Part shown: one piece after another, positions 1-64,000 of the stretch
Numbering within the stretch: the first letter of the stretch is position 1
Layout: every line of letters starts with the position of its first letter
DNA from: Desulfobulbaceae bacterium
Lineage (GTDB): Bacteria > Desulfobacterota > Desulfobulbia > Desulfobulbales > Desulfocapsaceae
Assembly (NCBI GenBank): GCA_008933635.1
Contig: WBUQ01000001.1
Span: 124,001-188,000, forward strand
Direction: 5' to 3'
Length of the DNA stretch: 64,000 bases
Position numbers and translations under genes: made by a program
The notes under the pieces: model-generated
Told to the model about the DNA's origin: nothing
The model's database searches: none
The model's input: only the letters and a program-made list of their open reading frames with translations

Positions 1-2
1 TC

Positions 3-326
3 TCGGGGACCATCCGGGTCTTCAGTATTCTCGGCCGTTTTCTTGAGCACAGCCGGATTTATCGTTTTGAAAATGGCGGCGACCCTCTCTTTTTCATAGG
101 TTCGGCGGACTGGATGAAACGCAATCTTGACCGGCGGATGGAAACCATTGTTCCCGTCTTCAACCCCGAGATCAAGGCCGAACTGGAGAAAATCCTCTCC
201 GTTTACGAACGGGACAACACCTTTTCCTGGGAAATGCAGCCAGATGGCCGGTATGTGCGCAGGGCGCCGGAGGCCGGCGAGGAGCCTCTGGCAGCCCAGA
301 AATATTTTGCTTCATTTACCCGCTGA
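3..326 (+). CDS. ppk1: Polyphosphate kinase 1, C-terminal fragment (5' end outside window)
   Basis: Frame 3 reads through the window edge: SGTIRVFSILGRFLEHSRIYRFENGGDPLFFIGSADWMKRNLDRRMETIVPVFNPE, typical PPK1 C-terminal motif. Confidence 0.9.
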   Translation, partial: SGTIRVFSILGRFLEHSRIYRFENGGDPLFFIGSADWMKRNLDRRMETIVPVFNPEIKAELEKILSVYERDNTFSWEMQPDGRYVRRAPEAGEEPLAAQKYFASFTR

Positions 327-417
327 GATTTGGAAATCCTGCATCTTGGTGTCAGGAGAACCTGATCCTGTCGGGAGGAACGTGCTGCGGGAAGGCACTA
401 TAAAATGCCGGGGAACT

Positions 418-972
418 CTACCAGAGCATGGTCAACAGGTAGAGCACGGGGAAAACAAATCCGGCACCGGTAAGGATAAGTCCGCGCCAGCGGGAAGCTC
501 CCCGGATCATCAGCAGCCCGGTCAAAGCGAGGATCAGCAGCGCAATCGCATAGATGTCGGCCAGCCATGTCCAGAGACCCTTGGCTTTGTTCAGATGCAG
601 ATAGTTTACTTCGAAAAGCAGCGGCCGACGTTTGACCCTCTCCTGCTGCACCTGTCCGGTATCCAGGTTTACATCGAGGGTATTGCCTTCAACAAAAATT
701 CTGATCGTCCGTGGTGAAAGCATTGCGACATTCTTCAACTTTGCCGTCTCTCCCAACGCCAGCAGAACCTGATCCACATAGGCCGCGTCCGGCTGCCGAT
801 CCCTTTGCAGAGGCGGGACCTCAGCCGTTGATTTCTCTATGGTATAGCTGGGGTTGAAGCCGTGTGAGGTGTGGTTGACCACCACCCCGCTGATGGCGTA
901 GATGATGGTCAGACCGATACAGAGGTAACCGATATCCCGGTGCAGGAGGTGGTTGAGCTTTCGCCAATGCAT
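418..972 (-). CDS. PepSY-associated TM helix protein
   Basis: 184 aa; N-terminal WRKLNHLLHRDIGYLCIGLTIIYAISGVVVNH and further TM segments. Confidence 0.7.
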   Translation of the reverse strand: MHWRKLNHLLHRDIGYLCIGLTIIYAISGVVVNHTSHGFNPSYTIEKSTAEVPPLQRDRQPDAAYVDQVLLALGETAKLKNVAMLSPRTIRIFVEGNTLDVNLDTGQVQQERVKRRPLLFEVNYLHLNKAKGLWTWLADIYAIALLILALTGLLMIRGASRWRGLILTGAGFVFPVLYLLTMLW

Positions 973-979
973 ATCGGAG

Positions 980-1456
980 CTACCGGATCACCGCGCCGAG
1001 TCCGCGGATGCGGAGGAAGTTCACCGGTCCGGTGATGGTGGCAGGGTCGAATGTGCCACCGGATTCCATGGCCTGATGTCTGGCCAGTTCCACCGCCTCT
1101 TCCCGAGAGAGCTTCAATTCCTCGGCGATGCCTTCCACCAGGGCAGTTCTCCCTTTGGCCTCCAGCGGAAAGACGATCTCTCCGTCCACAACTTTGACCT
1201 GAATTTTCTCGAACGGGATGTCGCTCGAGATATCCATCCAGCATCCCCGCGCTGCGCAGACGTTGATGACCATGCCTTCAATAAGTACCCGTTTACCGAC
1301 GTATTTGCCGGCATTCTTGTTGATATCTGAAACCTTGGTCACTTCTGTAAGCGTCAAGGGTTCTCCCAGCCTGATTTCCCCGGCAAGCACGAAACCGGGA
1401 AGGGGGAGAAGAAGCAATATCGCGAGCAGTAATCTTTTCATGATGTCTGACCTCAT
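980..1456 (-). CDS. DUF4920-like secreted protein
   Basis: Signal peptide plus VGKRVLIEGMVINVCAARGCWMDI. Confidence 0.7.
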   Translation of the reverse strand: MRSDIMKRLLLAILLLLPLPGFVLAGEIRLGEPLTLTEVTKVSDINKNAGKYVGKRVLIEGMVINVCAARGCWMDISSDIPFEKIQVKVVDGEIVFPLEAKGRTALVEGIAEELKLSREEAVELARHQAMESGGTFDPATITGPVNFLRIRGLGAVIR

Positions 1457-1729
1457 ATGGTTGAATGACTTTCAGATCCGACCTGGGAATCGTTTTGAGA
1501 ATGTTATTCATTCCCTTCAGATCTGCAAGCCTGTTTTCCGCAATCGAAAATTTTCACCAGTTATATCGTGAGGACGGTTAGAAATACTCTTGATGATAGT
1601 TTTATTTATTGAAAAACTATCGAAAAACTTACATTGCAAACAGGGCCAACGGACATATCGTTAAGGCAAGGAAAGCAATCCACGAAAAGATTGCGCCAGA
1701 CATCACCAACTACAACGAAGAGGTGCATC

Positions 1730-1900
1730 ATGAGAGGCGATTACGGATCCCTGGTATGGGTCAATGATAAGGACGGGCATGAGTATGTATGTATCGCAGA
1801 AGGCAATGTCGGTGACAAGCAGGACTTTGATGCTCTTTCAGAGAGTGAAAGGGCCACCTGTGCAGACACCAACCATTTCATCCCCACCGATCGCTGGTAG
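1730..1900 (+). CDS. Small hypothetical protein
   Basis: ORF from internal ATG (MRGDYGSLVWVNDKDGHEYVC...), preceded by purine-rich gaagagg. Confidence 0.5.
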   Translation: MRGDYGSLVWVNDKDGHEYVCIAEGNVGDKQDFDALSESERATCADTNHFIPTDRW

Positions 1901-2138
1901 GCTCCCTTGAGAGGCGCTGGCAGCAGAGAAAAGTGCCGCCGGCGCCTGGAATGGCTTTCATCTCATCGAGTATTGTTAATCCTGCCAGTGGCGCAAGAAT
2001 TGTCTATCCTTGGCTGAACCGCGGACAATCAAAATGCCCGGTGGGTTGTGGATTGCCAGTGACAAGAATCTCAATTTATGCTTCTGAAGGCTGCGGACAC
2101 AGGTTATTGTTGGCCGGTGTCAACGATACGGCGTTTCG

Positions 2139-3050
2139 TCATGCTTTTTGATCCATTTCAGCGCCGAAGACCCTCAGAGGGAAATCATGCAGCTGCTGGT
2201 TCCGGTCCTGGAAATTTCTTACCTGTCCATTCTTTCTGGTTTCGGCAAGGGAGGAGAGGGCGAGTTCGGAAGAAATCCATTGCCCTTGATTCAAGAGGCT
2301 TTCCGTCAGGATACCGTCTTGCGGAAAGCCGTCGTCGATGGGAGTCAGGATGGCGGCGCTGCCGATATTGACATCGACCGCTTCTGACCAGCCGGCAACG
2401 CCCACCGTTGCCGATTGCACGACAAAACATTGATTTTCCAACGCCCTGGCTCGGCAGCTGACTCGGACGCGGTGATGGCCGTGAGTGGTGTCGGTGCAGC
2501 TGGGAACCAGCAGGACATCCGCCCCTGCTTCCACCAGTTTTCTGGCGATGTGGGGGAATTCGATATCGTAGCAGATACAGATGCCGAGTGTCCCGGAGTC
2601 GGTGGGAAAGATGGTGAGGGCATCACCCCCATCAATCCCCAGCTGTTCAGATTCGAAGCGGGTCATCACCAGTTTGTCCTGAAAGCCGAAACTGCCGTCC
2701 GGGAAAAAAAAATGGCAGCGGTTGCGGAAGGTGTGCCCATTGGCTACGACCGGGAATGTCCCGGCTGCGATGTGGAGTGCATGTCGTTTGGCCATCTGGC
2801 TGAAGAGCTCGATAAAATCCGGTAAAATATCCTGCAGTGCTGACAGTTGAAGGGATAACGAAAGATGGCTCCTTTTCGGAAGCAGCGAGACCAGCTCCAT
2901 CGCCAAATATTCAGGAAACAGAGCGAGCTGAGCTCCTGCAGCTGCAGCCTGATGCAGCCAGATATCGATTTTTGTTGCGTAGGACTTCCAGTCGAGCAGT
3001 TTCTCGATGGGGTAGGCTGCCGCAGCGACCAGCATTTTTTTGCCATTCAT
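2139..3050 (-). CDS. Carbon-nitrogen hydrolase (nitrilase superfamily)
   Basis: LFPEYLAMEL (E), DKLVMTRFE (K), GICICYDIEFP (C) triad motifs. Confidence 0.85.
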   Translation of the reverse strand: MNGKKMLVAAAAYPIEKLLDWKSYATKIDIWLHQAAAAGAQLALFPEYLAMELVSLLPKRSHLSLSLQLSALQDILPDFIELFSQMAKRHALHIAAGTFPVVANGHTFRNRCHFFFPDGSFGFQDKLVMTRFESEQLGIDGGDALTIFPTDSGTLGICICYDIEFPHIARKLVEAGADVLLVPSCTDTTHGHHRVRVSCRARALENQCFVVQSATVGVAGWSEAVDVNIGSAAILTPIDDGFPQDGILTESLLNQGQWISSELALSSLAETRKNGQVRNFQDRNQQLHDFPLRVFGAEMDQKA

Positions 3051-3060
3051 AGCACGGTAT

Positions 3061-3690
3061 TTACAAGGATTTCAGCCAGAACATCATCTGATGCCGGGTC
3101 TCGAAGGTCTGGCCGATGTCCTTCCAGCTATAGTAGGTGACGAGTGAAGGTTCGGGCGTGTAGCCGAAGTGCTTCCAGATGGCATCGAGTGGTTGATATC
3201 CTGGTGGGCGCAGCGGATGGTCGTCGGGTCGGACCACAGCGCAGAAACAGCACATTTCCAGGCCGAGACTGCGGGCATATTCTTCACGGCTTTCCATGAA
3301 GAGGCGATAGAGCCCGCGGCCCCGGAATCGTTCCAGCAGAACAGACTCGCCGCAATAGAATAGCCTGGCAGGATCGAAGCCACGGTCGATCAAAGGCTGT
3401 TTGCATTCCTCCGTCTCGTACTGCATCGGGACACCGGTGGAAGCACCCACGATCAGGCCGTACTCCCTGTCGATGGCAAGCGCCGCCATTGCCAGCTCGG
3501 CTGAACAATAGGTTTGCAGGTAATGTTCCTCATATGCCGGATTGCCATCGTACAGGTAGGGAAACTGGCGAAAGACCTCGATTCTCAACCGGGCAAGATC
3601 GGCGATATGGGGCAGCAGATCTTTGCCGGAGACAATTTTCAGGTCGACCGGGGAGGGGTTCCTCTGCCATGGGTGAGGTGAAATGTCCAC
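3061..3690 (-). CDS. GNAT-family N-acetyltransferase
   Basis: ESVLLERFRGRGLYRLFMESREEYARSLG acetyl-CoA binding-like motif. Confidence 0.7.
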   Translation of the reverse strand: MDISPHPWQRNPSPVDLKIVSGKDLLPHIADLARLRIEVFRQFPYLYDGNPAYEEHYLQTYCSAELAMAALAIDREYGLIVGASTGVPMQYETEECKQPLIDRGFDPARLFYCGESVLLERFRGRGLYRLFMESREEYARSLGLEMCCFCAVVRPDDHPLRPPGYQPLDAIWKHFGYTPEPSLVTYYSWKDIGQTFETRHQMMFWLKSL

Positions 3691-3703
3691 TTTCGTCAGA
3701 GAA

Positions 3704-5737
3704 TTACTTGTTGAGCAGGCTGGGTATCCATTTCACCAGAATGCCATGCAGCGTTTGGAGATCTATCGGCTTCGTGAGGTGGTCGTTCATCCCGGCGGCC
3801 AGGCTGGCATCGGCATCTTCTTTCCGGGCATGGCTGGTCATGGCGATGATCGGTACCGTATTGCCGGCTTCTCGGATCATGCGGGTTGCAGTCAGCCCGT
3901 CCAAATCCGGCATCTGAATGTCCATCAGAATAAGATCGAAGCGGCCATCCATCGCCAGTTCAACGGCTCTCCGACCGTTTTCGGCCATGGAGATATGAAA
4001 TCCTGCCTGACCGAGCAGCACGCCCAGCAGATCACGATTGAGGGCGTGATCGTCAACAACCAGGATACTTTTCCCTGCCACGCTTTCGGGGGTAAAAATC
4101 AACGGCGCTGCCTCTGGTCTTTCCGCGAATTCCTCCTGGCTTCGGCCAAAGGGGATGGTGACGGAGAACTGGCTTCCGATGCCCGATCGGCTTTCGAAGG
4201 CGATGGTTCCATTCATCAATTCCGTCAGTTTCTTGCTGATCACCAGTCCCAGGCCGGTTCCGCCGTATTTCCGGGTAAGGGATCCGTCGATCTGGCTGAA
4301 AGGCTTGAAAAGTTTATCCTGTTCGCCTTTGGCGATGCCGATGCCGGTATCATCGACGGTGAATTTGATCACCATCGTTTCCCCTGTTTTTTCGATTGGT
4401 TCGATCCGCAGGAGAACGTGACCTTTTTCGGTGAACTTAATGGCGTTGCCGACAAGGTTCATCAGGATCTGCTTGAGACGTGACGGATCACCCCTAACCA
4501 CCTCGTCGTCTTCCACCTGCACCTCGACCATGAATTCAATTTCCTTGGCCTGAGCCATCGACAGCTGCAGCCTGTGTACTTCGTTGACGATATCCAGGAC
4601 CCTGAACTGCTCCATCTCAAGGTTCAGCTGACCTGCTTCAACTTTGGAAAAGTCCAGGATATCATTGACGATAGTAATCAGCAGGCTGGCTGAGTCGCTG
4701 ATATTCTTGACATATCCTGTCTGCTCTGGCGACAGCTCTGTCCCCAGGGTCAAATGGGTCATACCGGTGATGATATTGATCGGCGTGCGGATCTCATGGG
4801 ACATATTTGCCAGAAATTTGCTCTTTTCCCGGTTGGCCTGCTCAGCTTCGTCCCTGGCCTTTTCCAGCTCAACCTGGGCCCTGAGGCGTTCTTCGGCCAG
4901 CCGTTCCAGGTTGCTCCGCTGGGTGTGCAGTTCGATGTTTTTCCTGTACAGTTCCCGGTTGTGGTAAAAAAAGAACAGCAGGAAGGGCAGAGTAAGGGTG
5001 ATGAAGTAGAGCACGTGGAGCAGCGAAGCCACGAGTTCCTTGCGGAGCAGCTCCTTGACATGGCTGATATCTATATCGGCACAGGAGAGGAAGCGCCTCC
5101 CACCGGCGGAAACCTGGGGGATGGCAATGGAGCGGAAATCTCCCCACTGGTCGCTGTACGAGGCATATTTGACGGTGTTGCTGGTATAGGCCTCTTTGAA
5201 TTCTGCCGGAATGTCGCCGTACGGGAGGAAATACCATCGTTTTTTTTCCTTGGCCTCCTCATTGCTGACGGTTGGAGCAGAAAAATAGTACTTCCCATCT
5301 TTCTCGACGAGCGTGTACATCCAGGCAAAATCGGTCTGTCTGGCGAAACTGTTGAAGGCCTCCCGGTTTTTCATCTCCTCTGCGAATGTGATGGAGTTCT
5401 CGTCAACAGCCCGGTCGTGAAAGTCGGGGGCGACCATGAAGCGCAGACTGCTAGCCGCCAGGAAGAGGTTTCTGTCAAGGTGGCTGTATAGGGTTTTCCT
5501 GGCTTTGCCGTTTTCCCAAAGGACATACCCCGTCACTCCGGCGAGGTATGCCAGAAAGCAGAGCAGCATGAATAATCGGGATCTGTTGGATATCCTGTTC
5601 AACATCAGTGCGGATCCGTGGAGTAGAGCGATAGGAAGGTCGATGCCAGCCGGGATTAATGACTTTTCGGTGGAAGGAAGAGAGGGATAATCGTCGTCTA
5701 TCAGGACCACCTTTATGCGAATCATTCTATCTTCCAA
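3704..5737 (-). CDS. Hybrid sensor histidine kinase/response regulator
   Basis: HisKA ([14 protein letters not shown]), HATPase ([10 protein letters not shown]...DTGIGI...GGTGLGL), REC ([14 protein letters not shown]). Confidence 0.9.
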
Positions 5738-5820
5738 GGTGTGGAGTTGTCCAGCGCATCGGTGGGTGAAATGCGAAATTCTTGAGCGGAACAGGAGAGG
5801 TTGAAGAGGTTGAGGGAAAG

Positions 5821-6483
5821 ATGAACGAGAAGGATTACGGTTTTGGCAAAAGAAGTCGCCGTGATGGTGTATACTGGTCAGCTCATGATGCGATTCAGCG
5901 TGATCATCAAACTGCAGGGAGCGTGGGAGTGATCGTCGAAGACAGCGAAAAGGAAAACAATTGGGAGATCTTCCCGGACAGGGTGCTGCTGCAGACCCCG
6001 ATTGTGACGATCAAGACGGGACCGGTTCTCTGTGGACGGAGCGGCCGACGGAAGGATTTCTATCTCTTCGATTTTCCTGATTGGGTCAATGTTGTGGCAG
6101 TAACCTCCGATGGCCAGATCGTTCTCATCAGGCAGTTCCGCTACGGATCCAACCGAGTGGAAATCGAGATACCTGGAGGGATGGTCGACCCCGGCGAGGA
6201 CCCGGTTGCCGCAGGTTGCCGGGAACTGCTCGAAGAGACAGGCTATGCGGGTATCCATGCGAGGATCATCGGCAGGGTCTGTCCGAATCCGGCGATTCAG
6301 CGTAATCACTGTTATACCGTGCTGGTCGAACAGGCGCGCAAGGTGGAAGAACCGCGAATGGATGAAATGGAAGACATTGAGACCTCACTGGTCACGGTTG
6401 AAGCAGTCCGGGCATACATGACTTCGGGGCAGATCGAGCATGGTCTGGTTCTCAATGCCCTGATGTTTTATCTGAGTGTTTGA
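5821..6483 (+). CDS. NUDIX hydrolase
   Basis: Nudix box [24 protein letters not shown]; longer ORF starts at 5782, internal ATG at 5821 follows ggaaag. Confidence 0.85.
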
Positions 6484-7240
6484 CCAACTGAAAAAGGATC
6501 CGGAGATGCGGAAAAAGCATTTGGTTGTGGCGGGTGGAGAGGGTGAAAAGACCAGGGATGAGCTTGCTGCCTGTCTTTGCCCGACGGTCTTTATAGACAG
6601 CGACAATCCAGTGGTCGCCGACTACGCGGAGAGGATCTGCGGTCGGACGGACGCTGCCAGCGACAAGGAAAAGGCGATCAACCTGTATTATGCGGTACGG
6701 GATGAAATCCGCTATGATCCTTATGACCTGCAGTATTCCATCGGAGCCCTGAAGGCGAGCGCGGTGATCGCCAAGGGATCCGGATATTGCGTCGCCAAGG
6801 CCGTAGTCCTGGCAGCGGTAGCCAGACAACAGGGGATTCCAGCCAGGCTGGGGTTCGCTGATGTCAGGAATCACCTGTCAACGGCCAGGTTGCGCGAAGC
6901 CATGGGGACCGACCTCTTCATCTATCACGGGTACACCGAACTGCTGATCGAAGGTCGGTGGGTCAAGGCCACGCCGGCTTTCAACCTTTCACTCTGTCAG
7001 CGGTTTCAGGTGATGCCTCTCGAGTTTGATGGCGAGCACGATTCCATCTTTCACGAGTTCACCACCGAGGGTGAACGGCACATGGAATACGTCAAGGACC
7101 ACGGCAGTTTTAGCGATCTGCCGTTCGAGGAGATTTTTGCAGCCTATCGTCGGCAATATCCACGGATGTTTGCCGCAAACGGAGCTGTCAACCGGGGAGA
7201 TTTCCATCAAGAAGCAGCGGAGGAACGGAAAATGGGATGA
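6476..7240 (+). CDS. Transglutaminase-like cysteine protease family protein
   Basis: GSGYCVAKAVVLAAVARQQGIPARLGFADVRNHL ... YHGYTELLIEGRWVKATPAFN. Confidence 0.8.
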   Translation: MFDQLKKDPEMRKKHLVVAGGEGEKTRDELAACLCPTVFIDSDNPVVADYAERICGRTDAASDKEKAINLYYAVRDEIRYDPYDLQYSIGALKASAVIAKGSGYCVAKAVVLAAVARQQGIPARLGFADVRNHLSTARLREAMGTDLFIYHGYTELLIEGRWVKATPAFNLSLCQRFQVMPLEFDGEHDSIFHEFTTEGERHMEYVKDHGSFSDLPFEEIFAAYRRQYPRMFAANGAVNRGDFHQEAAEERKMG

Positions 7241-7490
7241 TCGGCAGGTATTTTGCCTCTCGGCGGCGTGAAATGAGCCGGTGGTTGCCCGGGGAACAGG
7301 ATTTTTGCCGTCAGCTCTGCTTGAGAGCTGAGATCCACCAAAAGTGAAAAGATTTGCCGGTTTTTTTCGGTTCCAGTATCATCGACTGAGGGAAGTCGTC
7401 GATCACAGAATGGGGAAGGTCGGTGTTCCCGGAATTGAGGGTCGGTCTGCCGCGATGCGGAAAGGCAATTCAGAGAAAAGGCGGTAAAGG

Positions 7491-7814
7491 ATGAGTGTAT
7501 ATCCGCTCTTCTATCAGTTCGAAGTGCGGCCTGTGGCCGGAAACAGCCAGCACGAGGTCCTTGCCGGGGCGATTGCAACAGTCATGGTGTTTGCCGAAAC
7601 GGAAGAGGTTGGGCGCGCCCGCAGCACCAGGTTCATTGCACGCCGGAACTGGCAGATTGTTGCGGTCAAGCGAGTGATGCGGATGTGTTCACGGCATGTT
7701 GCCGACCTCCAGCCGCACTTTCGCGCTCTCTACCAGCAGGCGGAGCAATTCGGCATTGCCGCCCAATTCGACGGCTGGAAGCGACATGGATACCATGGCC
7801 GGCCAAAGTCGTGA
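7491..7814 (+). CDS. Hypothetical protein
   Basis: 107 aa ORF, coding-like composition, co-oriented with neighbours. Confidence 0.5.
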   Translation: MSVYPLFYQFEVRPVAGNSQHEVLAGAIATVMVFAETEEVGRARSTRFIARRNWQIVAVKRVMRMCSRHVADLQPHFRALYQQAEQFGIAAQFDGWKRHGYHGRPKS

Positions 7815-7860
7815 TTGACGAACTGCTGCCGCTTCCCGCTGCCTCCCGGAGAGATGGAAC

Positions 7861-8859
7861 ATGAGCAGGGTGCGTTGGGGGATCTTAGGTACTGCCAGGA
7901 TCGGCACCGAAAGAGTCATTCCGGCCGTGCAGTCAAGCCGCTACGGAGAGGTGGCCGGCATTGCCTCAAGGAGCATAGCCAGAGCCGAGTCCGCTGCCAG
8001 GCGGCTGGGTATCCCGAAATATTACGGCTCGTACGATGACTTGCTGGCCGATAATAATATCGATGCGGCATATATTCCCCTGCCCAATCATCTCCATGTC
8101 GAGTGGACGATCCGGGCAATGATGGCCGGTAAGCATGTCCTCTGCGAGAAGCCGATTGCGCTGAATTTCGGAGAAGCCCGGTTGCTGCTTCAGCAGAAGA
8201 AGTTGTTTCCCGATCTCAAGGTGATGGAGGCCTTCATGTATCGCCATCACCCCCAATGGACCATGGCCCGCGGTATTGTCAGGGATGGAGGAATAGGGGA
8301 ATTGCGGACCATCCAGTCATTTTTTTCCTATTTCAATACTGATCCCGGTAACATCAGAAATATCAGGGAGGCAGGTGGCGGCAGCCTGATGGATATCGGC
8401 TGCTATTCCGTATCCTTATCGAGATACCTCTTTGATCAGGAACCGTTGCGGGTAATCGGACTGGTCGATCGCGACCCGGTTTTTCATACCGACCGGATGT
8501 TCTGCGGGATCATGGAATTCGCCGCAGGAACCTCGACGTTTACCTGTTCCACGCAACTCCAGCCGTTACAGCGGGTAGTCATCGTCGGAAGTGAGGGGGT
8601 GGTGGAAATCGACACGCCGTTCAATTCCCTGCCGGATCGGGAATGTACGCTCAGGCTGATGAAAAAGAACGGCGTGGAGTTGCTTTCCATACCTCCCAGC
8701 AACCAGTATGCCGAACAGTGTGACGTGTTTTCCCAAGCCATCCTCGACGGCAATGACCCGCCCTTTACACTGGAGGACGCAGCAGCCAATATGCGATGGA
8801 TTGAGTTACTGATGAGAAGCGCCGATCAGCAGCAATGGCTTTCCGCTGCAAAACGATAG
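7861..8859 (+). CDS. Gfo/Idh/MocA family oxidoreductase
   Basis: N-terminal Rossmann region (RVRWGILGTARIGTERVIPAV), EKPIALN motif. Confidence 0.9.
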   Translation: MSRVRWGILGTARIGTERVIPAVQSSRYGEVAGIASRSIARAESAARRLGIPKYYGSYDDLLADNNIDAAYIPLPNHLHVEWTIRAMMAGKHVLCEKPIALNFGEARLLLQQKKLFPDLKVMEAFMYRHHPQWTMARGIVRDGGIGELRTIQSFFSYFNTDPGNIRNIREAGGGSLMDIGCYSVSLSRYLFDQEPLRVIGLVDRDPVFHTDRMFCGIMEFAAGTSTFTCSTQLQPLQRVVIVGSEGVVEIDTPFNSLPDRECTLRLMKKNGVELLSIPPSNQYAEQCDVFSQAILDGNDPPFTLEDAAANMRWIELLMRSADQQQWLSAAKR

Positions 8860-8870
8860 AGGAGAAAGAA

Positions 8871-9074
8871 ATGACTGACGATATTGGCCGCCGGCTGGTC
8901 GAAGCCCTCAAGACGCCCCAGACATCCGGCAGTCATGAGAGTTTTTTGAAGGCCTTGGAGTTGACCAAGGCCTACGCAGGTTCTGGTTCGGTGACTCATT
9001 TCAGTGCAGTGGCACGATTGTTCTACGATCTTTTTGAAATGTTTGAAACCGGCCACGATCCGCGGCAGAAATAA
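8871..9074 (+). CDS. Small hypothetical protein
   Basis: ATG preceded by gaggagaaag; ORF MTDDIGRRLVEALKTPQ... Confidence 0.5.
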   Translation: MTDDIGRRLVEALKTPQTSGSHESFLKALELTKAYAGSGSVTHFSAVARLFYDLFEMFETGHDPRQK

Positions 9075-9118
9075 CGGCGATTGCGCAATACCTCCAGCGT
9101 GATGACCGGTCGTTCCTT

Positions 9119-10024
9119 TCATTGAGAGGTCGGTGGAATGCGCCGGAGGTGACGTTTGACACATTCCTGTTCAGCCTTACATCTGGCGATGACGGATTCG
9201 AGATAGCTGATGTTTTTCAGGATTGCTGCGGTGTAGAGGTCCTGGTCGATCTGCCAGCGTGCACGGAAGTGGCTTCGCATGGCATGAGAGACATCGGAGA
9301 AGAGGGTTTGCAGTCTGTAGGATACCGTGGTGCGGTAGAAATCGGCTGTTGACTGCATCAGTTCAAGGGGCGTGTTGTATTCGTGGGCGCTCCCGTCTTT
9401 TTGTTCCTGAAAAAGAAGAGGCAGGCGCTCAAGGTAATACCTGTCTGCCATCTGCGAGAGGATATCGGCCGACCCGACGATATGACCGGCCAGTTGTATT
9501 TCTTCAGGCAGATTACGGATATGGTCGATTCCTTCGTACAATGCGGTACAGCGGATAATCGCGGCGCAGTTTTCAGTGTAAGACGATGGCAGAGAGGTCG
9601 CTTCGACATATTTTTGCAGAAAGCTTATCGAACGTTTCTCGTGCCCTTTGATATAGTGGGCTCCCGTTCTGGCATTATCGGCTTCGGAAAGGAGCATGCC
9701 GGTGTCGTGGAAAAAGGCACTGAGTAATCCCTGTATCAGGGTTTCTGCGTCAAAAGTCCTGCCATCGCTCCAGAGACCGTGAAAAAGCCTGGTTACGGCA
9801 AGGGCAACCAGGCGTGTATGCCTGAGGTTGTGATACGTCGGGTTGCTGACGCGAAATCCGGGGAAGGTTCCGTTGAAGATGGCTGTGATATCGTCGTTGA
9901 TCCTGCTGATCCGAATGATATCGATGTCCGGATGGATGGCATAGGCGAGATCGAGTATCTCCGCAGTTGGATCTCCTTCCTCGTTACCTTCCAGTATCTG
10001 CGCCCTGCGATGATTGTTCTCCAT
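9119..10024 (-). CDS. HD-domain phosphohydrolase with PDEase_I-like YHNxxH motif
   Basis: TYHNLRHTRLVALAVTRLFHGL ... LLSAFFHDTGML. Confidence 0.75.
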   Translation of the reverse strand: MENNHRRAQILEGNEEGDPTAEILDLAYAIHPDIDIIRISRINDDITAIFNGTFPGFRVSNPTYHNLRHTRLVALAVTRLFHGLWSDGRTFDAETLIQGLLSAFFHDTGMLLSEADNARTGAHYIKGHEKRSISFLQKYVEATSLPSSYTENCAAIIRCTALYEGIDHIRNLPEEIQLAGHIVGSADILSQMADRYYLERLPLLFQEQKDGSAHEYNTPLELMQSTADFYRTTVSYRLQTLFSDVSHAMRSHFRARWQIDQDLYTAAILKNISYLESVIARCKAEQECVKRHLRRIPPTSQ

Positions 10025-10236
10025 GTGCTATCCTAGCCGTTCATGCATTACATAGCAACCCAAGTTCGTTTTTCATCAGGCGGTTGGGAAGAGGCGGGAA
10101 AGGACCAGCTGGATATCCTGTTCTCAGGGCACTGCACGATTTTTGCAAGACTTTTCATATCCTGGCTGAACGGAAAGGAGTCAACCAAGACGCCGGCAAC
10201 GCGCGGCAGAAAGACGATAAGGCAAGGTATATACAG

Positions 10237-12888
10237 ATGGCAAGCGTATTGAAGTCGATAGTGCAACGAACTGTTGCAGGGCATTTTCCCCGCATTTCTG
10301 CTCTTCATGCCAGCAGTGTCTTTTACAGGCTCACCCTGGCCTTCTCCCTCCTATTTCTAACGGCTTTATCCGGTTTTGTCTTTCTTGGCATGACGTCCAA
10401 CCTCCTCGGGAGCAGGGAACTGCAATACTGCCTGCTTGGAATGCTGGTGATATCACTTGGCTCCTACGCGATCCTCAAGGAAATTGCCCGCGGAATCCTG
10501 AACATAGAGGCCAGGTTGACAGGAAGGAACAGTGCGGAACCAGTCCTTTCATGTCTGAGCACAGGAGAGAGTGAACTCAGCAGTATCGCCCGTCTGACAG
10601 AAGAAATGGCGACCAATCTGGAGCAGGTCCGCGCTGCGCTGTCCTGCAGGAACATGGAATTGCAGGGAATCAGGGAGTTGAGTCGTTCCGATGTGGTGTT
10701 CGCTGACCCGAGGGAGTTTCTTAACCTGGCGATGGAAAAGGCGATGCTCGCCACAAGTGCCGTCGGAGGGGTGGTGCTCCTGATCCCGGGAGGCGAAGGC
10801 GAGTCTGCCGATGAAACCTGCGTACGTTCCATGGGGAGGAGTTTTCTGGTCGATGCCGTGGGGCTGCAGGGAGTCTCGGAATATGCCAGAGATATCTGTG
10901 CCCACCTGCCACAGGGAATCCTCCTCGAGCAGAGGGACCCGCTCTTTCAAAGGTTTTTTACCCGCGACTGCAAAGCGGTTGCCATGGTCCCTTTCAGCCT
11001 GGGGAAAGGCCAGGAGGCGGTGGTCGTGCTGGCGGCTGGAGCCGGCCAAAGCTGGGACGGCGCGATCCTGAGTTTTCTTTCTGCCCTGTTCCAGACGACC
11101 AGCCGCAGTTTCAAAATGAGTGAACTCTGGGAGCGGGAGCAGGAAACGAGCCGGGAGCTTTATGCTGTTCTGAATATGCTGCGGATCATCACAACGGCGC
11201 AGGAAGCAGGAGTCTTCTCGGCGATAGCTTCGGCGCTCTTCGATCTCTTTCCCGCCCAGTGGCTCGGTCTGGCCTATTTTGATCCGCTTGCCGGAGAGTT
11301 ACGACTTGCGCAAAATGTCCACCGCAATACCGGCAGTCGACTGGATGAAACAGTCGTCCTGGAAAGATCTTCTTCACTGTTCCAGCGTGCCATTGATCTG
11401 ATGGGGCGACTTGATTGCCATGACCTTGAACATGAGCCGAATTGCAGTGAACGGATGATTTTTTCCGGTCTCGGACTGCGGTCCTGCATGATACACAGCC
11501 TCGATTTGAATGGTCGGATAATCGGATCGATATGTCTTGGATATGAAACCGTTGATGCTTTTGGAACACGGGACAAAAAATATTTTTCCATGTTTGCCTC
11601 CGGCATTTCCATTGCCCTCGAGCAAGGAAGGCTGCTGGCGAGAGAAAAGCGAAGGAGCAGCGAACTGGAAATCCTGAATCGGGTTGGCGTTGCATTGACG
11701 TCGTCGGCCTTCGACATAAAACGTGTTCTTCACCAGATTGTTGAAATGGTCGTACAGGTTCTAGGGACCGAGATGGGGGCTGTCATGCTGCTTGACCAGG
11801 ATGTCCTTAACATCCAGGCGGTTACGGGCTGTGCCGGAAAGAATCTTGAAGGGATGCAGATTCAATTGGGAGAAGGGCTCTGCGGCTGGGTCGCAACAAC
11901 CGGTGATGCCGTGATCAATCATGATGCGGTTGCGTCTTCCCATGGTCTTTCTGAATTTGATGAACGAGCAGGTATCATTACCAGGAATGTGCTCTGCATT
12001 CCCATGATCAGCAATGGAAGAGTGATAGGTGTCTTCCTGCTCGCCAACAAGCAGGGAAGGTTCACGGATGACGATTACCGGACATTGAAAGCTGTTGCCG
12101 CTTCGACTGCGATCGCTCTTGAAAACAACAGGCTGTACTTCGAGATGGCCCGGCTGGTGGAAAAAGAGCGCCTTATCAGGACTATCTTCCAGAAATATGT
12201 GCCAAAGGAAATCGTCAACAACATCCTTGAAAAAGATGAGCATGAACAGATGACCATTGGCGAACGGAAGATGATCACGGTGTTCAATATTGATATCAGG
12301 GGATACTCCGAAATGTCGAAAATTTCGGCGACTGAGGAGGTAGTTGAGGTGCTCAATTATTTCTATATGAAAATGGGCAGTATAATTTTGCGAAACAAGG
12401 GCATGGTCGACAAATACCTTGGTGACGGTTTTCTTGCCATTTTCGGGGCACCGGTGGCGACAAAAAACCCGGCGCTTGATGCAGTATTCGCCGCAATCGA
12501 AATGACGCAGACCATCAAGGAAGTAAGCAGAAAGGCGGTCGAACGGTTCGGCATTCCACTCAGGATCGGTATCAGTCTGAATACGGGAGAAGCGATAGTC
12601 GGCAATATAGGCTTTGACCGGAAAATGGAATATACGGCTATCGGAGACGTGGTCAATGAGACTTTTCGTCTTCAGGAGCTGACGAGGGAGAAATCTGATC
12701 TGATCCTGATTGGGGAGTCGACGTATCAGCGGGTGAAACCTTATGTGCTGGTCAAGCCATGGGGCAAGCGCGCTATCGACAACAGCGGTGGGGAAATGAT
12801 GGTGTATGAAGTCATCGCACGAAGGGAATTCGCCTCACCAATATTGACGAATCCTGCAAAAGAGGCTGAAATTCAACAGGTCCATTAA
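10237..12888 (+). CDS. Class III adenylate/guanylate cyclase with N-terminal TM and GAF domains
   Basis: GAF (VLGTEMGAVMLLD...GEGLCGWVATTG) and cyclase domain (TVFNIDIRGYSEMSK...KGMVDKYLGDGFLAIFGAP); ORF opens at 9967, start at 10237 more plausible. Confidence 0.85.
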   Translation: MASVLKSIVQRTVAGHFPRISALHASSVFYRLTLAFSLLFLTALSGFVFLGMTSNLLGSRELQYCLLGMLVISLGSYAILKEIARGILNIEARLTGRNSAEPVLSCLSTGESELSSIARLTEEMATNLEQVRAALSCRNMELQGIRELSRSDVVFADPREFLNLAMEKAMLATSAVGGVVLLIPGGEGESADETCVRSMGRSFLVDAVGLQGVSEYARDICAHLPQGILLEQRDPLFQRFFTRDCKAVAMVPFSLGKGQEAVVVLAAGAGQSWDGAILSFLSALFQTTSRSFKMSELWEREQETSRELYAVLNMLRIITTAQEAGVFSAIASALFDLFPAQWLGLAYFDPLAGELRLAQNVHRNTGSRLDETVVLERSSSLFQRAIDLMGRLDCHDLEHEPNCSERMIFSGLGLRSCMIHSLDLNGRIIGSICLGYETVDAFGTRDKKYFSMFASGISIALEQGRLLAREKRRSSELEILNRVGVALTSSAFDIKRVLHQIVEMVVQVLGTEMGAVMLLDQDVLNIQAVTGCAGKNLEGMQIQLGEGLCGWVATTGDAVINHDAVASSHGLSEFDERAGIITRNVLCIPMISNGRVIGVFLLANKQGRFTDDDYRTLKAVAASTAIALENNRLYFEMARLVEKERLIRTIFQKYVPKEIVNNILEKDEHEQMTIGERKMITVFNIDIRGYSEMSKISATEEVVEVLNYFYMKMGSIILRNKGMVDKYLGDGFLAIFGAPVATKNPALDAVFAAIEMTQTIKEVSRKAVERFGIPLRIGISLNTGEAIVGNIGFDRKMEYTAIGDVVNETFRLQELTREKSDLILIGESTYQRVKPYVLVKPWGKRAIDNSGGEMMVYEVIARREFASPILTNPAKEAEIQQVH

Positions 12889-12935
12889 TGGTCAGGCAAA
12901 GCACGAGGTTCAGTTGGTTTAAAAATATCTGATTG

Positions 12936-12969
12936 CCACCTGGTATCAGCCAGGTGAGTATGGCAATTC
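12936..12969 (+). terminator. Hairpin after the cyclase gene (possible terminator)
   Basis: attgcca-cctgg-tatcag-ccagg-tgagta-tggcaat nested inverted repeats. Confidence 0.35.
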
Positions 12970-13215
12970 GAGCAGATTGACAGATCATGCAGAATTCGAT
13001 GGAAAACACAACCCATCATCCGTCATGCATGAACGAGAGGAGCTCCCGCGCTGGCAGGAAACCACAACCAAAAGCGACCCAGATGCCCGCCTGGGCGGGA
13101 GTGACGGTAGGTTGCAAGGACTCCCTGGATGCATAGATACTGTTTCTCAGTACCAGGGGTTGTTCGTCGGGTTTCTTGTTGGCTCAGGTTGGTGATAGCC
13201 GGTAAAAAAAAATCT

Positions 13216-13237
13216 GCATTGAAATCAATTTCAATGC
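13216..13237. promoter_or_regulatory. Perfect 10+10 palindrome GCATTGAAAT-ca-ATTTCAATGC
   Basis: Exact inverted repeat in a poorly coding interval. Confidence 0.4.
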
Positions 13238-13375
13238 TTTCAGGAAGTGGTTCGGATAGTGCCAGGGGGGGCAAGTGAACTTTCCCTTCAACTATTGAAT
13301 GTCAATCAATGCAGATAACTCGATGACTGTAAGCTCTTCAGCCGCCGAACACCACATGTTTCCTGCGATGGTGCT

Positions 13376-13603
13376 TCAATCCACCGCCAGGTAACTGTGT
13401 TGTTCGGTAATCAGTTCATATTTTCCATTCACGAGGAAATACGACCTGTTGTACTGGTCAGCGTACGCGGTGATCAGGCGTTTTCCTCTGAGCAAGTCGT
13501 GTGCGGCAGGGGCCATGACAAAGCCTTTCCCAATCTCTCTGAATCGCAAATTGTTCTCGTTGCTTTTGGATGGAATTCGCATCTTCATATTTGCTCTTTT
13601 CAT
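13376..13603 (-). CDS. Hypothetical protein
   Basis: 75 aa ORF, weak support. Confidence 0.25.
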   Translation of the reverse strand: MKRANMKMRIPSKSNENNLRFREIGKGFVMAPAAHDLLRGKRLITAYADQYNRSYFLVNGKYELITEQHSYLAVD

Positions 13604-14191
13604 GATCGCTTCATGCTTATGATGTTTGCGGGTGGTTTTCTCTCTTGCCGGTGTTCCGGGAAAGAAAGAACGACCATGATCTGATCAACAGGCCGCATAT
13701 CAATGATGGCAGCAGGAGATGGGTCCCCCCCCAACTCGGGTCTATCGTAGATATGGCGTGCTTGAGTTACTGTTGATTAAGCACACAGTGTGCCAAGTGG
13801 TCCTTTTTTCTTGACCTCAATAGCCCTTATGAGCGAGGGGGTTTTCGGCTAATACGCTGTTATTAATGACAATAATTAAACTCCTGCTGGCGTTTTTCGG
13901 GGCCTTGGGGACAGAGGCGGAGTATTGGTTGAAAACGACAAAGCGTAAACACAGTTGTCGTTTTTCAAAATAGATAGTAAACATCGTTGTCTGGTATCGC
14001 GGAATATAATTTGAATAAACTGTTCTTCCGGGAATCTTCACCCGATTCGCCATGATGGGATTCCGTATAAAACTGCAATTCTCCCCGTATTGGCAAACAG
14101 AATGCCACTTCAGCCCACCATTTCCGATTGGTAAAACTGATCAGACTGGTGACTGGTCTGGAAGGCCGAAATGTGACAACAAAGTTTACGT

Positions 14192-15808
14192 ATGAACAGT
14201 GAAAGCCGTCTTGCGCCAACAGCGCCGAGAACTCATCTGAACATCCTGCAGCAGCGGTTGTCTCAGGTTGCTAATTCATGGGCGATTGACGATTATCGGG
14301 CATTTGTCACGTTCTATGCCCGGATGTTGCCGAAACTCATGTCGGTAGAACGATGCACGATATACATTCTCGATATCGAGAGCAAAAAGATATGTTCGAT
14401 TTTCGGTACCGGCTTAAGTGAGCGGCAGATTGAGGCTCCGATGGATGGAAGCATCGTCGGCAGTGTCATCAGTTCCGGGCGCAGCCATATTGACAATTAT
14501 CTGGAGCTGCATGATGGCTTTCATCTCTATGTCGCCGAACAAACAGGATTTACTTGCAAAAACATGCTCTGCTGCCCGATTCGAAGTCTGAGCGGGAAGG
14601 GAGTGATTGGAGCCGTACAACTCATCAATAAGAGCGGCGGATCCCTTTTTGATGACGATGACTTGCGCCACTTGGAGGAAGCTGCCCATTATCTCTCCAT
14701 TTCCATTGAATCGATAGTCTTGAATCAGGAGATACTGCGCATTGCCGGTTACCTGAACAGTGAAGTTCACCGGTTGGGACAGACCTCTGTCGGTGGATCC
14801 CTGCTCATTGCTGAAAGTCCCGCCATGCGTGAAGTGCTGGAACTGGTCAAGGTGGTCAGTGAGGCACCGATTCATGTCCTGATTCAGGGGGAGAATGGAA
14901 CGGGGAAGGAGCTGGTGGCAAGGATGATCCATGAGAAAAGTGAGCGGTGTGCCCGATCATTTGTTCCTGTAAATTGCGCCTGCATCCCGGAAACATTGAT
15001 CGAGAGTGAATTTTTTGGACATGAAAAAGGGGCTTTTTCAGGCGCTGACGCTTCGCGCAAGGGACGTTTCGAGGAGGCTGACGGCGGTACGCTCTTCCTC
15101 GATGAAATTGCTGAGATGCCCCTGCAGAACCAGCCGAAGTTTCTGAGAGCGATTCAGGAGGGTGAGGGCAGTCGCCTGGGGAGCAATCGGATAGTGAGTT
15201 ACGATGCCAGGCTGATCAGTGCGACCAACAAGGACCTTGCGGCGGAAGTGAAAAAGGGTGCTTTCCGGGAAGATCTGTTCTTTCGACTGTTCTCAGTCGA
15301 GATTTTCATTCCACCTCTCAGGCAGCGGCGAGAGGATATTCTGCCTCTTGCGTTCCATTTCCTTGAGGAGACACAGAAACGTTTCAAGAGGAGGGTGCTC
15401 GGTTATTCAGAGGAAATCATAGAACTGTTCGAGAGGTACACATGGCCTGGAAACGTGCGCCAATTGCTGAAAGAAGTCGAACGTCTCGTGGCACTGACAC
15501 CCGACGGCAGCCTGATCCAGGCCGGGAACTGTTCACGGGAGTTGACGGCGTATTTCGAAACAATCAGCCTGGAGAGCGGCTCCTCCGGCGAAATGGAAGG
15601 TCTGGTTCTCGATGATCAGGTCAGAAAGATTGAAATCAGCCTGATAGAAAAGGCGTTGAAAGAGGCCGGCGGGAATAAAGCCAAGGCAGCGAGACTGCTG
15701 CATATTTCAAGGCAGGGACTTGATAAAAAACTTAAACGCTACAACATGCGCCAGCGCCCGCGAAGTACTGCCCCGGCCGCCGATCTGGAAGAGAGAGCCG
15801 GTTGTTGA
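14192..15808 (+). CDS. Sigma54-dependent Fis-family activator with N-terminal GAF domain
   Basis: GENGTGKELVARMIHEKS, ESEFFGHEKGAFSGA (GAFTGA variant GAFSGA), C-terminal Fis-type HTH NKAKAARLLHISRQGLDKKLKR. Confidence 0.85.
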   Translation: MNSESRLAPTAPRTHLNILQQRLSQVANSWAIDDYRAFVTFYARMLPKLMSVERCTIYILDIESKKICSIFGTGLSERQIEAPMDGSIVGSVISSGRSHIDNYLELHDGFHLYVAEQTGFTCKNMLCCPIRSLSGKGVIGAVQLINKSGGSLFDDDDLRHLEEAAHYLSISIESIVLNQEILRIAGYLNSEVHRLGQTSVGGSLLIAESPAMREVLELVKVVSEAPIHVLIQGENGTGKELVARMIHEKSERCARSFVPVNCACIPETLIESEFFGHEKGAFSGADASRKGRFEEADGGTLFLDEIAEMPLQNQPKFLRAIQEGEGSRLGSNRIVSYDARLISATNKDLAAEVKKGAFREDLFFRLFSVEIFIPPLRQRREDILPLAFHFLEETQKRFKRRVLGYSEEIIELFERYTWPGNVRQLLKEVERLVALTPDGSLIQAGNCSRELTAYFETISLESGSSGEMEGLVLDDQVRKIEISLIEKALKEAGGNKAKAARLLHISRQGLDKKLKRYNMRQRPRSTAPAADLEERAGC

Positions 15809-15920
15809 TCTATTGTGTGTTGCTCAATGCGGATACTGGACTTTGGGCTTTTTTACATGTACATTTCAGCTGAGTTTTCTTCAGGGGGGCAAGACTAATC
15901 TCTAATATCCAGATTTACCA

Positions 15921-16817
15921 ATGAACGGGAAAAACAAGGACGAGGTCATCCTCATCGTTGATGACGACGACCTCGTGCGCATGACACTCAGCGTGCTGAT
16001 TTCGTCGCTTGGTTACCATTGCCTGGTCGCGGCTGACGGTATTGAGGCTATTGAGGTGCTGAAGGTGACGGAGGTCGATCTGGTATTTTCAGATATTGCC
16101 ATGCCGAATATGGATGGCCTGGACCTGTTGAAATACATAGTTGACAATCACAAAAGGACGGATGTGATCATGGCGACCGGGTTCGCTGATAAGGCGAGCT
16201 ACGCTGATGTCATCAAAGCGGGAGCTCTTGATTTCATCAAGAAACCGATCGACCAGGCCGAACTCGAGGCCAAACTGGCGCGTGCCTTTCGGGAACGTTC
16301 ACTGATTCGCCGTCTCGAACAATTGTCGTTGATTGACAGCCTGACCTCCCTGTGGAACCGCCGGGCCTTCGACAAGCGTTTTTCCGAGGAGGTGGAACGG
16401 GCCAGCAGGCAACGGTACCGGGTCTTTCTGGCAATTATTGATATCGATAATTTCAAGGACTTCAATGACAGCTATGGCCATCAGGAAGGAGATCAGGTTC
16501 TGATTGCGTTGGCTGAAATTTTTGCCGAGTGTACCCGCAGCAATGTCGATATGAGTTTTCGACTTGGCGGCGATGAATTCGCAGTCATCCTGCCGCAGAC
16601 CACTGCCGACCAGGCGACGGAAATCGTGCAAAGGATTCTGCTGCGCTTTATCGAGCGCAACTTCGGCAAGACCACACTCTCAATCGGGGTGGTTCCCTGC
16701 AGGAGGAACAGGGATGTTCCACTCGAAATCGACGAACGCCAGATGAAGGAGAGGGGCGATCAGGCGATGTACGAGGCAAAGAAGAACGGCAAGAACTGCG
16801 TTGTCTGCAGGTTGTAA
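15921..16817 (+). CDS. Response regulator-diguanylate cyclase (REC-GGDEF)
   Basis: REC (DLVFSDIAMPNMDGLD) and GGDEF (FRLGGDEFAVILPQT). Confidence 0.9.
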   Translation: MNGKNKDEVILIVDDDDLVRMTLSVLISSLGYHCLVAADGIEAIEVLKVTEVDLVFSDIAMPNMDGLDLLKYIVDNHKRTDVIMATGFADKASYADVIKAGALDFIKKPIDQAELEAKLARAFRERSLIRRLEQLSLIDSLTSLWNRRAFDKRFSEEVERASRQRYRVFLAIIDIDNFKDFNDSYGHQEGDQVLIALAEIFAECTRSNVDMSFRLGGDEFAVILPQTTADQATEIVQRILLRFIERNFGKTTLSIGVVPCRRNRDVPLEIDERQMKERGDQAMYEAKKNGKNCVVCRL

Positions 16818-16853
16818 TCAGCTCTTGTCCCGTTCCCTGTTCCTGCTGAATAC

Positions 16854-18287
16854 TCAGCAGGAACTGAGGACGTCTTTGAAGAAGGACCGATCGGGAGGGA
16901 CTGGGTAAATACCGTTAAAACAGGCAAGACAATAGTTATTCCTCGTCATGCCGGTTGCCTCGACAAGTCCTTCAAGGCTCAGATAATGCAGTGAATCGAG
17001 GCCTAGATAGGCTGCAATTTCCTTTACATCCCTCTCGTTTGCAATAAGCTCGGTCGCAGAGGGAAAATCGATGCCATAATAGCAGGCGTGCCTGGTCGGA
17101 GGACAACTGACCACCATATGCACTTCCTTGACGCCGGCATCCCGCAGCGAGCGGACCCTGCTTTTCCCCGTCGTTCCTCTGATAATCGAGTCTTCAACAA
17201 TAATTACCCGCTTTCCCTTGAGGAAAGTACGGACGGGATTGAGTTTGACCCGGACGTTGAATTCACGCATCGATTGGGTGGGCTGTATAAACGTCCGGCC
17301 GACGTAGTGGTTACGGATCATGCCCATCTCGAGGGGTATCCCCGAAGCCTGGGAATAGCCGAGAGCGGCATAGTTGCCGGAATCGGGAAAAGGCATGACG
17401 ATGTCGGCATCGATTTGTGCTTCTCTGGCCAGAATTTTTCCCATTCTTTTTCGTGTTTCATAGACGTTGATCCCGAAGATGTCCGAATCCGGCCGGGCGA
17501 AGTAGACCTGCTCGAAGATGCAGAAATGGGAATCCTGCTTAGGCCAGGGGAAGAGAGAAAGAATCTCCTTGTCGTTGAAGATGAGGACTTCGCCGGGCTT
17601 GATATCACGAACATACTGAGCCTCGACCAGGTCGAGAGCGCAGGTTTCGGACGCGACGATCCATCCGCCGTTGTTCAATTTGCCGAGACAAAGGGGGCGG
17701 AATCCGTCTGGGTCACGAACGGCCACCATCGTATCCTGGGTCATCAGCAGCAGGGAATAGGCGCCCTTGAGGGCGGAGAAAGTCTCCCACAGGGCCTTTT
17801 CCAGGCCGAGGTGGGCGGTCCTGGCCATCAGGTGAAGGACAACTTCACTGTCCATGGTAGTCTGAAATATAGACCCCTGTTCTTCCAGCTTTTTCCGCAA
17901 TTCCAAAGAATTGACGAGATTGCCATTGTGGGCTACGGCCAATGTCGTTCCCTTGTGGGTCACCATCAGGGGCTGGGCGTTGGTGAGATTCGAAGCTCCG
18001 GTGGTTGAGTAGCGGACATGGCCGATCGACATGTGTCCCTGCAACTGCTGGAGGATGGCTTCGGAAAATACTTCCGGCACCAAACCCATATTCTTGTGGG
18101 TTGTAACCTTTGTGCCGTTGGACGTGACGATACCAGCACTTTCCTGTCCCCTGTGCTGTAGGGCATAGAGGCCGAAATACGTCAGTTTGGATGAATCTTG
18201 GTGGCCGAAAATTCCACAGATGCCGCATTCATGGGTGGGGCGTCCGGGTTGGCAGGGGTGGACAGGGGCAGGGTTGTGCTGTAACAT
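16854..18287 (-). CDS. purF: Amidophosphoribosyltransferase
   Basis: ECGICGIFGH...ALQHRGQESAGIV...VEDSIIRGTTGK; ORF track starts at 18422 but ATG at 18287 is closer to the conserved CGICG N-terminus and avoids the leader hairpin. Confidence 0.9.
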   Translation of the reverse strand: MLQHNPAPVHPCQPGRPTHECGICGIFGHQDSSKLTYFGLYALQHRGQESAGIVTSNGTKVTTHKNMGLVPEVFSEAILQQLQGHMSIGHVRYSTTGASNLTNAQPLMVTHKGTTLAVAHNGNLVNSLELRKKLEEQGSIFQTTMDSEVVLHLMARTAHLGLEKALWETFSALKGAYSLLLMTQDTMVAVRDPDGFRPLCLGKLNNGGWIVASETCALDLVEAQYVRDIKPGEVLIFNDKEILSLFPWPKQDSHFCIFEQVYFARPDSDIFGINVYETRKRMGKILAREAQIDADIVMPFPDSGNYAALGYSQASGIPLEMGMIRNHYVGRTFIQPTQSMREFNVRVKLNPVRTFLKGKRVIIVEDSIIRGTTGKSRVRSLRDAGVKEVHMVVSCPPTRHACYYGIDFPSATELIANERDVKEIAAYLGLDSLHYLSLEGLVEATGMTRNNYCLACFNGIYPVPPDRSFFKDVLSSC

Positions 18288-18382
18288 GGCGGTACCTTCA
18301 AGAGGCGTCCCGGACACACCGCAGAAAACAGACGGACATGTGTCGAAATCCAGACGGTGTTTCCGTGGACGCATAAACAACA

Positions 18383-18414
18383 AAGGCACAAAGAACTTGC
18401 AATCTTTGTGCCTT
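18383..18414 (-). promoter_or_regulatory. Leader hairpin upstream of purF (possible attenuator/terminator)
   Basis: AAGGCACAAAGA-acttgcaa-TCTTTGTGCCTT perfect 12-bp stem; on - strand followed by TTTGTTGTTT. Confidence 0.5.
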
Positions 18415-18549
18415 CCTCGCAATCCAATGTAATATGTTTATAGTATGTTCTGCTGAAATTCAACAAGAAAGAATTGGAAGTCGGGTTTTTCTCAATTTCT
18501 TCATGCTGGCAGAGGCCGGCATCACACCGGAATGGGATCGAAGATTGTT

Positions 18550-19611
18550 ATGGTACATCTGACAAAAACAGTCAAGGCCGCTGGCTGAGCGGCGAAACTC
18601 GGGCCAGGGGACCTGGGCCAGATACTGTGCGGCATCGACCTGCCGCGCGATGCCAACCTGATCGTCGGAGCTGAAACCTCCGATGACGCAGGCGTCTATC
18701 GCTTGACCGATGATATTGCTCTGATTCAGACGGTGGATTTCTTCACTCCGATTGTCGATGACCCGTTCAGCTTCGGCCAGATCACTGCCGCAAACGCCCT
18801 GAGCGATGTCTATGCGATGGGAGGAAGGCCCCTGCTGGCAATGAATATTCTGGCCTGCCCGGTAAAAAGCATGAAACGGGAGATTTTCCGGGAAGTGATC
18901 CAGGGCGGTCTGAGCAAGATCAAAGAAGCAGGAGCCCTGTTGGTTGGCGGCCATTCGATCGAGGATGAGGAACTGAAATATGGTCTGTCGGTTACCGGAG
19001 TGGTCCATCCTGACAAGGTTCTGCTTAATGCCGGCGCCTGTCCTGGTGATGTTCTGATCCTGACCAAACCGCTGGGTACCGGTATCCTGGCAACGGCCAT
19101 AAAGGGCGGCCTGGCAGGGGAGGACGTCGAGAGGCGAATCACTGACGTGATGATCACCCTGAACCGACTGGCGGCAGAGGTAATCGATGATGTACGGTCA
19201 CGCCCGGGAATGGAAGGTACCGTGCACGCCTGCACCGACGTTACCGGATTTGGCCTGCTTGGTCATCTCCACGAGATGCTGGAGGCATCAGGGGTTTCGG
19301 CACGGCTGTTCGGTCAGCGCGTTCCGCTTCTTGAACGGTCAGAGGAGTTCCTGCAGATGGGGATTGTTCCTGCCGGAGCCCACACCAACCGCAAGCATTT
19401 CCGCCAATGGATCGCCAACCCGACGGAGCAATCCGCCGATCTGGAGGTGCTGCTTGCCGACCCCCAGACTTCCGGGGGGCTGCTGATCGCGGCGACACCT
19501 TCAGCGGCTGATGCCATCGTCAACGGCCTTGGAGAACGGGGATATTCCTTGCCCGCAGCTGTTGTCGGCGAAATCCTGGCGGGCAGCAGAGGCGTGGTCG
19601 AACTGGCATGA
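18550..19611 (+). CDS. selD: Selenophosphate synthetase, predicted selenoprotein (in-frame UGA 18586-18588 = Sec)
   Basis: [67 protein letters not shown]; continuous frame through TGA into the 18703 ORF; alternative in-frame ATG at 18532. Confidence 0.88.
18586..18620 (+). promoter_or_regulatory. Candidate bacterial SECIS element
   Basis: Stem GGCC.AGG - GGA loop - CCT.G.GGCC just 3' of the UGA (apical loop ~21-23 nt after it). Confidence 0.6.
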
Positions 19612-19620
19612 CCTGGCCTC

Positions 19621-20775
19621 TTACGCGCCTGGGTGGGTGGCCAGGGCGCAGAGTAATTCGGTCAAACTGACCAGATCATTCAGATCGAGACATTCGTCAG
19701 TTGTATGCACCTTGTTCATTCCGGTGGCCACGATTGCGGTGGGAAAGCCATGGCTGCAGAAGATATTCGCATCGCTGCCGCCGCCGGCAACGATAAATTC
19801 AAGTTTTCTGCCGATCCGCGTACTGGCCTGGTAAATACGCTGGATGACCGGGCTGCTTTCGTCGAGGCGCATGGCCGGATATTCTTTTTCCACCCTGATA
19901 TCGACAGAAGGAAAGCCGGTATGCTCGGCAAACGGGTTCTTCCAGTTTTCGACAGTCCTCCGGAAGGTTGTCTCGATTTCCCTGGTATAGTCTTCCAATT
20001 TAGCCGCTGAATGGCTGCGCACCTCCCCTTCGAGGGTGATGAGATCGGGGACGATATTGGTGGCGACGCCGCCTCTGATGAGACCGAAATTCGAGGTTGA
20101 CTGCTCGTCAAGCCTTCCCAGTCGCAACTCGGCAATCGCTTTTGCCGCCAGACAGAAAGCGTTGATGCCTTTTTCCGGATTGAGCCCTGCGTGGGCGGCG
20201 ATACCATGGACATCGATTTTGAGCTTGTTGGCGGCTGGTGCGCCGATGATCACCTTGTCGGTGCCGGTGGAATCCAGGGCGTAGCCGTAGCGTGTCTGCA
20301 GCCATGTCGAGTCGAGGTGTTTCGCCCCGAGGAGGCCGATCTCTTCGCAGGTGGTGAATACCAGTTCGATCGTTCCATGGCGGCTGTTGTCTTCTCTGAG
20401 CACCTCCACCATCTCGATCAGGGCGGCGATGCCTGACTTATCGTCGCCGCCCAGGATGGTATTGCCCAGGCTGGTGAAGATATCCCCGGTCCGGACAACC
20501 CGCACATTTTCACCAGGTTCGACGGTGTCCATATGGCAGGAAAAGAACAGTCCGTCAATGTCAGGCGCATTACCGGCAAAGCGTACCAGCAGATTGCCGG
20601 TGTCTGAACCGGTTTTGTCGCCGGATCTGTCGAACTGGATGTCATCGGCTCCAAGCCGGGTGAAGCAGCGTACGAGATGGTCTGCCAGAGGTTTTTCCCG
20701 GCGTGAAGGGGTGCTGATCTCGCAAAGTTCAACAAATGTTGCGGACAGACGTTCTCGGTCAATCCTGAGGTTCAT
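19621..20775 (-). CDS. M20/PepT-like metallopeptidase
   Basis: FFSCHMDTVEPGENV, LGGDDKSGIAALIE, FTTCEEIGLLGAKHL; ORF extends to 20991 but ATG at 20775 (MNLRIDRERLSATFVEL) is the likely start. Confidence 0.88.
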   Translation of the reverse strand: MNLRIDRERLSATFVELCEISTPSRREKPLADHLVRCFTRLGADDIQFDRSGDKTGSDTGNLLVRFAGNAPDIDGLFFSCHMDTVEPGENVRVVRTGDIFTSLGNTILGGDDKSGIAALIEMVEVLREDNSRHGTIELVFTTCEEIGLLGAKHLDSTWLQTRYGYALDSTGTDKVIIGAPAANKLKIDVHGIAAHAGLNPEKGINAFCLAAKAIAELRLGRLDEQSTSNFGLIRGGVATNIVPDLITLEGEVRSHSAAKLEDYTREIETTFRRTVENWKNPFAEHTGFPSVDIRVEKEYPAMRLDESSPVIQRIYQASTRIGRKLEFIVAGGGSDANIFCSHGFPTAIVATGMNKVHTTDECLDLNDLVSLTELLCALATHPGA

Positions 20776-20785
20776 GGCAATTTCC

Positions 20786-21967
20786 TTATTCTCTTGAGCG
20801 GGTTTGCAGCAGGACCACGGCATGGCAGGAAATTCCTTCTTCCCGGCCGGTGTACCCCATTCTTTCCGTGGTGGTTGCTTTGACGTTGATTGCATCCGTG
20901 TCCGTCTGGCAGCCCTTGGCCAGTTTTTCCCGCATGACTGGGATATGGGCGGCGAGACGTGGGGCCTGGCAGATGATGGTGATGTCGGCATTGGCCAGGC
21001 ACAGGCCTCTCTGTTTGACCAGTTGGAGGACTTTTTCTAGCAGGGTGATGGAGTACACTCCGGAAAAGCTGGCGTCAGAATCGGGATAGTGGAAGCCGAT
21101 GTCGCGGGCGCCGATTGCTCCGAGCAGCGCATCGCAGAGGGCGTGAGTCACCACGTCGGCGTCGGAATGGCCGGCAAGTCCCATTGCATGGGGGATGGTT
21201 ACTCCGCCCAGAACCAGTGGGCGGCCGTCTATGAAGCGATGGGCGTCGAAGCCGTGTCCTATCCGGAAGGAAGGTGGTGGTGTATTTCTCTGCACGATAA
21301 GCTCCGCCAGCCGGAGGTCTTCCGGTCGGGTGATTTTCAGATTTGATTCCGAGCCTTCGACGATGGTGACGGGAATGCCGACCCGTTCGAGCAGCGAGGC
21401 CTCATCGGTCGCATCGGCATCGCCAGCCTCGTCATAGGCCTTCTGCAGCAGAAGGCGGCGAATGGCTTGTGGGGTCTGTGCCTGCCAGAGTCCCTGCCGG
21501 TCGATGGTGGACAGGATTTGTCCGGCCTCGGTCGCCTTTTTCAGGGTATCCTTCACCGGGATGGCGGCGATTGCGGCTCCACTTGTCCTTGCCGCCTGAC
21601 AGCAGCGGGTGATGGTTTCCTGGTCGACCAGCGGTCTGGCTCCGTCATGGACCAGAACGATATCGACCGTCTGTTCGAGCAGGGCAAGGCCGGCGCGCAC
21701 AGAGTCCTGCCGTCTTCTGCCTCCCGTGCAGACTGTTACGCGACTGATGTTGAGACCGTGCTGTTTCAGGAGATCCTTTGCTGTATCGATCCATTCGACA
21801 GGAACAACCACTATGCAGCGGCAGATTTCGGGGTTTTCGAGAAAGGCATCGACTGTACGAATCAGGATCGGGATGCCGTTCAACAAATGAAATTGCTTCG
21901 GATAGTCGAAACCCATCCGGGTGCCGCTGCCTGCGGCAGGAATGATTGCGGCAGCTGTCGCGTGCAT
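20786..21967 (-). CDS. ispDF: Bifunctional MEP cytidylyltransferase / MEcPP synthase
   Basis: IspD (IIPAAGSGTRMGFDYPKQF...VLVHDGARPLV) fused to IspF (IGHGFDAHRF...GHSDADVVTHALCDALLGA). Confidence 0.95.
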   Translation of the reverse strand: MHATAAAIIPAAGSGTRMGFDYPKQFHLLNGIPILIRTVDAFLENPEICRCIVVVPVEWIDTAKDLLKQHGLNISRVTVCTGGRRRQDSVRAGLALLEQTVDIVLVHDGARPLVDQETITRCCQAARTSGAAIAAIPVKDTLKKATEAGQILSTIDRQGLWQAQTPQAIRRLLLQKAYDEAGDADATDEASLLERVGIPVTIVEGSESNLKITRPEDLRLAELIVQRNTPPPSFRIGHGFDAHRFIDGRPLVLGGVTIPHAMGLAGHSDADVVTHALCDALLGAIGARDIGFHYPDSDASFSGVYSITLLEKVLQLVKQRGLCLANADITIICQAPRLAAHIPVMREKLAKGCQTDTDAINVKATTTERMGYTGREEGISCHAVVLLQTRSRE

Positions 21968-22057
21968 GGTTGTTTTCTGCAGGAAATCCGGTCAGGTGGT
22001 GGTCGTCGCCGGATGTTTTCTCTGAAGCTGATGGGTGTCAGCTGTTGTCGTGAAAAA

Positions 22058-22420
22058 ATTGGAGCGGGCTGTAAGCCGAATTCTGTTCCCTGTGAAGGGC
22101 CATGATCATTTCACTGGGATGTTGATCGCTCAACACCTCTTGCAACCTACCCGGAGATATCGGACGGGCCGCCCTCAAGCATCTCCCTATTTGGTCTTGC
22201 TCCGGATGGGGTTTACCCGGCCCTCGATGTCACCATCGAGGCGGTGAGCTCTTACCTCGCCATTTCACCCTTACCCGGCCTGCTGGCCTGGCGGTTTCTT
22301 TTCTGTGGCACTTTCCCCCGGTTGCCCGGCGTTCGTGTTACGAACCATCCTGCCCTGCGGAGTTCGGACTTTCCTCTCCGGCGCGAGGCCGGAGCGATCA
22401 TGCACCCGCTCCGGCTCTCA
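22058..22420 (-). ncRNA. rnpB: RNase P RNA
   Basis: - strand 5' GGAGCGGG...GAGGAAAGTCCGAACTCC... and 3' GAATTCGGCTTACAGCCCGCTCC; P1 GGAGCGGG/CCCGCTCC pairing. Confidence 0.93.
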
Positions 22421-22479
22421 CTGTAGTGAGAAAGTCGGAAAGAAGAAAGGAAAAAGATGGTTCTGGGCTCAGCGCCCGA

Positions 22480-23196
22480 TCATGCATTATCTTCCGGTCT
22501 GTGATAGATGATCCGCTGGCAGGTGGGGCAGTCGAAGAGCTGGTCGCCCTTGAGCAGCTGGTTGTATCTCTGCGGCGGGATGTTCATGTAGCATCCCTGA
22601 CAGACACCCTGGAGGACGTTGACCACGGCAAGGCCGTTGCGTCGCTCGCGAAGAGTCGAGTATTTTTTCAGGACGCTCGCTTTGATGCTCTGGGCCTGCT
22701 GCTGGCGCAACGCGTCCTTTTCCTTCTTTGCCTTGCTGATGGTTTCGATGGTGCTGCGAACCTTTTCCGTTTCCTCGGTGACCAGCTCTTTTTCGCCTTT
22801 CAGGAGATTCTTTTCTTCAGTTACCCGCGCACTGAGTTTTTCTACCTCCTCCATGATAGCGACGATCTTTTCCTCGCTCTCCTTGGCGCTTTTCTTGCCC
22901 TCTTCGATTTCCTTGAGCAGGGCGGTCTGTTCGCGACCGGTCTGGACCTGCATCATCTTGGACTGGCGATCCTTGACGTAGGCCATCTTGTCCGCAACTT
23001 CCGCTTCAAGGGAGCGCCGCTCCTTTTCGTTGATGCCGATCTGTTCCTGGAGATCGTTGATCAGGGCTTCCCTGTCGGCGAGGGCGGCGATGCGGGCGTC
23101 AAGAGCGTTCTGCTCCGCCTTGATTTCATTTTCAATCTGGTCAATCTCCAGGTCGATTCCCTGGAGGGTGATGAGCTGGTCTATATGTTCGTTCAA
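22480..23196 (-). CDS. Zinc-ribbon, coiled-coil protein (C4-type/DUF164-like)
   Basis: Long coiled coil and C-terminal CQGCYMNIPPQRYNQL...LFDCPTCQRIIY. Confidence 0.85.
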   Translation of the reverse strand: MNEHIDQLITLQGIDLEIDQIENEIKAEQNALDARIAALADREALINDLQEQIGINEKERRSLEAEVADKMAYVKDRQSKMMQVQTGREQTALLKEIEEGKKSAKESEEKIVAIMEEVEKLSARVTEEKNLLKGEKELVTEETEKVRSTIETISKAKKEKDALRQQQAQSIKASVLKKYSTLRERRNGLAVVNVLQGVCQGCYMNIPPQRYNQLLKGDQLFDCPTCQRIIYHRPEDNA

Positions 23197-23232
23197 GACT
23201 CTTCTCCTGTTGGTGTGGTTTGTCGGTAATGT

Positions 23233-24051
23233 TCAGTCTATATGTGTCAAGACGAAGGGATGATGCTCCGTCGTTGTCGGTGAGACGGCAACCCCCCAGT
23301 TACGGGAAAGGTTTTCCTGCCTGAGGAGATCAGTCAGCAGGGTGACAGCATGGCGCTCCGTACCGTAATGGGTGCCTTCAATCAGGCAAAACCCCTGTTC
23401 TTCCGCCCACCTGGCGACATTGTGCTTGATCTCGGCAGTGATGAAGACATCAGCACCGCGTTCGCGGGCTATGGATGCAAGCTCGGACCCGCTGCCGCCG
23501 CATACGGCGACTGTGGAAATGGCAGCCGGCAGCCTGCCGGCAATGAAGAACGCTGGCATACCGATGGCTGCGCCAATATCGCGAAGAAATTCGGCAGCGG
23601 GTTTCGCCTTGGTGAAACGTCCGATCCTGCCCATACCGTGGGCCGGGTTGCCTGAGGTGGAACTGGGGAGCAGCGGCTGTACATGATCGAGGCCGACGGC
23701 TTTTGCCAGGATGTCGCTGACTCCTCCGTCTGCACTGTCGAGGTTGGTGTGGCAGGCGATGACACTGATCCGGTGGGAAACGGTCATTTCGATAAACCGA
23801 CCGCTCGGCGAGGCGGTATCTATGGCCGGAAGAGGCTTGAAAATCAACGGATGATGGGTGATGATGGCATCGGCCCCTACGCTGATCGCCTCCTTGGCGA
23901 GGGTGCATGTGGGATCGAGACCGATCAGGATTGAAGTGACCGTTCGGGTAGGATCGCCGACGAGAAGTCCTACATTGTCCCATGATTCGGCCAGAGCAAA
24001 TGGAGCGTGTTCGTTCAGGCAGGATATGATGTCGCTGATCCGTGTCGGCAT
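23233..24051 (-). CDS. Nif3-like dinuclear metal centre protein
   Basis: ESWDNVGLLVGDP, ITHHPLIFKPL, CHTNLDSADGG; start at MPTRISD (24051) preferred since 24090 overlaps a terminator. Confidence 0.88.
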   Translation of the reverse strand: MPTRISDIISCLNEHAPFALAESWDNVGLLVGDPTRTVTSILIGLDPTCTLAKEAISVGADAIITHHPLIFKPLPAIDTASPSGRFIEMTVSHRISVIACHTNLDSADGGVSDILAKAVGLDHVQPLLPSSTSGNPAHGMGRIGRFTKAKPAAEFLRDIGAAIGMPAFFIAGRLPAAISTVAVCGGSGSELASIARERGADVFITAEIKHNVARWAEEQGFCLIEGTHYGTERHAVTLLTDLLRQENLSRNWGVAVSPTTTEHHPFVLTHID

Positions 24052-24076
24052 AGGCAGTGCAATCAGTCGGAACAAT

Positions 24077-24112
24077 AAAAAAAGGTACATCCCGGGCGGA
24101 TGTACCTTTTTG
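24077..24112 (-). terminator. Rho-independent terminator (bidirectional-looking)
   Basis: aaaaaaaGGTACATCC-cgggc-GGATGTACCttttt. Confidence 0.7.
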
Positions 24113-24243
24113 TCCTCTTCGGCTGCCGGTCTTCCCGGAGCTGGACTGTATCACAGAGAGAGGGGAGCTTCCTCTCTCCGATTCTGTGTGCTGGTGGTCT
24201 GTTTCTCAAGGAACCTGTCATTTCATTTCAGATTCATCGGTAC

Positions 24244-24320
24244 TGGTGGGCGCAGTAGGATTCGAACCTACGACCGACCGGTTATGAGCCGGTGGCTCTA
24301 GCCAGCTGAGCTATGCGCCC
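24244..24320 (-). tRNA. tRNA with CAU anticodon (elongator Met; Ile2 not excluded)
   Basis: GGGCGCATAGCTCAGCTGGCTAGAGCCACCGGCTCATAACCGGTCGGTCGTAGGTTCGAATCCTACTGCGCCCACCA. Confidence 0.95.
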
Positions 24321-24434
24321 CAATATAAAGAAACATATTATATAAAAGAAACGATCAAGAAAAGTCAATGAAAAAAGGCCGAGGGACGGAAGACCCGGGT
24401 TCCCCGGCAGCGGGAAGACCTTTGTATCCGGCTA

Positions 24435-26408
24435 TTGACTGAAAGAGGTGGTAAAAGGACAAACACGACCTATCATAACGAATCAGATATTCACGCCACC
24501 TGCAACAGGGCATTTTTGTCGCAGCGGCTTCCGGGAGAACACAACATTCAGGATACTGCCTTGATCTATACGAATCTCCTCATTTTTCTGGTGGCGATCT
24601 TTCTCTTCAGCATGGATACCGCTGCCGAGTCGCCTTTGTTGCCAGGATGGCTCGCCCTGGCTGTTTTTGTTTTTCTTCTGGTAGCGTATGACAGGTTCTG
24701 CAGAGTAGTCTTCGGCCGGAAGGAGGCATATGTCTCGGCGGGCTATTTCCGGGCTGAAAAAACGCTGATGATCAGCGCCCTGGCGTTCTTCATGGCGACG
24801 CTGTATCTCTGTGATGTCAAATACTACCTGGCAATTCTATCCTTCGGCAACAGGTTGCCGGCCTTTGTCAATTTCTCAGGCCTGGCCATTTTTCTGCTGT
24901 ATCTCTCCTTGATGTGGCGGGTCAGCAGAATCAATTATGGGGTGGTGTTTGGCCGTCGCTATCCTGCAGCCGGATTCATCTCCTCGAACATCAAGATCAA
25001 TCTGCCGATCGTTCTGCCATGGGTTGTGCTGTCTTTGCTCTACGACCTGGCAACACTCCTCCCATCGCCTGGTCTGCAGAAAATACTTGCTTCCGGGTGG
25101 GGGGACATACTGTTTTTCGTGGTCTTCCTTTTCCTGGTGCTGCTTTTTTTCCCCCCATTGGTCAGACGTCTCTGGGGATGCAGGCGATTACCGGAAGGGG
25201 CGTTGCGGACCCATCTCACGCGTTTCTGCCGGCAGCAGGGTTTTTCCGCCGAACTCTATCTGTGGCCACTATTTGAGGGGCAGGCGCTGACCGCAGGCGT
25301 GATGGGGCTTGTTCCCGGACTCCGCTATATCCTGTTGACCCCGGCCATCGTCGAAACCATGTCGCTGGCAGAACTTGAGGCGGTGATGGCCCATGAGATC
25401 GGCCACGTGAAAAAGCGCCATCTGCTGCTCTATGCCCTGCTCATCGGCGGATTCAGCGTTTTTCTCGGGATCATGGCGGAACCGCTGATCTACTTGCTGC
25501 TGTCTCAGGAATTGTTGTATTCGCTGATGGTCAAAGGACATATCTCACCGGATACGATCCTGACGGTGGTCGGCGCCGTGCCTCTTCTCGTCTGCATGAT
25601 TATCTATTTCCGGTATATATTCGGCTACTTCATCCGAAATTTCGAGCGACAGGCCGATCTCCACGTGTTTTCCGTGCTCGGCTCCGGCCATGCGCTGATC
25701 TCTGCCTTTGAGAAAATAGCCACCCTCAGCGGCGATATCCGCGACAAACCGAGCTGGCACCATTTCGGTATCGGTGAACGGGTCGAATTTCTCGAGCGCA
25801 GTGAAGCGGATCCGAGAAATATCCGGAGGCACGACCGCAAGGTCAGGCTCAGTCTGCTTCTCTACGTAGCGGTGATGGCAACCATGATCGGCCTGGTGCG
25901 GTCGATTCCCACCGAACAGCTGGCGCGCCAGTACGAGGACCGTTTTGCTGAGGCAATTCTCCTTGAAAAGGCGAGGCAGGAGCCGGAAAAAGCCCTGTGG
26001 AAACGCCTTCTCGGTGACCTCATGGTGAGCCGGAAACTTGAACGGAAGGCCCTGGATGCGTATGAACAGGCCCTGGCCCTTGAGCCGGCTAACCCTGATA
26101 TAATGAACAATCTCGCTTGGTTGCTGCTGACAAGTGCCGATATTTCCCTGCGTGACCCTGGCAGAGCCCTGAACCTGGCGCGGATGGCGGCAGTCGTCCA
26201 TCCGCGCGGATATATACTCGATACCCTGGCAACAGCGTACTGGGCGAACGGGATGGTTGAGGAGGCAATCGCCAGCGCAAGGCAGGCGATCTTCGCAGAT
26301 CCCCCGCAACGCAAATACTATCAGATTCAGATAGAGAGGTTTTCCCGCCAGACGTATGACGAGACCCTGTCACCTCCCGGTGCGGCGAATCAGGTCGGTG
26401 GCAACTGA
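24435..26408 (+). CDS. Membrane M48-family metallopeptidase with C-terminal TPR-like repeats
   Basis: VMAHEIGHVKKRH motif, multiple TM segments, TPR-like C-terminus; exact start uncertain. Confidence 0.85.
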   Translation: MTERGGKRTNTTYHNESDIHATCNRAFLSQRLPGEHNIQDTALIYTNLLIFLVAIFLFSMDTAAESPLLPGWLALAVFVFLLVAYDRFCRVVFGRKEAYVSAGYFRAEKTLMISALAFFMATLYLCDVKYYLAILSFGNRLPAFVNFSGLAIFLLYLSLMWRVSRINYGVVFGRRYPAAGFISSNIKINLPIVLPWVVLSLLYDLATLLPSPGLQKILASGWGDILFFVVFLFLVLLFFPPLVRRLWGCRRLPEGALRTHLTRFCRQQGFSAELYLWPLFEGQALTAGVMGLVPGLRYILLTPAIVETMSLAELEAVMAHEIGHVKKRHLLLYALLIGGFSVFLGIMAEPLIYLLLSQELLYSLMVKGHISPDTILTVVGAVPLLVCMIIYFRYIFGYFIRNFERQADLHVFSVLGSGHALISAFEKIATLSGDIRDKPSWHHFGIGERVEFLERSEADPRNIRRHDRKVRLSLLLYVAVMATMIGLVRSIPTEQLARQYEDRFAEAILLEKARQEPEKALWKRLLGDLMVSRKLERKALDAYEQALALEPANPDIMNNLAWLLLTSADISLRDPGRALNLARMAAVVHPRGYILDTLATAYWANGMVEEAIASARQAIFADPPQRKYYQIQIERFSRQTYDETLSPPGAANQVGGN

Positions 26409-26578
26409 ATGCCCTCCTGCCTGTTGAATAAACGGCGAGTCCGTACCGGAGCAAAGGAGAATCGCTGTTCAGCCGGCCAGGAAAGGAGTTGTCAGCAGAA
26501 GCTGCTTGCGCAACAGCCGATGACAGGGAATAGTATGGGAGGATGTTTTTATGGAATCTTGATTGATAAGGCTGATTT

Positions 26579-28381
26579 ATGAAATTACTGAATAGTGAGG
26601 ATCTCCTCGATATCCTGGTTCGTCAGCACGTACTGTCAGCAGAGCAGCGCCAGATGGTTCTGCTGGGTAAGGGCAAGCAGCGTCAGAAATTGATGAGGCA
26701 ACTTGGCAAGGAAGGGGGGACAGAGAAAAACTACCCCGACATGGTTGAAATAGTAGCCTCTTTCGAGCTCACTGTCGGTGAGGAGGGCAAGCTGCCGATC
26801 GACGAGGAGAGGATAATGCGGGCTGTGGCCGCCGACCAGAAAATCCCCTTCAAAAAACTCGACCCGCTTGAACTCGATATCGAAATCGTCACAAAAAAGA
26901 TTCCGCGGAATTTCGCGATCCGCCAGCTGATCCTCCCCTTCAATATCCAGGAGGGCACTCTTGAGGTGGCAGTGTACCATCCCGACTGCCATCTGGTCCT
27001 TGCCGATATCGAGCAGGTCGTTCAGATGCCGGTGAGGCCGTATATCGCGACAAAATCCGATATCAGGAGGATCCTCGCCGAATTTTTCGGCTTTCAGCGC
27101 TCGATCAGCGCGGCCGAGGACCAATTCAGCGTTTCAGCCAGCAGTTCCATCGATATCGGCAACCTCGAGCGCTATGTCAAGATCGTCTCTTCGACGAAGG
27201 AGATCACTTCATCCGACCAGCATATCAAGCAGGCCATCAACCATATTTTCCACTACGCCCTCGAACAGCGGGCCAGCGATATCCACATCGAGCCCAAGCG
27301 ATCGATCTGCATGGTCCGGTTCCGGATTGACGGAGCACTGCACACCATCTACAAGCTGCCGAAGGTCGTCCATTCGGCGCTCGCTTCAAGGATCAAGTTT
27401 CTGGCCCGTCTCGATATTGCTGAAAAAAGGCGACCGCAGGACGGCAGGATCAAAATCGGGGTCAAGCATGAGAAGGACGTTGAGATCCGGGTGTCGACGG
27501 TGCCTGTCGCCTTCGGTGAGAAAGTGGTGCTGCGGATCCTCGATCCCGATGTGATTTTCCAGGATATCCGCAAAATTGGTTTCTCGAAGCGCGACCTAAC
27601 GGTCTACCGCAGCTTCATGGATGCACCGCACGGCATCGTCCTTGTCACCGGTCCCACCGGCAGCGGAAAGTCCACCACCCTCTATTCGACCCTGAAGGAG
27701 ATTTCCACCCCGGAAATCAACATCGTTACGGTTGAGGACCCGGTGGAGATGGTCTATGAGGAGTTCAACCAGATCGCAGTTCAACCGATGATTGACATCA
27801 CCTTTTCGACGATTCTGCGCAACATCCTGCGCCAGGACCCCGACGTCATCATGATCGGCGAAATCCGCGACCTGGAGACGGCGTCCTATGCTGTTCAGGC
27901 CGCGATGACCGGCCATCTCGTCTTCTCGACCCTCCATACCAACGACGCGGTTTCCTCCATCGCCCGCCTGCGCGACCTCGGAATGCAGCCGTTCATGATC
28001 GCTTCAACCCTGCTTGGGTGTATGGCCCAACGGCTGGTCAGACGGATCTGTCCGGAATGTGCCGAGAGTTTTGAAATAAAAGTCGAAACTCTGCTGAAGA
28101 TGGGATTTCCGATCTCTGAATCCGGCTCGGTCCAGCTGAAGAGAGGCAAGGGATGCCGGGAATGCCGGGGTACCGGTTATAAGGGTCGGGTCGCTATTTT
28201 CGAGTTGTTCCCGCTGTCGCCTCAGCTGAAAAAAATGACGGCGGAGGGGGAATCGACATTGGAGATGCGTCGAGTTGCAATCCGTGAAGGAATGACTACC
28301 TTACGCGAGGATGCCTGGAGAAAGGTGAAGGCAGGGATCACGACGGTCGAGGAGGCCCTGCGGGTTACAGCCGAGTCGTGA
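26579..28381 (+). CDS. GspE/PilB-family type II secretion/type IV pilus ATPase
   Basis: [34 protein letters not shown]-terminal CPEC/CREC Zn motif. Confidence 0.92.
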
Positions 28382-28418
28382 GAAAGCGGGATTTGAAAGA
28401 AAAGGTAGGTGTAGGTAC

Positions 28419-28880
28419 ATGGCTGTCAAGGTTGTCTGCCAGAATAAAAAGGCATATCACGACTATCATATCGAAGCGACCTATGAGGCCGGCATGGTGC
28501 TCTCCGGGCCGGAGGTCAAGTCGCTGCGGGCCGGCAAGGCGAACATGCGCGATGGCTATGTCCAGATCAATGGACGGGGTGAGGTGATAATGTACAACGT
28601 CCATATCTCGTTCTACACATTCGCCACCCATAACCCCAACGAACCGCTGCGGATGCGCAAGCTGCTGCTCCACAAAAGGGAAATCCGCAAGCTGATCGGG
28701 AAATTGAAGGAGAAGGGGCTTGCCTTGATCCCCCTGAAGATTTATTTTATTGGGAATGGCAAGGCGAAAGTTGAATTGGGCCTTGCCCGCGGCAAGAAGC
28801 AGTACGATAAACGCGACGCTCTTAAAGAGAAGCAGAGCGATCGTGAGGTCCAGCGCGCCATGCGCCATGATCAAAAGTGA
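28419..28880 (+). CDS. smpB: SsrA-binding protein
   Basis: [41 protein letters not shown]. Confidence 0.96.
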
Positions 28881-28921
28881 TTCGTCTTGGGATGAATCAG
28901 CCACAATAGCCGGATAATAAA

Positions 28922-29286
28922 GGGGGCGAAACGGCTTCGACGGGGATGTGTAAGCTCTACGTTGCATGCCGAGCTTCTGTCAGCTCGTAAAACCGACGGA
29001 ACACAATTATAATCGCCGACGATTATAACTACGCAGTAGCAGCTTAACCGCTGTCATACTGCCGTCCCACCAGCCTTCGCCCGAAAGGCGGGATCCGGGG
29101 CGTCGACTCAACGGGCTGGTTCGGTGATGGTGCCTGACTGTCACCAGACGAGATTTTTCAGGATAGCGGCGAGAAATCTATGTTCCGACTGAGTTCTCGC
29201 GGCGAAACCTAAAGTGCGGAACTAAGCATGTAGATACGGGAGGGGAGCATTTGCGGACGCGGGTTCGACTCCCGCCGCCTCCACCA
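28922..29286 (+). ncRNA. ssrA: tmRNA; predicted tag ADDYNYAVAA* (29015-29047)
   Basis: 5' GGGGGCGAAACGGCTTCGACGGGG, 3' CGGGTTCGACTCCCGCCGCCTCCACCA, tag GCCGACGATTATAACTACGCAGTAGCAGCTTAA. Confidence 0.96.
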
Positions 29287-29314
29287 GCATTTTAAGTAGT
29301 TGTTTTTATTACGG

Positions 29315-29346
29315 AAAAAGAGGCCGTTCGACGGCCTCTTTTTTTT
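29315..29346 (+). terminator. Rho-independent terminator 3' of ssrA
   Basis: aaaaAGAGGCCGT-tcg-ACGGCCTCTttttttt. Confidence 0.8.
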
Positions 29347-29411
29347 CGTCCACTTTTTGGCCACTTTTTCGGCCATCCTTCGCTGACGGTCTCCAAACTC
29401 ACGGAGACACC

Positions 29412-30872
29412 ATGATCAGCAAACTTCCCTACCTGCAAATTGGCTACCGAGGCACCTATTATTTTCGGCTCGTAATTCCGAAGCACTTGCGCCATAGTGT
29501 CGGTCAAGCTTCAATTCGGCGATCACTCAAAACAACCGACATCCACACTGCTCAACGGAGAGCCTCAAGTCTCTATACAACCATGAAAAAATTACTCGAC
29601 ACCGAGAGCGGCGGCATCTGGTCTGCTGCGGAAGATGAAAACGACAACTCTCTTAAAAATACGATCGTCGTCGGTAACCTGAAAATCACATACCCAGACG
29701 GTCGAACAGTCGAATGCGAAAAAATTGAGACCGATCCGAACTCTGAAATAGACTCCGAAAATCTCAAAATAGCTTTATCACAACTTGGAATTGACGGAAA
29801 ACAACCGGGTACGGTTGTCGAAAGGGTTGAACCGAAAACGAAGACGGCAAAACCGATCTCAATGTATATTGAAAAAATTGTTGATGATAAAAGAAGAGAA
29901 AAATGCAGTGAGAAATACTGTGGAGCGCTTCGAGACGCAATTCTCACATTCATCGAAATAGTCGGTGACATTCAAGCCGACCAACTCGACCGCGACTGTG
30001 CTCGAAAGTATGCCGACGGCTTTATGAAACTGCCGTCAAATCGAACCAAGAAACCTCGGTATCGAGCGAAAACCGTCAAGCAGCTCCTTTCGATGCATAT
30101 CCCGAAAGAAGATCTAGTCTCGGATACAACGTTCAACAATAATCTGCAGAAACTGTCGACGTTCGCGTTATGGCTCAAACTGGAGAAAGTTCTCTCCGGT
30201 GAAAATCCGTTCTCTGGCTTTGCTCTCGACCTTGGAAAAGCGAGAAACCAATGGTGCGCATTCACAAAAGAAGAAATACAAAAAGTCTTTGACCCGAAAA
30301 CATACGTCTATGATCGAAACCGACCGTCTCACTTCTTTGTTCCACTGATTACGAGCCACTGTGGCAGCCGTGTCGAAGAAGTCTGCTGCATGAATAAGTC
30401 CGATGTCATCGAAGTAGACGGTGTTTGGTGCCTCCGGCTCTTCGAAGACGCGGACGACAAATCAAGCAAGAACGCGATGTCTGAACGACTCGTCCCGATT
30501 CACTCAAAACTTCTTGAGCTTGGTTTTCTGAAATATGTCGAAACTCTGAAGGATGGCTCGAAACTCTTTCCGAATCTCAATCGAACAGTCAATGGCTACC
30601 ATTCAGCGGTTTCGAATGCTTTCAATCGTTATCTCGAAGAAATCGGAGTCAAAAGAGACAAACTCAGCTTGAAATCATTCCGTCACTCGGTCATCACGGA
30701 ACTTCTAAAACTTGAAATCAGACTCGAACATATCCGCGAAATTGTCGGTCACAGCGTCGAACACGACATCACTCTAGGAAGATACGCGAAAGGCGTGCCG
30801 GTCGACGTGCTCAAAAGAGCTGTCGACCGGCTTGACTGGAACTTGGCCGCTTCACAGCTTCCAAAATTCTAG
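29412..30872 (+). CDS. Tyrosine-type site-specific integrase
   Basis: Catalytic motifs SHCGSRVEEVCCM, LKSFRHSVITELL, IVGHSVEHDITLGRYAKG. Confidence 0.9.
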   Translation: MISKLPYLQIGYRGTYYFRLVIPKHLRHSVGQASIRRSLKTTDIHTAQRRASSLYTTMKKLLDTESGGIWSAAEDENDNSLKNTIVVGNLKITYPDGRTVECEKIETDPNSEIDSENLKIALSQLGIDGKQPGTVVERVEPKTKTAKPISMYIEKIVDDKRREKCSEKYCGALRDAILTFIEIVGDIQADQLDRDCARKYADGFMKLPSNRTKKPRYRAKTVKQLLSMHIPKEDLVSDTTFNNNLQKLSTFALWLKLEKVLSGENPFSGFALDLGKARNQWCAFTKEEIQKVFDPKTYVYDRNRPSHFFVPLITSHCGSRVEEVCCMNKSDVIEVDGVWCLRLFEDADDKSSKNAMSERLVPIHSKLLELGFLKYVETLKDGSKLFPNLNRTVNGYHSAVSNAFNRYLEEIGVKRDKLSLKSFRHSVITELLKLEIRLEHIREIVGHSVEHDITLGRYAKGVPVDVLKRAVDRLDWNLAASQLPKF

Positions 30873-31004
30873 TTGTTCGTCGGGTTTGTTTCAGTTGTTC
30901 ACCGAAATCGACGAAACTGCATTTCTATAAATATTTTGTACACTTGATCTGTACATCCTGGACGGGGCGTTTAAGGTAGATTCATTAACAATCTGCCACA
31001 TTAC

Positions 31005-31373
31005 TTGCCCCTCCAGGAGATACAGATCATGCTCAACACACCGACCGCCGCCCGTTTAGCCAGACTCCCCCGCCTCTACCAAACCGAGAACATTCCCCTC
31101 GATGATACTCTCATTCATCTCCATTTTTTCATTGGCAGCTGTGACTGGTTCATTGCCGAATATGACGGTGAGGATCTCTTTTTCGGTTTCGCCGTCCTCG
31201 GTGGTGATTGGCAGAACGCGGAATGGGGATATGTCACTTTCGGGGAGCTGAGGGATATTCGAGCCCACGGAGTTCTCCATGTGGATTGTGAGCTGGAGAA
31301 ATATTGGCGGGTTCGACCTTTCTCGGAAGTCATGAAGGATTATGCGCCACCGGAGTACTGCCGAGGGCTGTAG
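31005..31373 (+). CDS. DUF2958-like protein
   Basis: ARLPRLYQTENIPLDDTLIHLHFFIGSCDWFIAEYDGEDLFFGFAVL. Confidence 0.75.
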   Translation: MPLQEIQIMLNTPTAARLARLPRLYQTENIPLDDTLIHLHFFIGSCDWFIAEYDGEDLFFGFAVLGGDWQNAEWGYVTFGELRDIRAHGVLHVDCELEKYWRVRPFSEVMKDYAPPEYCRGL

Positions 31374-31385
31374 ACTGTAATCCTG

Positions 31386-32021
31386 TCACAGATTCACCCT
31401 GTCGTACTCGTCGATCTCATCCTGAGTAGAGATACAGAGATAATCCAGTGTCTGCCGCTGCGACCTGTGGTTCATCATCGCCATCAGGGTCGGTATCGAT
31501 GCACCGGCCTTATGATGATGGTATGCCCATGTTTTCCGCATTGTATGGGACGCGAAATTGCCGACCAGATCAGCTTGTCGGCACCAGTATTTGAATCCAG
31601 ATGATAATGCCGCTGTGGAGATTGGCAGACCATCCGCCCTGGTGAATATCAGATCATCAATCTTCAGTGCCTGCTGGGTGGCAAGATATCCCTGTAAAGC
31701 CGTTTTCGCGGCACGGTTCAGGCGCAAGTTTTTCCTTTTGCCGGTCTTCTTTTCAACGATCGGAACTGCTATATCCTCATTGATAGCCCGAGATACCGGG
31801 CCATACCGCAAATTAACCAGATCCGATGCCCTCAAGTTCGTGTTGATCCCGACAATGAAAATCGCATAGTTCCGAAGATTTGTCTTGTACAGATAGTCCT
31901 TCAGCTGGTTAATTTCCCGTTGTGTCCTTAACGGCTCGATGATGTAGCGCCGTTGAGGGACGTACTTGCTGCCTTCCTGCCGAGTAACTGGTCTGCCACG
32001 TCTTTTGGTCTGTGGAATCAT
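31386..32021 (-). CDS. Short tyrosine recombinase
   Basis: TNLRASDLVNL, ASHTMRKTWAYHHH, MMNHRSQRQTLDYLCI motifs. Confidence 0.85.
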   Translation of the reverse strand: MIPQTKRRGRPVTRQEGSKYVPQRRYIIEPLRTQREINQLKDYLYKTNLRNYAIFIVGINTNLRASDLVNLRYGPVSRAINEDIAVPIVEKKTGKRKNLRLNRAAKTALQGYLATQQALKIDDLIFTRADGLPISTAALSSGFKYWCRQADLVGNFASHTMRKTWAYHHHKAGASIPTLMAMMNHRSQRQTLDYLCISTQDEIDEYDRVNL

Positions 32022-32404
32022 CTGGCTTCTCCTTGGAATGATATTCTGCAGTTGTCTGTCGCTGTAGAGTTATATAAGGAGAAGATGATATGTAGAGGCT
32101 TGCTGGTGATGGTTGCCGGGGTGCGGCTTTCCAGTCTGTGTAAACCTTTGTCTATAAGTTACGATAGAGTGAAAGATGGTCATGGACAAGGTCAGTTCCG
32201 GCATTGCGATTTTTCTGTTAGGTTTACTGTGGGTCTTATTGCTTCGATGCATAGGAGTAATGTCATCAATCGGTATTTTCACTCTTATTGAAATTCAACC
32301 TGGCAATCTATAAAACAGCTTTTCAACCTTCGCTTTGAACTCTTCGCGATCGAGTGACTTTGCAGGCTCGATCGCGAATGTGGCGTAACCGCTATTTCAA
32401 TAGC

Positions 32405-32690
32405 TCAAGGTATCCCGGTTCTATTCCTGCCCCTGAGCCGTTTCGATCCTTCGAGGAGTGGATGCCAGCCGAAGACCAGCGTGACCATGAAGACATCCAT
32501 CTTCATGTCGTCTGGTGCGTCGTCGTTCAGGGTCGATTTGTAGCTGAACGTGAGATTCAGGTTATCGTTGACACCATAGCCGAGGGTAAACCCCATGCCG
32601 AAATTGCTCAGCTCCTCTCCGGGGACGCCGCCATTATTGGTTGCCGGCCCCTGTTCTGTCGTCTGTTGGGTTTTAGTTAGAGGATTCCAG
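32405..32690 (-). pseudogene. Remnant 3' copy of the adjacent porin-like gene
   Basis: PGEELSNFGMGFTLGYGVNDNLNLTFSYKSTLNDDAPDDMKMDVFMVTLVFGWHPLLEG matches the C-terminus of 32673..33677. Confidence 0.7.
32456..32509. repeat. Direct repeat copy 1 (partner 32709-32762)
   Basis: gagtggatgccagccgaagaccagcgtgaccatgaagacatccatcttcatgtc occurs at both sites, 253 bp apart. Confidence 0.9.
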
Positions 32691-33677
32691 CTTTCGAAAT
32701 CCTTCCATGAGTGGATGCCAGCCGAAGACCAGCGTGACCATGAAGACATCCATCTTCATGTCATCGGGAGCGTCGTCGTTTAAGGTCGACTTGTAACTGA
32801 AGGTAAGGTTGAGGTTCTCGTTAATTCCGTACCCCAGGGTAACTCCCATAGCGAAATTGTTCAGTTCCTCTCCGGGGACGCCGTCATTGATGGTTGCCGC
32901 GCCGCCATTGTAGACGGCGGCATCAAGTGATCCCCAAAGTCTTTCGGTGAGATCGCGAGTCAGGTGTGCGTCCAACTGAAAAAGGAGATCGGATTCCAGC
33001 GTCTGCCCAACATAGTCGTCATTGTCGCCAAAAACCCACATGACGGGAAGAAACTCCAGCGTCGTTCTCCGACCAGGCACCCATGGTCCGAGCTGCCAAA
33101 CGATGGGCATGCCAATGCGCCCATACCATCGGTTCTGGCTGATATTCAACGGCTGATCGTTGTTGTACTCGCCAATCGGCAGATAGAGGTCGGCGAGAAA
33201 ATCAACGGAGAACCCCGGTTCGTAGCGCATGGCATCGGGAATATTCTTCTGAGCTGGTGGCCCAAGAAGGTTGACGACGAATTCAAGCATTGGGTCGCCG
33301 AACCCTGACGCCGATTGCTTGGCCGAACTTCCCGCCACCGTCACCTCGCCCGATGCCCGACCCATGGGCATGATCACCGCCGCCGTTGCCGAGCGATCAA
33401 ACAAGGAAAAATTGTGGGCATAGCCAAGTAGGGCAAGCGTGGCATCAAATTCCGCTCCGGCAGTAACCATATGCGAGGGATCGAAGGGGTTGGTGTTTCC
33501 GCTTATCGATTCAAAAATCGTCAGCACTCCATTGCCGCCCGAAAGGTTCTTCCAATAGAACCGCGCCGGGACTTGCGCCAAGCTTTGTGGCGGATAGAAC
33601 AGCCCTACGGCGCTCACTACTGCGGCAGCCAGCCCAGCCCAAAGAACCGATTTTTTTAAGAATTCTTTGTTTTTCAT
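32673..33677 (-). CDS. Outer-membrane porin/transporter-like protein (phenol MetA-pathway-like)
   Basis: Signal peptide, alternating beta-strand pattern, VDFLADLYLPIGEYNNDQPLNISQNRWYGRIGMP. Confidence 0.65.
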   Translation of the reverse strand: MKNKEFLKKSVLWAGLAAAVVSAVGLFYPPQSLAQVPARFYWKNLSGGNGVLTIFESISGNTNPFDPSHMVTAGAEFDATLALLGYAHNFSLFDRSATAAVIMPMGRASGEVTVAGSSAKQSASGFGDPMLEFVVNLLGPPAQKNIPDAMRYEPGFSVDFLADLYLPIGEYNNDQPLNISQNRWYGRIGMPIVWQLGPWVPGRRTTLEFLPVMWVFGDNDDYVGQTLESDLLFQLDAHLTRDLTERLWGSLDAAVYNGGAATINDGVPGEELNNFAMGVTLGYGINENLNLTFSYKSTLNDDAPDDMKMDVFMVTLVFGWHPLMEGFRKLESSN

Positions 33678-33726
33678 GAGATCTCCTTTCTTTCTGATGA
33701 ATAATTGTTTCCTGGGTCAAGAGCAA

Positions 33727-35604
33727 TCAAGATTTGGGGGCTGCTATCATGTCCTGGGGTGGAACGAATTGTTTCTTTTTGATCAGCGGCGGATAACCCG
33801 GGTCATCGGGAACGCGCGGCGGGAGTTGATCCTCCAGGGTTTCGAACATGCTACGGCTTGGGATGATGACGTTGTTGGCTTGCACGTAGTTCTCCCAAAG
33901 CTTGATCATTTCTTGAAGCTTATCTGGTTGCTGTGCCGCAAGGTCATGGCGTTCAGCCGGATCGTTTGTCAGATTAAACAGTTCCCATGCGCCTTTGCCA
34001 AGCGGTTTGTGTTCCCAGCGGATCTTCCACTCCCCTTGTCGTACCGCGCGATTGCCGAAATTTTCCCAGGCGAGATAGTCGCGATCGGTGCGGGGAGAGT
34101 CGACCTGGCCGTCAAGCATCGGCATCCAGGATTTACCGATGAGCGGTAGCAAGGTTTTGCCATTGCGCTCTTGGGGATAGCTGGCGCCGGCAATGTCGAG
34201 CAGCGTCGGCATGATGTCGGCGACGTGCATCAGCCCACAGTTGATGCTCTCTTTCGGGCGTTTGACCGTCGGCCCGCTGACAATCAGGGCATTGCGGATG
34301 CCGCCTTCTGCTGTCCAGCCCTTGTATTGGCTGAAAGGGGTCATCGAGACTTGCGCCCACATGGGGCCGTAGCCTACATACGATCCCGGATCGCCCCAGG
34401 CGTTGGGATGGGTCTGCGACCATTTGATCGCCGAGAAGAGGTAGTCTCGCGAACCTGGCGACCCGGCGACCATCTTGAACAGGTCGGTGCCCTCGGCGCC
34501 GTTGTCGCCGAAGACAATGAAGATGGTGTTGTCGTACTCCCCGATTTCTTTGAGATGATCAATCAGCCGGCCGACATGGAAATCGAGGTTTTCCACCATC
34601 CCGGCATACAGCTCCATCTTCTTGCCGAGAATAGCACGAGCGGCGGGGGCGAGGACGATCGGGTCGGGAACGAACCACATTCGCTCGGCAAGCTGCGTGC
34701 CTGGAGGCATAATCCCCAGTTCGATTTGTCGTTTCAGGCGAGTCTGTCGCACCGCGTCCCAACCGATATCATATTCGCCGACATGGCGGGTCCGCCATTC
34801 CCGCGGCAGATGGAACGGATCGTGCGGGGCCTGGTGGGATACATAGGCGAAGAAAGGCTTGCCGTCGCCGTGATTGGCGTCGATGAATTCGATCATCTTG
34901 TCGGTATAGGTCTTGGTCGCGTAGTAATTGTCCGGCAGTTTGGTAAGATAGCGGCCATCCTCGGTAAAGACCGACAGCGGTGAGGCGGCGGTGAAATTGT
35001 TCATATCCCAGTAGCTCCCGGCCCCATCGAGCAGGGAAAAATCCCGCTCGAAACCGCGGGCCGCCGGGATCAGATCGGGCGCCTTGCCCAAATGCCATTT
35101 CCCCACCATATAGGTGTGGTAGCCGGCATCCTTGAGAAGTTCCGGCAAGGTCGCTACCTGCTTATTGAGGTAGCCCTCGTAGCCGGGGACATTAAGTTGA
35201 TTGGGCGCGGTCCACTCGTCCATGTTCCCCAGACCGTTGACGTGGGTATCGACGCCGCTGAGCAGCACGGAACGGGTGGGCGAACAGGTGGCGTTGGTGT
35301 AGAAGTTGGTGAAGCGGACGCCGTCCTTTGCCAGCGAGTCGAGATTGGGCGTCTTGATCTCGCTGCCGAACGATCCCATGTCGGCGTAGCCCAGGTCGTC
35401 GCCGAGGATAATGACGATGTTCGGCCGGCGGGGGGACTCGGCGGCAGACATGAGGCCGGGCGAGACGACTGCGGCGGCTACGATCGCCGCCGTCAACCAT
35501 CTGCGCAACCGGTCCGATCCCGCCAGCGTCCCGACCGTAAGGGGGGGAAGGTGCTGCCGCTCCGCCTCCCTTGCTGTTTTCTTCCTGTCATCAAACTGTT
35601 TCAT
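33727..35604 (-). CDS. Type I arylsulfatase
   Basis: NIVIILGDDLGYADMGSFGSEIKTPNLDSLA and sulfatase signature CSPTR. Confidence 0.92.
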   Translation of the reverse strand: MKQFDDRKKTAREAERQHLPPLTVGTLAGSDRLRRWLTAAIVAAAVVSPGLMSAAESPRRPNIVIILGDDLGYADMGSFGSEIKTPNLDSLAKDGVRFTNFYTNATCSPTRSVLLSGVDTHVNGLGNMDEWTAPNQLNVPGYEGYLNKQVATLPELLKDAGYHTYMVGKWHLGKAPDLIPAARGFERDFSLLDGAGSYWDMNNFTAASPLSVFTEDGRYLTKLPDNYYATKTYTDKMIEFIDANHGDGKPFFAYVSHQAPHDPFHLPREWRTRHVGEYDIGWDAVRQTRLKRQIELGIMPPGTQLAERMWFVPDPIVLAPAARAILGKKMELYAGMVENLDFHVGRLIDHLKEIGEYDNTIFIVFGDNGAEGTDLFKMVAGSPGSRDYLFSAIKWSQTHPNAWGDPGSYVGYGPMWAQVSMTPFSQYKGWTAEGGIRNALIVSGPTVKRPKESINCGLMHVADIMPTLLDIAGASYPQERNGKTLLPLIGKSWMPMLDGQVDSPRTDRDYLAWENFGNRAVRQGEWKIRWEHKPLGKGAWELFNLTNDPAERHDLAAQQPDKLQEMIKLWENYVQANNVIIPSRSMFETLEDQLPPRVPDDPGYPPLIKKKQFVPPQDMIAAPKS

Positions 35605-35619
35605 TGTCGCCTCCTCTTT

Positions 35620-37896
35620 CTATGGTTTCGGGTTCTTCCCTGATATTTCCTTGAGCAGCGCCTCGGCATCCCTGTGCTGAGGATGCTTTTCGAGCAGTGC
35701 GCTCAATACCTTTCGGGCCTCTGCTGTCTCGCCTTTTTGCTGCATGTAGAAGGCAAGGGTATAGGTGTACTTCGCATCCTGCGGGCTGAGGTCTGCGGCC
35801 TTCCGGCACCAGGAAATTGCCTCGTCGAGCCGGTCACGGGCGGTGATAACGCAAAGATTGTAGGCAGCCTGCGCCATCTGGGTATCGGCCGTGAAGGCCT
35901 TCCTGAGATGATCCTCTGCTGGTTTCAGCTCGCCTTTTTCGGCAAGCAGAAGCCCCAGGTTGAAGTTTGCCGCAGCATTGTCCGGCTCCTGCGCGAGCGC
36001 CTTCAGCAGGATCTTCTCGGCTTCGGCGGTCTCTCCTGCCCGGGCAAGGGCTATGGACATATTGACCATCACCACGACAGCCTGAGGATCAAACCGCAGG
36101 GCTGTCCGATAGGACGCGACAGCTTTGTCGAACTCTCCTTTGCCAAGCTGGTAATTTCCCAGGTTGTGGCGGGATGACCACTGATCGGGCATGACGGTGA
36201 GCGAGGCCAGGTATTCTTCGGTTGCCTTGTCGAGGTGCGCCTGATAGGCCGCCGGCGCATTCATCTCCGGAAAGGAGGTGAGCGCTGCCGCCGCCCGCAC
36301 CCTCACCAGCCGGTAGTCGTCTCTGGTTAGCTCGATCAGGGTCTGCAGGCTTTCCATGGACGGAATGAGTCCCAATGCGTGAGCGGCGGCCCCGCGTACC
36401 AGCGGAGAGGGGTCTCCGGCCGCCTTGAGCAGTGCATCCTTCACTTGCTGATTCTGTCCCGGCGGAATCAACCGGATAAGTGATGCGGCGAAGATTTCGT
36501 CGCGCCCGGGATCGGTGATGCAGGCCAGCATCTCCGGCAGCTTCGTCCAGTTTCGCTTGCGGGCCATGTCGATAAGGGATGCGCGTTCAAGGACAGGTCC
36601 CTGATAATCCCGGCGGTGCCACTGCCTGACACGGGCATCAGCCCAGGCGGCTTGTTTGTCGCTATGGCAGATGGTGCAGGCATTGGGAGAGTTGAAGGCC
36701 ATGGTTGCCGAAGGGGCCGGCGGGAGCATCGAGTGGTCGCTCCTGTTCATCCTGGCAAAGGACGTCTTCGGCATATGGCAGGAGATGCACCTGCTGCCTT
36801 CGCTTGCCTCTGCGTGGCGGGTGTGTGCCGCCGAATTCTTGACCTTGTCCTGATGGCAGGGAAGACAGGCGTCGTTGAACTTCTCCAGTTTGAACCGGTA
36901 CCGACCGCTGGAGGTGTGGCAGTGCATGCAGTCGATCCCGCCGGACTTGACGCAGGGACTCATGCTCCACGAGGTGATGGTGTAGTTTTCTCCCAGATCC
37001 CTGCCATCGGCATAGAAATCCGGGTCTTCGAGGGTCGCAAGGTCGAAGTAGTCATAGAAGCGCTCTCCCGGGCCGTATGCCGCAGCCAGCGGGTTCGCCT
37101 TGGCATGGCAGCTGGCGCAGAGATCGTTGCGCTGGGCCGTGGTCATGGTTTTGGTGCTGATGATCCGTATATCCGGCAGCGGCTGGCCTTTGCCGGCTTC
37201 CCTGGCGATCCTGTTGTGCTCCGCTGCCGGGCCATGGCAGGTTTCGCAATTGATCCCCGGTTCGGTCCAGGTCGTATGGTAGGTGTCGGTCTTCGGATCG
37301 TAGTTTGTCGAGAGTTGACTCACATGGCAATTATAGCAGGCGGTGTTGAATGTATAGGAGCTCCCTCGCCAGTCCACCGCCTGGCCCTGGGCTTCCCCGG
37401 GAAAGTGGCGGATTCCGCTGGCAGTGGTGTCGAACCATTCCTTTTTTTTGACGTCATAGGCAAGGGGAAGGGTCTGGAGCCGGCCCCGTGCGAACGGTGT
37501 CAGGAAATAGAAGACATTCTTGCCGCCAAGGACATGCTCGATCCTGTATGTTTTCCTGCCTTCGCGGCCTCGTTCGATGACGACTCCATTTTCCGGGTCT
37601 GCGTGATATGTTACGTTCCCAATGACAATATCGCCCGCATGTGCCGTAAGGTTGCCCTTCGCGAAGTTTGTCGAATAGGGCTGCATGGCCAGTCCGTGCA
37701 TGGACGTGGACCAGAGCTGGTAAAACCTCTCATGGCACGCCCTGCAGCTCGGCGACCCGGCGTAGCGGATGGATTGATCATCCTGAGCGAGAGCAGTGCC
37801 GGCGAATACTGTGCACAGCAGAACGATGCAGATTGATTTCATGTTTCTCTGGTGACATTGAGCCTCCTGTCGCTGCAGGAGGGTTTCTTCCTTCAT
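35620..37896 (-). CDS. Octaheme c-type cytochrome with HEAT-like and TPR repeats
   Basis: Eight CxxCH motifs (CRACH, CYNCH, CETCH, CASCH, CMHCH, CLPCH, CISCH, CTICH) followed by HEAT-like and TPR repeats. Confidence 0.88.
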   Translation of the reverse strand: MKEETLLQRQEAQCHQRNMKSICIVLLCTVFAGTALAQDDQSIRYAGSPSCRACHERFYQLWSTSMHGLAMQPYSTNFAKGNLTAHAGDIVIGNVTYHADPENGVVIERGREGRKTYRIEHVLGGKNVFYFLTPFARGRLQTLPLAYDVKKKEWFDTTASGIRHFPGEAQGQAVDWRGSSYTFNTACYNCHVSQLSTNYDPKTDTYHTTWTEPGINCETCHGPAAEHNRIAREAGKGQPLPDIRIISTKTMTTAQRNDLCASCHAKANPLAAAYGPGERFYDYFDLATLEDPDFYADGRDLGENYTITSWSMSPCVKSGGIDCMHCHTSSGRYRFKLEKFNDACLPCHQDKVKNSAAHTRHAEASEGSRCISCHMPKTSFARMNRSDHSMLPPAPSATMAFNSPNACTICHSDKQAAWADARVRQWHRRDYQGPVLERASLIDMARKRNWTKLPEMLACITDPGRDEIFAASLIRLIPPGQNQQVKDALLKAAGDPSPLVRGAAAHALGLIPSMESLQTLIELTRDDYRLVRVRAAAALTSFPEMNAPAAYQAHLDKATEEYLASLTVMPDQWSSRHNLGNYQLGKGEFDKAVASYRTALRFDPQAVVVMVNMSIALARAGETAEAEKILLKALAQEPDNAAANFNLGLLLAEKGELKPAEDHLRKAFTADTQMAQAAYNLCVITARDRLDEAISWCRKAADLSPQDAKYTYTLAFYMQQKGETAEARKVLSALLEKHPQHRDAEALLKEISGKNPKP

Positions 37897-38735
37897 TTCG
37901 GAAAGAGAAAGGTGAGCTGGATGCGCAACCCCCAGTCTTCCTGCCCGCTATCCGGCGATTCGGCCCAGTATTTTGCCCCCACAGCCAGTTGCAGGATCTG
38001 CGGGCCGATCTTGAACAGCTGCGCCACCTGGGCGATCACCGGCACCGACCACTGCTCGTTTTCCCAGTCGTAGGTGGCCTCGGTGGTCAGGCTGAAGGTC
38101 GTTTTGGTCGTGGTGACGTAGCTCACAAAGGGCTGCAGGAAGGTGGCGTTGATGTCATCCCGATCATCATCGCCTGCCACCGACCAGATATGGTTGGTCA
38201 GAAAGCCGACCGTCCACGGTCCCGACTGCTTCAGGGCCACGGCCGTCGGTCCTATGCCCCACTGTTCGCTGCCGAGCATGTCGTCGGTTGCCGCCGGCAG
38301 CAGTTCGACCGGCCCTGCACCCCAGATCCAGCCGCCGGCTGTCGGGGCCTTCGGCGAAAAAAACTGGCTGGCGACGACATCGCCGAGGCCCGATTCATTC
38401 ATCGTATCGAGCGGGAAATCTTGGCGATCGATCAGCGGCACGATGGTGCGCGTGATCATGTTCCAGTCGTCGTTCAGTGAAAGTGGGATAACCGGCTGGA
38501 TGTTCAGGACGTGGGCCGCTGCACCTTCGTTCTCTTCACCATACTCGTCGTAGTTGTACTGAAGGGGCACACTGATCAGGGAAGCGATCGGGTTTGCCAG
38601 CTTCTTGGCCAGTTCCACCGCCTGGTCGGTTGCGGTGTTCTCCTGGGCGACTGCGATGCCCATCGGCGACAACACGGCAAGGGAAAGAGCTGCCGCCAGA
38701 ATCCGGCAATGACGGGTTTTCTCAGAAAAATTCAT
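37893..38735 (-). CDS. Outer-membrane transporter/porin-like protein
   Basis: Signal peptide from MNFSEKTRH; beta-rich, ends in aromatic-containing LTFLFPK; ORF extends to 38801. Confidence 0.6.
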   Translation of the reverse strand: MNFSEKTRHCRILAAALSLAVLSPMGIAVAQENTATDQAVELAKKLANPIASLISVPLQYNYDEYGEENEGAAAHVLNIQPVIPLSLNDDWNMITRTIVPLIDRQDFPLDTMNESGLGDVVASQFFSPKAPTAGGWIWGAGPVELLPAATDDMLGSEQWGIGPTAVALKQSGPWTVGFLTNHIWSVAGDDDRDDINATFLQPFVSYVTTTKTTFSLTTEATYDWENEQWSVPVIAQVAQLFKIGPQILQLAVGAKYWAESPDSGQEDWGLRIQLTFLFPK

Positions 38736-38857
38736 GGTATCCTCCAGTTCAGTGTTGAAGAGTTGCGCTTGATCCGGCGGAGCTTCGCATCCGGCGACCA
38801 CGCCCTGGCCTTACGCCTGCTGACAGCCGACGTCCACATCTCTGCCCGATGTTTGGA

Positions 38858-39076
38858 TTATTTGACCTTATAGCCTCGTGCCTCCAGGCAGACGCTGTAG
38901 GCGCGATAATACGTATCCGCCATTTTCTTGTTCGCGCTGGCCGTCGCCGCTGCCTGCTGTTTGGCCTGCTGTTCCTGCTTTTTCTTTTTCACGAGTCCAA
39001 TCGCGCCGCAAACGGCGGCTCCGGCCACCGCGTCCTCGCCGAATTCCCCTCCCATATCCGGTTGCGAATGGTACAT
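38858..39076 (-). pseudogene. C-terminal fragment of a glycine-zipper-type small protein (probable remnant)
   Basis: GAAVCGAIGLVKKKKQEQQAKQQ...MADTYYRAYSVCLEARGYKVK without signal peptide. Confidence 0.4.
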
Positions 39077-39750
39077 CCTCGGATCCGATAGTCATCAGCG
39101 AGCAGAAATTTTTCAAATTGGCCGAGTTCCCCCTGAACCCGAGTCGCATCGACCGTCATCTGCAGTGATCCGGTCAGCAGTTCTCTGTGTTCGTCCTGCA
39201 GTGCAATAGCCCCTTCCGCTGTCGACAACCCCTTGCCCAATGCTCTGTTATACAGATCGCAGGCCTGACGGAAACAGTTGTCATACATGCTCGGCAATGG
39301 TTCTTCGCCGGCCCCAAACAAGTAGGAATAGGCATAGAGCGCCGACAGGAGATAGCTGTCTGTGGCCTTGATCCGCCGGTCCGCGCTGTCGGCATGCTCC
39401 AGTTTTTCGCCAATGAGGAAGTTGAGTTCGGCAAGGGCGAAACGCAGGTTCCGGCGGTCGTCACCCTTGGCTATCTGCTGCTGAAGATCGTGGAGAACCG
39501 ACTCCGGGTTCTTGTCGATCTGATCCCGCAAATTTGCTCGATAGAGGACGACGTTGGTCGTCGAGCTGGCCTTCGTCGAGGTCAGCGCGGAGTTGCTGAC
39601 TTCCTCGTAGGTACCTCGGAGGCCGGCCGGGTCCACACCGTAGGGCGTGGCGCAACCGGACGCGACCATGCCAGCAGCAGCAACGTGTTTCCCTTGCACT
39701 TCAACATCAGAATCCTGTCCTGTTTCATCCTCTGCCTCGCTGCTATACAT
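38989..39750 (-). CDS. Lipoprotein-like N-terminal region, possibly truncated alpha/beta-hydrolase-associated protein
   Basis: VASGCATPYGVDPAGLRGTYEEVSNSALTSTKAS...LRFALAELNFLIGEKLEH...LLSALYAYSYLF; C-terminus runs out-of-register into the neighbouring fragment. Confidence 0.45.
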   Translation of the reverse strand: MYSSEAEDETGQDSDVEVQGKHVAAAGMVASGCATPYGVDPAGLRGTYEEVSNSALTSTKASSTTNVVLYRANLRDQIDKNPESVLHDLQQQIAKGDDRRNLRFALAELNFLIGEKLEHADSADRRIKATDSYLLSALYAYSYLFGAGEEPLPSMYDNCFRQACDLYNRALGKGLSTAEGAIALQDEHRELLTGSLQMTVDATRVQGELGQFEKFLLADDYRIRGCTIRNRIWEGNSARTRWPEPPFAARLDS

Positions 39751-40891
39751 GACACACCGCTGTCAGGGCGGCGCTTTTTCTGGCGATCGTGTCGAGCAGA
39801 CTGATCCATGATCGAAGCAACGCATCGTCTTCGTCTTTCTGCAGGCTGTTGGCAAGCATTTCAATATCAATGCCGGCACAGATGCTCCCTGACGCGCTCT
39901 GCTGCTGTTGATCGCGATGTCCCGCCTTCCCATCTGGTACTGTTGGAATGCGATCAGGAACCGATGATCCGGAATCCTGACACCGTGCGGCAACCGAGCA
40001 GACGGCACCAATTTCCCTTACCAGCGAGAGGTTCGATCGACAGAGTTCGATGCTGCCTGCAAACGAACAGACCAGGCGTGGTCGTTGGGCGCCGAATTCC
40101 ATCACTCGCTGCCACCGCCGTGTTTCAAAGAGATCGCGAGCGACAAGGCAGATTTCCAGCAATACGGCATTGACGCAGGCGACAGCGGATTTTTCCGGAA
40201 ACAGATGACTGAAACCTGCCAGCAATCGGTTTACCGGTATCGTCAGAAAACAGGACGAGGACGGTTTTCGTCCGGCAATGAGACAGCCCTCGAAGGCCTG
40301 CAGAATAGTCTCGGCGACGGCGCGAAGCTGGAGGGAAGAAAACAGCAGGCCGATATTGAGGGAAATATTCAAGGTAATCAACGACTCAATGGTCGGAAGC
40401 CGTGACGGCAGTCCCGCAATGCTGATCATGAGATTTGGTTGCCGGTATCTGGCATCATCCAGTGGGACCGTTTCTGGCATATTCGCCGTATCGTTGGTGG
40501 AGAGAGGTGAATACGGTACGGCAACCCAGCCATTCAGGCCTCCCGATTTTTGGAAATTTGGCAGCATCAGGTTGGCGGCGTGAAGGGCATCCGCGATAAG
40601 GAGTTCCATCGCCAGTCGCCCCCCGTAGAATCCTTCCCTCAGTTTCTCCTGAATCAGCTGATCGAATACCTTCCCTGCCTGCAGCACCCTGTCACATGCA
40701 TCGAGAGTGACGGAAAGTCCAGCTATTGAGTGCCCTTGCCGGTTGTCAGCCAGCAAGCTGAGCGTCGCATGCTCTCCTGCGAGACCTTCCAGCCACAGGC
40801 CTTGCCCACTATCGATCAGATCGGAGATTGTAGTCACGGTTCTCCCCATGTTTTCTGCAACATATCCCCTCGTCGGAATATTCCGGCACAT
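39743..40891 (-). CDS. Transaldolase-like protein lacking catalytic Lys (putative pseudoenzyme)
   Basis: YRQPNLMISIAGLPSRLPTIESLITLNISLNIGLLFS aligns with transaldolase NLMIKIPAT...INVNVTLLFS; Lys->Ser. Confidence 0.7.
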   Translation of the reverse strand: MCRNIPTRGYVAENMGRTVTTISDLIDSGQGLWLEGLAGEHATLSLLADNRQGHSIAGLSVTLDACDRVLQAGKVFDQLIQEKLREGFYGGRLAMELLIADALHAANLMLPNFQKSGGLNGWVAVPYSPLSTNDTANMPETVPLDDARYRQPNLMISIAGLPSRLPTIESLITLNISLNIGLLFSSLQLRAVAETILQAFEGCLIAGRKPSSSCFLTIPVNRLLAGFSHLFPEKSAVACVNAVLLEICLVARDLFETRRWQRVMEFGAQRPRLVCSFAGSIELCRSNLSLVREIGAVCSVAARCQDSGSSVPDRIPTVPDGKAGHRDQQQQSASGSICAGIDIEMLANSLQKDEDDALLRSWISLLDTIARKSAALTAVCHV

Positions 40892-40939
40892 TATCGGTAC
40901 CGATTGGGCAACGGACGACGTGGAGTTTTATTTGCACAA

Positions 40940-40957
40940 AGCAAAAGGAATGCCAAT
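40940..40957 (-). promoter_or_regulatory. Sigma54 -24/-12 promoter
   Basis: - strand TTGGCATTCCTTTTGCT; GG and GC separated by 10 nt, ~50 bp upstream of the 40891 start. Confidence 0.7.
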
Positions 40958-41053
40958 CCTTTTCGGATGAAAAAAAAACAAAAATATATCAGCAATACAG
41001 ATATGTTATGAAGAAGCCCAGGAGTTTCTCGAAAGCAGATGGCACGCAGCCCC

Positions 41054-41069
41054 CCTCAATATATGGAGG
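41054..41069. promoter_or_regulatory. Near-palindromic activator site CCTCAATATATGGAGG
   Basis: Matches 41253-41268 at 15/16 positions. Confidence 0.55.
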
Positions 41070-41252
41070 CCTGACCTGATGCAGAGGGGAAGAGGCAGGA
41101 GGAATGGAGGTGTTGAAAGTGATACAGGAGCCGCACCGGAGACAAATACCAGGCGGCCCGTCATCGTATTCGCGGCCATCGATTTATTTGTCGAAGACGG
41201 GAAGAGCATCAGGTGTGACCGTATCACTGCAACGAAACAGAAAAAAATACGA

Positions 41253-41268
41253 CCTCAATATATTGAGG
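41253..41268. promoter_or_regulatory. Perfect palindrome CCTCAATATATTGAGG
   Basis: 16-bp perfect palindrome between regulator and sigma54 promoter. Confidence 0.6.
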
Positions 41269-41295
41269 GAGGAAGCAGGGGAGGGTCCGTATCCA

Positions 41296-43275
41296 TCAAA
41301 TCGGACGTCGAATGTCCATTTTTTTCAAGCGGAAGCGTAAGGTGCTGGGGTGGAGGTTCAGCATCGAGGCAGCCCCGTCCGGTCCTTCTATTTTCCAATT
41401 CGATCTGCGCAGTACCTGAATGATGTGGTGGCGTTCGACGGAGGCGAGATCAAGTGTGGGGTCAGGGACAGGCCCCGATTCCGTCAGGGGGGCAGCAAGG
41501 TCGCCGATTGTCAGCTGCGGCCCTGAAGAGAGAATGACGCCCCTTTCGATCAGATGCTCGAGTTCCCGAACATTGCCCGGCCAATCGTATTGCAGCAGCC
41601 TGGAAAGGAGGTTTTTTGGTATCGTTTCAATATGCTTGCCCATTTTATGGGCGAACTTTTCGACAAAATACTGCGCCAGCAGTAGAATATCCTCGGTTCG
41701 TTCCCGGAGGGGCGGGATCGTGATCGGAAAAACATTGAGACGGTAAAACAAGTCTTCGCGGAACCGCCCGTTGCGGACCGCGTTCCGGAGATCCCTGGAC
41801 GTTGCCGCAATGACCCTGACGTCAACCGTGATGGTTTTCGAACTGCCAAGCCGCTCGAACTCCCCATCCTGCAGGACCCGTAGGAGCTTGGCCTGCAGCT
41901 CCAGTGGCATCTCCCCGATTTCGTCGAGAAAAATCGTCCCGTGGTGGGCGATCTCGAAACGACCGGCCTGACGGGCATGCGCCCCGGTAAACGCTCCCTT
42001 CTCCCTGCCGAAGAGTTCGCTCTCAATGAGGTTGGCGGGCAAGGCCGCGCAGTTGACCGTTACCAGAGGGCGATCCCTGCGGGAATTCATCCGATGAATG
42101 GCATGAGCGAGCAGACCTTTGCCGGTGCCGGTTTCCCCGAGCAGCAGAACTGTCGAATCGGTCTGGGCAACCTGTCGAGCGGCGGCCAGAACCTTTTTCA
42201 GCGCCGCACTGCCACCGATGATCTGTTCGAACCCCTGTTCCCTTGTCAGGTCCTTCCGGAGAAAATACACCTCTCCTTCCAAGCGCCTTTTCAGTGTTTC
42301 AACTTCCTCGAGGCGATCGCGCAGATTCTCTTCCATGCATTTGCGTTGATGGATGTCGAGGCTCACCCCGAACAGCTGACCGACAGTTCCATCCGGGTGC
42401 TGGTATCGCCTCCATTTCGAGCAGATCCACTTCCACTGACTGGATGCGTCGCGGATGCGATATTCAATTTCAAAGTGTTCCGATGAAATGCAGCTGTCCT
42501 TGATCATCTGTTGAACCGGGGGCAAATCGGCCGGGAAGATGCAGTTTTCATATTTTTCCATGTCGATGATCTCGTCCCGGGAAAAACCGAAAATCTCCCG
42601 GCTGCGGTCGGTTGCCCAGAACAACTTCGCCCGCAGGTCCAGTGCCCATAATCCGGCACCGGCAGATTCAGCGGCGAGACTCAGCAGCCATTGGCTCTTC
42701 CGCAATGCATTTTCCGTATTCTTTCTCAGCAGGGCATTGCAGAAAATCTGGGCAACCAACTCCAGCCGTTTGACGGTATCCGGATCATGGACGAACGGCG
42801 TGTGCAGCATATTGAAGGAGAGAACCCCGATAATCGGTTTGTTCCCGGTATAGAGGGGAATCGACACTGTTGACTTGATGCCGTATCGGCGTTTGGTTTC
42901 GAGATCTGTCAATGATTCCTGATCAGTTAGGTCCTCCGTGTTAAAAATGATTGTCGACCCTTCCATGAGTTGTTTCGCCGACCATGGAAATGCTTCTGCG
43001 GCGACGAGTTCGGTCGGCTTTTTCGGACCGTCGGCCGGACTGTGAAGGTGGGTCAGGACCATGCATTCCGGTTTGTCGACAGACCACTGCCAGAGCGTCG
43101 ACAGATCAAAACCGAGGAATTCGCAGATGCGTCGCTGGGCGTCCTCGATGTATCCGTCCACCTCTTCAGCGGAAAGATTGATGAACTGAGCAGACAATTG
43201 CGAAATCAGCGTCTCGAAGGATAGTTGTTTCAGCAACGCGTCTCTGTTGCTTTTCCTGGTTGCTGGTTTCATCAA
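41296..43275 (-). CDS. Sigma54-dependent activator with GAF and PAS domains, Fis-type HTH
   Basis: [46 protein letters not shown] ([19 protein letters not shown]), C-terminal HTH. Confidence 0.9.
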
Positions 43276-43525
43276 ATATCAATCCGTCTCAAATGCGATT
43301 CCCCTTGTTAATGTATGGATACGACAGTGGAGAGACACCAAATGGCTCACTCCCCGGCCCTTCCGTTAGTTGCCTGGTATGAAGATGAAAATATGCTCAT
43401 CTTCAGAAATGTACACCAAAGATACATTGTTTGGTTGTATTGATGCTAACCTGATATCATCTCTGAAAGATATTTTCAAATTCATTAGCAATGACAACCG
43501 ATCCATTAGAGACCCGGGTTGAGAT

Positions 43526-43605
43526 GTTTCCTGAGAGGGAAGATCTTCCTGCCTGAACGGAATCGGCCCAAAATGGAGTAACGTAAAGAAGAGATAACCA
43601 AAGAC
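43526..43605. repeat. Diverged direct repeat copy A (partner 44429-44509)
   Basis: Shared blocks ctgagaggg, aaatggagtaac, aaagaagag, accaaaga in the same order and near-identical spacing. Confidence 0.5.
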
Positions 43606-43648
43606 TACGTAATAAAACCTGTTCTTGCTGAATCGGGGCAATACCCTT

Positions 43649-43951
43649 TCACTGAGATTGAGTAGGCCGAGCTACCAAACGGACACCGAGGGCTGCACAC
43701 ACCTTATTGATTGTGTCAAATCGAGGTTTGGCATTTGGTTTTAGCGCTTTATACAGAGCTTCACGGGTTATACCTGTAGATTTTGCAACTTCGCTCATAC
43801 CCCGAGCTTTGGCTGCTACCCCTAAAGCATGGGCCAGTTCAGCTGCATCACCATCCTCAATCACCATCGTGATATATGCAGCGATATCTTCTTCGCTCTT
43901 CAGCTGTTGAGCCATATCGAAATTTGGTAAGTCGGCAATGTGTTTTTTCAT
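43649..43951 (-). CDS. HigA-type addiction module antitoxin
   Basis: VAAKARGMSEVAKSTGITREALYKALKPNAKPRFDTINKVCAALGVRL (HTH). Confidence 0.85.
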   Translation of the reverse strand: MKKHIADLPNFDMAQQLKSEEDIAAYITMVIEDGDAAELAHALGVAAKARGMSEVAKSTGITREALYKALKPNAKPRFDTINKVCAALGVRLVARPTQSQ

Positions 43952-43954
43952 AAT

Positions 43955-44251
43955 TCAATCCTCCAGCGCAGCTTCACGCTCTTTGGCTGTTGCGATATCC
44001 TTCTCTTGACTGCCCTTGTCTCCACCGCCAAGCATGATGATTAACGTATCACCTCGCTTGGTATAATACATCCGCCAGCCCGGACCGAAGTGCTCCCGCA
44101 TTTCGAAAAGGCCTTGGCCCACAGGCTTTACATCGCCGAGATTTCCTCGCTGGGCTTTATCAAGACGACGGCTTAGGCGAAGCCGTGTAATGCTGTCTTT
44201 TATGCAGTCCAGCCATTTATCGAATTCTGGTAGTGTTTTAACTGTATACAT
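43955..44251 (-). CDS. RelE/HigB-type toxin
   Basis: LPEFDKWLDCIKDSITRLRLSRRLDKAQRGNLGDVKPVGQGLFEMREHFGPGWRMYYTKRGDTLIIMLGGGDK. Confidence 0.88.
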   Translation of the reverse strand: MYTVKTLPEFDKWLDCIKDSITRLRLSRRLDKAQRGNLGDVKPVGQGLFEMREHFGPGWRMYYTKRGDTLIIMLGGGDKGSQEKDIATAKEREAALED

Positions 44252-44428
44252 ACACTAAACTGTAATCGTTCGAATACAATATGTCAAATAAGATGTGGGC
44301 CAGGATTTACCAATCCTTGAGTTTTAAAAGCGAACCGGTATATGAGTTTGCATTGAAACGAGTAAGATCGTATCTGTAAAGATTTGAACTGGCAGTAATA
44401 GGTGATAAAATTCACTACAGGATATAGA

Positions 44429-44509
44429 TTTTTCTGAGAGGGTAGGATCGGCTAATAGCAGAGAATTGTTCATAAATGGAGTAACCACAAAGAAGAGCTT
44501 ACCAAAGAT
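44429..44509. repeat. Diverged direct repeat copy B (partner 43526-43605)
   Basis: See copy A. Confidence 0.5.
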
Positions 44510-44598
44510 TATCTTAACGATCCAGGTATTGAACTCTGCAAAAAATGTCTGTATATGCGAACTACATGGGTTCGCATATTTCCACCCATAAAGGACAA

Positions 44599-45354
44599 CT
44601 ACAACCCCCTCGGACCTTTCTTCTTCTTCACTTCTACGCCGATTTTCTGGTCAAAATCACCGTCATCTGATCCGGCACTCGTTGCCGTCGGTTCTTCGCA
44701 GCCTGTCTCCCGCATGACAAATTTATAGAACGATTTGAACTCAGGGTTTTCTAGAGCAGTTGCAAGGCCGGTGTATTTTTCACCTTCGCCAGCCTTGATG
44801 CTGCCGGTGGATTGGGTATCAATTTCGCCTTCTTCAAGATCCGCACTTTCGGCCAGATTTATTGTGACCTGCAGACCGGTTTGAGTAACTGTTTGCAACG
44901 TTGTCTTCCATGCTGGTCGGTTGACGCGGTCGCAGAATCGGTTCCATCGGTCCGGGTACACGGATCGAACATGAAGTGCGTATGAAATAGTATAAAAGTT
45001 GGCGTAACCGATGAGTGACAAATCGAGTCCAACTCTGTCCGCCAGATCAGCTGCTATCGCGAGAATGTCCTCGTTCCCGACCCTGACGCTGCCGAAATGA
45101 AATGATAGTGCCGCCGTGAGATAATGCAGCGGCTTTCCAGACATCAGACATTCCATCTCAATCATCGATATCCTCGCCGCAACATCGTTCAATGATGACA
45201 TGATCTCATCCGTGTGCGCCACCTGAAGGTCCCGGTCGGCCAGACGGATTGTCTTTTTCTCCGGCAACCATTGAAAGGCTGAGGCCATTTCAAGGATATG
45301 ATCATATCGTAAATCGAGCATTGTTGTTTTCATAGTTTCACTCCTCTTCGCCAA
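44599..45354 (-). CDS. Hypothetical protein of mobilization-module operon
   Basis: 251 aa ORF overlapping the upstream ORF; lysine-rich C-terminus. Confidence 0.65.
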   Translation of the reverse strand: MAKRSETMKTTMLDLRYDHILEMASAFQWLPEKKTIRLADRDLQVAHTDEIMSSLNDVAARISMIEMECLMSGKPLHYLTAALSFHFGSVRVGNEDILAIAADLADRVGLDLSLIGYANFYTISYALHVRSVYPDRWNRFCDRVNRPAWKTTLQTVTQTGLQVTINLAESADLEEGEIDTQSTGSIKAGEGEKYTGLATALENPEFKSFYKFVMRETGCEEPTATSAGSDDGDFDQKIGVEVKKKKGPRGL

Positions 45355-46057
45355 AAAATCGCTTGAGCTGTTGATATAATGCCGAATTTTGCAAGACCAT
45401 CAGTTTCGGATCGCTGATAGTTGCCTGCAGATATCGATTTCCTAAACTTTGTATCTCCGACTTCCAGAAAGCAGAATTTTCCCGCATGATCTTGGCTGCC
45501 TCCGCAGGTGTCGGGCGCACATTATCGACCGCATGCCGATGAAGGACATCCAGCGGGATCTGTGTCGGCTGTGTTGATTGTATGAACACCTGGAAAAACC
45601 ACTCCGCCAGCGGATGCTCATGTGCGTGTAACCTTCTGTATGCATTGCGGACCATCTCGGTAACGGCGAATTCAGACAACGACTTCGGACTGCGATCCAC
45701 AGTTTTCAGGCCTGGTGATCTCAGAACCAGCTCCAACCGGAGCACATCGCCAATACGCCATTCTTCCGCGCAGGATGCCACGTCCTGAACCCGGAGGGCG
45801 CACCGGTCACTCAGCAGGGTCTCAAGTCGATCTCGTGCCTCCTTGCCATCCTCATACGGAAACAGGAGACAATGTTGCGCCAGGAGGTGATCCAGAGTGA
45901 CTGACCGTAATTTTGCATGTTGCCTGACGAGAAAATCGACAACCGAGCCACCTAGATCATCCGGCGTTCCAATCTGCTCATGGTCAAGCGGCACCGTAGA
46001 AACTGAATTCCCAATGTCCAGGATACGCAGCGCATCAAATTCAATGCGGTGTCGCAT
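45338..46057 (-). CDS. Hypothetical protein of mobilization-module operon
   Basis: 239 aa ORF, 1 nt after upstream stop. Confidence 0.65.
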   Translation of the reverse strand: MRHRIEFDALRILDIGNSVSTVPLDHEQIGTPDDLGGSVVDFLVRQHAKLRSVTLDHLLAQHCLLFPYEDGKEARDRLETLLSDRCALRVQDVASCAEEWRIGDVLRLELVLRSPGLKTVDRSPKSLSEFAVTEMVRNAYRRLHAHEHPLAEWFFQVFIQSTQPTQIPLDVLHRHAVDNVRPTPAEAAKIMRENSAFWKSEIQSLGNRYLQATISDPKLMVLQNSALYQQLKRFFGEEE

Positions 46058-46058
46058 C

Positions 46059-46382
46059 TTATTTACCCAGTGCTGAGATGATCTTCTCTTGCCGCTTCAT
46101 GTCACGATGCTGCCGGTAACTGTCGGCGGCATTTTTCCATGCTTCTTGGTCGGTTCGCTGCAGGACTTTCCTCAGCTGCGGCGGCGTCACATCAACATCG
46201 TAAAACGCCGCGATGTACTCGCTGAGTTCAGACAATGGGCTCCCGCTGCCGTGCAAGGCCAAAAGGTGCGCCCGCAATTGCCGGTCTTTCAACCGCCGGA
46301 GCGTCGAAATCGATACCTTTGCACTTCGGGAGATATTTTTCAAAATCAAATATTCCTTGAAATTCTGGTCGAATGGTTCCAT
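46059..46382 (-). CDS. Small hypothetical protein of mobilization-module operon (possibly DNA-binding)
   Basis: 107 aa; ISRSAKVSISTLRRLKDRQLRAHLLALHG helix-turn-helix-like. Confidence 0.6.
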   Translation of the reverse strand: MEPFDQNFKEYLILKNISRSAKVSISTLRRLKDRQLRAHLLALHGSGSPLSELSEYIAAFYDVDVTPPQLRKVLQRTDQEAWKNAADSYRQHRDMKRQEKIISALGK

Positions 46383-47263
46383 TTACGGGCCTTTATCAGT
46401 TCTTGTTCTAAATGGTGCTGTGTCAGCGGGATATGAGTTGCGCGGGATTCTCCCGCAGCAGGTTGTTCCTGCGGACGGTCAACGTTCCTTGAGGTGTCTT
46501 TAGAGAGAAGCTGATCCATTGAGTCAAGTGTGTTCAAGACAGCATCGACTGACGACGGTAAACCCATTCTCGCCAGCATTTTCGAAGCCTGTTTTCGGCA
46601 ATATTCTTGGAGTTTGGTACTTGTCGCCACAGATGCCAATGTCATCATAAACCGCGGATTCCGGCGTTGCTCAACAGTGCCCTGCGCCTGTAGCCAGCGA
46701 CGATCTGCGGATGTGATACCGCTCGGAGTGCCCGCGTCTACGGTATACCCGTAACCGGTCAACTCCCTGGTGACGGTGGTCTTCATCTGTTGGGTTATAT
46801 TGAGCCGGAATTGTTCTTGGATGGCTCCGTAACCTCCGTTCCTATAGGAGAACAACCCTTGCAGGTGCAAATGTTCTTTGCCTCGGTTCGATGTTCGGTG
46901 CAGAACCATGGACACCGGCAAGTGACGCGGAATGTCGTGGAGAACGGCTTTTGCAAGGTTATGGATTTGATCGGCGGAGAGATCATTGGGAAGATTGATG
47001 ACGAACTGGCGCGCCGTCACCCGCGCATTATGGCGAACCATGCCGTCGGGATTCTGGCGCTCTTCGAGGAATTCTTGGTAGATTCCTCGCCAGTGCGCAA
47101 CCAATGCGTGATGATCGGTCTTGCAGGCTTTCGGTATGGATTTTGTCCAAACGCATGCCTTCTCGCCCGCATCCAGCTGGTGGCCGTCGATCAGATACGA
47201 AACATGCGCAGATGGGTCTCCGGTCATGCTGACGTGATTGACCCAGAGTTTCGCAATCGGCAT
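46346..47263 (-). CDS. MobA/MobL-type relaxase-like protein
   Basis: HNARVTARQFVINLPNDLSADQIHNLAKAVLHDIPRHLPVSMVLHRTSNRGKEHLHLQGLFSYR (ARxxxxxLPxxLS and HLHLQ motifs). Confidence 0.7.
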   Translation of the reverse strand: MPIAKLWVNHVSMTGDPSAHVSYLIDGHQLDAGEKACVWTKSIPKACKTDHHALVAHWRGIYQEFLEERQNPDGMVRHNARVTARQFVINLPNDLSADQIHNLAKAVLHDIPRHLPVSMVLHRTSNRGKEHLHLQGLFSYRNGGYGAIQEQFRLNITQQMKTTVTRELTGYGYTVDAGTPSGITSADRRWLQAQGTVEQRRNPRFMMTLASVATSTKLQEYCRKQASKMLARMGLPSSVDAVLNTLDSMDQLLSKDTSRNVDRPQEQPAAGESRATHIPLTQHHLEQELIKARKWNHSTRISRNI

Positions 47264-47317
47264 AGTTTTGGCCTCCGGTGGCTAATGAGAAGCAGTTGAG
47301 CTCAGCTCAGGCCCTTA

Positions 47318-47350
47318 CAGGTACGTTCCGTTACCTGGTAAGTGCCAACC
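47318..47350 (+). other. Candidate oriT (RSF1010/MOBQ-like)
   Basis: CAGGTA-cgttccgt-TACCTG immediately followed by GGTAAGTGCC; 55 bp upstream of the relaxase start. Confidence 0.5.
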
Positions 47351-47359
47351 GACCGATCA

Positions 47360-47383
47360 GGGTTTTCCAGAGGTGTAAAACCC
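47360..47383. repeat. Inverted repeat GGGTTTT-ccagaggtgt-AAAACCC
   Basis: Perfect 7-bp arms next to oriT candidate. Confidence 0.5.
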
Positions 47384-47510
47384 TTTGGAAGATTTGGTCG
47401 CCAGTATTTCAGCGGCCTGAAATGTAATATCAAGAGGTGGAGCTGAGGAGAGAGCAATCAGGACCTGCAGCCAACAACAAAGATGGCTGCAGGTGGGTGG
47501 GTGTTATCGA

Positions 47511-47861
47511 TTAAATTTCACGCATTGTTTTGAAAATCTCTTGCACGTTGATATCCTGAGAAATTCTCTGGCCGGTTGTTTGACGGCCCCAAATAGTGCC
47601 GAACGGCGTTTCAACGATAATTTCACCGGCTTGTTTTGCAGCATGCGCGAAACCGTCGGTAATCAGCCACCATTCATAAACCATGATTTCGTCATCGGCA
47701 TAGTCATCGTCTAGGGCGGCCCCTCTTGTAGCCTCAGCAATAGCATCAGCAACAAAGGTTTGATCCTCCAGTTCACGCATCATCTGGCGGGACATGTTGT
47801 AGAGGATGTGAGTATTCACCGCTGTGTCCAGTTTTTCATCATTCATGTTGACCGTCTCCAT
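47511..47861 (-). CDS. Hypothetical protein
   Basis: 116 aa ORF; a degenerate second copy of its C-terminus lies at 48392-48560. Confidence 0.6.
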   Translation of the reverse strand: METVNMNDEKLDTAVNTHILYNMSRQMMRELEDQTFVADAIAEATRGAALDDDYADDEIMVYEWWLITDGFAHAAKQAGEIIVETPFGTIWGRQTTGQRISQDINVQEIFKTMREI

Positions 47862-48099
47862 TGAAGGTACTTTCTGTTCTTGATTCTCCGAGCGGAGAAC
47901 GTCCGCACGGTCATTGCTTATAGGATCTGATAAGGAGAAGATCGGCCCCGGAGATAATGTGCGATTTTTTTTTAAGGTATAAACCTTATAAAAAAATGGA
48001 TTTTATTATGTGATAACAAGCATATATATGCATGTTTGGCTGTACGTTCTGGCGAGGGCATTTATACTGCGATTGAATGATTAATTAGGTCGTTAATTA

Positions 48100-48324
48100 T
48101 TGAAATTGCAGGATAAACACCAAATGGAGAGATCGATGAAATCGTCAGAAAAGAACCGCTATAAACCTGTAGATGAATTGCGCCAGTTACTCGGAAATCT
48201 GGAGAATCAGAAGTTTGTACTCGACTGTGGGCATCATGTAACTTTCAATGAGGTGCTCGGAAATAACGTGACAATCTTGAATGGTAAATCGCTGCGGATA
48301 ATTTGTTCGCTATGCGGATATTGA
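48100..48324 (+). CDS. Small hypothetical protein
   Basis: 74 aa; CxxH near middle and C-terminal CSLCGY; likely start at internal Met-Glu-Arg-Ser. Confidence 0.45.
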   Translation: MKLQDKHQMERSMKSSEKNRYKPVDELRQLLGNLENQKFVLDCGHHVTFNEVLGNNVTILNGKSLRIICSLCGY

Positions 48325-48391
48325 GATAAAGTTGACGGATATGCCACCCGCACTCGAAGGTACGGGTGGCATATCTACCGGATTGTTGTGG

Positions 48392-48560
48392 TTAAATCGC
48401 TCCCATGTTTTTCAAAATAGCCTGAACGTTAAGATCCTGTGCTACCCCTTGCATGCAGGTCTGTCGGCCCCAGATTGTGCCAAACGGTGTTTCAATGATG
48501 ATCTCACCGGCGGCTTTGGCGGCGTCAGCAAATGCATCACATCAGACACAATCCACCATT
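48392..48560 (-). pseudogene. Frameshifted duplicate of the 47511-47861 gene
   Basis: - strand AFADAAKAAGEIIIETPFGTIWGRQTCMQGVAQDLNVQAILKNMGAI*, homologous to parent; CATCACATCA 5-bp tandem duplication breaks the frame. Confidence 0.75.
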
Positions 48561-48667
48561 GATTCAACAAAATATGAAGATAGTTTCGCGCGCCGATCCA
48601 ATTTCTGTTTCCGAGCACATCTTTTCATTATCCACCATAAAGATTAATTCCAATTTATGGAGGAACT

Positions 48668-49297
48668 ATGGGTACGAGAAATATGACATGTGTAACGCTG
48701 GACGGTGAGTTTAAGGTAGCGCAATACGGCCAATGTGATGGCTATCCAAGCTATACAGGTATTCGAATATTGCGATTTTTTCGAGATACTGATCTTGATA
48801 AGCTCAAGAATGCAGTTTCACGGTTGAGATTTATGACCGAGGAAGAGCTAGAACGATTCTACATCGAGGAGGAAACCTACTCTAAGCAGCTGACACCGGA
48901 GCAATACGATCTGATACGGAGAGAAAATCAGGATCGTTGCTGTAATTCTGCTGAGATTCTTGACCAGCAATATTTGGAAAGACCTTTTGTTCAGATCAAT
49001 CGTGACCTCGGTTGGAAAATTCTAAAATACGTCATGGGCTCAGACGTGCAGCCACTAATCAATGACATTAAATTCGCTGGAAATTCACTGTCCTGCGAAT
49101 GGGCCTATGTTGTTGATTTGGACAACGGTCGATTTGAAATCTTCAAAGGATTGAACAAGGAACCGCTGGCTGAAGATGAACGTTTCTATTCATTCGAGGG
49201 GTACAAGGAGTTCGCGCCGGTCAAGCTGGTTGTCGCTTTTGATCTGAGCGATCTGCCAACCGAAGAGCATTTCCTGGAATGTTGTCCTGACGCGTGA
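48668..49297 (+). CDS. Conserved hypothetical protein
   Basis: MGTRNMTCVTLDGEFKVAQYGQCDGYPSYTGIRILRF...; RBS-like ggagg upstream. Confidence 0.65.
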   Translation: MGTRNMTCVTLDGEFKVAQYGQCDGYPSYTGIRILRFFRDTDLDKLKNAVSRLRFMTEEELERFYIEEETYSKQLTPEQYDLIRRENQDRCCNSAEILDQQYLERPFVQINRDLGWKILKYVMGSDVQPLINDIKFAGNSLSCEWAYVVDLDNGRFEIFKGLNKEPLAEDERFYSFEGYKEFAPVKLVVAFDLSDLPTEEHFLECCPDA

Positions 49298-49602
49298 GCC
49301 AAGATGCCAATCTATCCGAGTCGCTCTGAGCGACTCGGATTCCTGTCAATTTCCTGATTCTCTCCTGTTTCATTTCTCTATTGCGATATCCATTGAACGA
49401 TTATTGAAGATGTTCAGATGGTGTGGCGTTCTTGTCTTTTGATATGATGAGATAAATCTATCTGCATATCTTGCTCTTTATTAAAACGTGAATACGCTAA
49501 ACTGGGAATCACCACTAGCTGAAATCTCATAAGCGGCACACCAAGCGACAATCCTACCGGCTGGGGATCGTGTGATGTTCTGCGAACGGTATCCGGCTAT
49601 CT

Positions 49603-49632
49603 GCTGGGCATGGTTATGCTGGGCATGGTTAT
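49603..49632. repeat. Two tandem copies of gctgggcatggttat
   Basis: Exact 15-bp x2 repeat. Confidence 0.85.
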
Positions 49633-49797
49633 GCTGAGAGTGGAGAGGTGCGACCTGCGGGTATCAATGTGTAGCTGTTGCACTAAATATATCATAGTTT
49701 CGATAGTCTGAAAAATATCATTAAAACAGATATATGAAGAAATTTATAGTTGAACATTTATTAGTAACGTTCATTAGAAAAATTTCGAAGTTTGTAT

Positions 49798-51876
49798 CTA
49801 TTGATTGGCCTGCATGTCATCGAGAAATTCCGATGGAAGATCTCCGCTTGTCACGAGTAGGTGATCCCGAGCACGTGTACAGGCAACATATAACAAATGC
49901 CGCTCTGTGTTGTAGATCTCCTCAAGATCTGTATTATCTGACACTGTCTCGATGCGTTCTTGCAAGGGAATGATTTCATCATCACATGCCATCACTACGA
50001 CCGCGCAGAATTCAAGACCTTTGGCGAGATGCATGGTTGAGATGGAGACATGATCAGCACGTGTTTCCACATGCTCATCTAGAATCACAGGGGAGAGACC
50101 AGCGGCAGTTACAGCCGCTTTCGCTCGCTCGATCTCTTTTTCAGATCTCACGAAGATGCCGATTTCATGTGGCTTGATACCTTTTGCAACATGGTCTAAA
50201 AGCCATTTGCTGACGGTTTCGATTTCATCTTTAGGGCTTGAATGAGCCTTGATAATCGGCTCTGGTCCGTTAAATGCTGAAACTGTGCCAAGGCGTTCTT
50301 CGACTACTCCGTCAACATCAGCCAATTCAGGATCTAAAAGGCGGTCAGCCTGCATTCTTATCTGATGAGACGTTCGGTAGTTTATCCTCAGTGACTTGGA
50401 CCGACCACGGATGTCTACTCCTAAAGATTTCCAGGAGAATGGCTGCTGAAAGATACGCTGGCCGAGATCACCGGCAAAAAAGAGTGCATCTTGACGTTTC
50501 TTGGTGAATACCGAAAGAAACCGCAGCTGTTGCACGCTGATGTCTTGTGCTTCATCTATGACGCAAAAGTCAAATGGAAGATTCTCAATCTCGCTATACC
50601 GGGTTGCCAGTGCGCTGAAGATTCCAGAATGAGTCACGAGGTCATCGGTTTGTAGGGCCGATTGAACCTGCTCGAAGATCGACCAGAGAGTTTTTCTCTG
50701 CTGCTCTGGCAGACGGGTTTTACGGCCTAAACGCGCAACATCTCGATATGCTTCCCAAGTATTGAGCTGCCAAGTATCAACAACCTGTTGCCATTCAGTT
50801 TCGAGAAAACGCTGGCTGAATCCACAGCCCTCAGTTTGAGCCGCAGCTTTTGCAAGTAACTGGCGGATTCTTTCATAAGAGACGAGCCGAGGTTTGCCGA
50901 ATTGAGCAGTATATAGCCTCAGAGCAAGAGCATCCATGGCATGAACGTCAATCCGTTCACCGAGTCGGGGTTCAGCTCCTATTAATCGCCGCAACTTTGT
51001 TCGCAGAGCATTGGCTAAAGCATCGGAAAAAGTTGTGAGCAGAATCCGACATTCGGGGTACTGTCGAGCAAGAAATACAGCACGATGGAGCGCAACAATG
51101 GTTTTTCCAGTACCTGCAGAACCGGAAACTCTTGCGGGACCATTGTATTCACGTTCGACCAATTGACGTTGAGCAGGATGGAGAAAGATAGTCCATTTCT
51201 CCCAAGGATATTCAAGAGCCTGCTGCAGCTCTTCAACATCCTTCATCACTCGGAATCGGCGCTGTGCATCGGGGTGATCAAACGGGCTCGTTCCAGGAAC
51301 GACCGGCGATGGCAACTGCGGTTTTACACCGACGGCAAGATTTAGAAGGGCTTCAGCCGCTTCTGCCGGAAGATGATCGACCAATTCGAGAATTGTATCC
51401 TCATCTGCAGCCAATACGTCGTTGATCCATTCTTCAGGAACGCCGTATCCCAAAAGAGTTTCCGCTGAATAGTAGGAGAAGAGCGCTGGTTTAATTGGCG
51501 GTTCATCTGCTGCCTCAACATATCTACGAACAACTACCTCTTCGATTCTTTCGCGGATCTCAACAAGCTGGGCAGCGCCGGTCTTTGGATGAATTTCAAG
51601 TTTGCGACGTTCGGCCCATTGATAAGCCTTGTCGTGGTGATCTACATAGCAAAGCAATAAGCTTGAGTCAGATTGGTGGACGATCATCCTGAGGTCACCA
51701 CTTACACGCACTGACCAAAAATTTCTGTCTTTGACGTTATCAAGACGATGGAATTTCATGCCGGGGTTGGCAGGATTGAGTTGCAGATCAAAGGCGGTTG
51801 TCTTTACGATCTTCTGCTCTTCGCTGGTCAGCCGAGTGAGGCTGGCTGTGAATGTGTCAGCTATACGGAAGTTCAT
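49798..51876 (-). CDS. UvrD/REP-like SF1 helicase with N-terminal RelE/ParE-fold-like domain
   Basis: N-term DNVKDRNFWSVRVSGDLRMIVHQSDSSLLLCYVDHHDKAYQWAERR; Walker A VSGSAGTGKTIVALHRAVFLA, CVIDEAQDIS, STMHLAKGLEFCAVVVMACDDE. Confidence 0.88.
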   Translation of the reverse strand: MNFRIADTFTASLTRLTSEEQKIVKTTAFDLQLNPANPGMKFHRLDNVKDRNFWSVRVSGDLRMIVHQSDSSLLLCYVDHHDKAYQWAERRKLEIHPKTGAAQLVEIRERIEEVVVRRYVEAADEPPIKPALFSYYSAETLLGYGVPEEWINDVLAADEDTILELVDHLPAEAAEALLNLAVGVKPQLPSPVVPGTSPFDHPDAQRRFRVMKDVEELQQALEYPWEKWTIFLHPAQRQLVEREYNGPARVSGSAGTGKTIVALHRAVFLARQYPECRILLTTFSDALANALRTKLRRLIGAEPRLGERIDVHAMDALALRLYTAQFGKPRLVSYERIRQLLAKAAAQTEGCGFSQRFLETEWQQVVDTWQLNTWEAYRDVARLGRKTRLPEQQRKTLWSIFEQVQSALQTDDLVTHSGIFSALATRYSEIENLPFDFCVIDEAQDISVQQLRFLSVFTKKRQDALFFAGDLGQRIFQQPFSWKSLGVDIRGRSKSLRINYRTSHQIRMQADRLLDPELADVDGVVEERLGTVSAFNGPEPIIKAHSSPKDEIETVSKWLLDHVAKGIKPHEIGIFVRSEKEIERAKAAVTAAGLSPVILDEHVETRADHVSISTMHLAKGLEFCAVVVMACDDEIIPLQERIETVSDNTDLEEIYNTERHLLYVACTRARDHLLVTSGDLPSEFLDDMQANQ

Positions 51877-51953
51877 TTCATTTCTTAAGTCACATCACTC
51901 ATAGTTGAGATGAGCATGCGGTAAGTTATTGATCAGAATCACGTTATTTAGAA

Positions 51954-54119
51954 CTATATTTCTATGTCACCCTCTTGCGAGGTTCCGTCACCATCTGAGG
52001 GATCTGTTGTGTTGGTTGCATTCTTCCCCTGCCAATCATCTGCTATAGGTTTCCAATCAGCAAGGCGATTAACCACATTCCCTTTGATGTCTACTTTTGT
52101 CCAAACGGCCCAAAAATCGGGATCATCTGAATAGGGCTGTTGGTGTTTGGGCAGATCATTCATCTTTACCAATACTGGCAGTTCTGAGGCCCAACCGAGA
52201 AGAATAGCATGTTGTGAAGGGAGCGATGGGAGTTCTCGCAGCAGGCCGCGAAGATTGTCTGGCACAAGTCGATGAACTAATTCCTGATCTCGATCGTTGC
52301 TGATGCGGTGTAATAGAAATGTATTACATTGGGAAAGAACCGTCGGCGAAAGCTCTGAAGGGCGTTGAGATGAAAGCACAAGGCCCAGACCAAATTTTCG
52401 CCCTTCGCGCGCAATACGTTCGAAAACTTGGCAGCAAACTGTTGCGGCATCGTAGTTTTCAATATCATCTTTGTATCGTTTTATAAAAGTATGCGCCTCT
52501 TCCATCACCAACACTGTTGGTAACACTTCTCCATTCAATTTCCGGTAGCGTTGCAGTGCCTCAAAAATCATTCGTGCTGTAACTGCTGTCAGTACATGCA
52601 CGACCTCCGTAGGCACAAGTGATAGATCGAGGATCGCAACGGGGCTTTCCACCTCCTCGTTTCCTCCTATATAATCTTTTAGCCATCCCTCAAGAGTAAT
52701 TTCTTCGCAATCGCCAACAACAGAGTTGATTTTTGCATCGGAAAGAAATGTTCGAATTCGTGAAATAAGAAAATCGAGGAACTGGCTGACGTTCTCCTGT
52801 TCAGAAAGAATCTGTAAATGATCTGCTAAATCAGAACCACTGAATGGAAGGGGAACATTTTCGTCAGGACCTTGTTGATAAATAATGCCCCCGAGAGTTT
52901 CTAAAGATACTTTAATGGCTTTGAGTATCGGGTGAACATGGCTCTCTGTAAAAGCACGGTAGTAAACGATATTTTTTCCATTTTTTTGGAATTCGTTGAT
53001 GGTGGCCTCAAGCGCTTGTTCAATAGCATCCTGAATTTCGATAAGTTTATTATCTGGATATAAAGTTTTTTTATTTTCCAAGTCATCGAGGTGAGCTTTT
53101 AACCTAAATCCGAATTTGTTTTCATCCGTTTTGATAGATCCTGAATTATAATCCCGCTGAATAGAGATTAGGGTTGAAGAGAGGTATCGACGTAAAGATA
53201 GCTTTTTCTCCTCTTCCGTCGGCTCTTCAACACCAATCCGACCGGCTTTGACTTCCCTCAATGCCCGTTTGAGTAACGGCCTTTGCGTCTTAGCACTTGC
53301 TTGCGTAAACGAGCACCACTCCTCACTATTCCAGAACCACAACGGAACATGCAGTGCAAACGATCCTTCTTCAGGATTTATTTTGAAAACTCTTGTCTTC
53401 TGGCCAGAATCATTATTGTTGAAGGCCCGTGAATACTCCCCATTCGGATCTAGGACGATGAATCTAGCATTGGGGCGACTGGATTGCTGGTCATTGCTCT
53501 GGAGTTTTGACTGTGCGGCTTCAATTGACCAACGAATGATTCCAGCTACAGAACATGATTTTCCACTTCCGGTATTTCCAAGAACAGCGAAATGTCTCCC
53601 AAACAAACGATCAGGATCGATTGAAACCTCAGCATCTGCGGCGAGAGGGCTTTTGCCAATGCGAACGCGCCTGCGCTCTCCTGACTCAACGATGGAACGC
53701 AGTTGCTGTTCTGTAGGCAGGAAAACGGCTGCGCCGACCGACGGTAATGCGTCGGCTCCACGCCGAAAAGTGTATGCCTCAACTGGGCCTGCCTTCTTTC
53801 GCAGTGTACCAATCGGATTCAGGCTCATCTTGCGCAACGGGTATGGTAAATCGACAAGTCCGAAATCCTGGACCCCACGACGCTTGGGGAATGCAGATCT
53901 CTCTATAGTCAGCCATTCAATTTGACCAACAAGATAACCGTCATCGACTGGCAAAAGCACATAACCGTTTACGCGAGGGAAGGGGCGCACACCACCTGCG
54001 TTGAGAGCTACTGATTCCGGTGCCTCAATGTTTAACAGTACTTTCACCTCGTCTGGTGAAATAAAATCAACAGTACCGACCCGTAGACTCTCTGCATGTA
54101 TGAAGGGTGTTTGACTCAT
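51954..54119 (-). CDS. HerA-like ATPase (DUF87-type)
   Basis: FAVLGNTGSGKSCSVAGIIRWSIE, LVMEEAHTFI, SQRPSELSPTVLSQCNTFLLHRISNDRDQ. Confidence 0.9.
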   Translation of the reverse strand: MSQTPFIHAESLRVGTVDFISPDEVKVLLNIEAPESVALNAGGVRPFPRVNGYVLLPVDDGYLVGQIEWLTIERSAFPKRRGVQDFGLVDLPYPLRKMSLNPIGTLRKKAGPVEAYTFRRGADALPSVGAAVFLPTEQQLRSIVESGERRRVRIGKSPLAADAEVSIDPDRLFGRHFAVLGNTGSGKSCSVAGIIRWSIEAAQSKLQSNDQQSSRPNARFIVLDPNGEYSRAFNNNDSGQKTRVFKINPEEGSFALHVPLWFWNSEEWCSFTQASAKTQRPLLKRALREVKAGRIGVEEPTEEEKKLSLRRYLSSTLISIQRDYNSGSIKTDENKFGFRLKAHLDDLENKKTLYPDNKLIEIQDAIEQALEATINEFQKNGKNIVYYRAFTESHVHPILKAIKVSLETLGGIIYQQGPDENVPLPFSGSDLADHLQILSEQENVSQFLDFLISRIRTFLSDAKINSVVGDCEEITLEGWLKDYIGGNEEVESPVAILDLSLVPTEVVHVLTAVTARMIFEALQRYRKLNGEVLPTVLVMEEAHTFIKRYKDDIENYDAATVCCQVFERIAREGRKFGLGLVLSSQRPSELSPTVLSQCNTFLLHRISNDRDQELVHRLVPDNLRGLLRELPSLPSQHAILLGWASELPVLVKMNDLPKHQQPYSDDPDFWAVWTKVDIKGNVVNRLADWKPIADDWQGKNATNTTDPSDGDGTSQEGDIEI

Positions 54120-55546
54120 ATCTCGTCTTCTGCTTGAGTTGTTGGAGCCGCGATCGTATGCTGCTTCTCATCTTGATTCGTACCCCAACGTGACTTTAGC
54201 AATTCGGCCATACGGAATGTTGTTCTATCGATTGCGGGCTTTGGTAAATAATTATCAATCAGAGATTGAAATCCACCAACATGATCACCGATCAACAGGC
54301 TGATTTGGGCATGCCTTCCAATTTTTTCATACGCTCCTATTATCCGGCCTAGAGGATCATCGTAAGATATAACAACAAGATGGGTGGACGGGATAGTGAG
54401 CATGTCTTCAATGATGCGGTTAATATGCTCATCCCCAAAACTGTATCCGAATGCAATCAGAGTATGGTTAGGACGGCAGGCTGCTGCCGCGAAATCCCGG
54501 AAGAGTTCTACGTAAGGATAGAGAGCCGTTTCTCTGTCTTTAGCCGCGTTGGGATAAACCATCAGCCTCATCGCGTCTGTTTTTGCTGAACCAAAGCTTT
54601 TAAGATATTGATTTATGCCGGTTGCCCCGAAGGGCACACCAGCACGACGAATATTCCGATTGTATTCTACCCAATCCAACGAGCCGTGCAATTTAGTAAA
54701 GCGTGCCACGCCTTCCAAATATCGAGGCTCACCGCGAATCCCTGGTGGGTTGTAATGCATATCTAAATCAAGCCTAGAGGAACGGAAAATGGGAGCCAGA
54801 GAACCAACAAAACGATCCAGTAAGTGCATGCCAGAGGCTTCTGCTCCAGCCTCGATAAAGCGATCATAGTTAGTGGTGAAAATATTCAGACGGTCACGGG
54901 TGCCGGTACGGCTGGCAAAGCTCATTAAAAAACTAACAAGATAGTTAAAGGCCAGTTCACGATTTTCGTCCGTGGCTTCGATGACACCTTGTTCACCAAG
55001 GAGGATGTCATTTGCGAAGGTTGCAAGTACATCAGTTAATTTCAATCGCAATGCACTTGCTCGTTTTGCTGCATCTTTATCCTTTAAGGAAAGAATTTCC
55101 AAACCTCGGAGAAGCTCGTTCGCAGCACGAATTTGGTCTTCAATGTTGCCATCTCCTCGCCCGGTAATATTTGCTGATCGCGCGGCTTCTGCGTTGATCA
55201 CATCATTTTCATCACCAAAATCTCCCTTCCCCATACCTGGAAGCATTTTTCCGGTCCCGAGGCGATGGACCGCGTGGGATAAGCCCGAACCTAATAACAA
55301 CGAAAGGTGTTCAGACTGACATAACGCTGTCAGCCAGGGTTCGATACGCGGCCGAAGCTTATCAGGGCCAAAAGTTTCTCCAGATTTTGCCCAAGAGCAA
55401 CCTGAAGCCTCTAAGAGCTTAAACTCGGGTGCTTCAGAGTCTTGAGGTTCTTTAATTGATGTGAATAAGACCGGTTTGTGGTCATCTCTGCATTTCAGAA
55501 TATTTTTGACTATAATTTTGCTTTCTTCGGCTGAATTATTAATCAT
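54116..55546 (-). CDS. SIR2-family protein
   Basis: LSLLLGSGLS, NIFTTNYDRFIE, RFTKLHGSLDW, LIAFGYSFGDEHINRII. Confidence 0.88.
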   Translation of the reverse strand: MINNSAEESKIIVKNILKCRDDHKPVLFTSIKEPQDSEAPEFKLLEASGCSWAKSGETFGPDKLRPRIEPWLTALCQSEHLSLLLGSGLSHAVHRLGTGKMLPGMGKGDFGDENDVINAEAARSANITGRGDGNIEDQIRAANELLRGLEILSLKDKDAAKRASALRLKLTDVLATFANDILLGEQGVIEATDENRELAFNYLVSFLMSFASRTGTRDRLNIFTTNYDRFIEAGAEASGMHLLDRFVGSLAPIFRSSRLDLDMHYNPPGIRGEPRYLEGVARFTKLHGSLDWVEYNRNIRRAGVPFGATGINQYLKSFGSAKTDAMRLMVYPNAAKDRETALYPYVELFRDFAAAACRPNHTLIAFGYSFGDEHINRIIEDMLTIPSTHLVVISYDDPLGRIIGAYEKIGRHAQISLLIGDHVGGFQSLIDNYLPKPAIDRTTFRMAELLKSRWGTNQDEKQHTIAAPTTQAEDEI

Positions 55547-58350
55547 TTGATCCCCCTGTCGACTCGAAAAACCTTCATGACCTCATCACCCAGGTGATTG
55601 ATAACTTTCACCGCGATTCGTCCGGTTTCCGGTTTGTCAAAAGGTCGTGAGGTATCGCTATTGAGTGTGGCCCAAGCGTCTTCGTCAATCTCTGCCTTGA
55701 GAGTAGTCTTGAGGGATTTATACGGGTCATTGGCACCGAGAAAGTAGGCGTGGCGGACGAAAAAACTTTCCTCATTGTAGTCGGTGTCAATGAACCAACA
55801 GGCGATACCGTCAGGACCGTCGCTGCGAACTTCACCGGTATTAGGATGGAAAACGTCCACACCGTTGACTTTGACCTGGATTTGGTTATTTCCTGCCTCG
55901 ATGATATCGATATCCGGCTCACCGAAAATGACAAAGAGATTACCTTTGCCGGTATTCTTGAGATCGTCAGCCATATGTAGGTCGGCATTCATCCGAGCTT
56001 TGAGGACAGGGATGCGGCCGAGGTGATCGAACTCTGAGGAATGGGCATCGTAGTTGAAGGCGCAGGCAATTAAAACATCGAAACCGGCATCACCGGCCTC
56101 ACGGGCGGCGGACACGAGGTCTGGGCGGGAGACCGTACCAAATTCCGGGCCGATAAAGATTGCTGCACGTTTCTCATTGAGAGATTCGCCTTCTCCTTCC
56201 ATATATCGTCCTTCAGCACAGACTAGGTCTCCAGGCCAGGGAATAAGCGCAGTGAAGTTGATTTTATCTTCTTTATGTGCCTGCTGGACACCGGCGGTTT
56301 TCAAATTTTCAAGGATCATCGTGACAAAATCCCGTTCACCGCCGTAACCGTAATCAGCTTTAGGTTCCGCTAGAGGGTCTATCAGTTCGTCATCCACACC
56401 CACAGCCAAAACTCGGTGGGGAGAAAGGCTCTCGACGGTAAAGGGACCAGCAACGCGAACCTTATTTCTATTTTCATAGGGTTTGTCGTAAAGATACTCA
56501 AAATCGGCCTTGGCAGCGATTGAGGCATCAATTTCCTTTTGCCGAGTGATTCGGGTATGCCACCACTGGATGTGTAAATCTTTAGCCAGCTCAGACCAAC
56601 TGTCTTCTTTTTCGCGTGGGATTTCCCATTCCTGACAATTTTTCCCGGTTGCGGTATTCAAGGATTCACGCAAGGGTTCCAAAATATTTTGCCATTTCTC
56701 CCAAATAACATCGATTTCCCCATTGTTAGCAATGGACTTGAGGGTGATGTGTGGTACGCGCTCACAGACGAATCCGTGAGCGATATTACCTCGGGTTGGT
56801 TGGCTTGAGAGAGTTTTGCCTGCAACCTCAGCCTCTTTTTTTTGGCCTTCTGGTGAGTCAGAGAGGAGGTAGTACGGATAACGAGCACCCATTATCCGGG
56901 CACGGGCTAATGCCAGTGCCACACGTGAAGTATCAACAGTTATCCACCGACGGCCCCATTGCTCAGCGACATAGGCAGTGGTGCCTGACCCGCATGTGGG
57001 ATCGAGAACAAGGTCGCCTGGATCGGTGGTCATCAATAGGCATCGTTCGATCACCTTCAAGTTCGTTTGGACGACATATAATTTGTCGTCAGTAAAACTA
57101 CCTGTGATTGTATCCGTCCAAATATTTCCGAATTCTTGGATAGGAAAATCGTCGGAAAATTTACGGTATTGGATGCTTTTTCTAGCTACGTGTATACGAC
57201 CAGCACGAGAAAGTCTTTGCATTCCTTGAGGGTAGCTAGCTTTCCAATGGTCACTGGTTTTTGTCGTGTAAATTATTCCATCATGATTAAAAGGTTGTTT
57301 GTCAGCAGCAGAACCTTGAGAGCGGAGATCGGTCGGTTTATATAGGCGAAAATTTTCAGGAATGGATATTCCACCCCTTTTCTCGGCCGCGGAAACCCCC
57401 CTGTATTCGCCACGGGGGCCGAGTATCCATGTTGCATGGATGTTTCCAGGAGATTGTTCATGTCGAGAGAAAACCTTTCGAACTTTCACAAAATTTTTGC
57501 GTTTTGCATACCATAATAGATAATTCCCAAGTGTAGAGATGGTCTTTGTTTCATAATATGAGGTGGTCTGAAATGTGATACAGCTAATGAAATTATCATC
57601 ACCAAACACCTCATCCATCACCGACCGTACCCGGTGCACATTTTCTTCGCCGATTTGCACAAAGATTGAACCCGAATCGGTTAACAGATCCCGAGCAACC
57701 GTTAACCGATCTCGCAAATATGTTAGGTATGAATGAATCCCATCCCGCCAAGTGTCTCGAAACGCTTTGACTTGCTCAGGTTCGCGAGTAATGTGGGCTA
57801 CGTTACCGTCCTTGACTTCAAGGCTAGTAGTGGACCACTGGAAATTCGAGTTGAACTTTATCCCATATGGAGGATCGAAATAAATACACTGGACCTTGCC
57901 GCGCAAACCCTCACGTTCCGCCAACGAAGCCATGACCTGCAGAGAGTCACCGAGGATCATGCGGTTGGTCCAATTCTGTTCATGCTTGTAAAACTCTGTT
58001 CTGTCCGCATCCTGGGGGATGCCGTTGAAGTCTGCAAAGAGATCCATCTGTTTGGGTTTTCCGGCCTGGGTCTCTTTGAGAAGATCATCAATCAGGACCT
58101 TAGGATGGACTTTTTCCTGGATATAAAGTGGTGGAGCATAGACTATCAGATCGGACCAGTCTTGCTCATCCTTGCCACGCCATACCAGCTGTGGATCAAG
58201 GTCGCGGTTGCGGCGGTCGTATGCCATACGGATCGGATCTTTTATCCTATCATCTATTACGGATTGATATTCGGCAGTAGGGATATTTTTACGAGTCGAT
58301 TCTTCGTGCGTAAGAGTCTCGACGGTCAATGCCGTTTGTTTCTTTGCCAT
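55543..58350 (-). CDS. Type III-like (beta-class) DNA methyltransferase
   Basis: CIYFDPPYGIKFNS motif, LVLDPTCGSGTTAYVAEQWGRRWITVD motif. Confidence 0.9.
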   Translation of the reverse strand: MAKKQTALTVETLTHEESTRKNIPTAEYQSVIDDRIKDPIRMAYDRRNRDLDPQLVWRGKDEQDWSDLIVYAPPLYIQEKVHPKVLIDDLLKETQAGKPKQMDLFADFNGIPQDADRTEFYKHEQNWTNRMILGDSLQVMASLAEREGLRGKVQCIYFDPPYGIKFNSNFQWSTTSLEVKDGNVAHITREPEQVKAFRDTWRDGIHSYLTYLRDRLTVARDLLTDSGSIFVQIGEENVHRVRSVMDEVFGDDNFISCITFQTTSYYETKTISTLGNYLLWYAKRKNFVKVRKVFSRHEQSPGNIHATWILGPRGEYRGVSAAEKRGGISIPENFRLYKPTDLRSQGSAADKQPFNHDGIIYTTKTSDHWKASYPQGMQRLSRAGRIHVARKSIQYRKFSDDFPIQEFGNIWTDTITGSFTDDKLYVVQTNLKVIERCLLMTTDPGDLVLDPTCGSGTTAYVAEQWGRRWITVDTSRVALALARARIMGARYPYYLLSDSPEGQKKEAEVAGKTLSSQPTRGNIAHGFVCERVPHITLKSIANNGEIDVIWEKWQNILEPLRESLNTATGKNCQEWEIPREKEDSWSELAKDLHIQWWHTRITRQKEIDASIAAKADFEYLYDKPYENRNKVRVAGPFTVESLSPHRVLAVGVDDELIDPLAEPKADYGYGGERDFVTMILENLKTAGVQQAHKEDKINFTALIPWPGDLVCAEGRYMEGEGESLNEKRAAIFIGPEFGTVSRPDLVSAAREAGDAGFDVLIACAFNYDAHSSEFDHLGRIPVLKARMNADLHMADDLKNTGKGNLFVIFGEPDIDIIEAGNNQIQVKVNGVDVFHPNTGEVRSDGPDGIACWFIDTDYNEESFFVRHAYFLGANDPYKSLKTTLKAEIDEDAWATLNSDTSRPFDKPETGRIAVKVINHLGDEVMKVFRVDRGIK

Positions 58351-58413
58351 GAACTATATCCTCATATCACCTGTTGAAAAATTGCTACTTCTATATATTC
58401 CATTAAGGGATAT

Positions 58414-59739
58414 CACTAGTGTCCCAACGTTTAATCGAATAAATGCAACTGCTTACGAAGACCATCGGGTGTGGTTATGTATTCTTCTTTTGTAAGTACT
58501 TGTAATAAGGGCACTCGTTCGAAAATGGTGACGCTCAAAACCTGTAGAATTGTGTAGAGGCTGGCCTCGATTTTCATCCGCTTCTTCATGATCGCAACGA
58601 GCAGATAAACTGAAACGGCTATCCAAATCTGGGACTTGACGGCATTTTCCGAAGTTCCGTAAAAGCTCTTTATACGTAGATTCTGCTTGATCCATTTGAA
58701 AAAGAGCTCTACTTGCCAACGATTTCGGTACAATTCGGTGATGGTTATGGCAGGAAGAGAAAAGTTGTTGGTCAAGAACACCAGCGTCTTGTCGGTCTTG
58801 ACATCGTAATACTTCACCCGGCGCAATTTGTTTGGGTAATTCTTGCTTTGGTAGAACCCGGTGAGCATGATTGATTGGTCGCAAATCAAACCGGTGGTCC
58901 GGTCTATCTGGTGAGAGTAGATTCGGCGATATTTGAGGTTGGACTTGGAACGGATTACGAAGAATGCGCTGTGGGTTGAGATTGTATGCAACCGAGTAAA
59001 ATCCAAATATCCTCGATCCATAACGTAGAACGCCCCTGCTTCCAGAGGAAGGATGTCCAAGGTATTGACTTCGTGCAGTTTGCCGTCGGAGATATGGATG
59101 AAGGTTGGTATGTTGCCCCGCAGATCGAGCAGAGTGTGCAGTTTTATGGCGCCTTTGTTTCTGCGGAATTTGGCCCATGGGAACATTGAAAGACAAAGAT
59201 CGATAGTTGTGGCATCCAGGGCATAGACTGTATTTTCCAGTTCCAAGGCAAAACCATCGCCCGCATACATTTTCCTGGCGGTTTGGATGAGAGAGTGAGC
59301 AAGATCGGCGTAGATACGCCAGTCTCGAACTTTGTTGGCATTGGCCAAATTGTTGCGAGAAGCGGAAGAGCGAATTCCCATATGATAGAGCTTGTTTTTC
59401 TGAGCTTGAAGGCAGGCTTCGATATCTCTCAGGCTCTCGCGATAGGTGAGTTGAGCAAAGGCCATGCAAAAATACTGATCGAGGCAAGTGAATTCTTTGA
59501 CCTTGAAATTGCCCTGGTATCGTTCCACGCATTTGTGAAAGACGTGGAGGGGCAGATGCTCCATTATTTGAGAGAAGATAATTTTCCCGCTGAACATATT
59601 CCAGTCCTCCACGTTGTGTTACGCGCAGATGACTGGTGTTACGGAAATATTTCAAGTCGTTAAATGGCATTATGGACGGTATTCCTCTGATATTTATGAA
59701 GTTATCATTTTTTGGATCAACAACGTTGGGACACTAGTG
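58414..59739 (-). mobile_element. IS4-type insertion sequence, 1326 bp, 9-bp target duplication AAGGGATAT
   Basis: Termini CACTAGTGTCCCAACGTT / AACGTTGGGACACTAGTG; AAGGGATAT at 58405-58413 and 59740-59748. Confidence 0.95.
58431..59612 (-). CDS. IS4-family transposase
   Basis: YALDATTIDLCLSMFPWAKFRRNKGAIKLHTLLDLRG; YVMDRGYLDF; YRNRWQVELFFKWIKQNLRIKSFYGTSENAV (YREN-like). Confidence 0.93.
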   Translation of the reverse strand: MEDWNMFSGKIIFSQIMEHLPLHVFHKCVERYQGNFKVKEFTCLDQYFCMAFAQLTYRESLRDIEACLQAQKNKLYHMGIRSSASRNNLANANKVRDWRIYADLAHSLIQTARKMYAGDGFALELENTVYALDATTIDLCLSMFPWAKFRRNKGAIKLHTLLDLRGNIPTFIHISDGKLHEVNTLDILPLEAGAFYVMDRGYLDFTRLHTISTHSAFFVIRSKSNLKYRRIYSHQIDRTTGLICDQSIMLTGFYQSKNYPNKLRRVKYYDVKTDKTLVFLTNNFSLPAITITELYRNRWQVELFFKWIKQNLRIKSFYGTSENAVKSQIWIAVSVYLLVAIMKKRMKIEASLYTILQVLSVTIFERVPLLQVLTKEEYITTPDGLRKQLHLFD

Positions 59740-60346
59740 AAGGGATATATAAATTGCAGCCGATGTGACCGACTTCAAGATCTTCTCCCGAAGAATGCTT
59801 GTGGATCGAAATAAACGACCATTTAAGAATATGATCTCGAGTATTGTTCTGTTGATTCATCGGCAAGTCACTGTCCATCACGTTTCGAATTTTTCTTACC
59901 AGTTCAGCAATGTCCTTCTTCCGCACGTATGAAATAAGTAACCCACGTCCTTCGTTGCCTGTGGAATATCTTCCGATTAGCTGTTCCAATCCTTTTAGGT
60001 GATACTCTGGCCCATTATAGATTTTTGCTTCGCCGAGTTTTACCCGTGGCGGGGTACAATAAAGGGCTTCTATTGTTATATCGACATGACCGTTTGAGTG
60101 ACTTTCCTGGGTCACAGTCAATCCCGGTATTCTCAGAAAACCAACAAGAGCTGCTGTAAGTCCATTCTCGTCTAAATATTTGAAATTTTTACTATTCTTT
60201 TGGAGATGATTAACTGCTTGCCCAAGAAGTGTATCAAAAGCAGATTCAAAATCTTCAGAATTATTCGCCGTCATAAGATCAAGGAATTCTGGAGACTTCT
60301 TTCTTATGATTTCTACTAGATATTTTATATCGTTCTTGTCACTCAA
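59717..60346 (-). CDS. Small PD-(D/E)xK-like protein (TTG start); last codons contributed by the IS
   Basis: GHVDITIEALYCTPPRVKLGEAKIYNGPEYHLKGLEQLIGRYS (D...ExK); overlaps upstream gene stop by TTGA. Confidence 0.65.
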   Translation of the reverse strand: MSDKNDIKYLVEIIRKKSPEFLDLMTANNSEDFESAFDTLLGQAVNHLQKNSKNFKYLDENGLTAALVGFLRIPGLTVTQESHSNGHVDITIEALYCTPPRVKLGEAKIYNGPEYHLKGLEQLIGRYSTGNEGRGLLISYVRKKDIAELVRKIRNVMDSDLPMNQQNNTRDHILKWSFISIHKHSSGEDLEVGHIGCNLYIPSLVSQRC

Positions 60347-63300
60347 GGCTCGACCCCCCTATTCCTGAGAGGTGTCCAGGCGACCTTGATTTCTGAAGCC
60401 CACTCATCCCATACATCGTCGGGGATGTTTTTTATTCTCCACCAGCCTGTTAATTTGCTGATAAATTCTGACATGGAAACGGTGTTAGCCTCTTCATCAT
60501 GAAATTCTAATTGAAGAATCTGCGCAGACGGTCCTGCAAGAACAGTTAATAATGCGAGGACATCATTCACATCGGCTGTTGTATCTGTAATCATATGGAC
60601 GTCTGATAGGTGGAAAGTATTGCTTTTTGTATTTCTAATCTTTGCAAGAATCTTTTCCCAGAGATCAAGCCATTTCCTGTCATGGCCTAACTGTTTTTGA
60701 ATGTAAACTTCAATTTGTTTCATCGGCATCGCGAATAGTTCGATTGTTTCTGATGCGCAGGATTCGATTATCTTGTTAAATTCATTTTTTATAAGCTCTT
60801 CGAGGTCGGATGCCATCCTAAAGACATTGGTGAACTCTGCAAACGCCCAGCGGCCATGTTTTCCAAGATTGTTGACTCCAGGAATCCAATAGGTATCCAT
60901 AGTTGATTTTTTTTCTTTAGCATCCTCCCCTCTATAACCCTTGATCTCGATAATCAGATGGAGGAGGTCGTCTTCGCCATTCCCATCATCCACTAACACG
61001 ATAAAATCTGGAATGTATCTGCGGTTTTCAGAACCGAAACGGTAAGGTACTTCAAATCCAAGGCTGTGATTCTTGACGTATGCTTTGACTTGAGGATGTC
61101 CCTCCACGATTCGACAAAATTCACCTTCCCAGTCGCTATCAAGGATGACCCAGTTGACATGGCAACGTTGGGCGTTGGTCTGCCAGCGATCTCTTTTAGA
61201 AGTGTTGAAACTGACGTGCATGGTCGATCCAATGGGATTGTATGGATCTAAAACCGCTTTTATCGGATGGGTCCCGATGTGCGCACGAGTAATACCGGCA
61301 GTAATTTTTTCACATGCCATATCGGCGAGCATCTTATATTTCAGCTGTGCCGGATAGGTGCCGCCGCTGCAACGTAGATATGTCTCTAACCACAAGCGAA
61401 CAATTCTTTTGAGTTGGCCGAATAGATGGAGTTGTGGTTCGTCGTTGGCATCACGCCATTTATTCAACACCAAATGCGATGTCAGCTCATAGATTACCTG
61501 CGAAGGCCGTATATCTCCCGTGTGAACGAGGTTGAGATCGACCTGGGCACCGATGATTCCGGCGTTACTGGTTTCAGTTGCACCGACCAGTTCAGGCGTC
61601 AGATCCATTGTGGAGTCTTCGTTGAAATCAGCGCTGAGTCGTTCTTCTGGAAGTTCGACCCGATATCCAGCTACACGGGGAAATCGTATTTCCAGGTGAT
61701 CGCGATCCGGGCGGATTGCTCTGACATGGATAGTTTCGCGTGGAGGCTGTGGCGGAGAGACAACCGGCTTTGCAGTGAAATCAAAAGGTATTCCGAGGAC
61801 ATCAGCATATTCAACGTTGAATAGGCCGTCCTCGTTGAGATCATATGACTGGCGACGCAAAGCACGACCGATGACCTGTTCACAAAGGAGCTGAGTGCCG
61901 AATGCTCGTATCCCAAGGACATGTGTAACAGTATTTGCGTCCCAACCTTCGGTGAGCATCGAGACAGAGACCACACAGCGGATAGATTCCCCGAGGCGGC
62001 CTTCTTTTCCGACGGTGTTCATGACTTCCCGTAACAACTCCTGGTCGGTCAGATTGTCACCTGCTCTCAGATCTCCGGTGCGCTCGACGATCTCGCGGCG
62101 GAATCGGCTGATTTCATCGACGGCCATTCTATGAAAACTCTCATCGAGGGCGTCACCTGATTCGAGTTGTTCGCTGTCGATTAGCAATGTCTTCGGTCGT
62201 CCGAGCGGATTTCCGTGCTCATCAAAATTGCGAAAGAGTGGCAATCGACCGGCAATCGGCTGGCTGGAGCCATCTTTGTTTTCCTGCACAAATCCTGAAA
62301 TATAATCGTAGACCAGTTTGGAGGTTGCGGTGTTGTTACAGACTACGATGAAACACGGAGGAACTTTTATTTCGCTCTCTTGCCAGAGGTTGAATGTCTT
62401 TTCGTAATGGCCATAGAGGGCTTCGAGAGCCGTTTGCAATTGCGGAGGAAGGTCCAAAGGATTGAGAGATTCTCCTTTTCCACGACCTTTCTTTGGCATT
62501 TTCTTGCGGATATGTTCCCAAAGATTACGGAACATCGGCATTTCTTCACCGGGAATGTTATCGGCAACTGGAACCCGTGGCAGTTTGACGATGCCGCACT
62601 CGATAGCATCCATGAGTGAAAAATCGCTCATAGTCCAAGGAAAGAGCGTTCCTTCAACATAACCCGAGCCACTCAAGAAGAAAGGAGTTGCCGACAGATC
62701 TATGAGGTGACTGAGCCCGAGTTTGCGGTTGACAATCTCAAGCCCGGAGATCCACAAGCGAGCCGCTTCATTGTTCTTTTCAGCCTCTTTCTTGTCATCG
62801 CCTTTCAGCTCTTCCTCGACGGCCTCTTCAGGTTTTTCGCGATAGCAGTGGTGAGCCTCGTCATTCAGCGCCATGATGGTTTTCAGGCCCATCAGATCCG
62901 GCATGACTCTTTGCAACATCTGCCCTTCCGTTTCAACTGTCAGCAGAGCATCTCCGGTGCGACCTTGAAGTAAGGCCCTTCCGCCTTTCGATATATCAAT
63001 GCGTTCGCGTAACTTGAAGGCATGGTAATTGGTGATGACAATCTTTGCTCGTTCCAGGTCGGCGAGCATATCCGATGGAACTATCTCCCGGCTCTGGTAG
63101 TAACTGTCGGGATCATTTGGCTGAAGGACACGTAACCGGTCGCGGATAGTTATTCCTGGTGTAACGATGAGGAAACCGCGAGTGAACTTTTTACTTGTAG
63201 GACGGCGCACCGCATTGATTGTCTGCCAGGCGATAATCATGGCCATAACAGTGGTTTTGCCTGCTCCTGTAGCCAATTTCAATGCCAGACGCATGAGTTC

Positions 63301-63813
63301 CGGATTGGCATCATGATTAGCATTGGCAAGATGCTCAAGAAAGCGCTCTCCGGTTTTTCCAGATTTAGGTGCTACTTCAGTCAGCCAAATAGCAGTCTCA
63401 ACCGCCTCTATCTGACAGAAAAACGGGCGAATACCATTGAATTCGTGATGCCGCCAGTGCTGAAGCAGGCGAGCGGTTTCTGGAGTGACTTTCCAGTCTG
63501 CAGGATTTGGCAGGTTTCGCCACAGGTCTACCTGGATACGCAGGCCGGTGATAATCGATGTTTGATCATACTGCTGGTCTTTTGATTTGAGTTCCTTGAC
63601 ATCAAAGAGACTCTGCTGGAATCCTTTGTCCTTGCGCTTTCTAGGCTTTGGGATCGGTGTAATGAATCGCGCTTGCCGACGACTCTCAATGATCTCAAGT
63701 GTCGGCTGGCCGTCATCGTCCAACTCCCAATGACGAGAAGGATATTCGTAAGGCGAATTGAGAATCGGCTGATCAAAGAAACGGTTATCCATATGCAGAC
63801 TTTTTCCTCGCAA
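60343..63813 (-). CDS. Restriction-type DEAD/DEAH helicase with C-terminal PD-(D/E)xK nuclease motif (Res-like)
   Basis: LKLATGAGKTTVMAMIIAWQ, ALNDEAHHCY, VSMLTEGWDANTVTHVLGIRAFGTQLLCEQVIGRALRR, PDFIVLVDDGNGEDDLLHLIIEIKG. Confidence 0.9.
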   Translation of the reverse strand: MRGKSLHMDNRFFDQPILNSPYEYPSRHWELDDDGQPTLEIIESRRQARFITPIPKPRKRKDKGFQQSLFDVKELKSKDQQYDQTSIITGLRIQVDLWRNLPNPADWKVTPETARLLQHWRHHEFNGIRPFFCQIEAVETAIWLTEVAPKSGKTGERFLEHLANANHDANPELMRLALKLATGAGKTTVMAMIIAWQTINAVRRPTSKKFTRGFLIVTPGITIRDRLRVLQPNDPDSYYQSREIVPSDMLADLERAKIVITNYHAFKLRERIDISKGGRALLQGRTGDALLTVETEGQMLQRVMPDLMGLKTIMALNDEAHHCYREKPEEAVEEELKGDDKKEAEKNNEAARLWISGLEIVNRKLGLSHLIDLSATPFFLSGSGYVEGTLFPWTMSDFSLMDAIECGIVKLPRVPVADNIPGEEMPMFRNLWEHIRKKMPKKGRGKGESLNPLDLPPQLQTALEALYGHYEKTFNLWQESEIKVPPCFIVVCNNTATSKLVYDYISGFVQENKDGSSQPIAGRLPLFRNFDEHGNPLGRPKTLLIDSEQLESGDALDESFHRMAVDEISRFRREIVERTGDLRAGDNLTDQELLREVMNTVGKEGRLGESIRCVVSVSMLTEGWDANTVTHVLGIRAFGTQLLCEQVIGRALRRQSYDLNEDGLFNVEYADVLGIPFDFTAKPVVSPPQPPRETIHVRAIRPDRDHLEIRFPRVAGYRVELPEERLSADFNEDSTMDLTPELVGATETSNAGIIGAQVDLNLVHTGDIRPSQVIYELTSHLVLNKWRDANDEPQLHLFGQLKRIVRLWLETYLRCSGGTYPAQLKYKMLADMACEKITAGITRAHIGTHPIKAVLDPYNPIGSTMHVSFNTSKRDRWQTNAQRCHVNWVILDSDWEGEFCRIVEGHPQVKAYVKNHSLGFEVPYRFGSENRRYIPDFIVLVDDGNGEDDLLHLIIEIKGYRGEDAKEKKSTMDTYWIPGVNNLGKHGRWAFAEFTNVFRMASDLEELIKNEFNKIIESCASETIELFAMPMKQIEVYIQKQLGHDRKWLDLWEKILAKIRNTKSNTFHLSDVHMITDTTADVNDVLALLTVLAGPSAQILQLEFHDEEANTVSMSEFISKLTGWWRIKNIPDDVWDEWASEIKVAWTPLRNRGVEP

Positions 63814-64000
63814 TGACGCATGATGGACACGGCCAACTAATTTTTCAATATGCCTGCGTCAAACCGTTCATGCGAAAAGAAATATTTGTAAGGTTCTGAT
63901 TGTTTAGTGCTCTATGTTGACTAGCAAATATGGCATATCCTGACAAGAGTTATCCATGAATGTTGCAATCGTTATATAAATTGGCATTCGATCAATCCTT

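Follow-up and report, generated by a model that had tools for sequence, protein, structure and literature searches.

A putative non-catalytic transaldolase family adjoining a sigma-54 activator in Desulfobulbaceae

The gene described here lies on the reverse strand of the window, by which we mean the whole stretch of 64,000 nucleotides that was analysed, within an open reading frame (39743-40891) that is real and unshifted. The frame can be read from an ATG at 40891 (382 aa), and the likely start is the ATG at 40849, because the homologous proteins begin there; this gives a coding sequence of 39743-40849 and a product of 368 aa, hereafter the pseudo-transaldolase. Its stop codon is overlapped by the truncated N-terminal part of a gene for a lipoprotein-type alpha/beta hydrolase (38989-39750), behind which a putative operon continues on the same strand with a secreted or outer-membrane-like protein that has no Pfam match (37893-38801), a multihaem cytochrome c with TPR/HEAT repeats (35620-37896), a sulfatase with a CSPTR motif (33727-35604) and an outer-membrane channel of the Phenol_MetA_deg type (32673-33677). 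The full-length homologue of the hydrolase comprises 647 aa (L031:11247-13190), and intact 647-aa homologues stand near the pseudo-transaldolase in L031 and probably in L032. Upstream of the pseudo-transaldolase and in the same direction lies the gene of a sigma-54 activator with GAF-PAS-AAA+-Fis architecture (41296-43275).

The locus is probably part of a genomic island of about 45.6 kb inserted at the tmRNA gene. The tmRNA region is found at 28922-30872 of the window with a tyrosine integrase gene directly downstream of the tmRNA, and the 3' end of the tmRNA is repeated exactly (18 bp, CTCCCGCCGCCTCCACCA) some 45.6 kb further on (L111:10849-10866; C131:198849). Such a location would explain that the pseudo-transaldolase gene is absent from four genus-mates. 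The island also holds a small gene pair at 43649-44251 that by eye resembles a RelE/HigB-type toxin and its antitoxin. Type III-like restriction-modification genes, again recognised by eye, occupy 55543-63813 of the window and are broken by an IS4-like transposase gene (58431-59612).

By sequence profile the protein is a relative of the TalB-type (PRK03343) transaldolases over its whole length. It matches Pfam TAL_FSA with 28.6 bits (cut-off 27), the Corynebacterium glutamicum transaldolase 3r5e with E=1.8e-12 and NCBIfam PRK03343 with 97.8 bits over residues 20-376, a score below the curated cut-off of 367 bits for an equivalog of that family. The AlphaFold model (pLDDT 76.5, pTM 0.79) is a transaldolase-type TIM barrel that is poorly modelled in the C-terminal region 284-316 and whose closest solved structure is the transaldolase of Neisseria gonorrhoeae (TM 0.75-0.78, Foldseek E 2.5e-15); profile and fold together place the protein by descent in the TAL_FSA superfamily. 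With the PRK03343/TalB-type enzymes (about 360 aa; C. glutamicum 3r5e, N. gonorrhoeae 3clm) it has in common the full-length fold, the C-terminal helix and a set of scaffold residues (G15, Q16, W19, D87, N139, G146, W246, R248, Q337 and W348 in the numbering of the window protein), but it differs from them in lacking the Schiff-base lysine, E96, N35, T156 and S226. A compensated frameshift in residues 300-340 was considered and rejected, as frame-aware alignment with L031, L032 and L034 gave none internal at penalties of at least 10.

Among Schiff-base enzymes transaldolase is a textbook case; a functional one (EC 2.2.1.2) carries its lysine on strand 4 of the barrel along with E96, N35, T156 and S176. 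We aligned the window protein with 23 active relatives, in all of which the catalytic columns are invariant. At the position of the Schiff-base lysine (K132), which is K in 23/23 active relatives, the window protein has Ser143, encoded by AGC (40421-40423, reverse strand) and situated on strand 4 (residues 140-145) of the model; at E96, N35, T156 and S176 it has P, T, G and T. Besides the lysine (K132->S), the residues at N35 (to T), E96 (to P), T156 (to G), F178 (to P) and S226 (to F) are lost; the exchanges at D17 (to E) and S176 (to T) are conservative, and N154 and R181 remain unchanged. Structures of TalB mutants among the structural matches reflect the importance of D17, N35, E96, T156, S176, F178 and R181. 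Neither the structure model nor the alignment places a lysine on any barrel strand of the window protein. A preliminary description of this stretch had named a transaldolase-like protein with a lysine-to-serine exchange, an eroded SNPTIF motif, a lost GTKNP-like region and a retained C-terminal part; its assignment is borne out by the profile and 3r5e matches and by the predicted barrel, in which no alternative catalytic lysine appears on the strands, while the alignment confirms the exchange and the damage to SNPTIF, finds the GTKD region eroded and has the C-terminus in place.

Homologues were sought in 258 genomes of the class, and matches came from six genomes besides that of the window. 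Five are full-length (L004, L007-L010), 24-35% identical and lysine-less throughout, with T, T, T, T and A in the lysine column; the sixth (G172) is a C-terminal fragment at a contig edge and is probably a seventh member of the family, since the end of the contig with its regulator and that of the contig with the transaldolase fragment and a sulfatase are compatible. An initial contig scan with the window protein alone had returned no homologue because the stretches used as its pattern are not conserved. As an independent check, GTDB contigs were scanned with the family alignment; the carriers it names are Desulfobulbaceae/Desulfobacterales MAGs (BRH_c16a, GWB2_56_26, S3730MH12, UBA2775, Ww85), and 27 other matches from Acidobacteriota, Myxococcota, Verrucomicrobiota and others have the lysine wherever the column is covered. 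In the tree the lysine-less proteins, six rows in all, group together with 100/100 support and separately from the 37 rows of active enzymes. A singleton or chance origin is thus ruled out by the homologues, and we regard a conserved pseudo-transaldolase family in Desulfobulbaceae as very probable on this sequence evidence.

K132, N35, E96 and T156, conserved in 23/23 active relatives, are lost in all six pseudo-transaldolases, which almost certainly makes these proteins incapable of Schiff-base catalysis. The decay is graded: identity with active enzymes falls from 47% to about 30%. A selective loss of catalytic columns is significant only in L070 (P 0.004) and L040 (P 0.04); in the window copy 3/11 catalytic columns are kept versus 55/158 other conserved columns (P=0.44), so that preferential loss had to be dropped for this copy. 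The L070 homologue is 42-48% identical to active enzymes, and its model (pLDDT 88.4, pTM 0.89, eight strands) superimposes on solved transaldolases with TM 0.86-0.91.

Could the barrel have taken up a different, lysine-independent enzyme activity, for example that of a lyase or isomerase working through the kept acid, Asn, Ser and Arg? The fold is intact and part of the pocket is kept, with D/E at position 17, N154 in five of six members, S/T176 in 6/6 and R181 in 3/6. However, the replacements of E96, N35 and T156 vary between members (S/T/C, P/T/A and A/S/V/G, respectively), and the pocket columns of the six proteins contain no new invariant polar residue, which leaves a new activity improbable. 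Residues that are invariant specifically in the pseudo-transaldolases are A51, V61, A80, P148, I166, Q174, F201, L209, S214, I233 and L356.

Each carrier genome also contains a separate ordinary transaldolase and the housekeeping activity is therefore covered. This would equally suit a role as structural or 'prozyme' subunit, with the pseudo-transaldolase forming hetero-oligomers with the active enzyme and tuning it, a pattern known among other pseudoenzymes. Yet the would-be partner is in nearly all cases an unlinked enzyme of the short FSA type (about 215 aa) from a different subfamily, no active PRK03343-type transaldolase was found in the carrier genomes, and the conserved linkage of the pseudo-transaldolase is to the activator and not to a transaldolase; we consider a prozyme quite unlikely. 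In the genome of the window the FSA-type enzyme (C131:106390-107019) has the Pfam clan and family in common with the pseudo-transaldolase, but it keeps the lysine in its VVKIPMT motif.

Is the gene maintained by selection or merely on its way out? The two measurable pairs, L031/L032 and L033/L034, have Nei-Gojobori dN/dS values of 0.19 and 0.46, respectively, which indicates purifying selection among the relatives. With catalytic residues gone from a conserved clade under such selection, the family qualifies as one of pseudoenzymes, the window pair itself being near saturation. Of all family members the window copy diverges most, and it is conceivable, if doubtful, that the family is functional while this copy on its genomic island is an early-stage pseudogene with relaxed constraint that is so far free of stops. 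Its end branch measures 4.6 substitutions per site, of the 96 columns in which the other five members all agree it deviates in 46, many of which are conserved in active enzymes too, the gene behind it is truncated and its segment 284-316 resists modelling. Against this, the frame is open with no supported frameshift, whereas the chance of remaining stop-free is only 4% after 0.1 substitutions per site of neutral drift; the comparison with L031 gives an overall dN/dS of about 0.28, with dS near saturation; and the promoter element and palindromes of the window described below are the best preserved of the six loci. The flattened codon positions of the window copy (GC3-GC2 0.13) recur in all six pseudo-transaldolases and were discarded as an uninformative sign of decay. 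The preliminary description had suggested that the protein is a pseudoenzyme kept for a new purpose and not a case of simple decay. For the family this is supported by six lysine-less members from six genomes in one clade, the dN/dS values and the shared activator with its conserved promoter-type elements; for the window copy the claim is weaker in view of the altered columns, the very long branch and the truncated next gene. The homologues share the loss of the lysine and the activator neighbour, but have T or A in place of the serine.

The activator adjoins the pseudo-transaldolase in 6/6 loci, divergently in L031 and L032 and upstream and co-directionally in the other four, including that of the window. 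The activator of the window scores 242 bits against Sigma54_activat and has the HTH_8 domain and the GAFTGA motif, and the orthologues of the six loci are 53-94% identical. It belongs to the NifA/NorR/FhlA class of sigma-54 activators that take their input through GAF and PAS domains, but stays below all NCBIfam cut-offs and is the equivalog of no named regulator. A -24/-12-like element, TGGCATTCCTTTTGCT, is located at 40940-40955 on the reverse strand, 106 nt upstream of the ATG at 40849 (P 0.004 when taken alone), and each of the six loci has such an element 95-129 nt ahead of the start codon (joint P <1/2000), with individually weak scores in L031 and L032. Between this element and the activator gene are a palindromic upstream-activator-like site with one mismatch, CCTCAATATATGGAGG (41054-41069), and a perfect 16-bp palindrome, CCTCAATATATTGAGG (41253-41268), recognised by sequence match. 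Allowing up to two mismatches, the latter has four matches in the 4.5-Mb genome, two of them at this locus, and a reversed control palindrome has zero. The palindrome stands beside the regulator also in L031-L034, G172 and G015; that of L035 is weak (5 mismatches), leaving the palindrome in five of six loci. The gene thus has the sequence features of a sigma-54 target, a -24/-12 promoter with upstream palindromes before it, and is quite likely under sigma-54 control. In G015 (L102) the activator, palindromes and an envelope operon occur without a pseudo-transaldolase, which is therefore not essential to the switch.

A second activator of this type is encoded in the genome of the window (G000:C224:6682-8652, L104); it has palindromes of its own and no pseudo-transaldolase, and adjoins a DUF3047 gene and an MGH1/GH63-like glycoside hydrolase gene. 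The same GAF-PAS sensor module is also found in histidine kinases that are paired with LuxR-type response regulators (L105, L106, L107, L108), the histidine-kinase versions of L105 and L108 adjoining the same envelope repertoire (sulfatase, outer-membrane barrel, DUF2092/DUF6515 or DUF1254/1214). The sequences point to one GAF-PAS input module with two output logics, sigma-54 activator and histidine kinase. The LuxR-type regulators belong to the histidine-kinase versions and were set aside as partners of the pseudo-transaldolase loci.

What, then, would a dead transaldolase do next to such a regulator? It heads sets of genes that differ by locus and yet draw on one envelope repertoire of sulfatase, outer-membrane barrel, DUF2092, DUF6515, DUF1254/1214, lipoproteins and fatty-acid cis/trans isomerase; sulfatases, for instance, also follow it in L034 and, in G172, at the edge of the contig. 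It may be a sigma-54-induced stress protein of the envelope operon, a scaffold or sugar-binding protein without feedback on the activator, but the constant partner is the activator while the genes downstream depend on the locus, and the pseudo-transaldolase has no signal peptide, unlike the mostly exported other products of the operon. We think this possible but rather unlikely. The activator as sole constant neighbour and the lack of a signal peptide are the reasons why we favour a co-sensor or feedback role together with the activator, although taken by itself this role is less likely than not. What the protein still does is probably non-catalytic. That the pseudo-transaldolase has some 'regulatory or ligand-binding' function, as the preliminary description put it, is what we infer. 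Overall, we give a probability of about 50% to the reading that it is retained by selection, is induced by the adjacent activator and is likely a metabolite co-sensor or feedback partner.

The favoured co-sensor role might work as follows. A complete transaldolase TIM barrel devoid of Schiff-base chemistry would be maintained by selection in the family; the GAF-PAS activator would bind the CCTCAATATATTGAGG palindromes and fire the -24/-12 promoter before the pseudo-transaldolase and the sulfatase, outer-membrane and lipoprotein genes behind it. The residual pocket, made up of the acidic D17 position, N154, S/T176 and, in 3/6 members, R181, might bind a sugar-like metabolite, and the protein, acting inside the cell as co-sensor or feedback partner, would pass this on to the activator through a presumed interaction. 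A dead transaldolase that in this way reports a sugar-type ligand to the GAF/PAS or AAA+ part of the activator and so sets the envelope/sulfatase operon is a speculative scheme in its entirety.

Pseudoenzymes as a general class are known already, and like those retained as regulators the pseudo-transaldolases have lost catalytic residues while fold and selection are kept. In the open-access literature searched we found neither a pseudo-transaldolase nor anything relevant on a link between transaldolase, sigma-54 and sulfatase. Automatic annotation of these proteins as 'transaldolase' would mislead. With members that have decayed to different degrees, and with its ties to a single regulator and one defined DNA site, this natural family makes the re-use of an enzyme fold for non-catalytic work directly testable.
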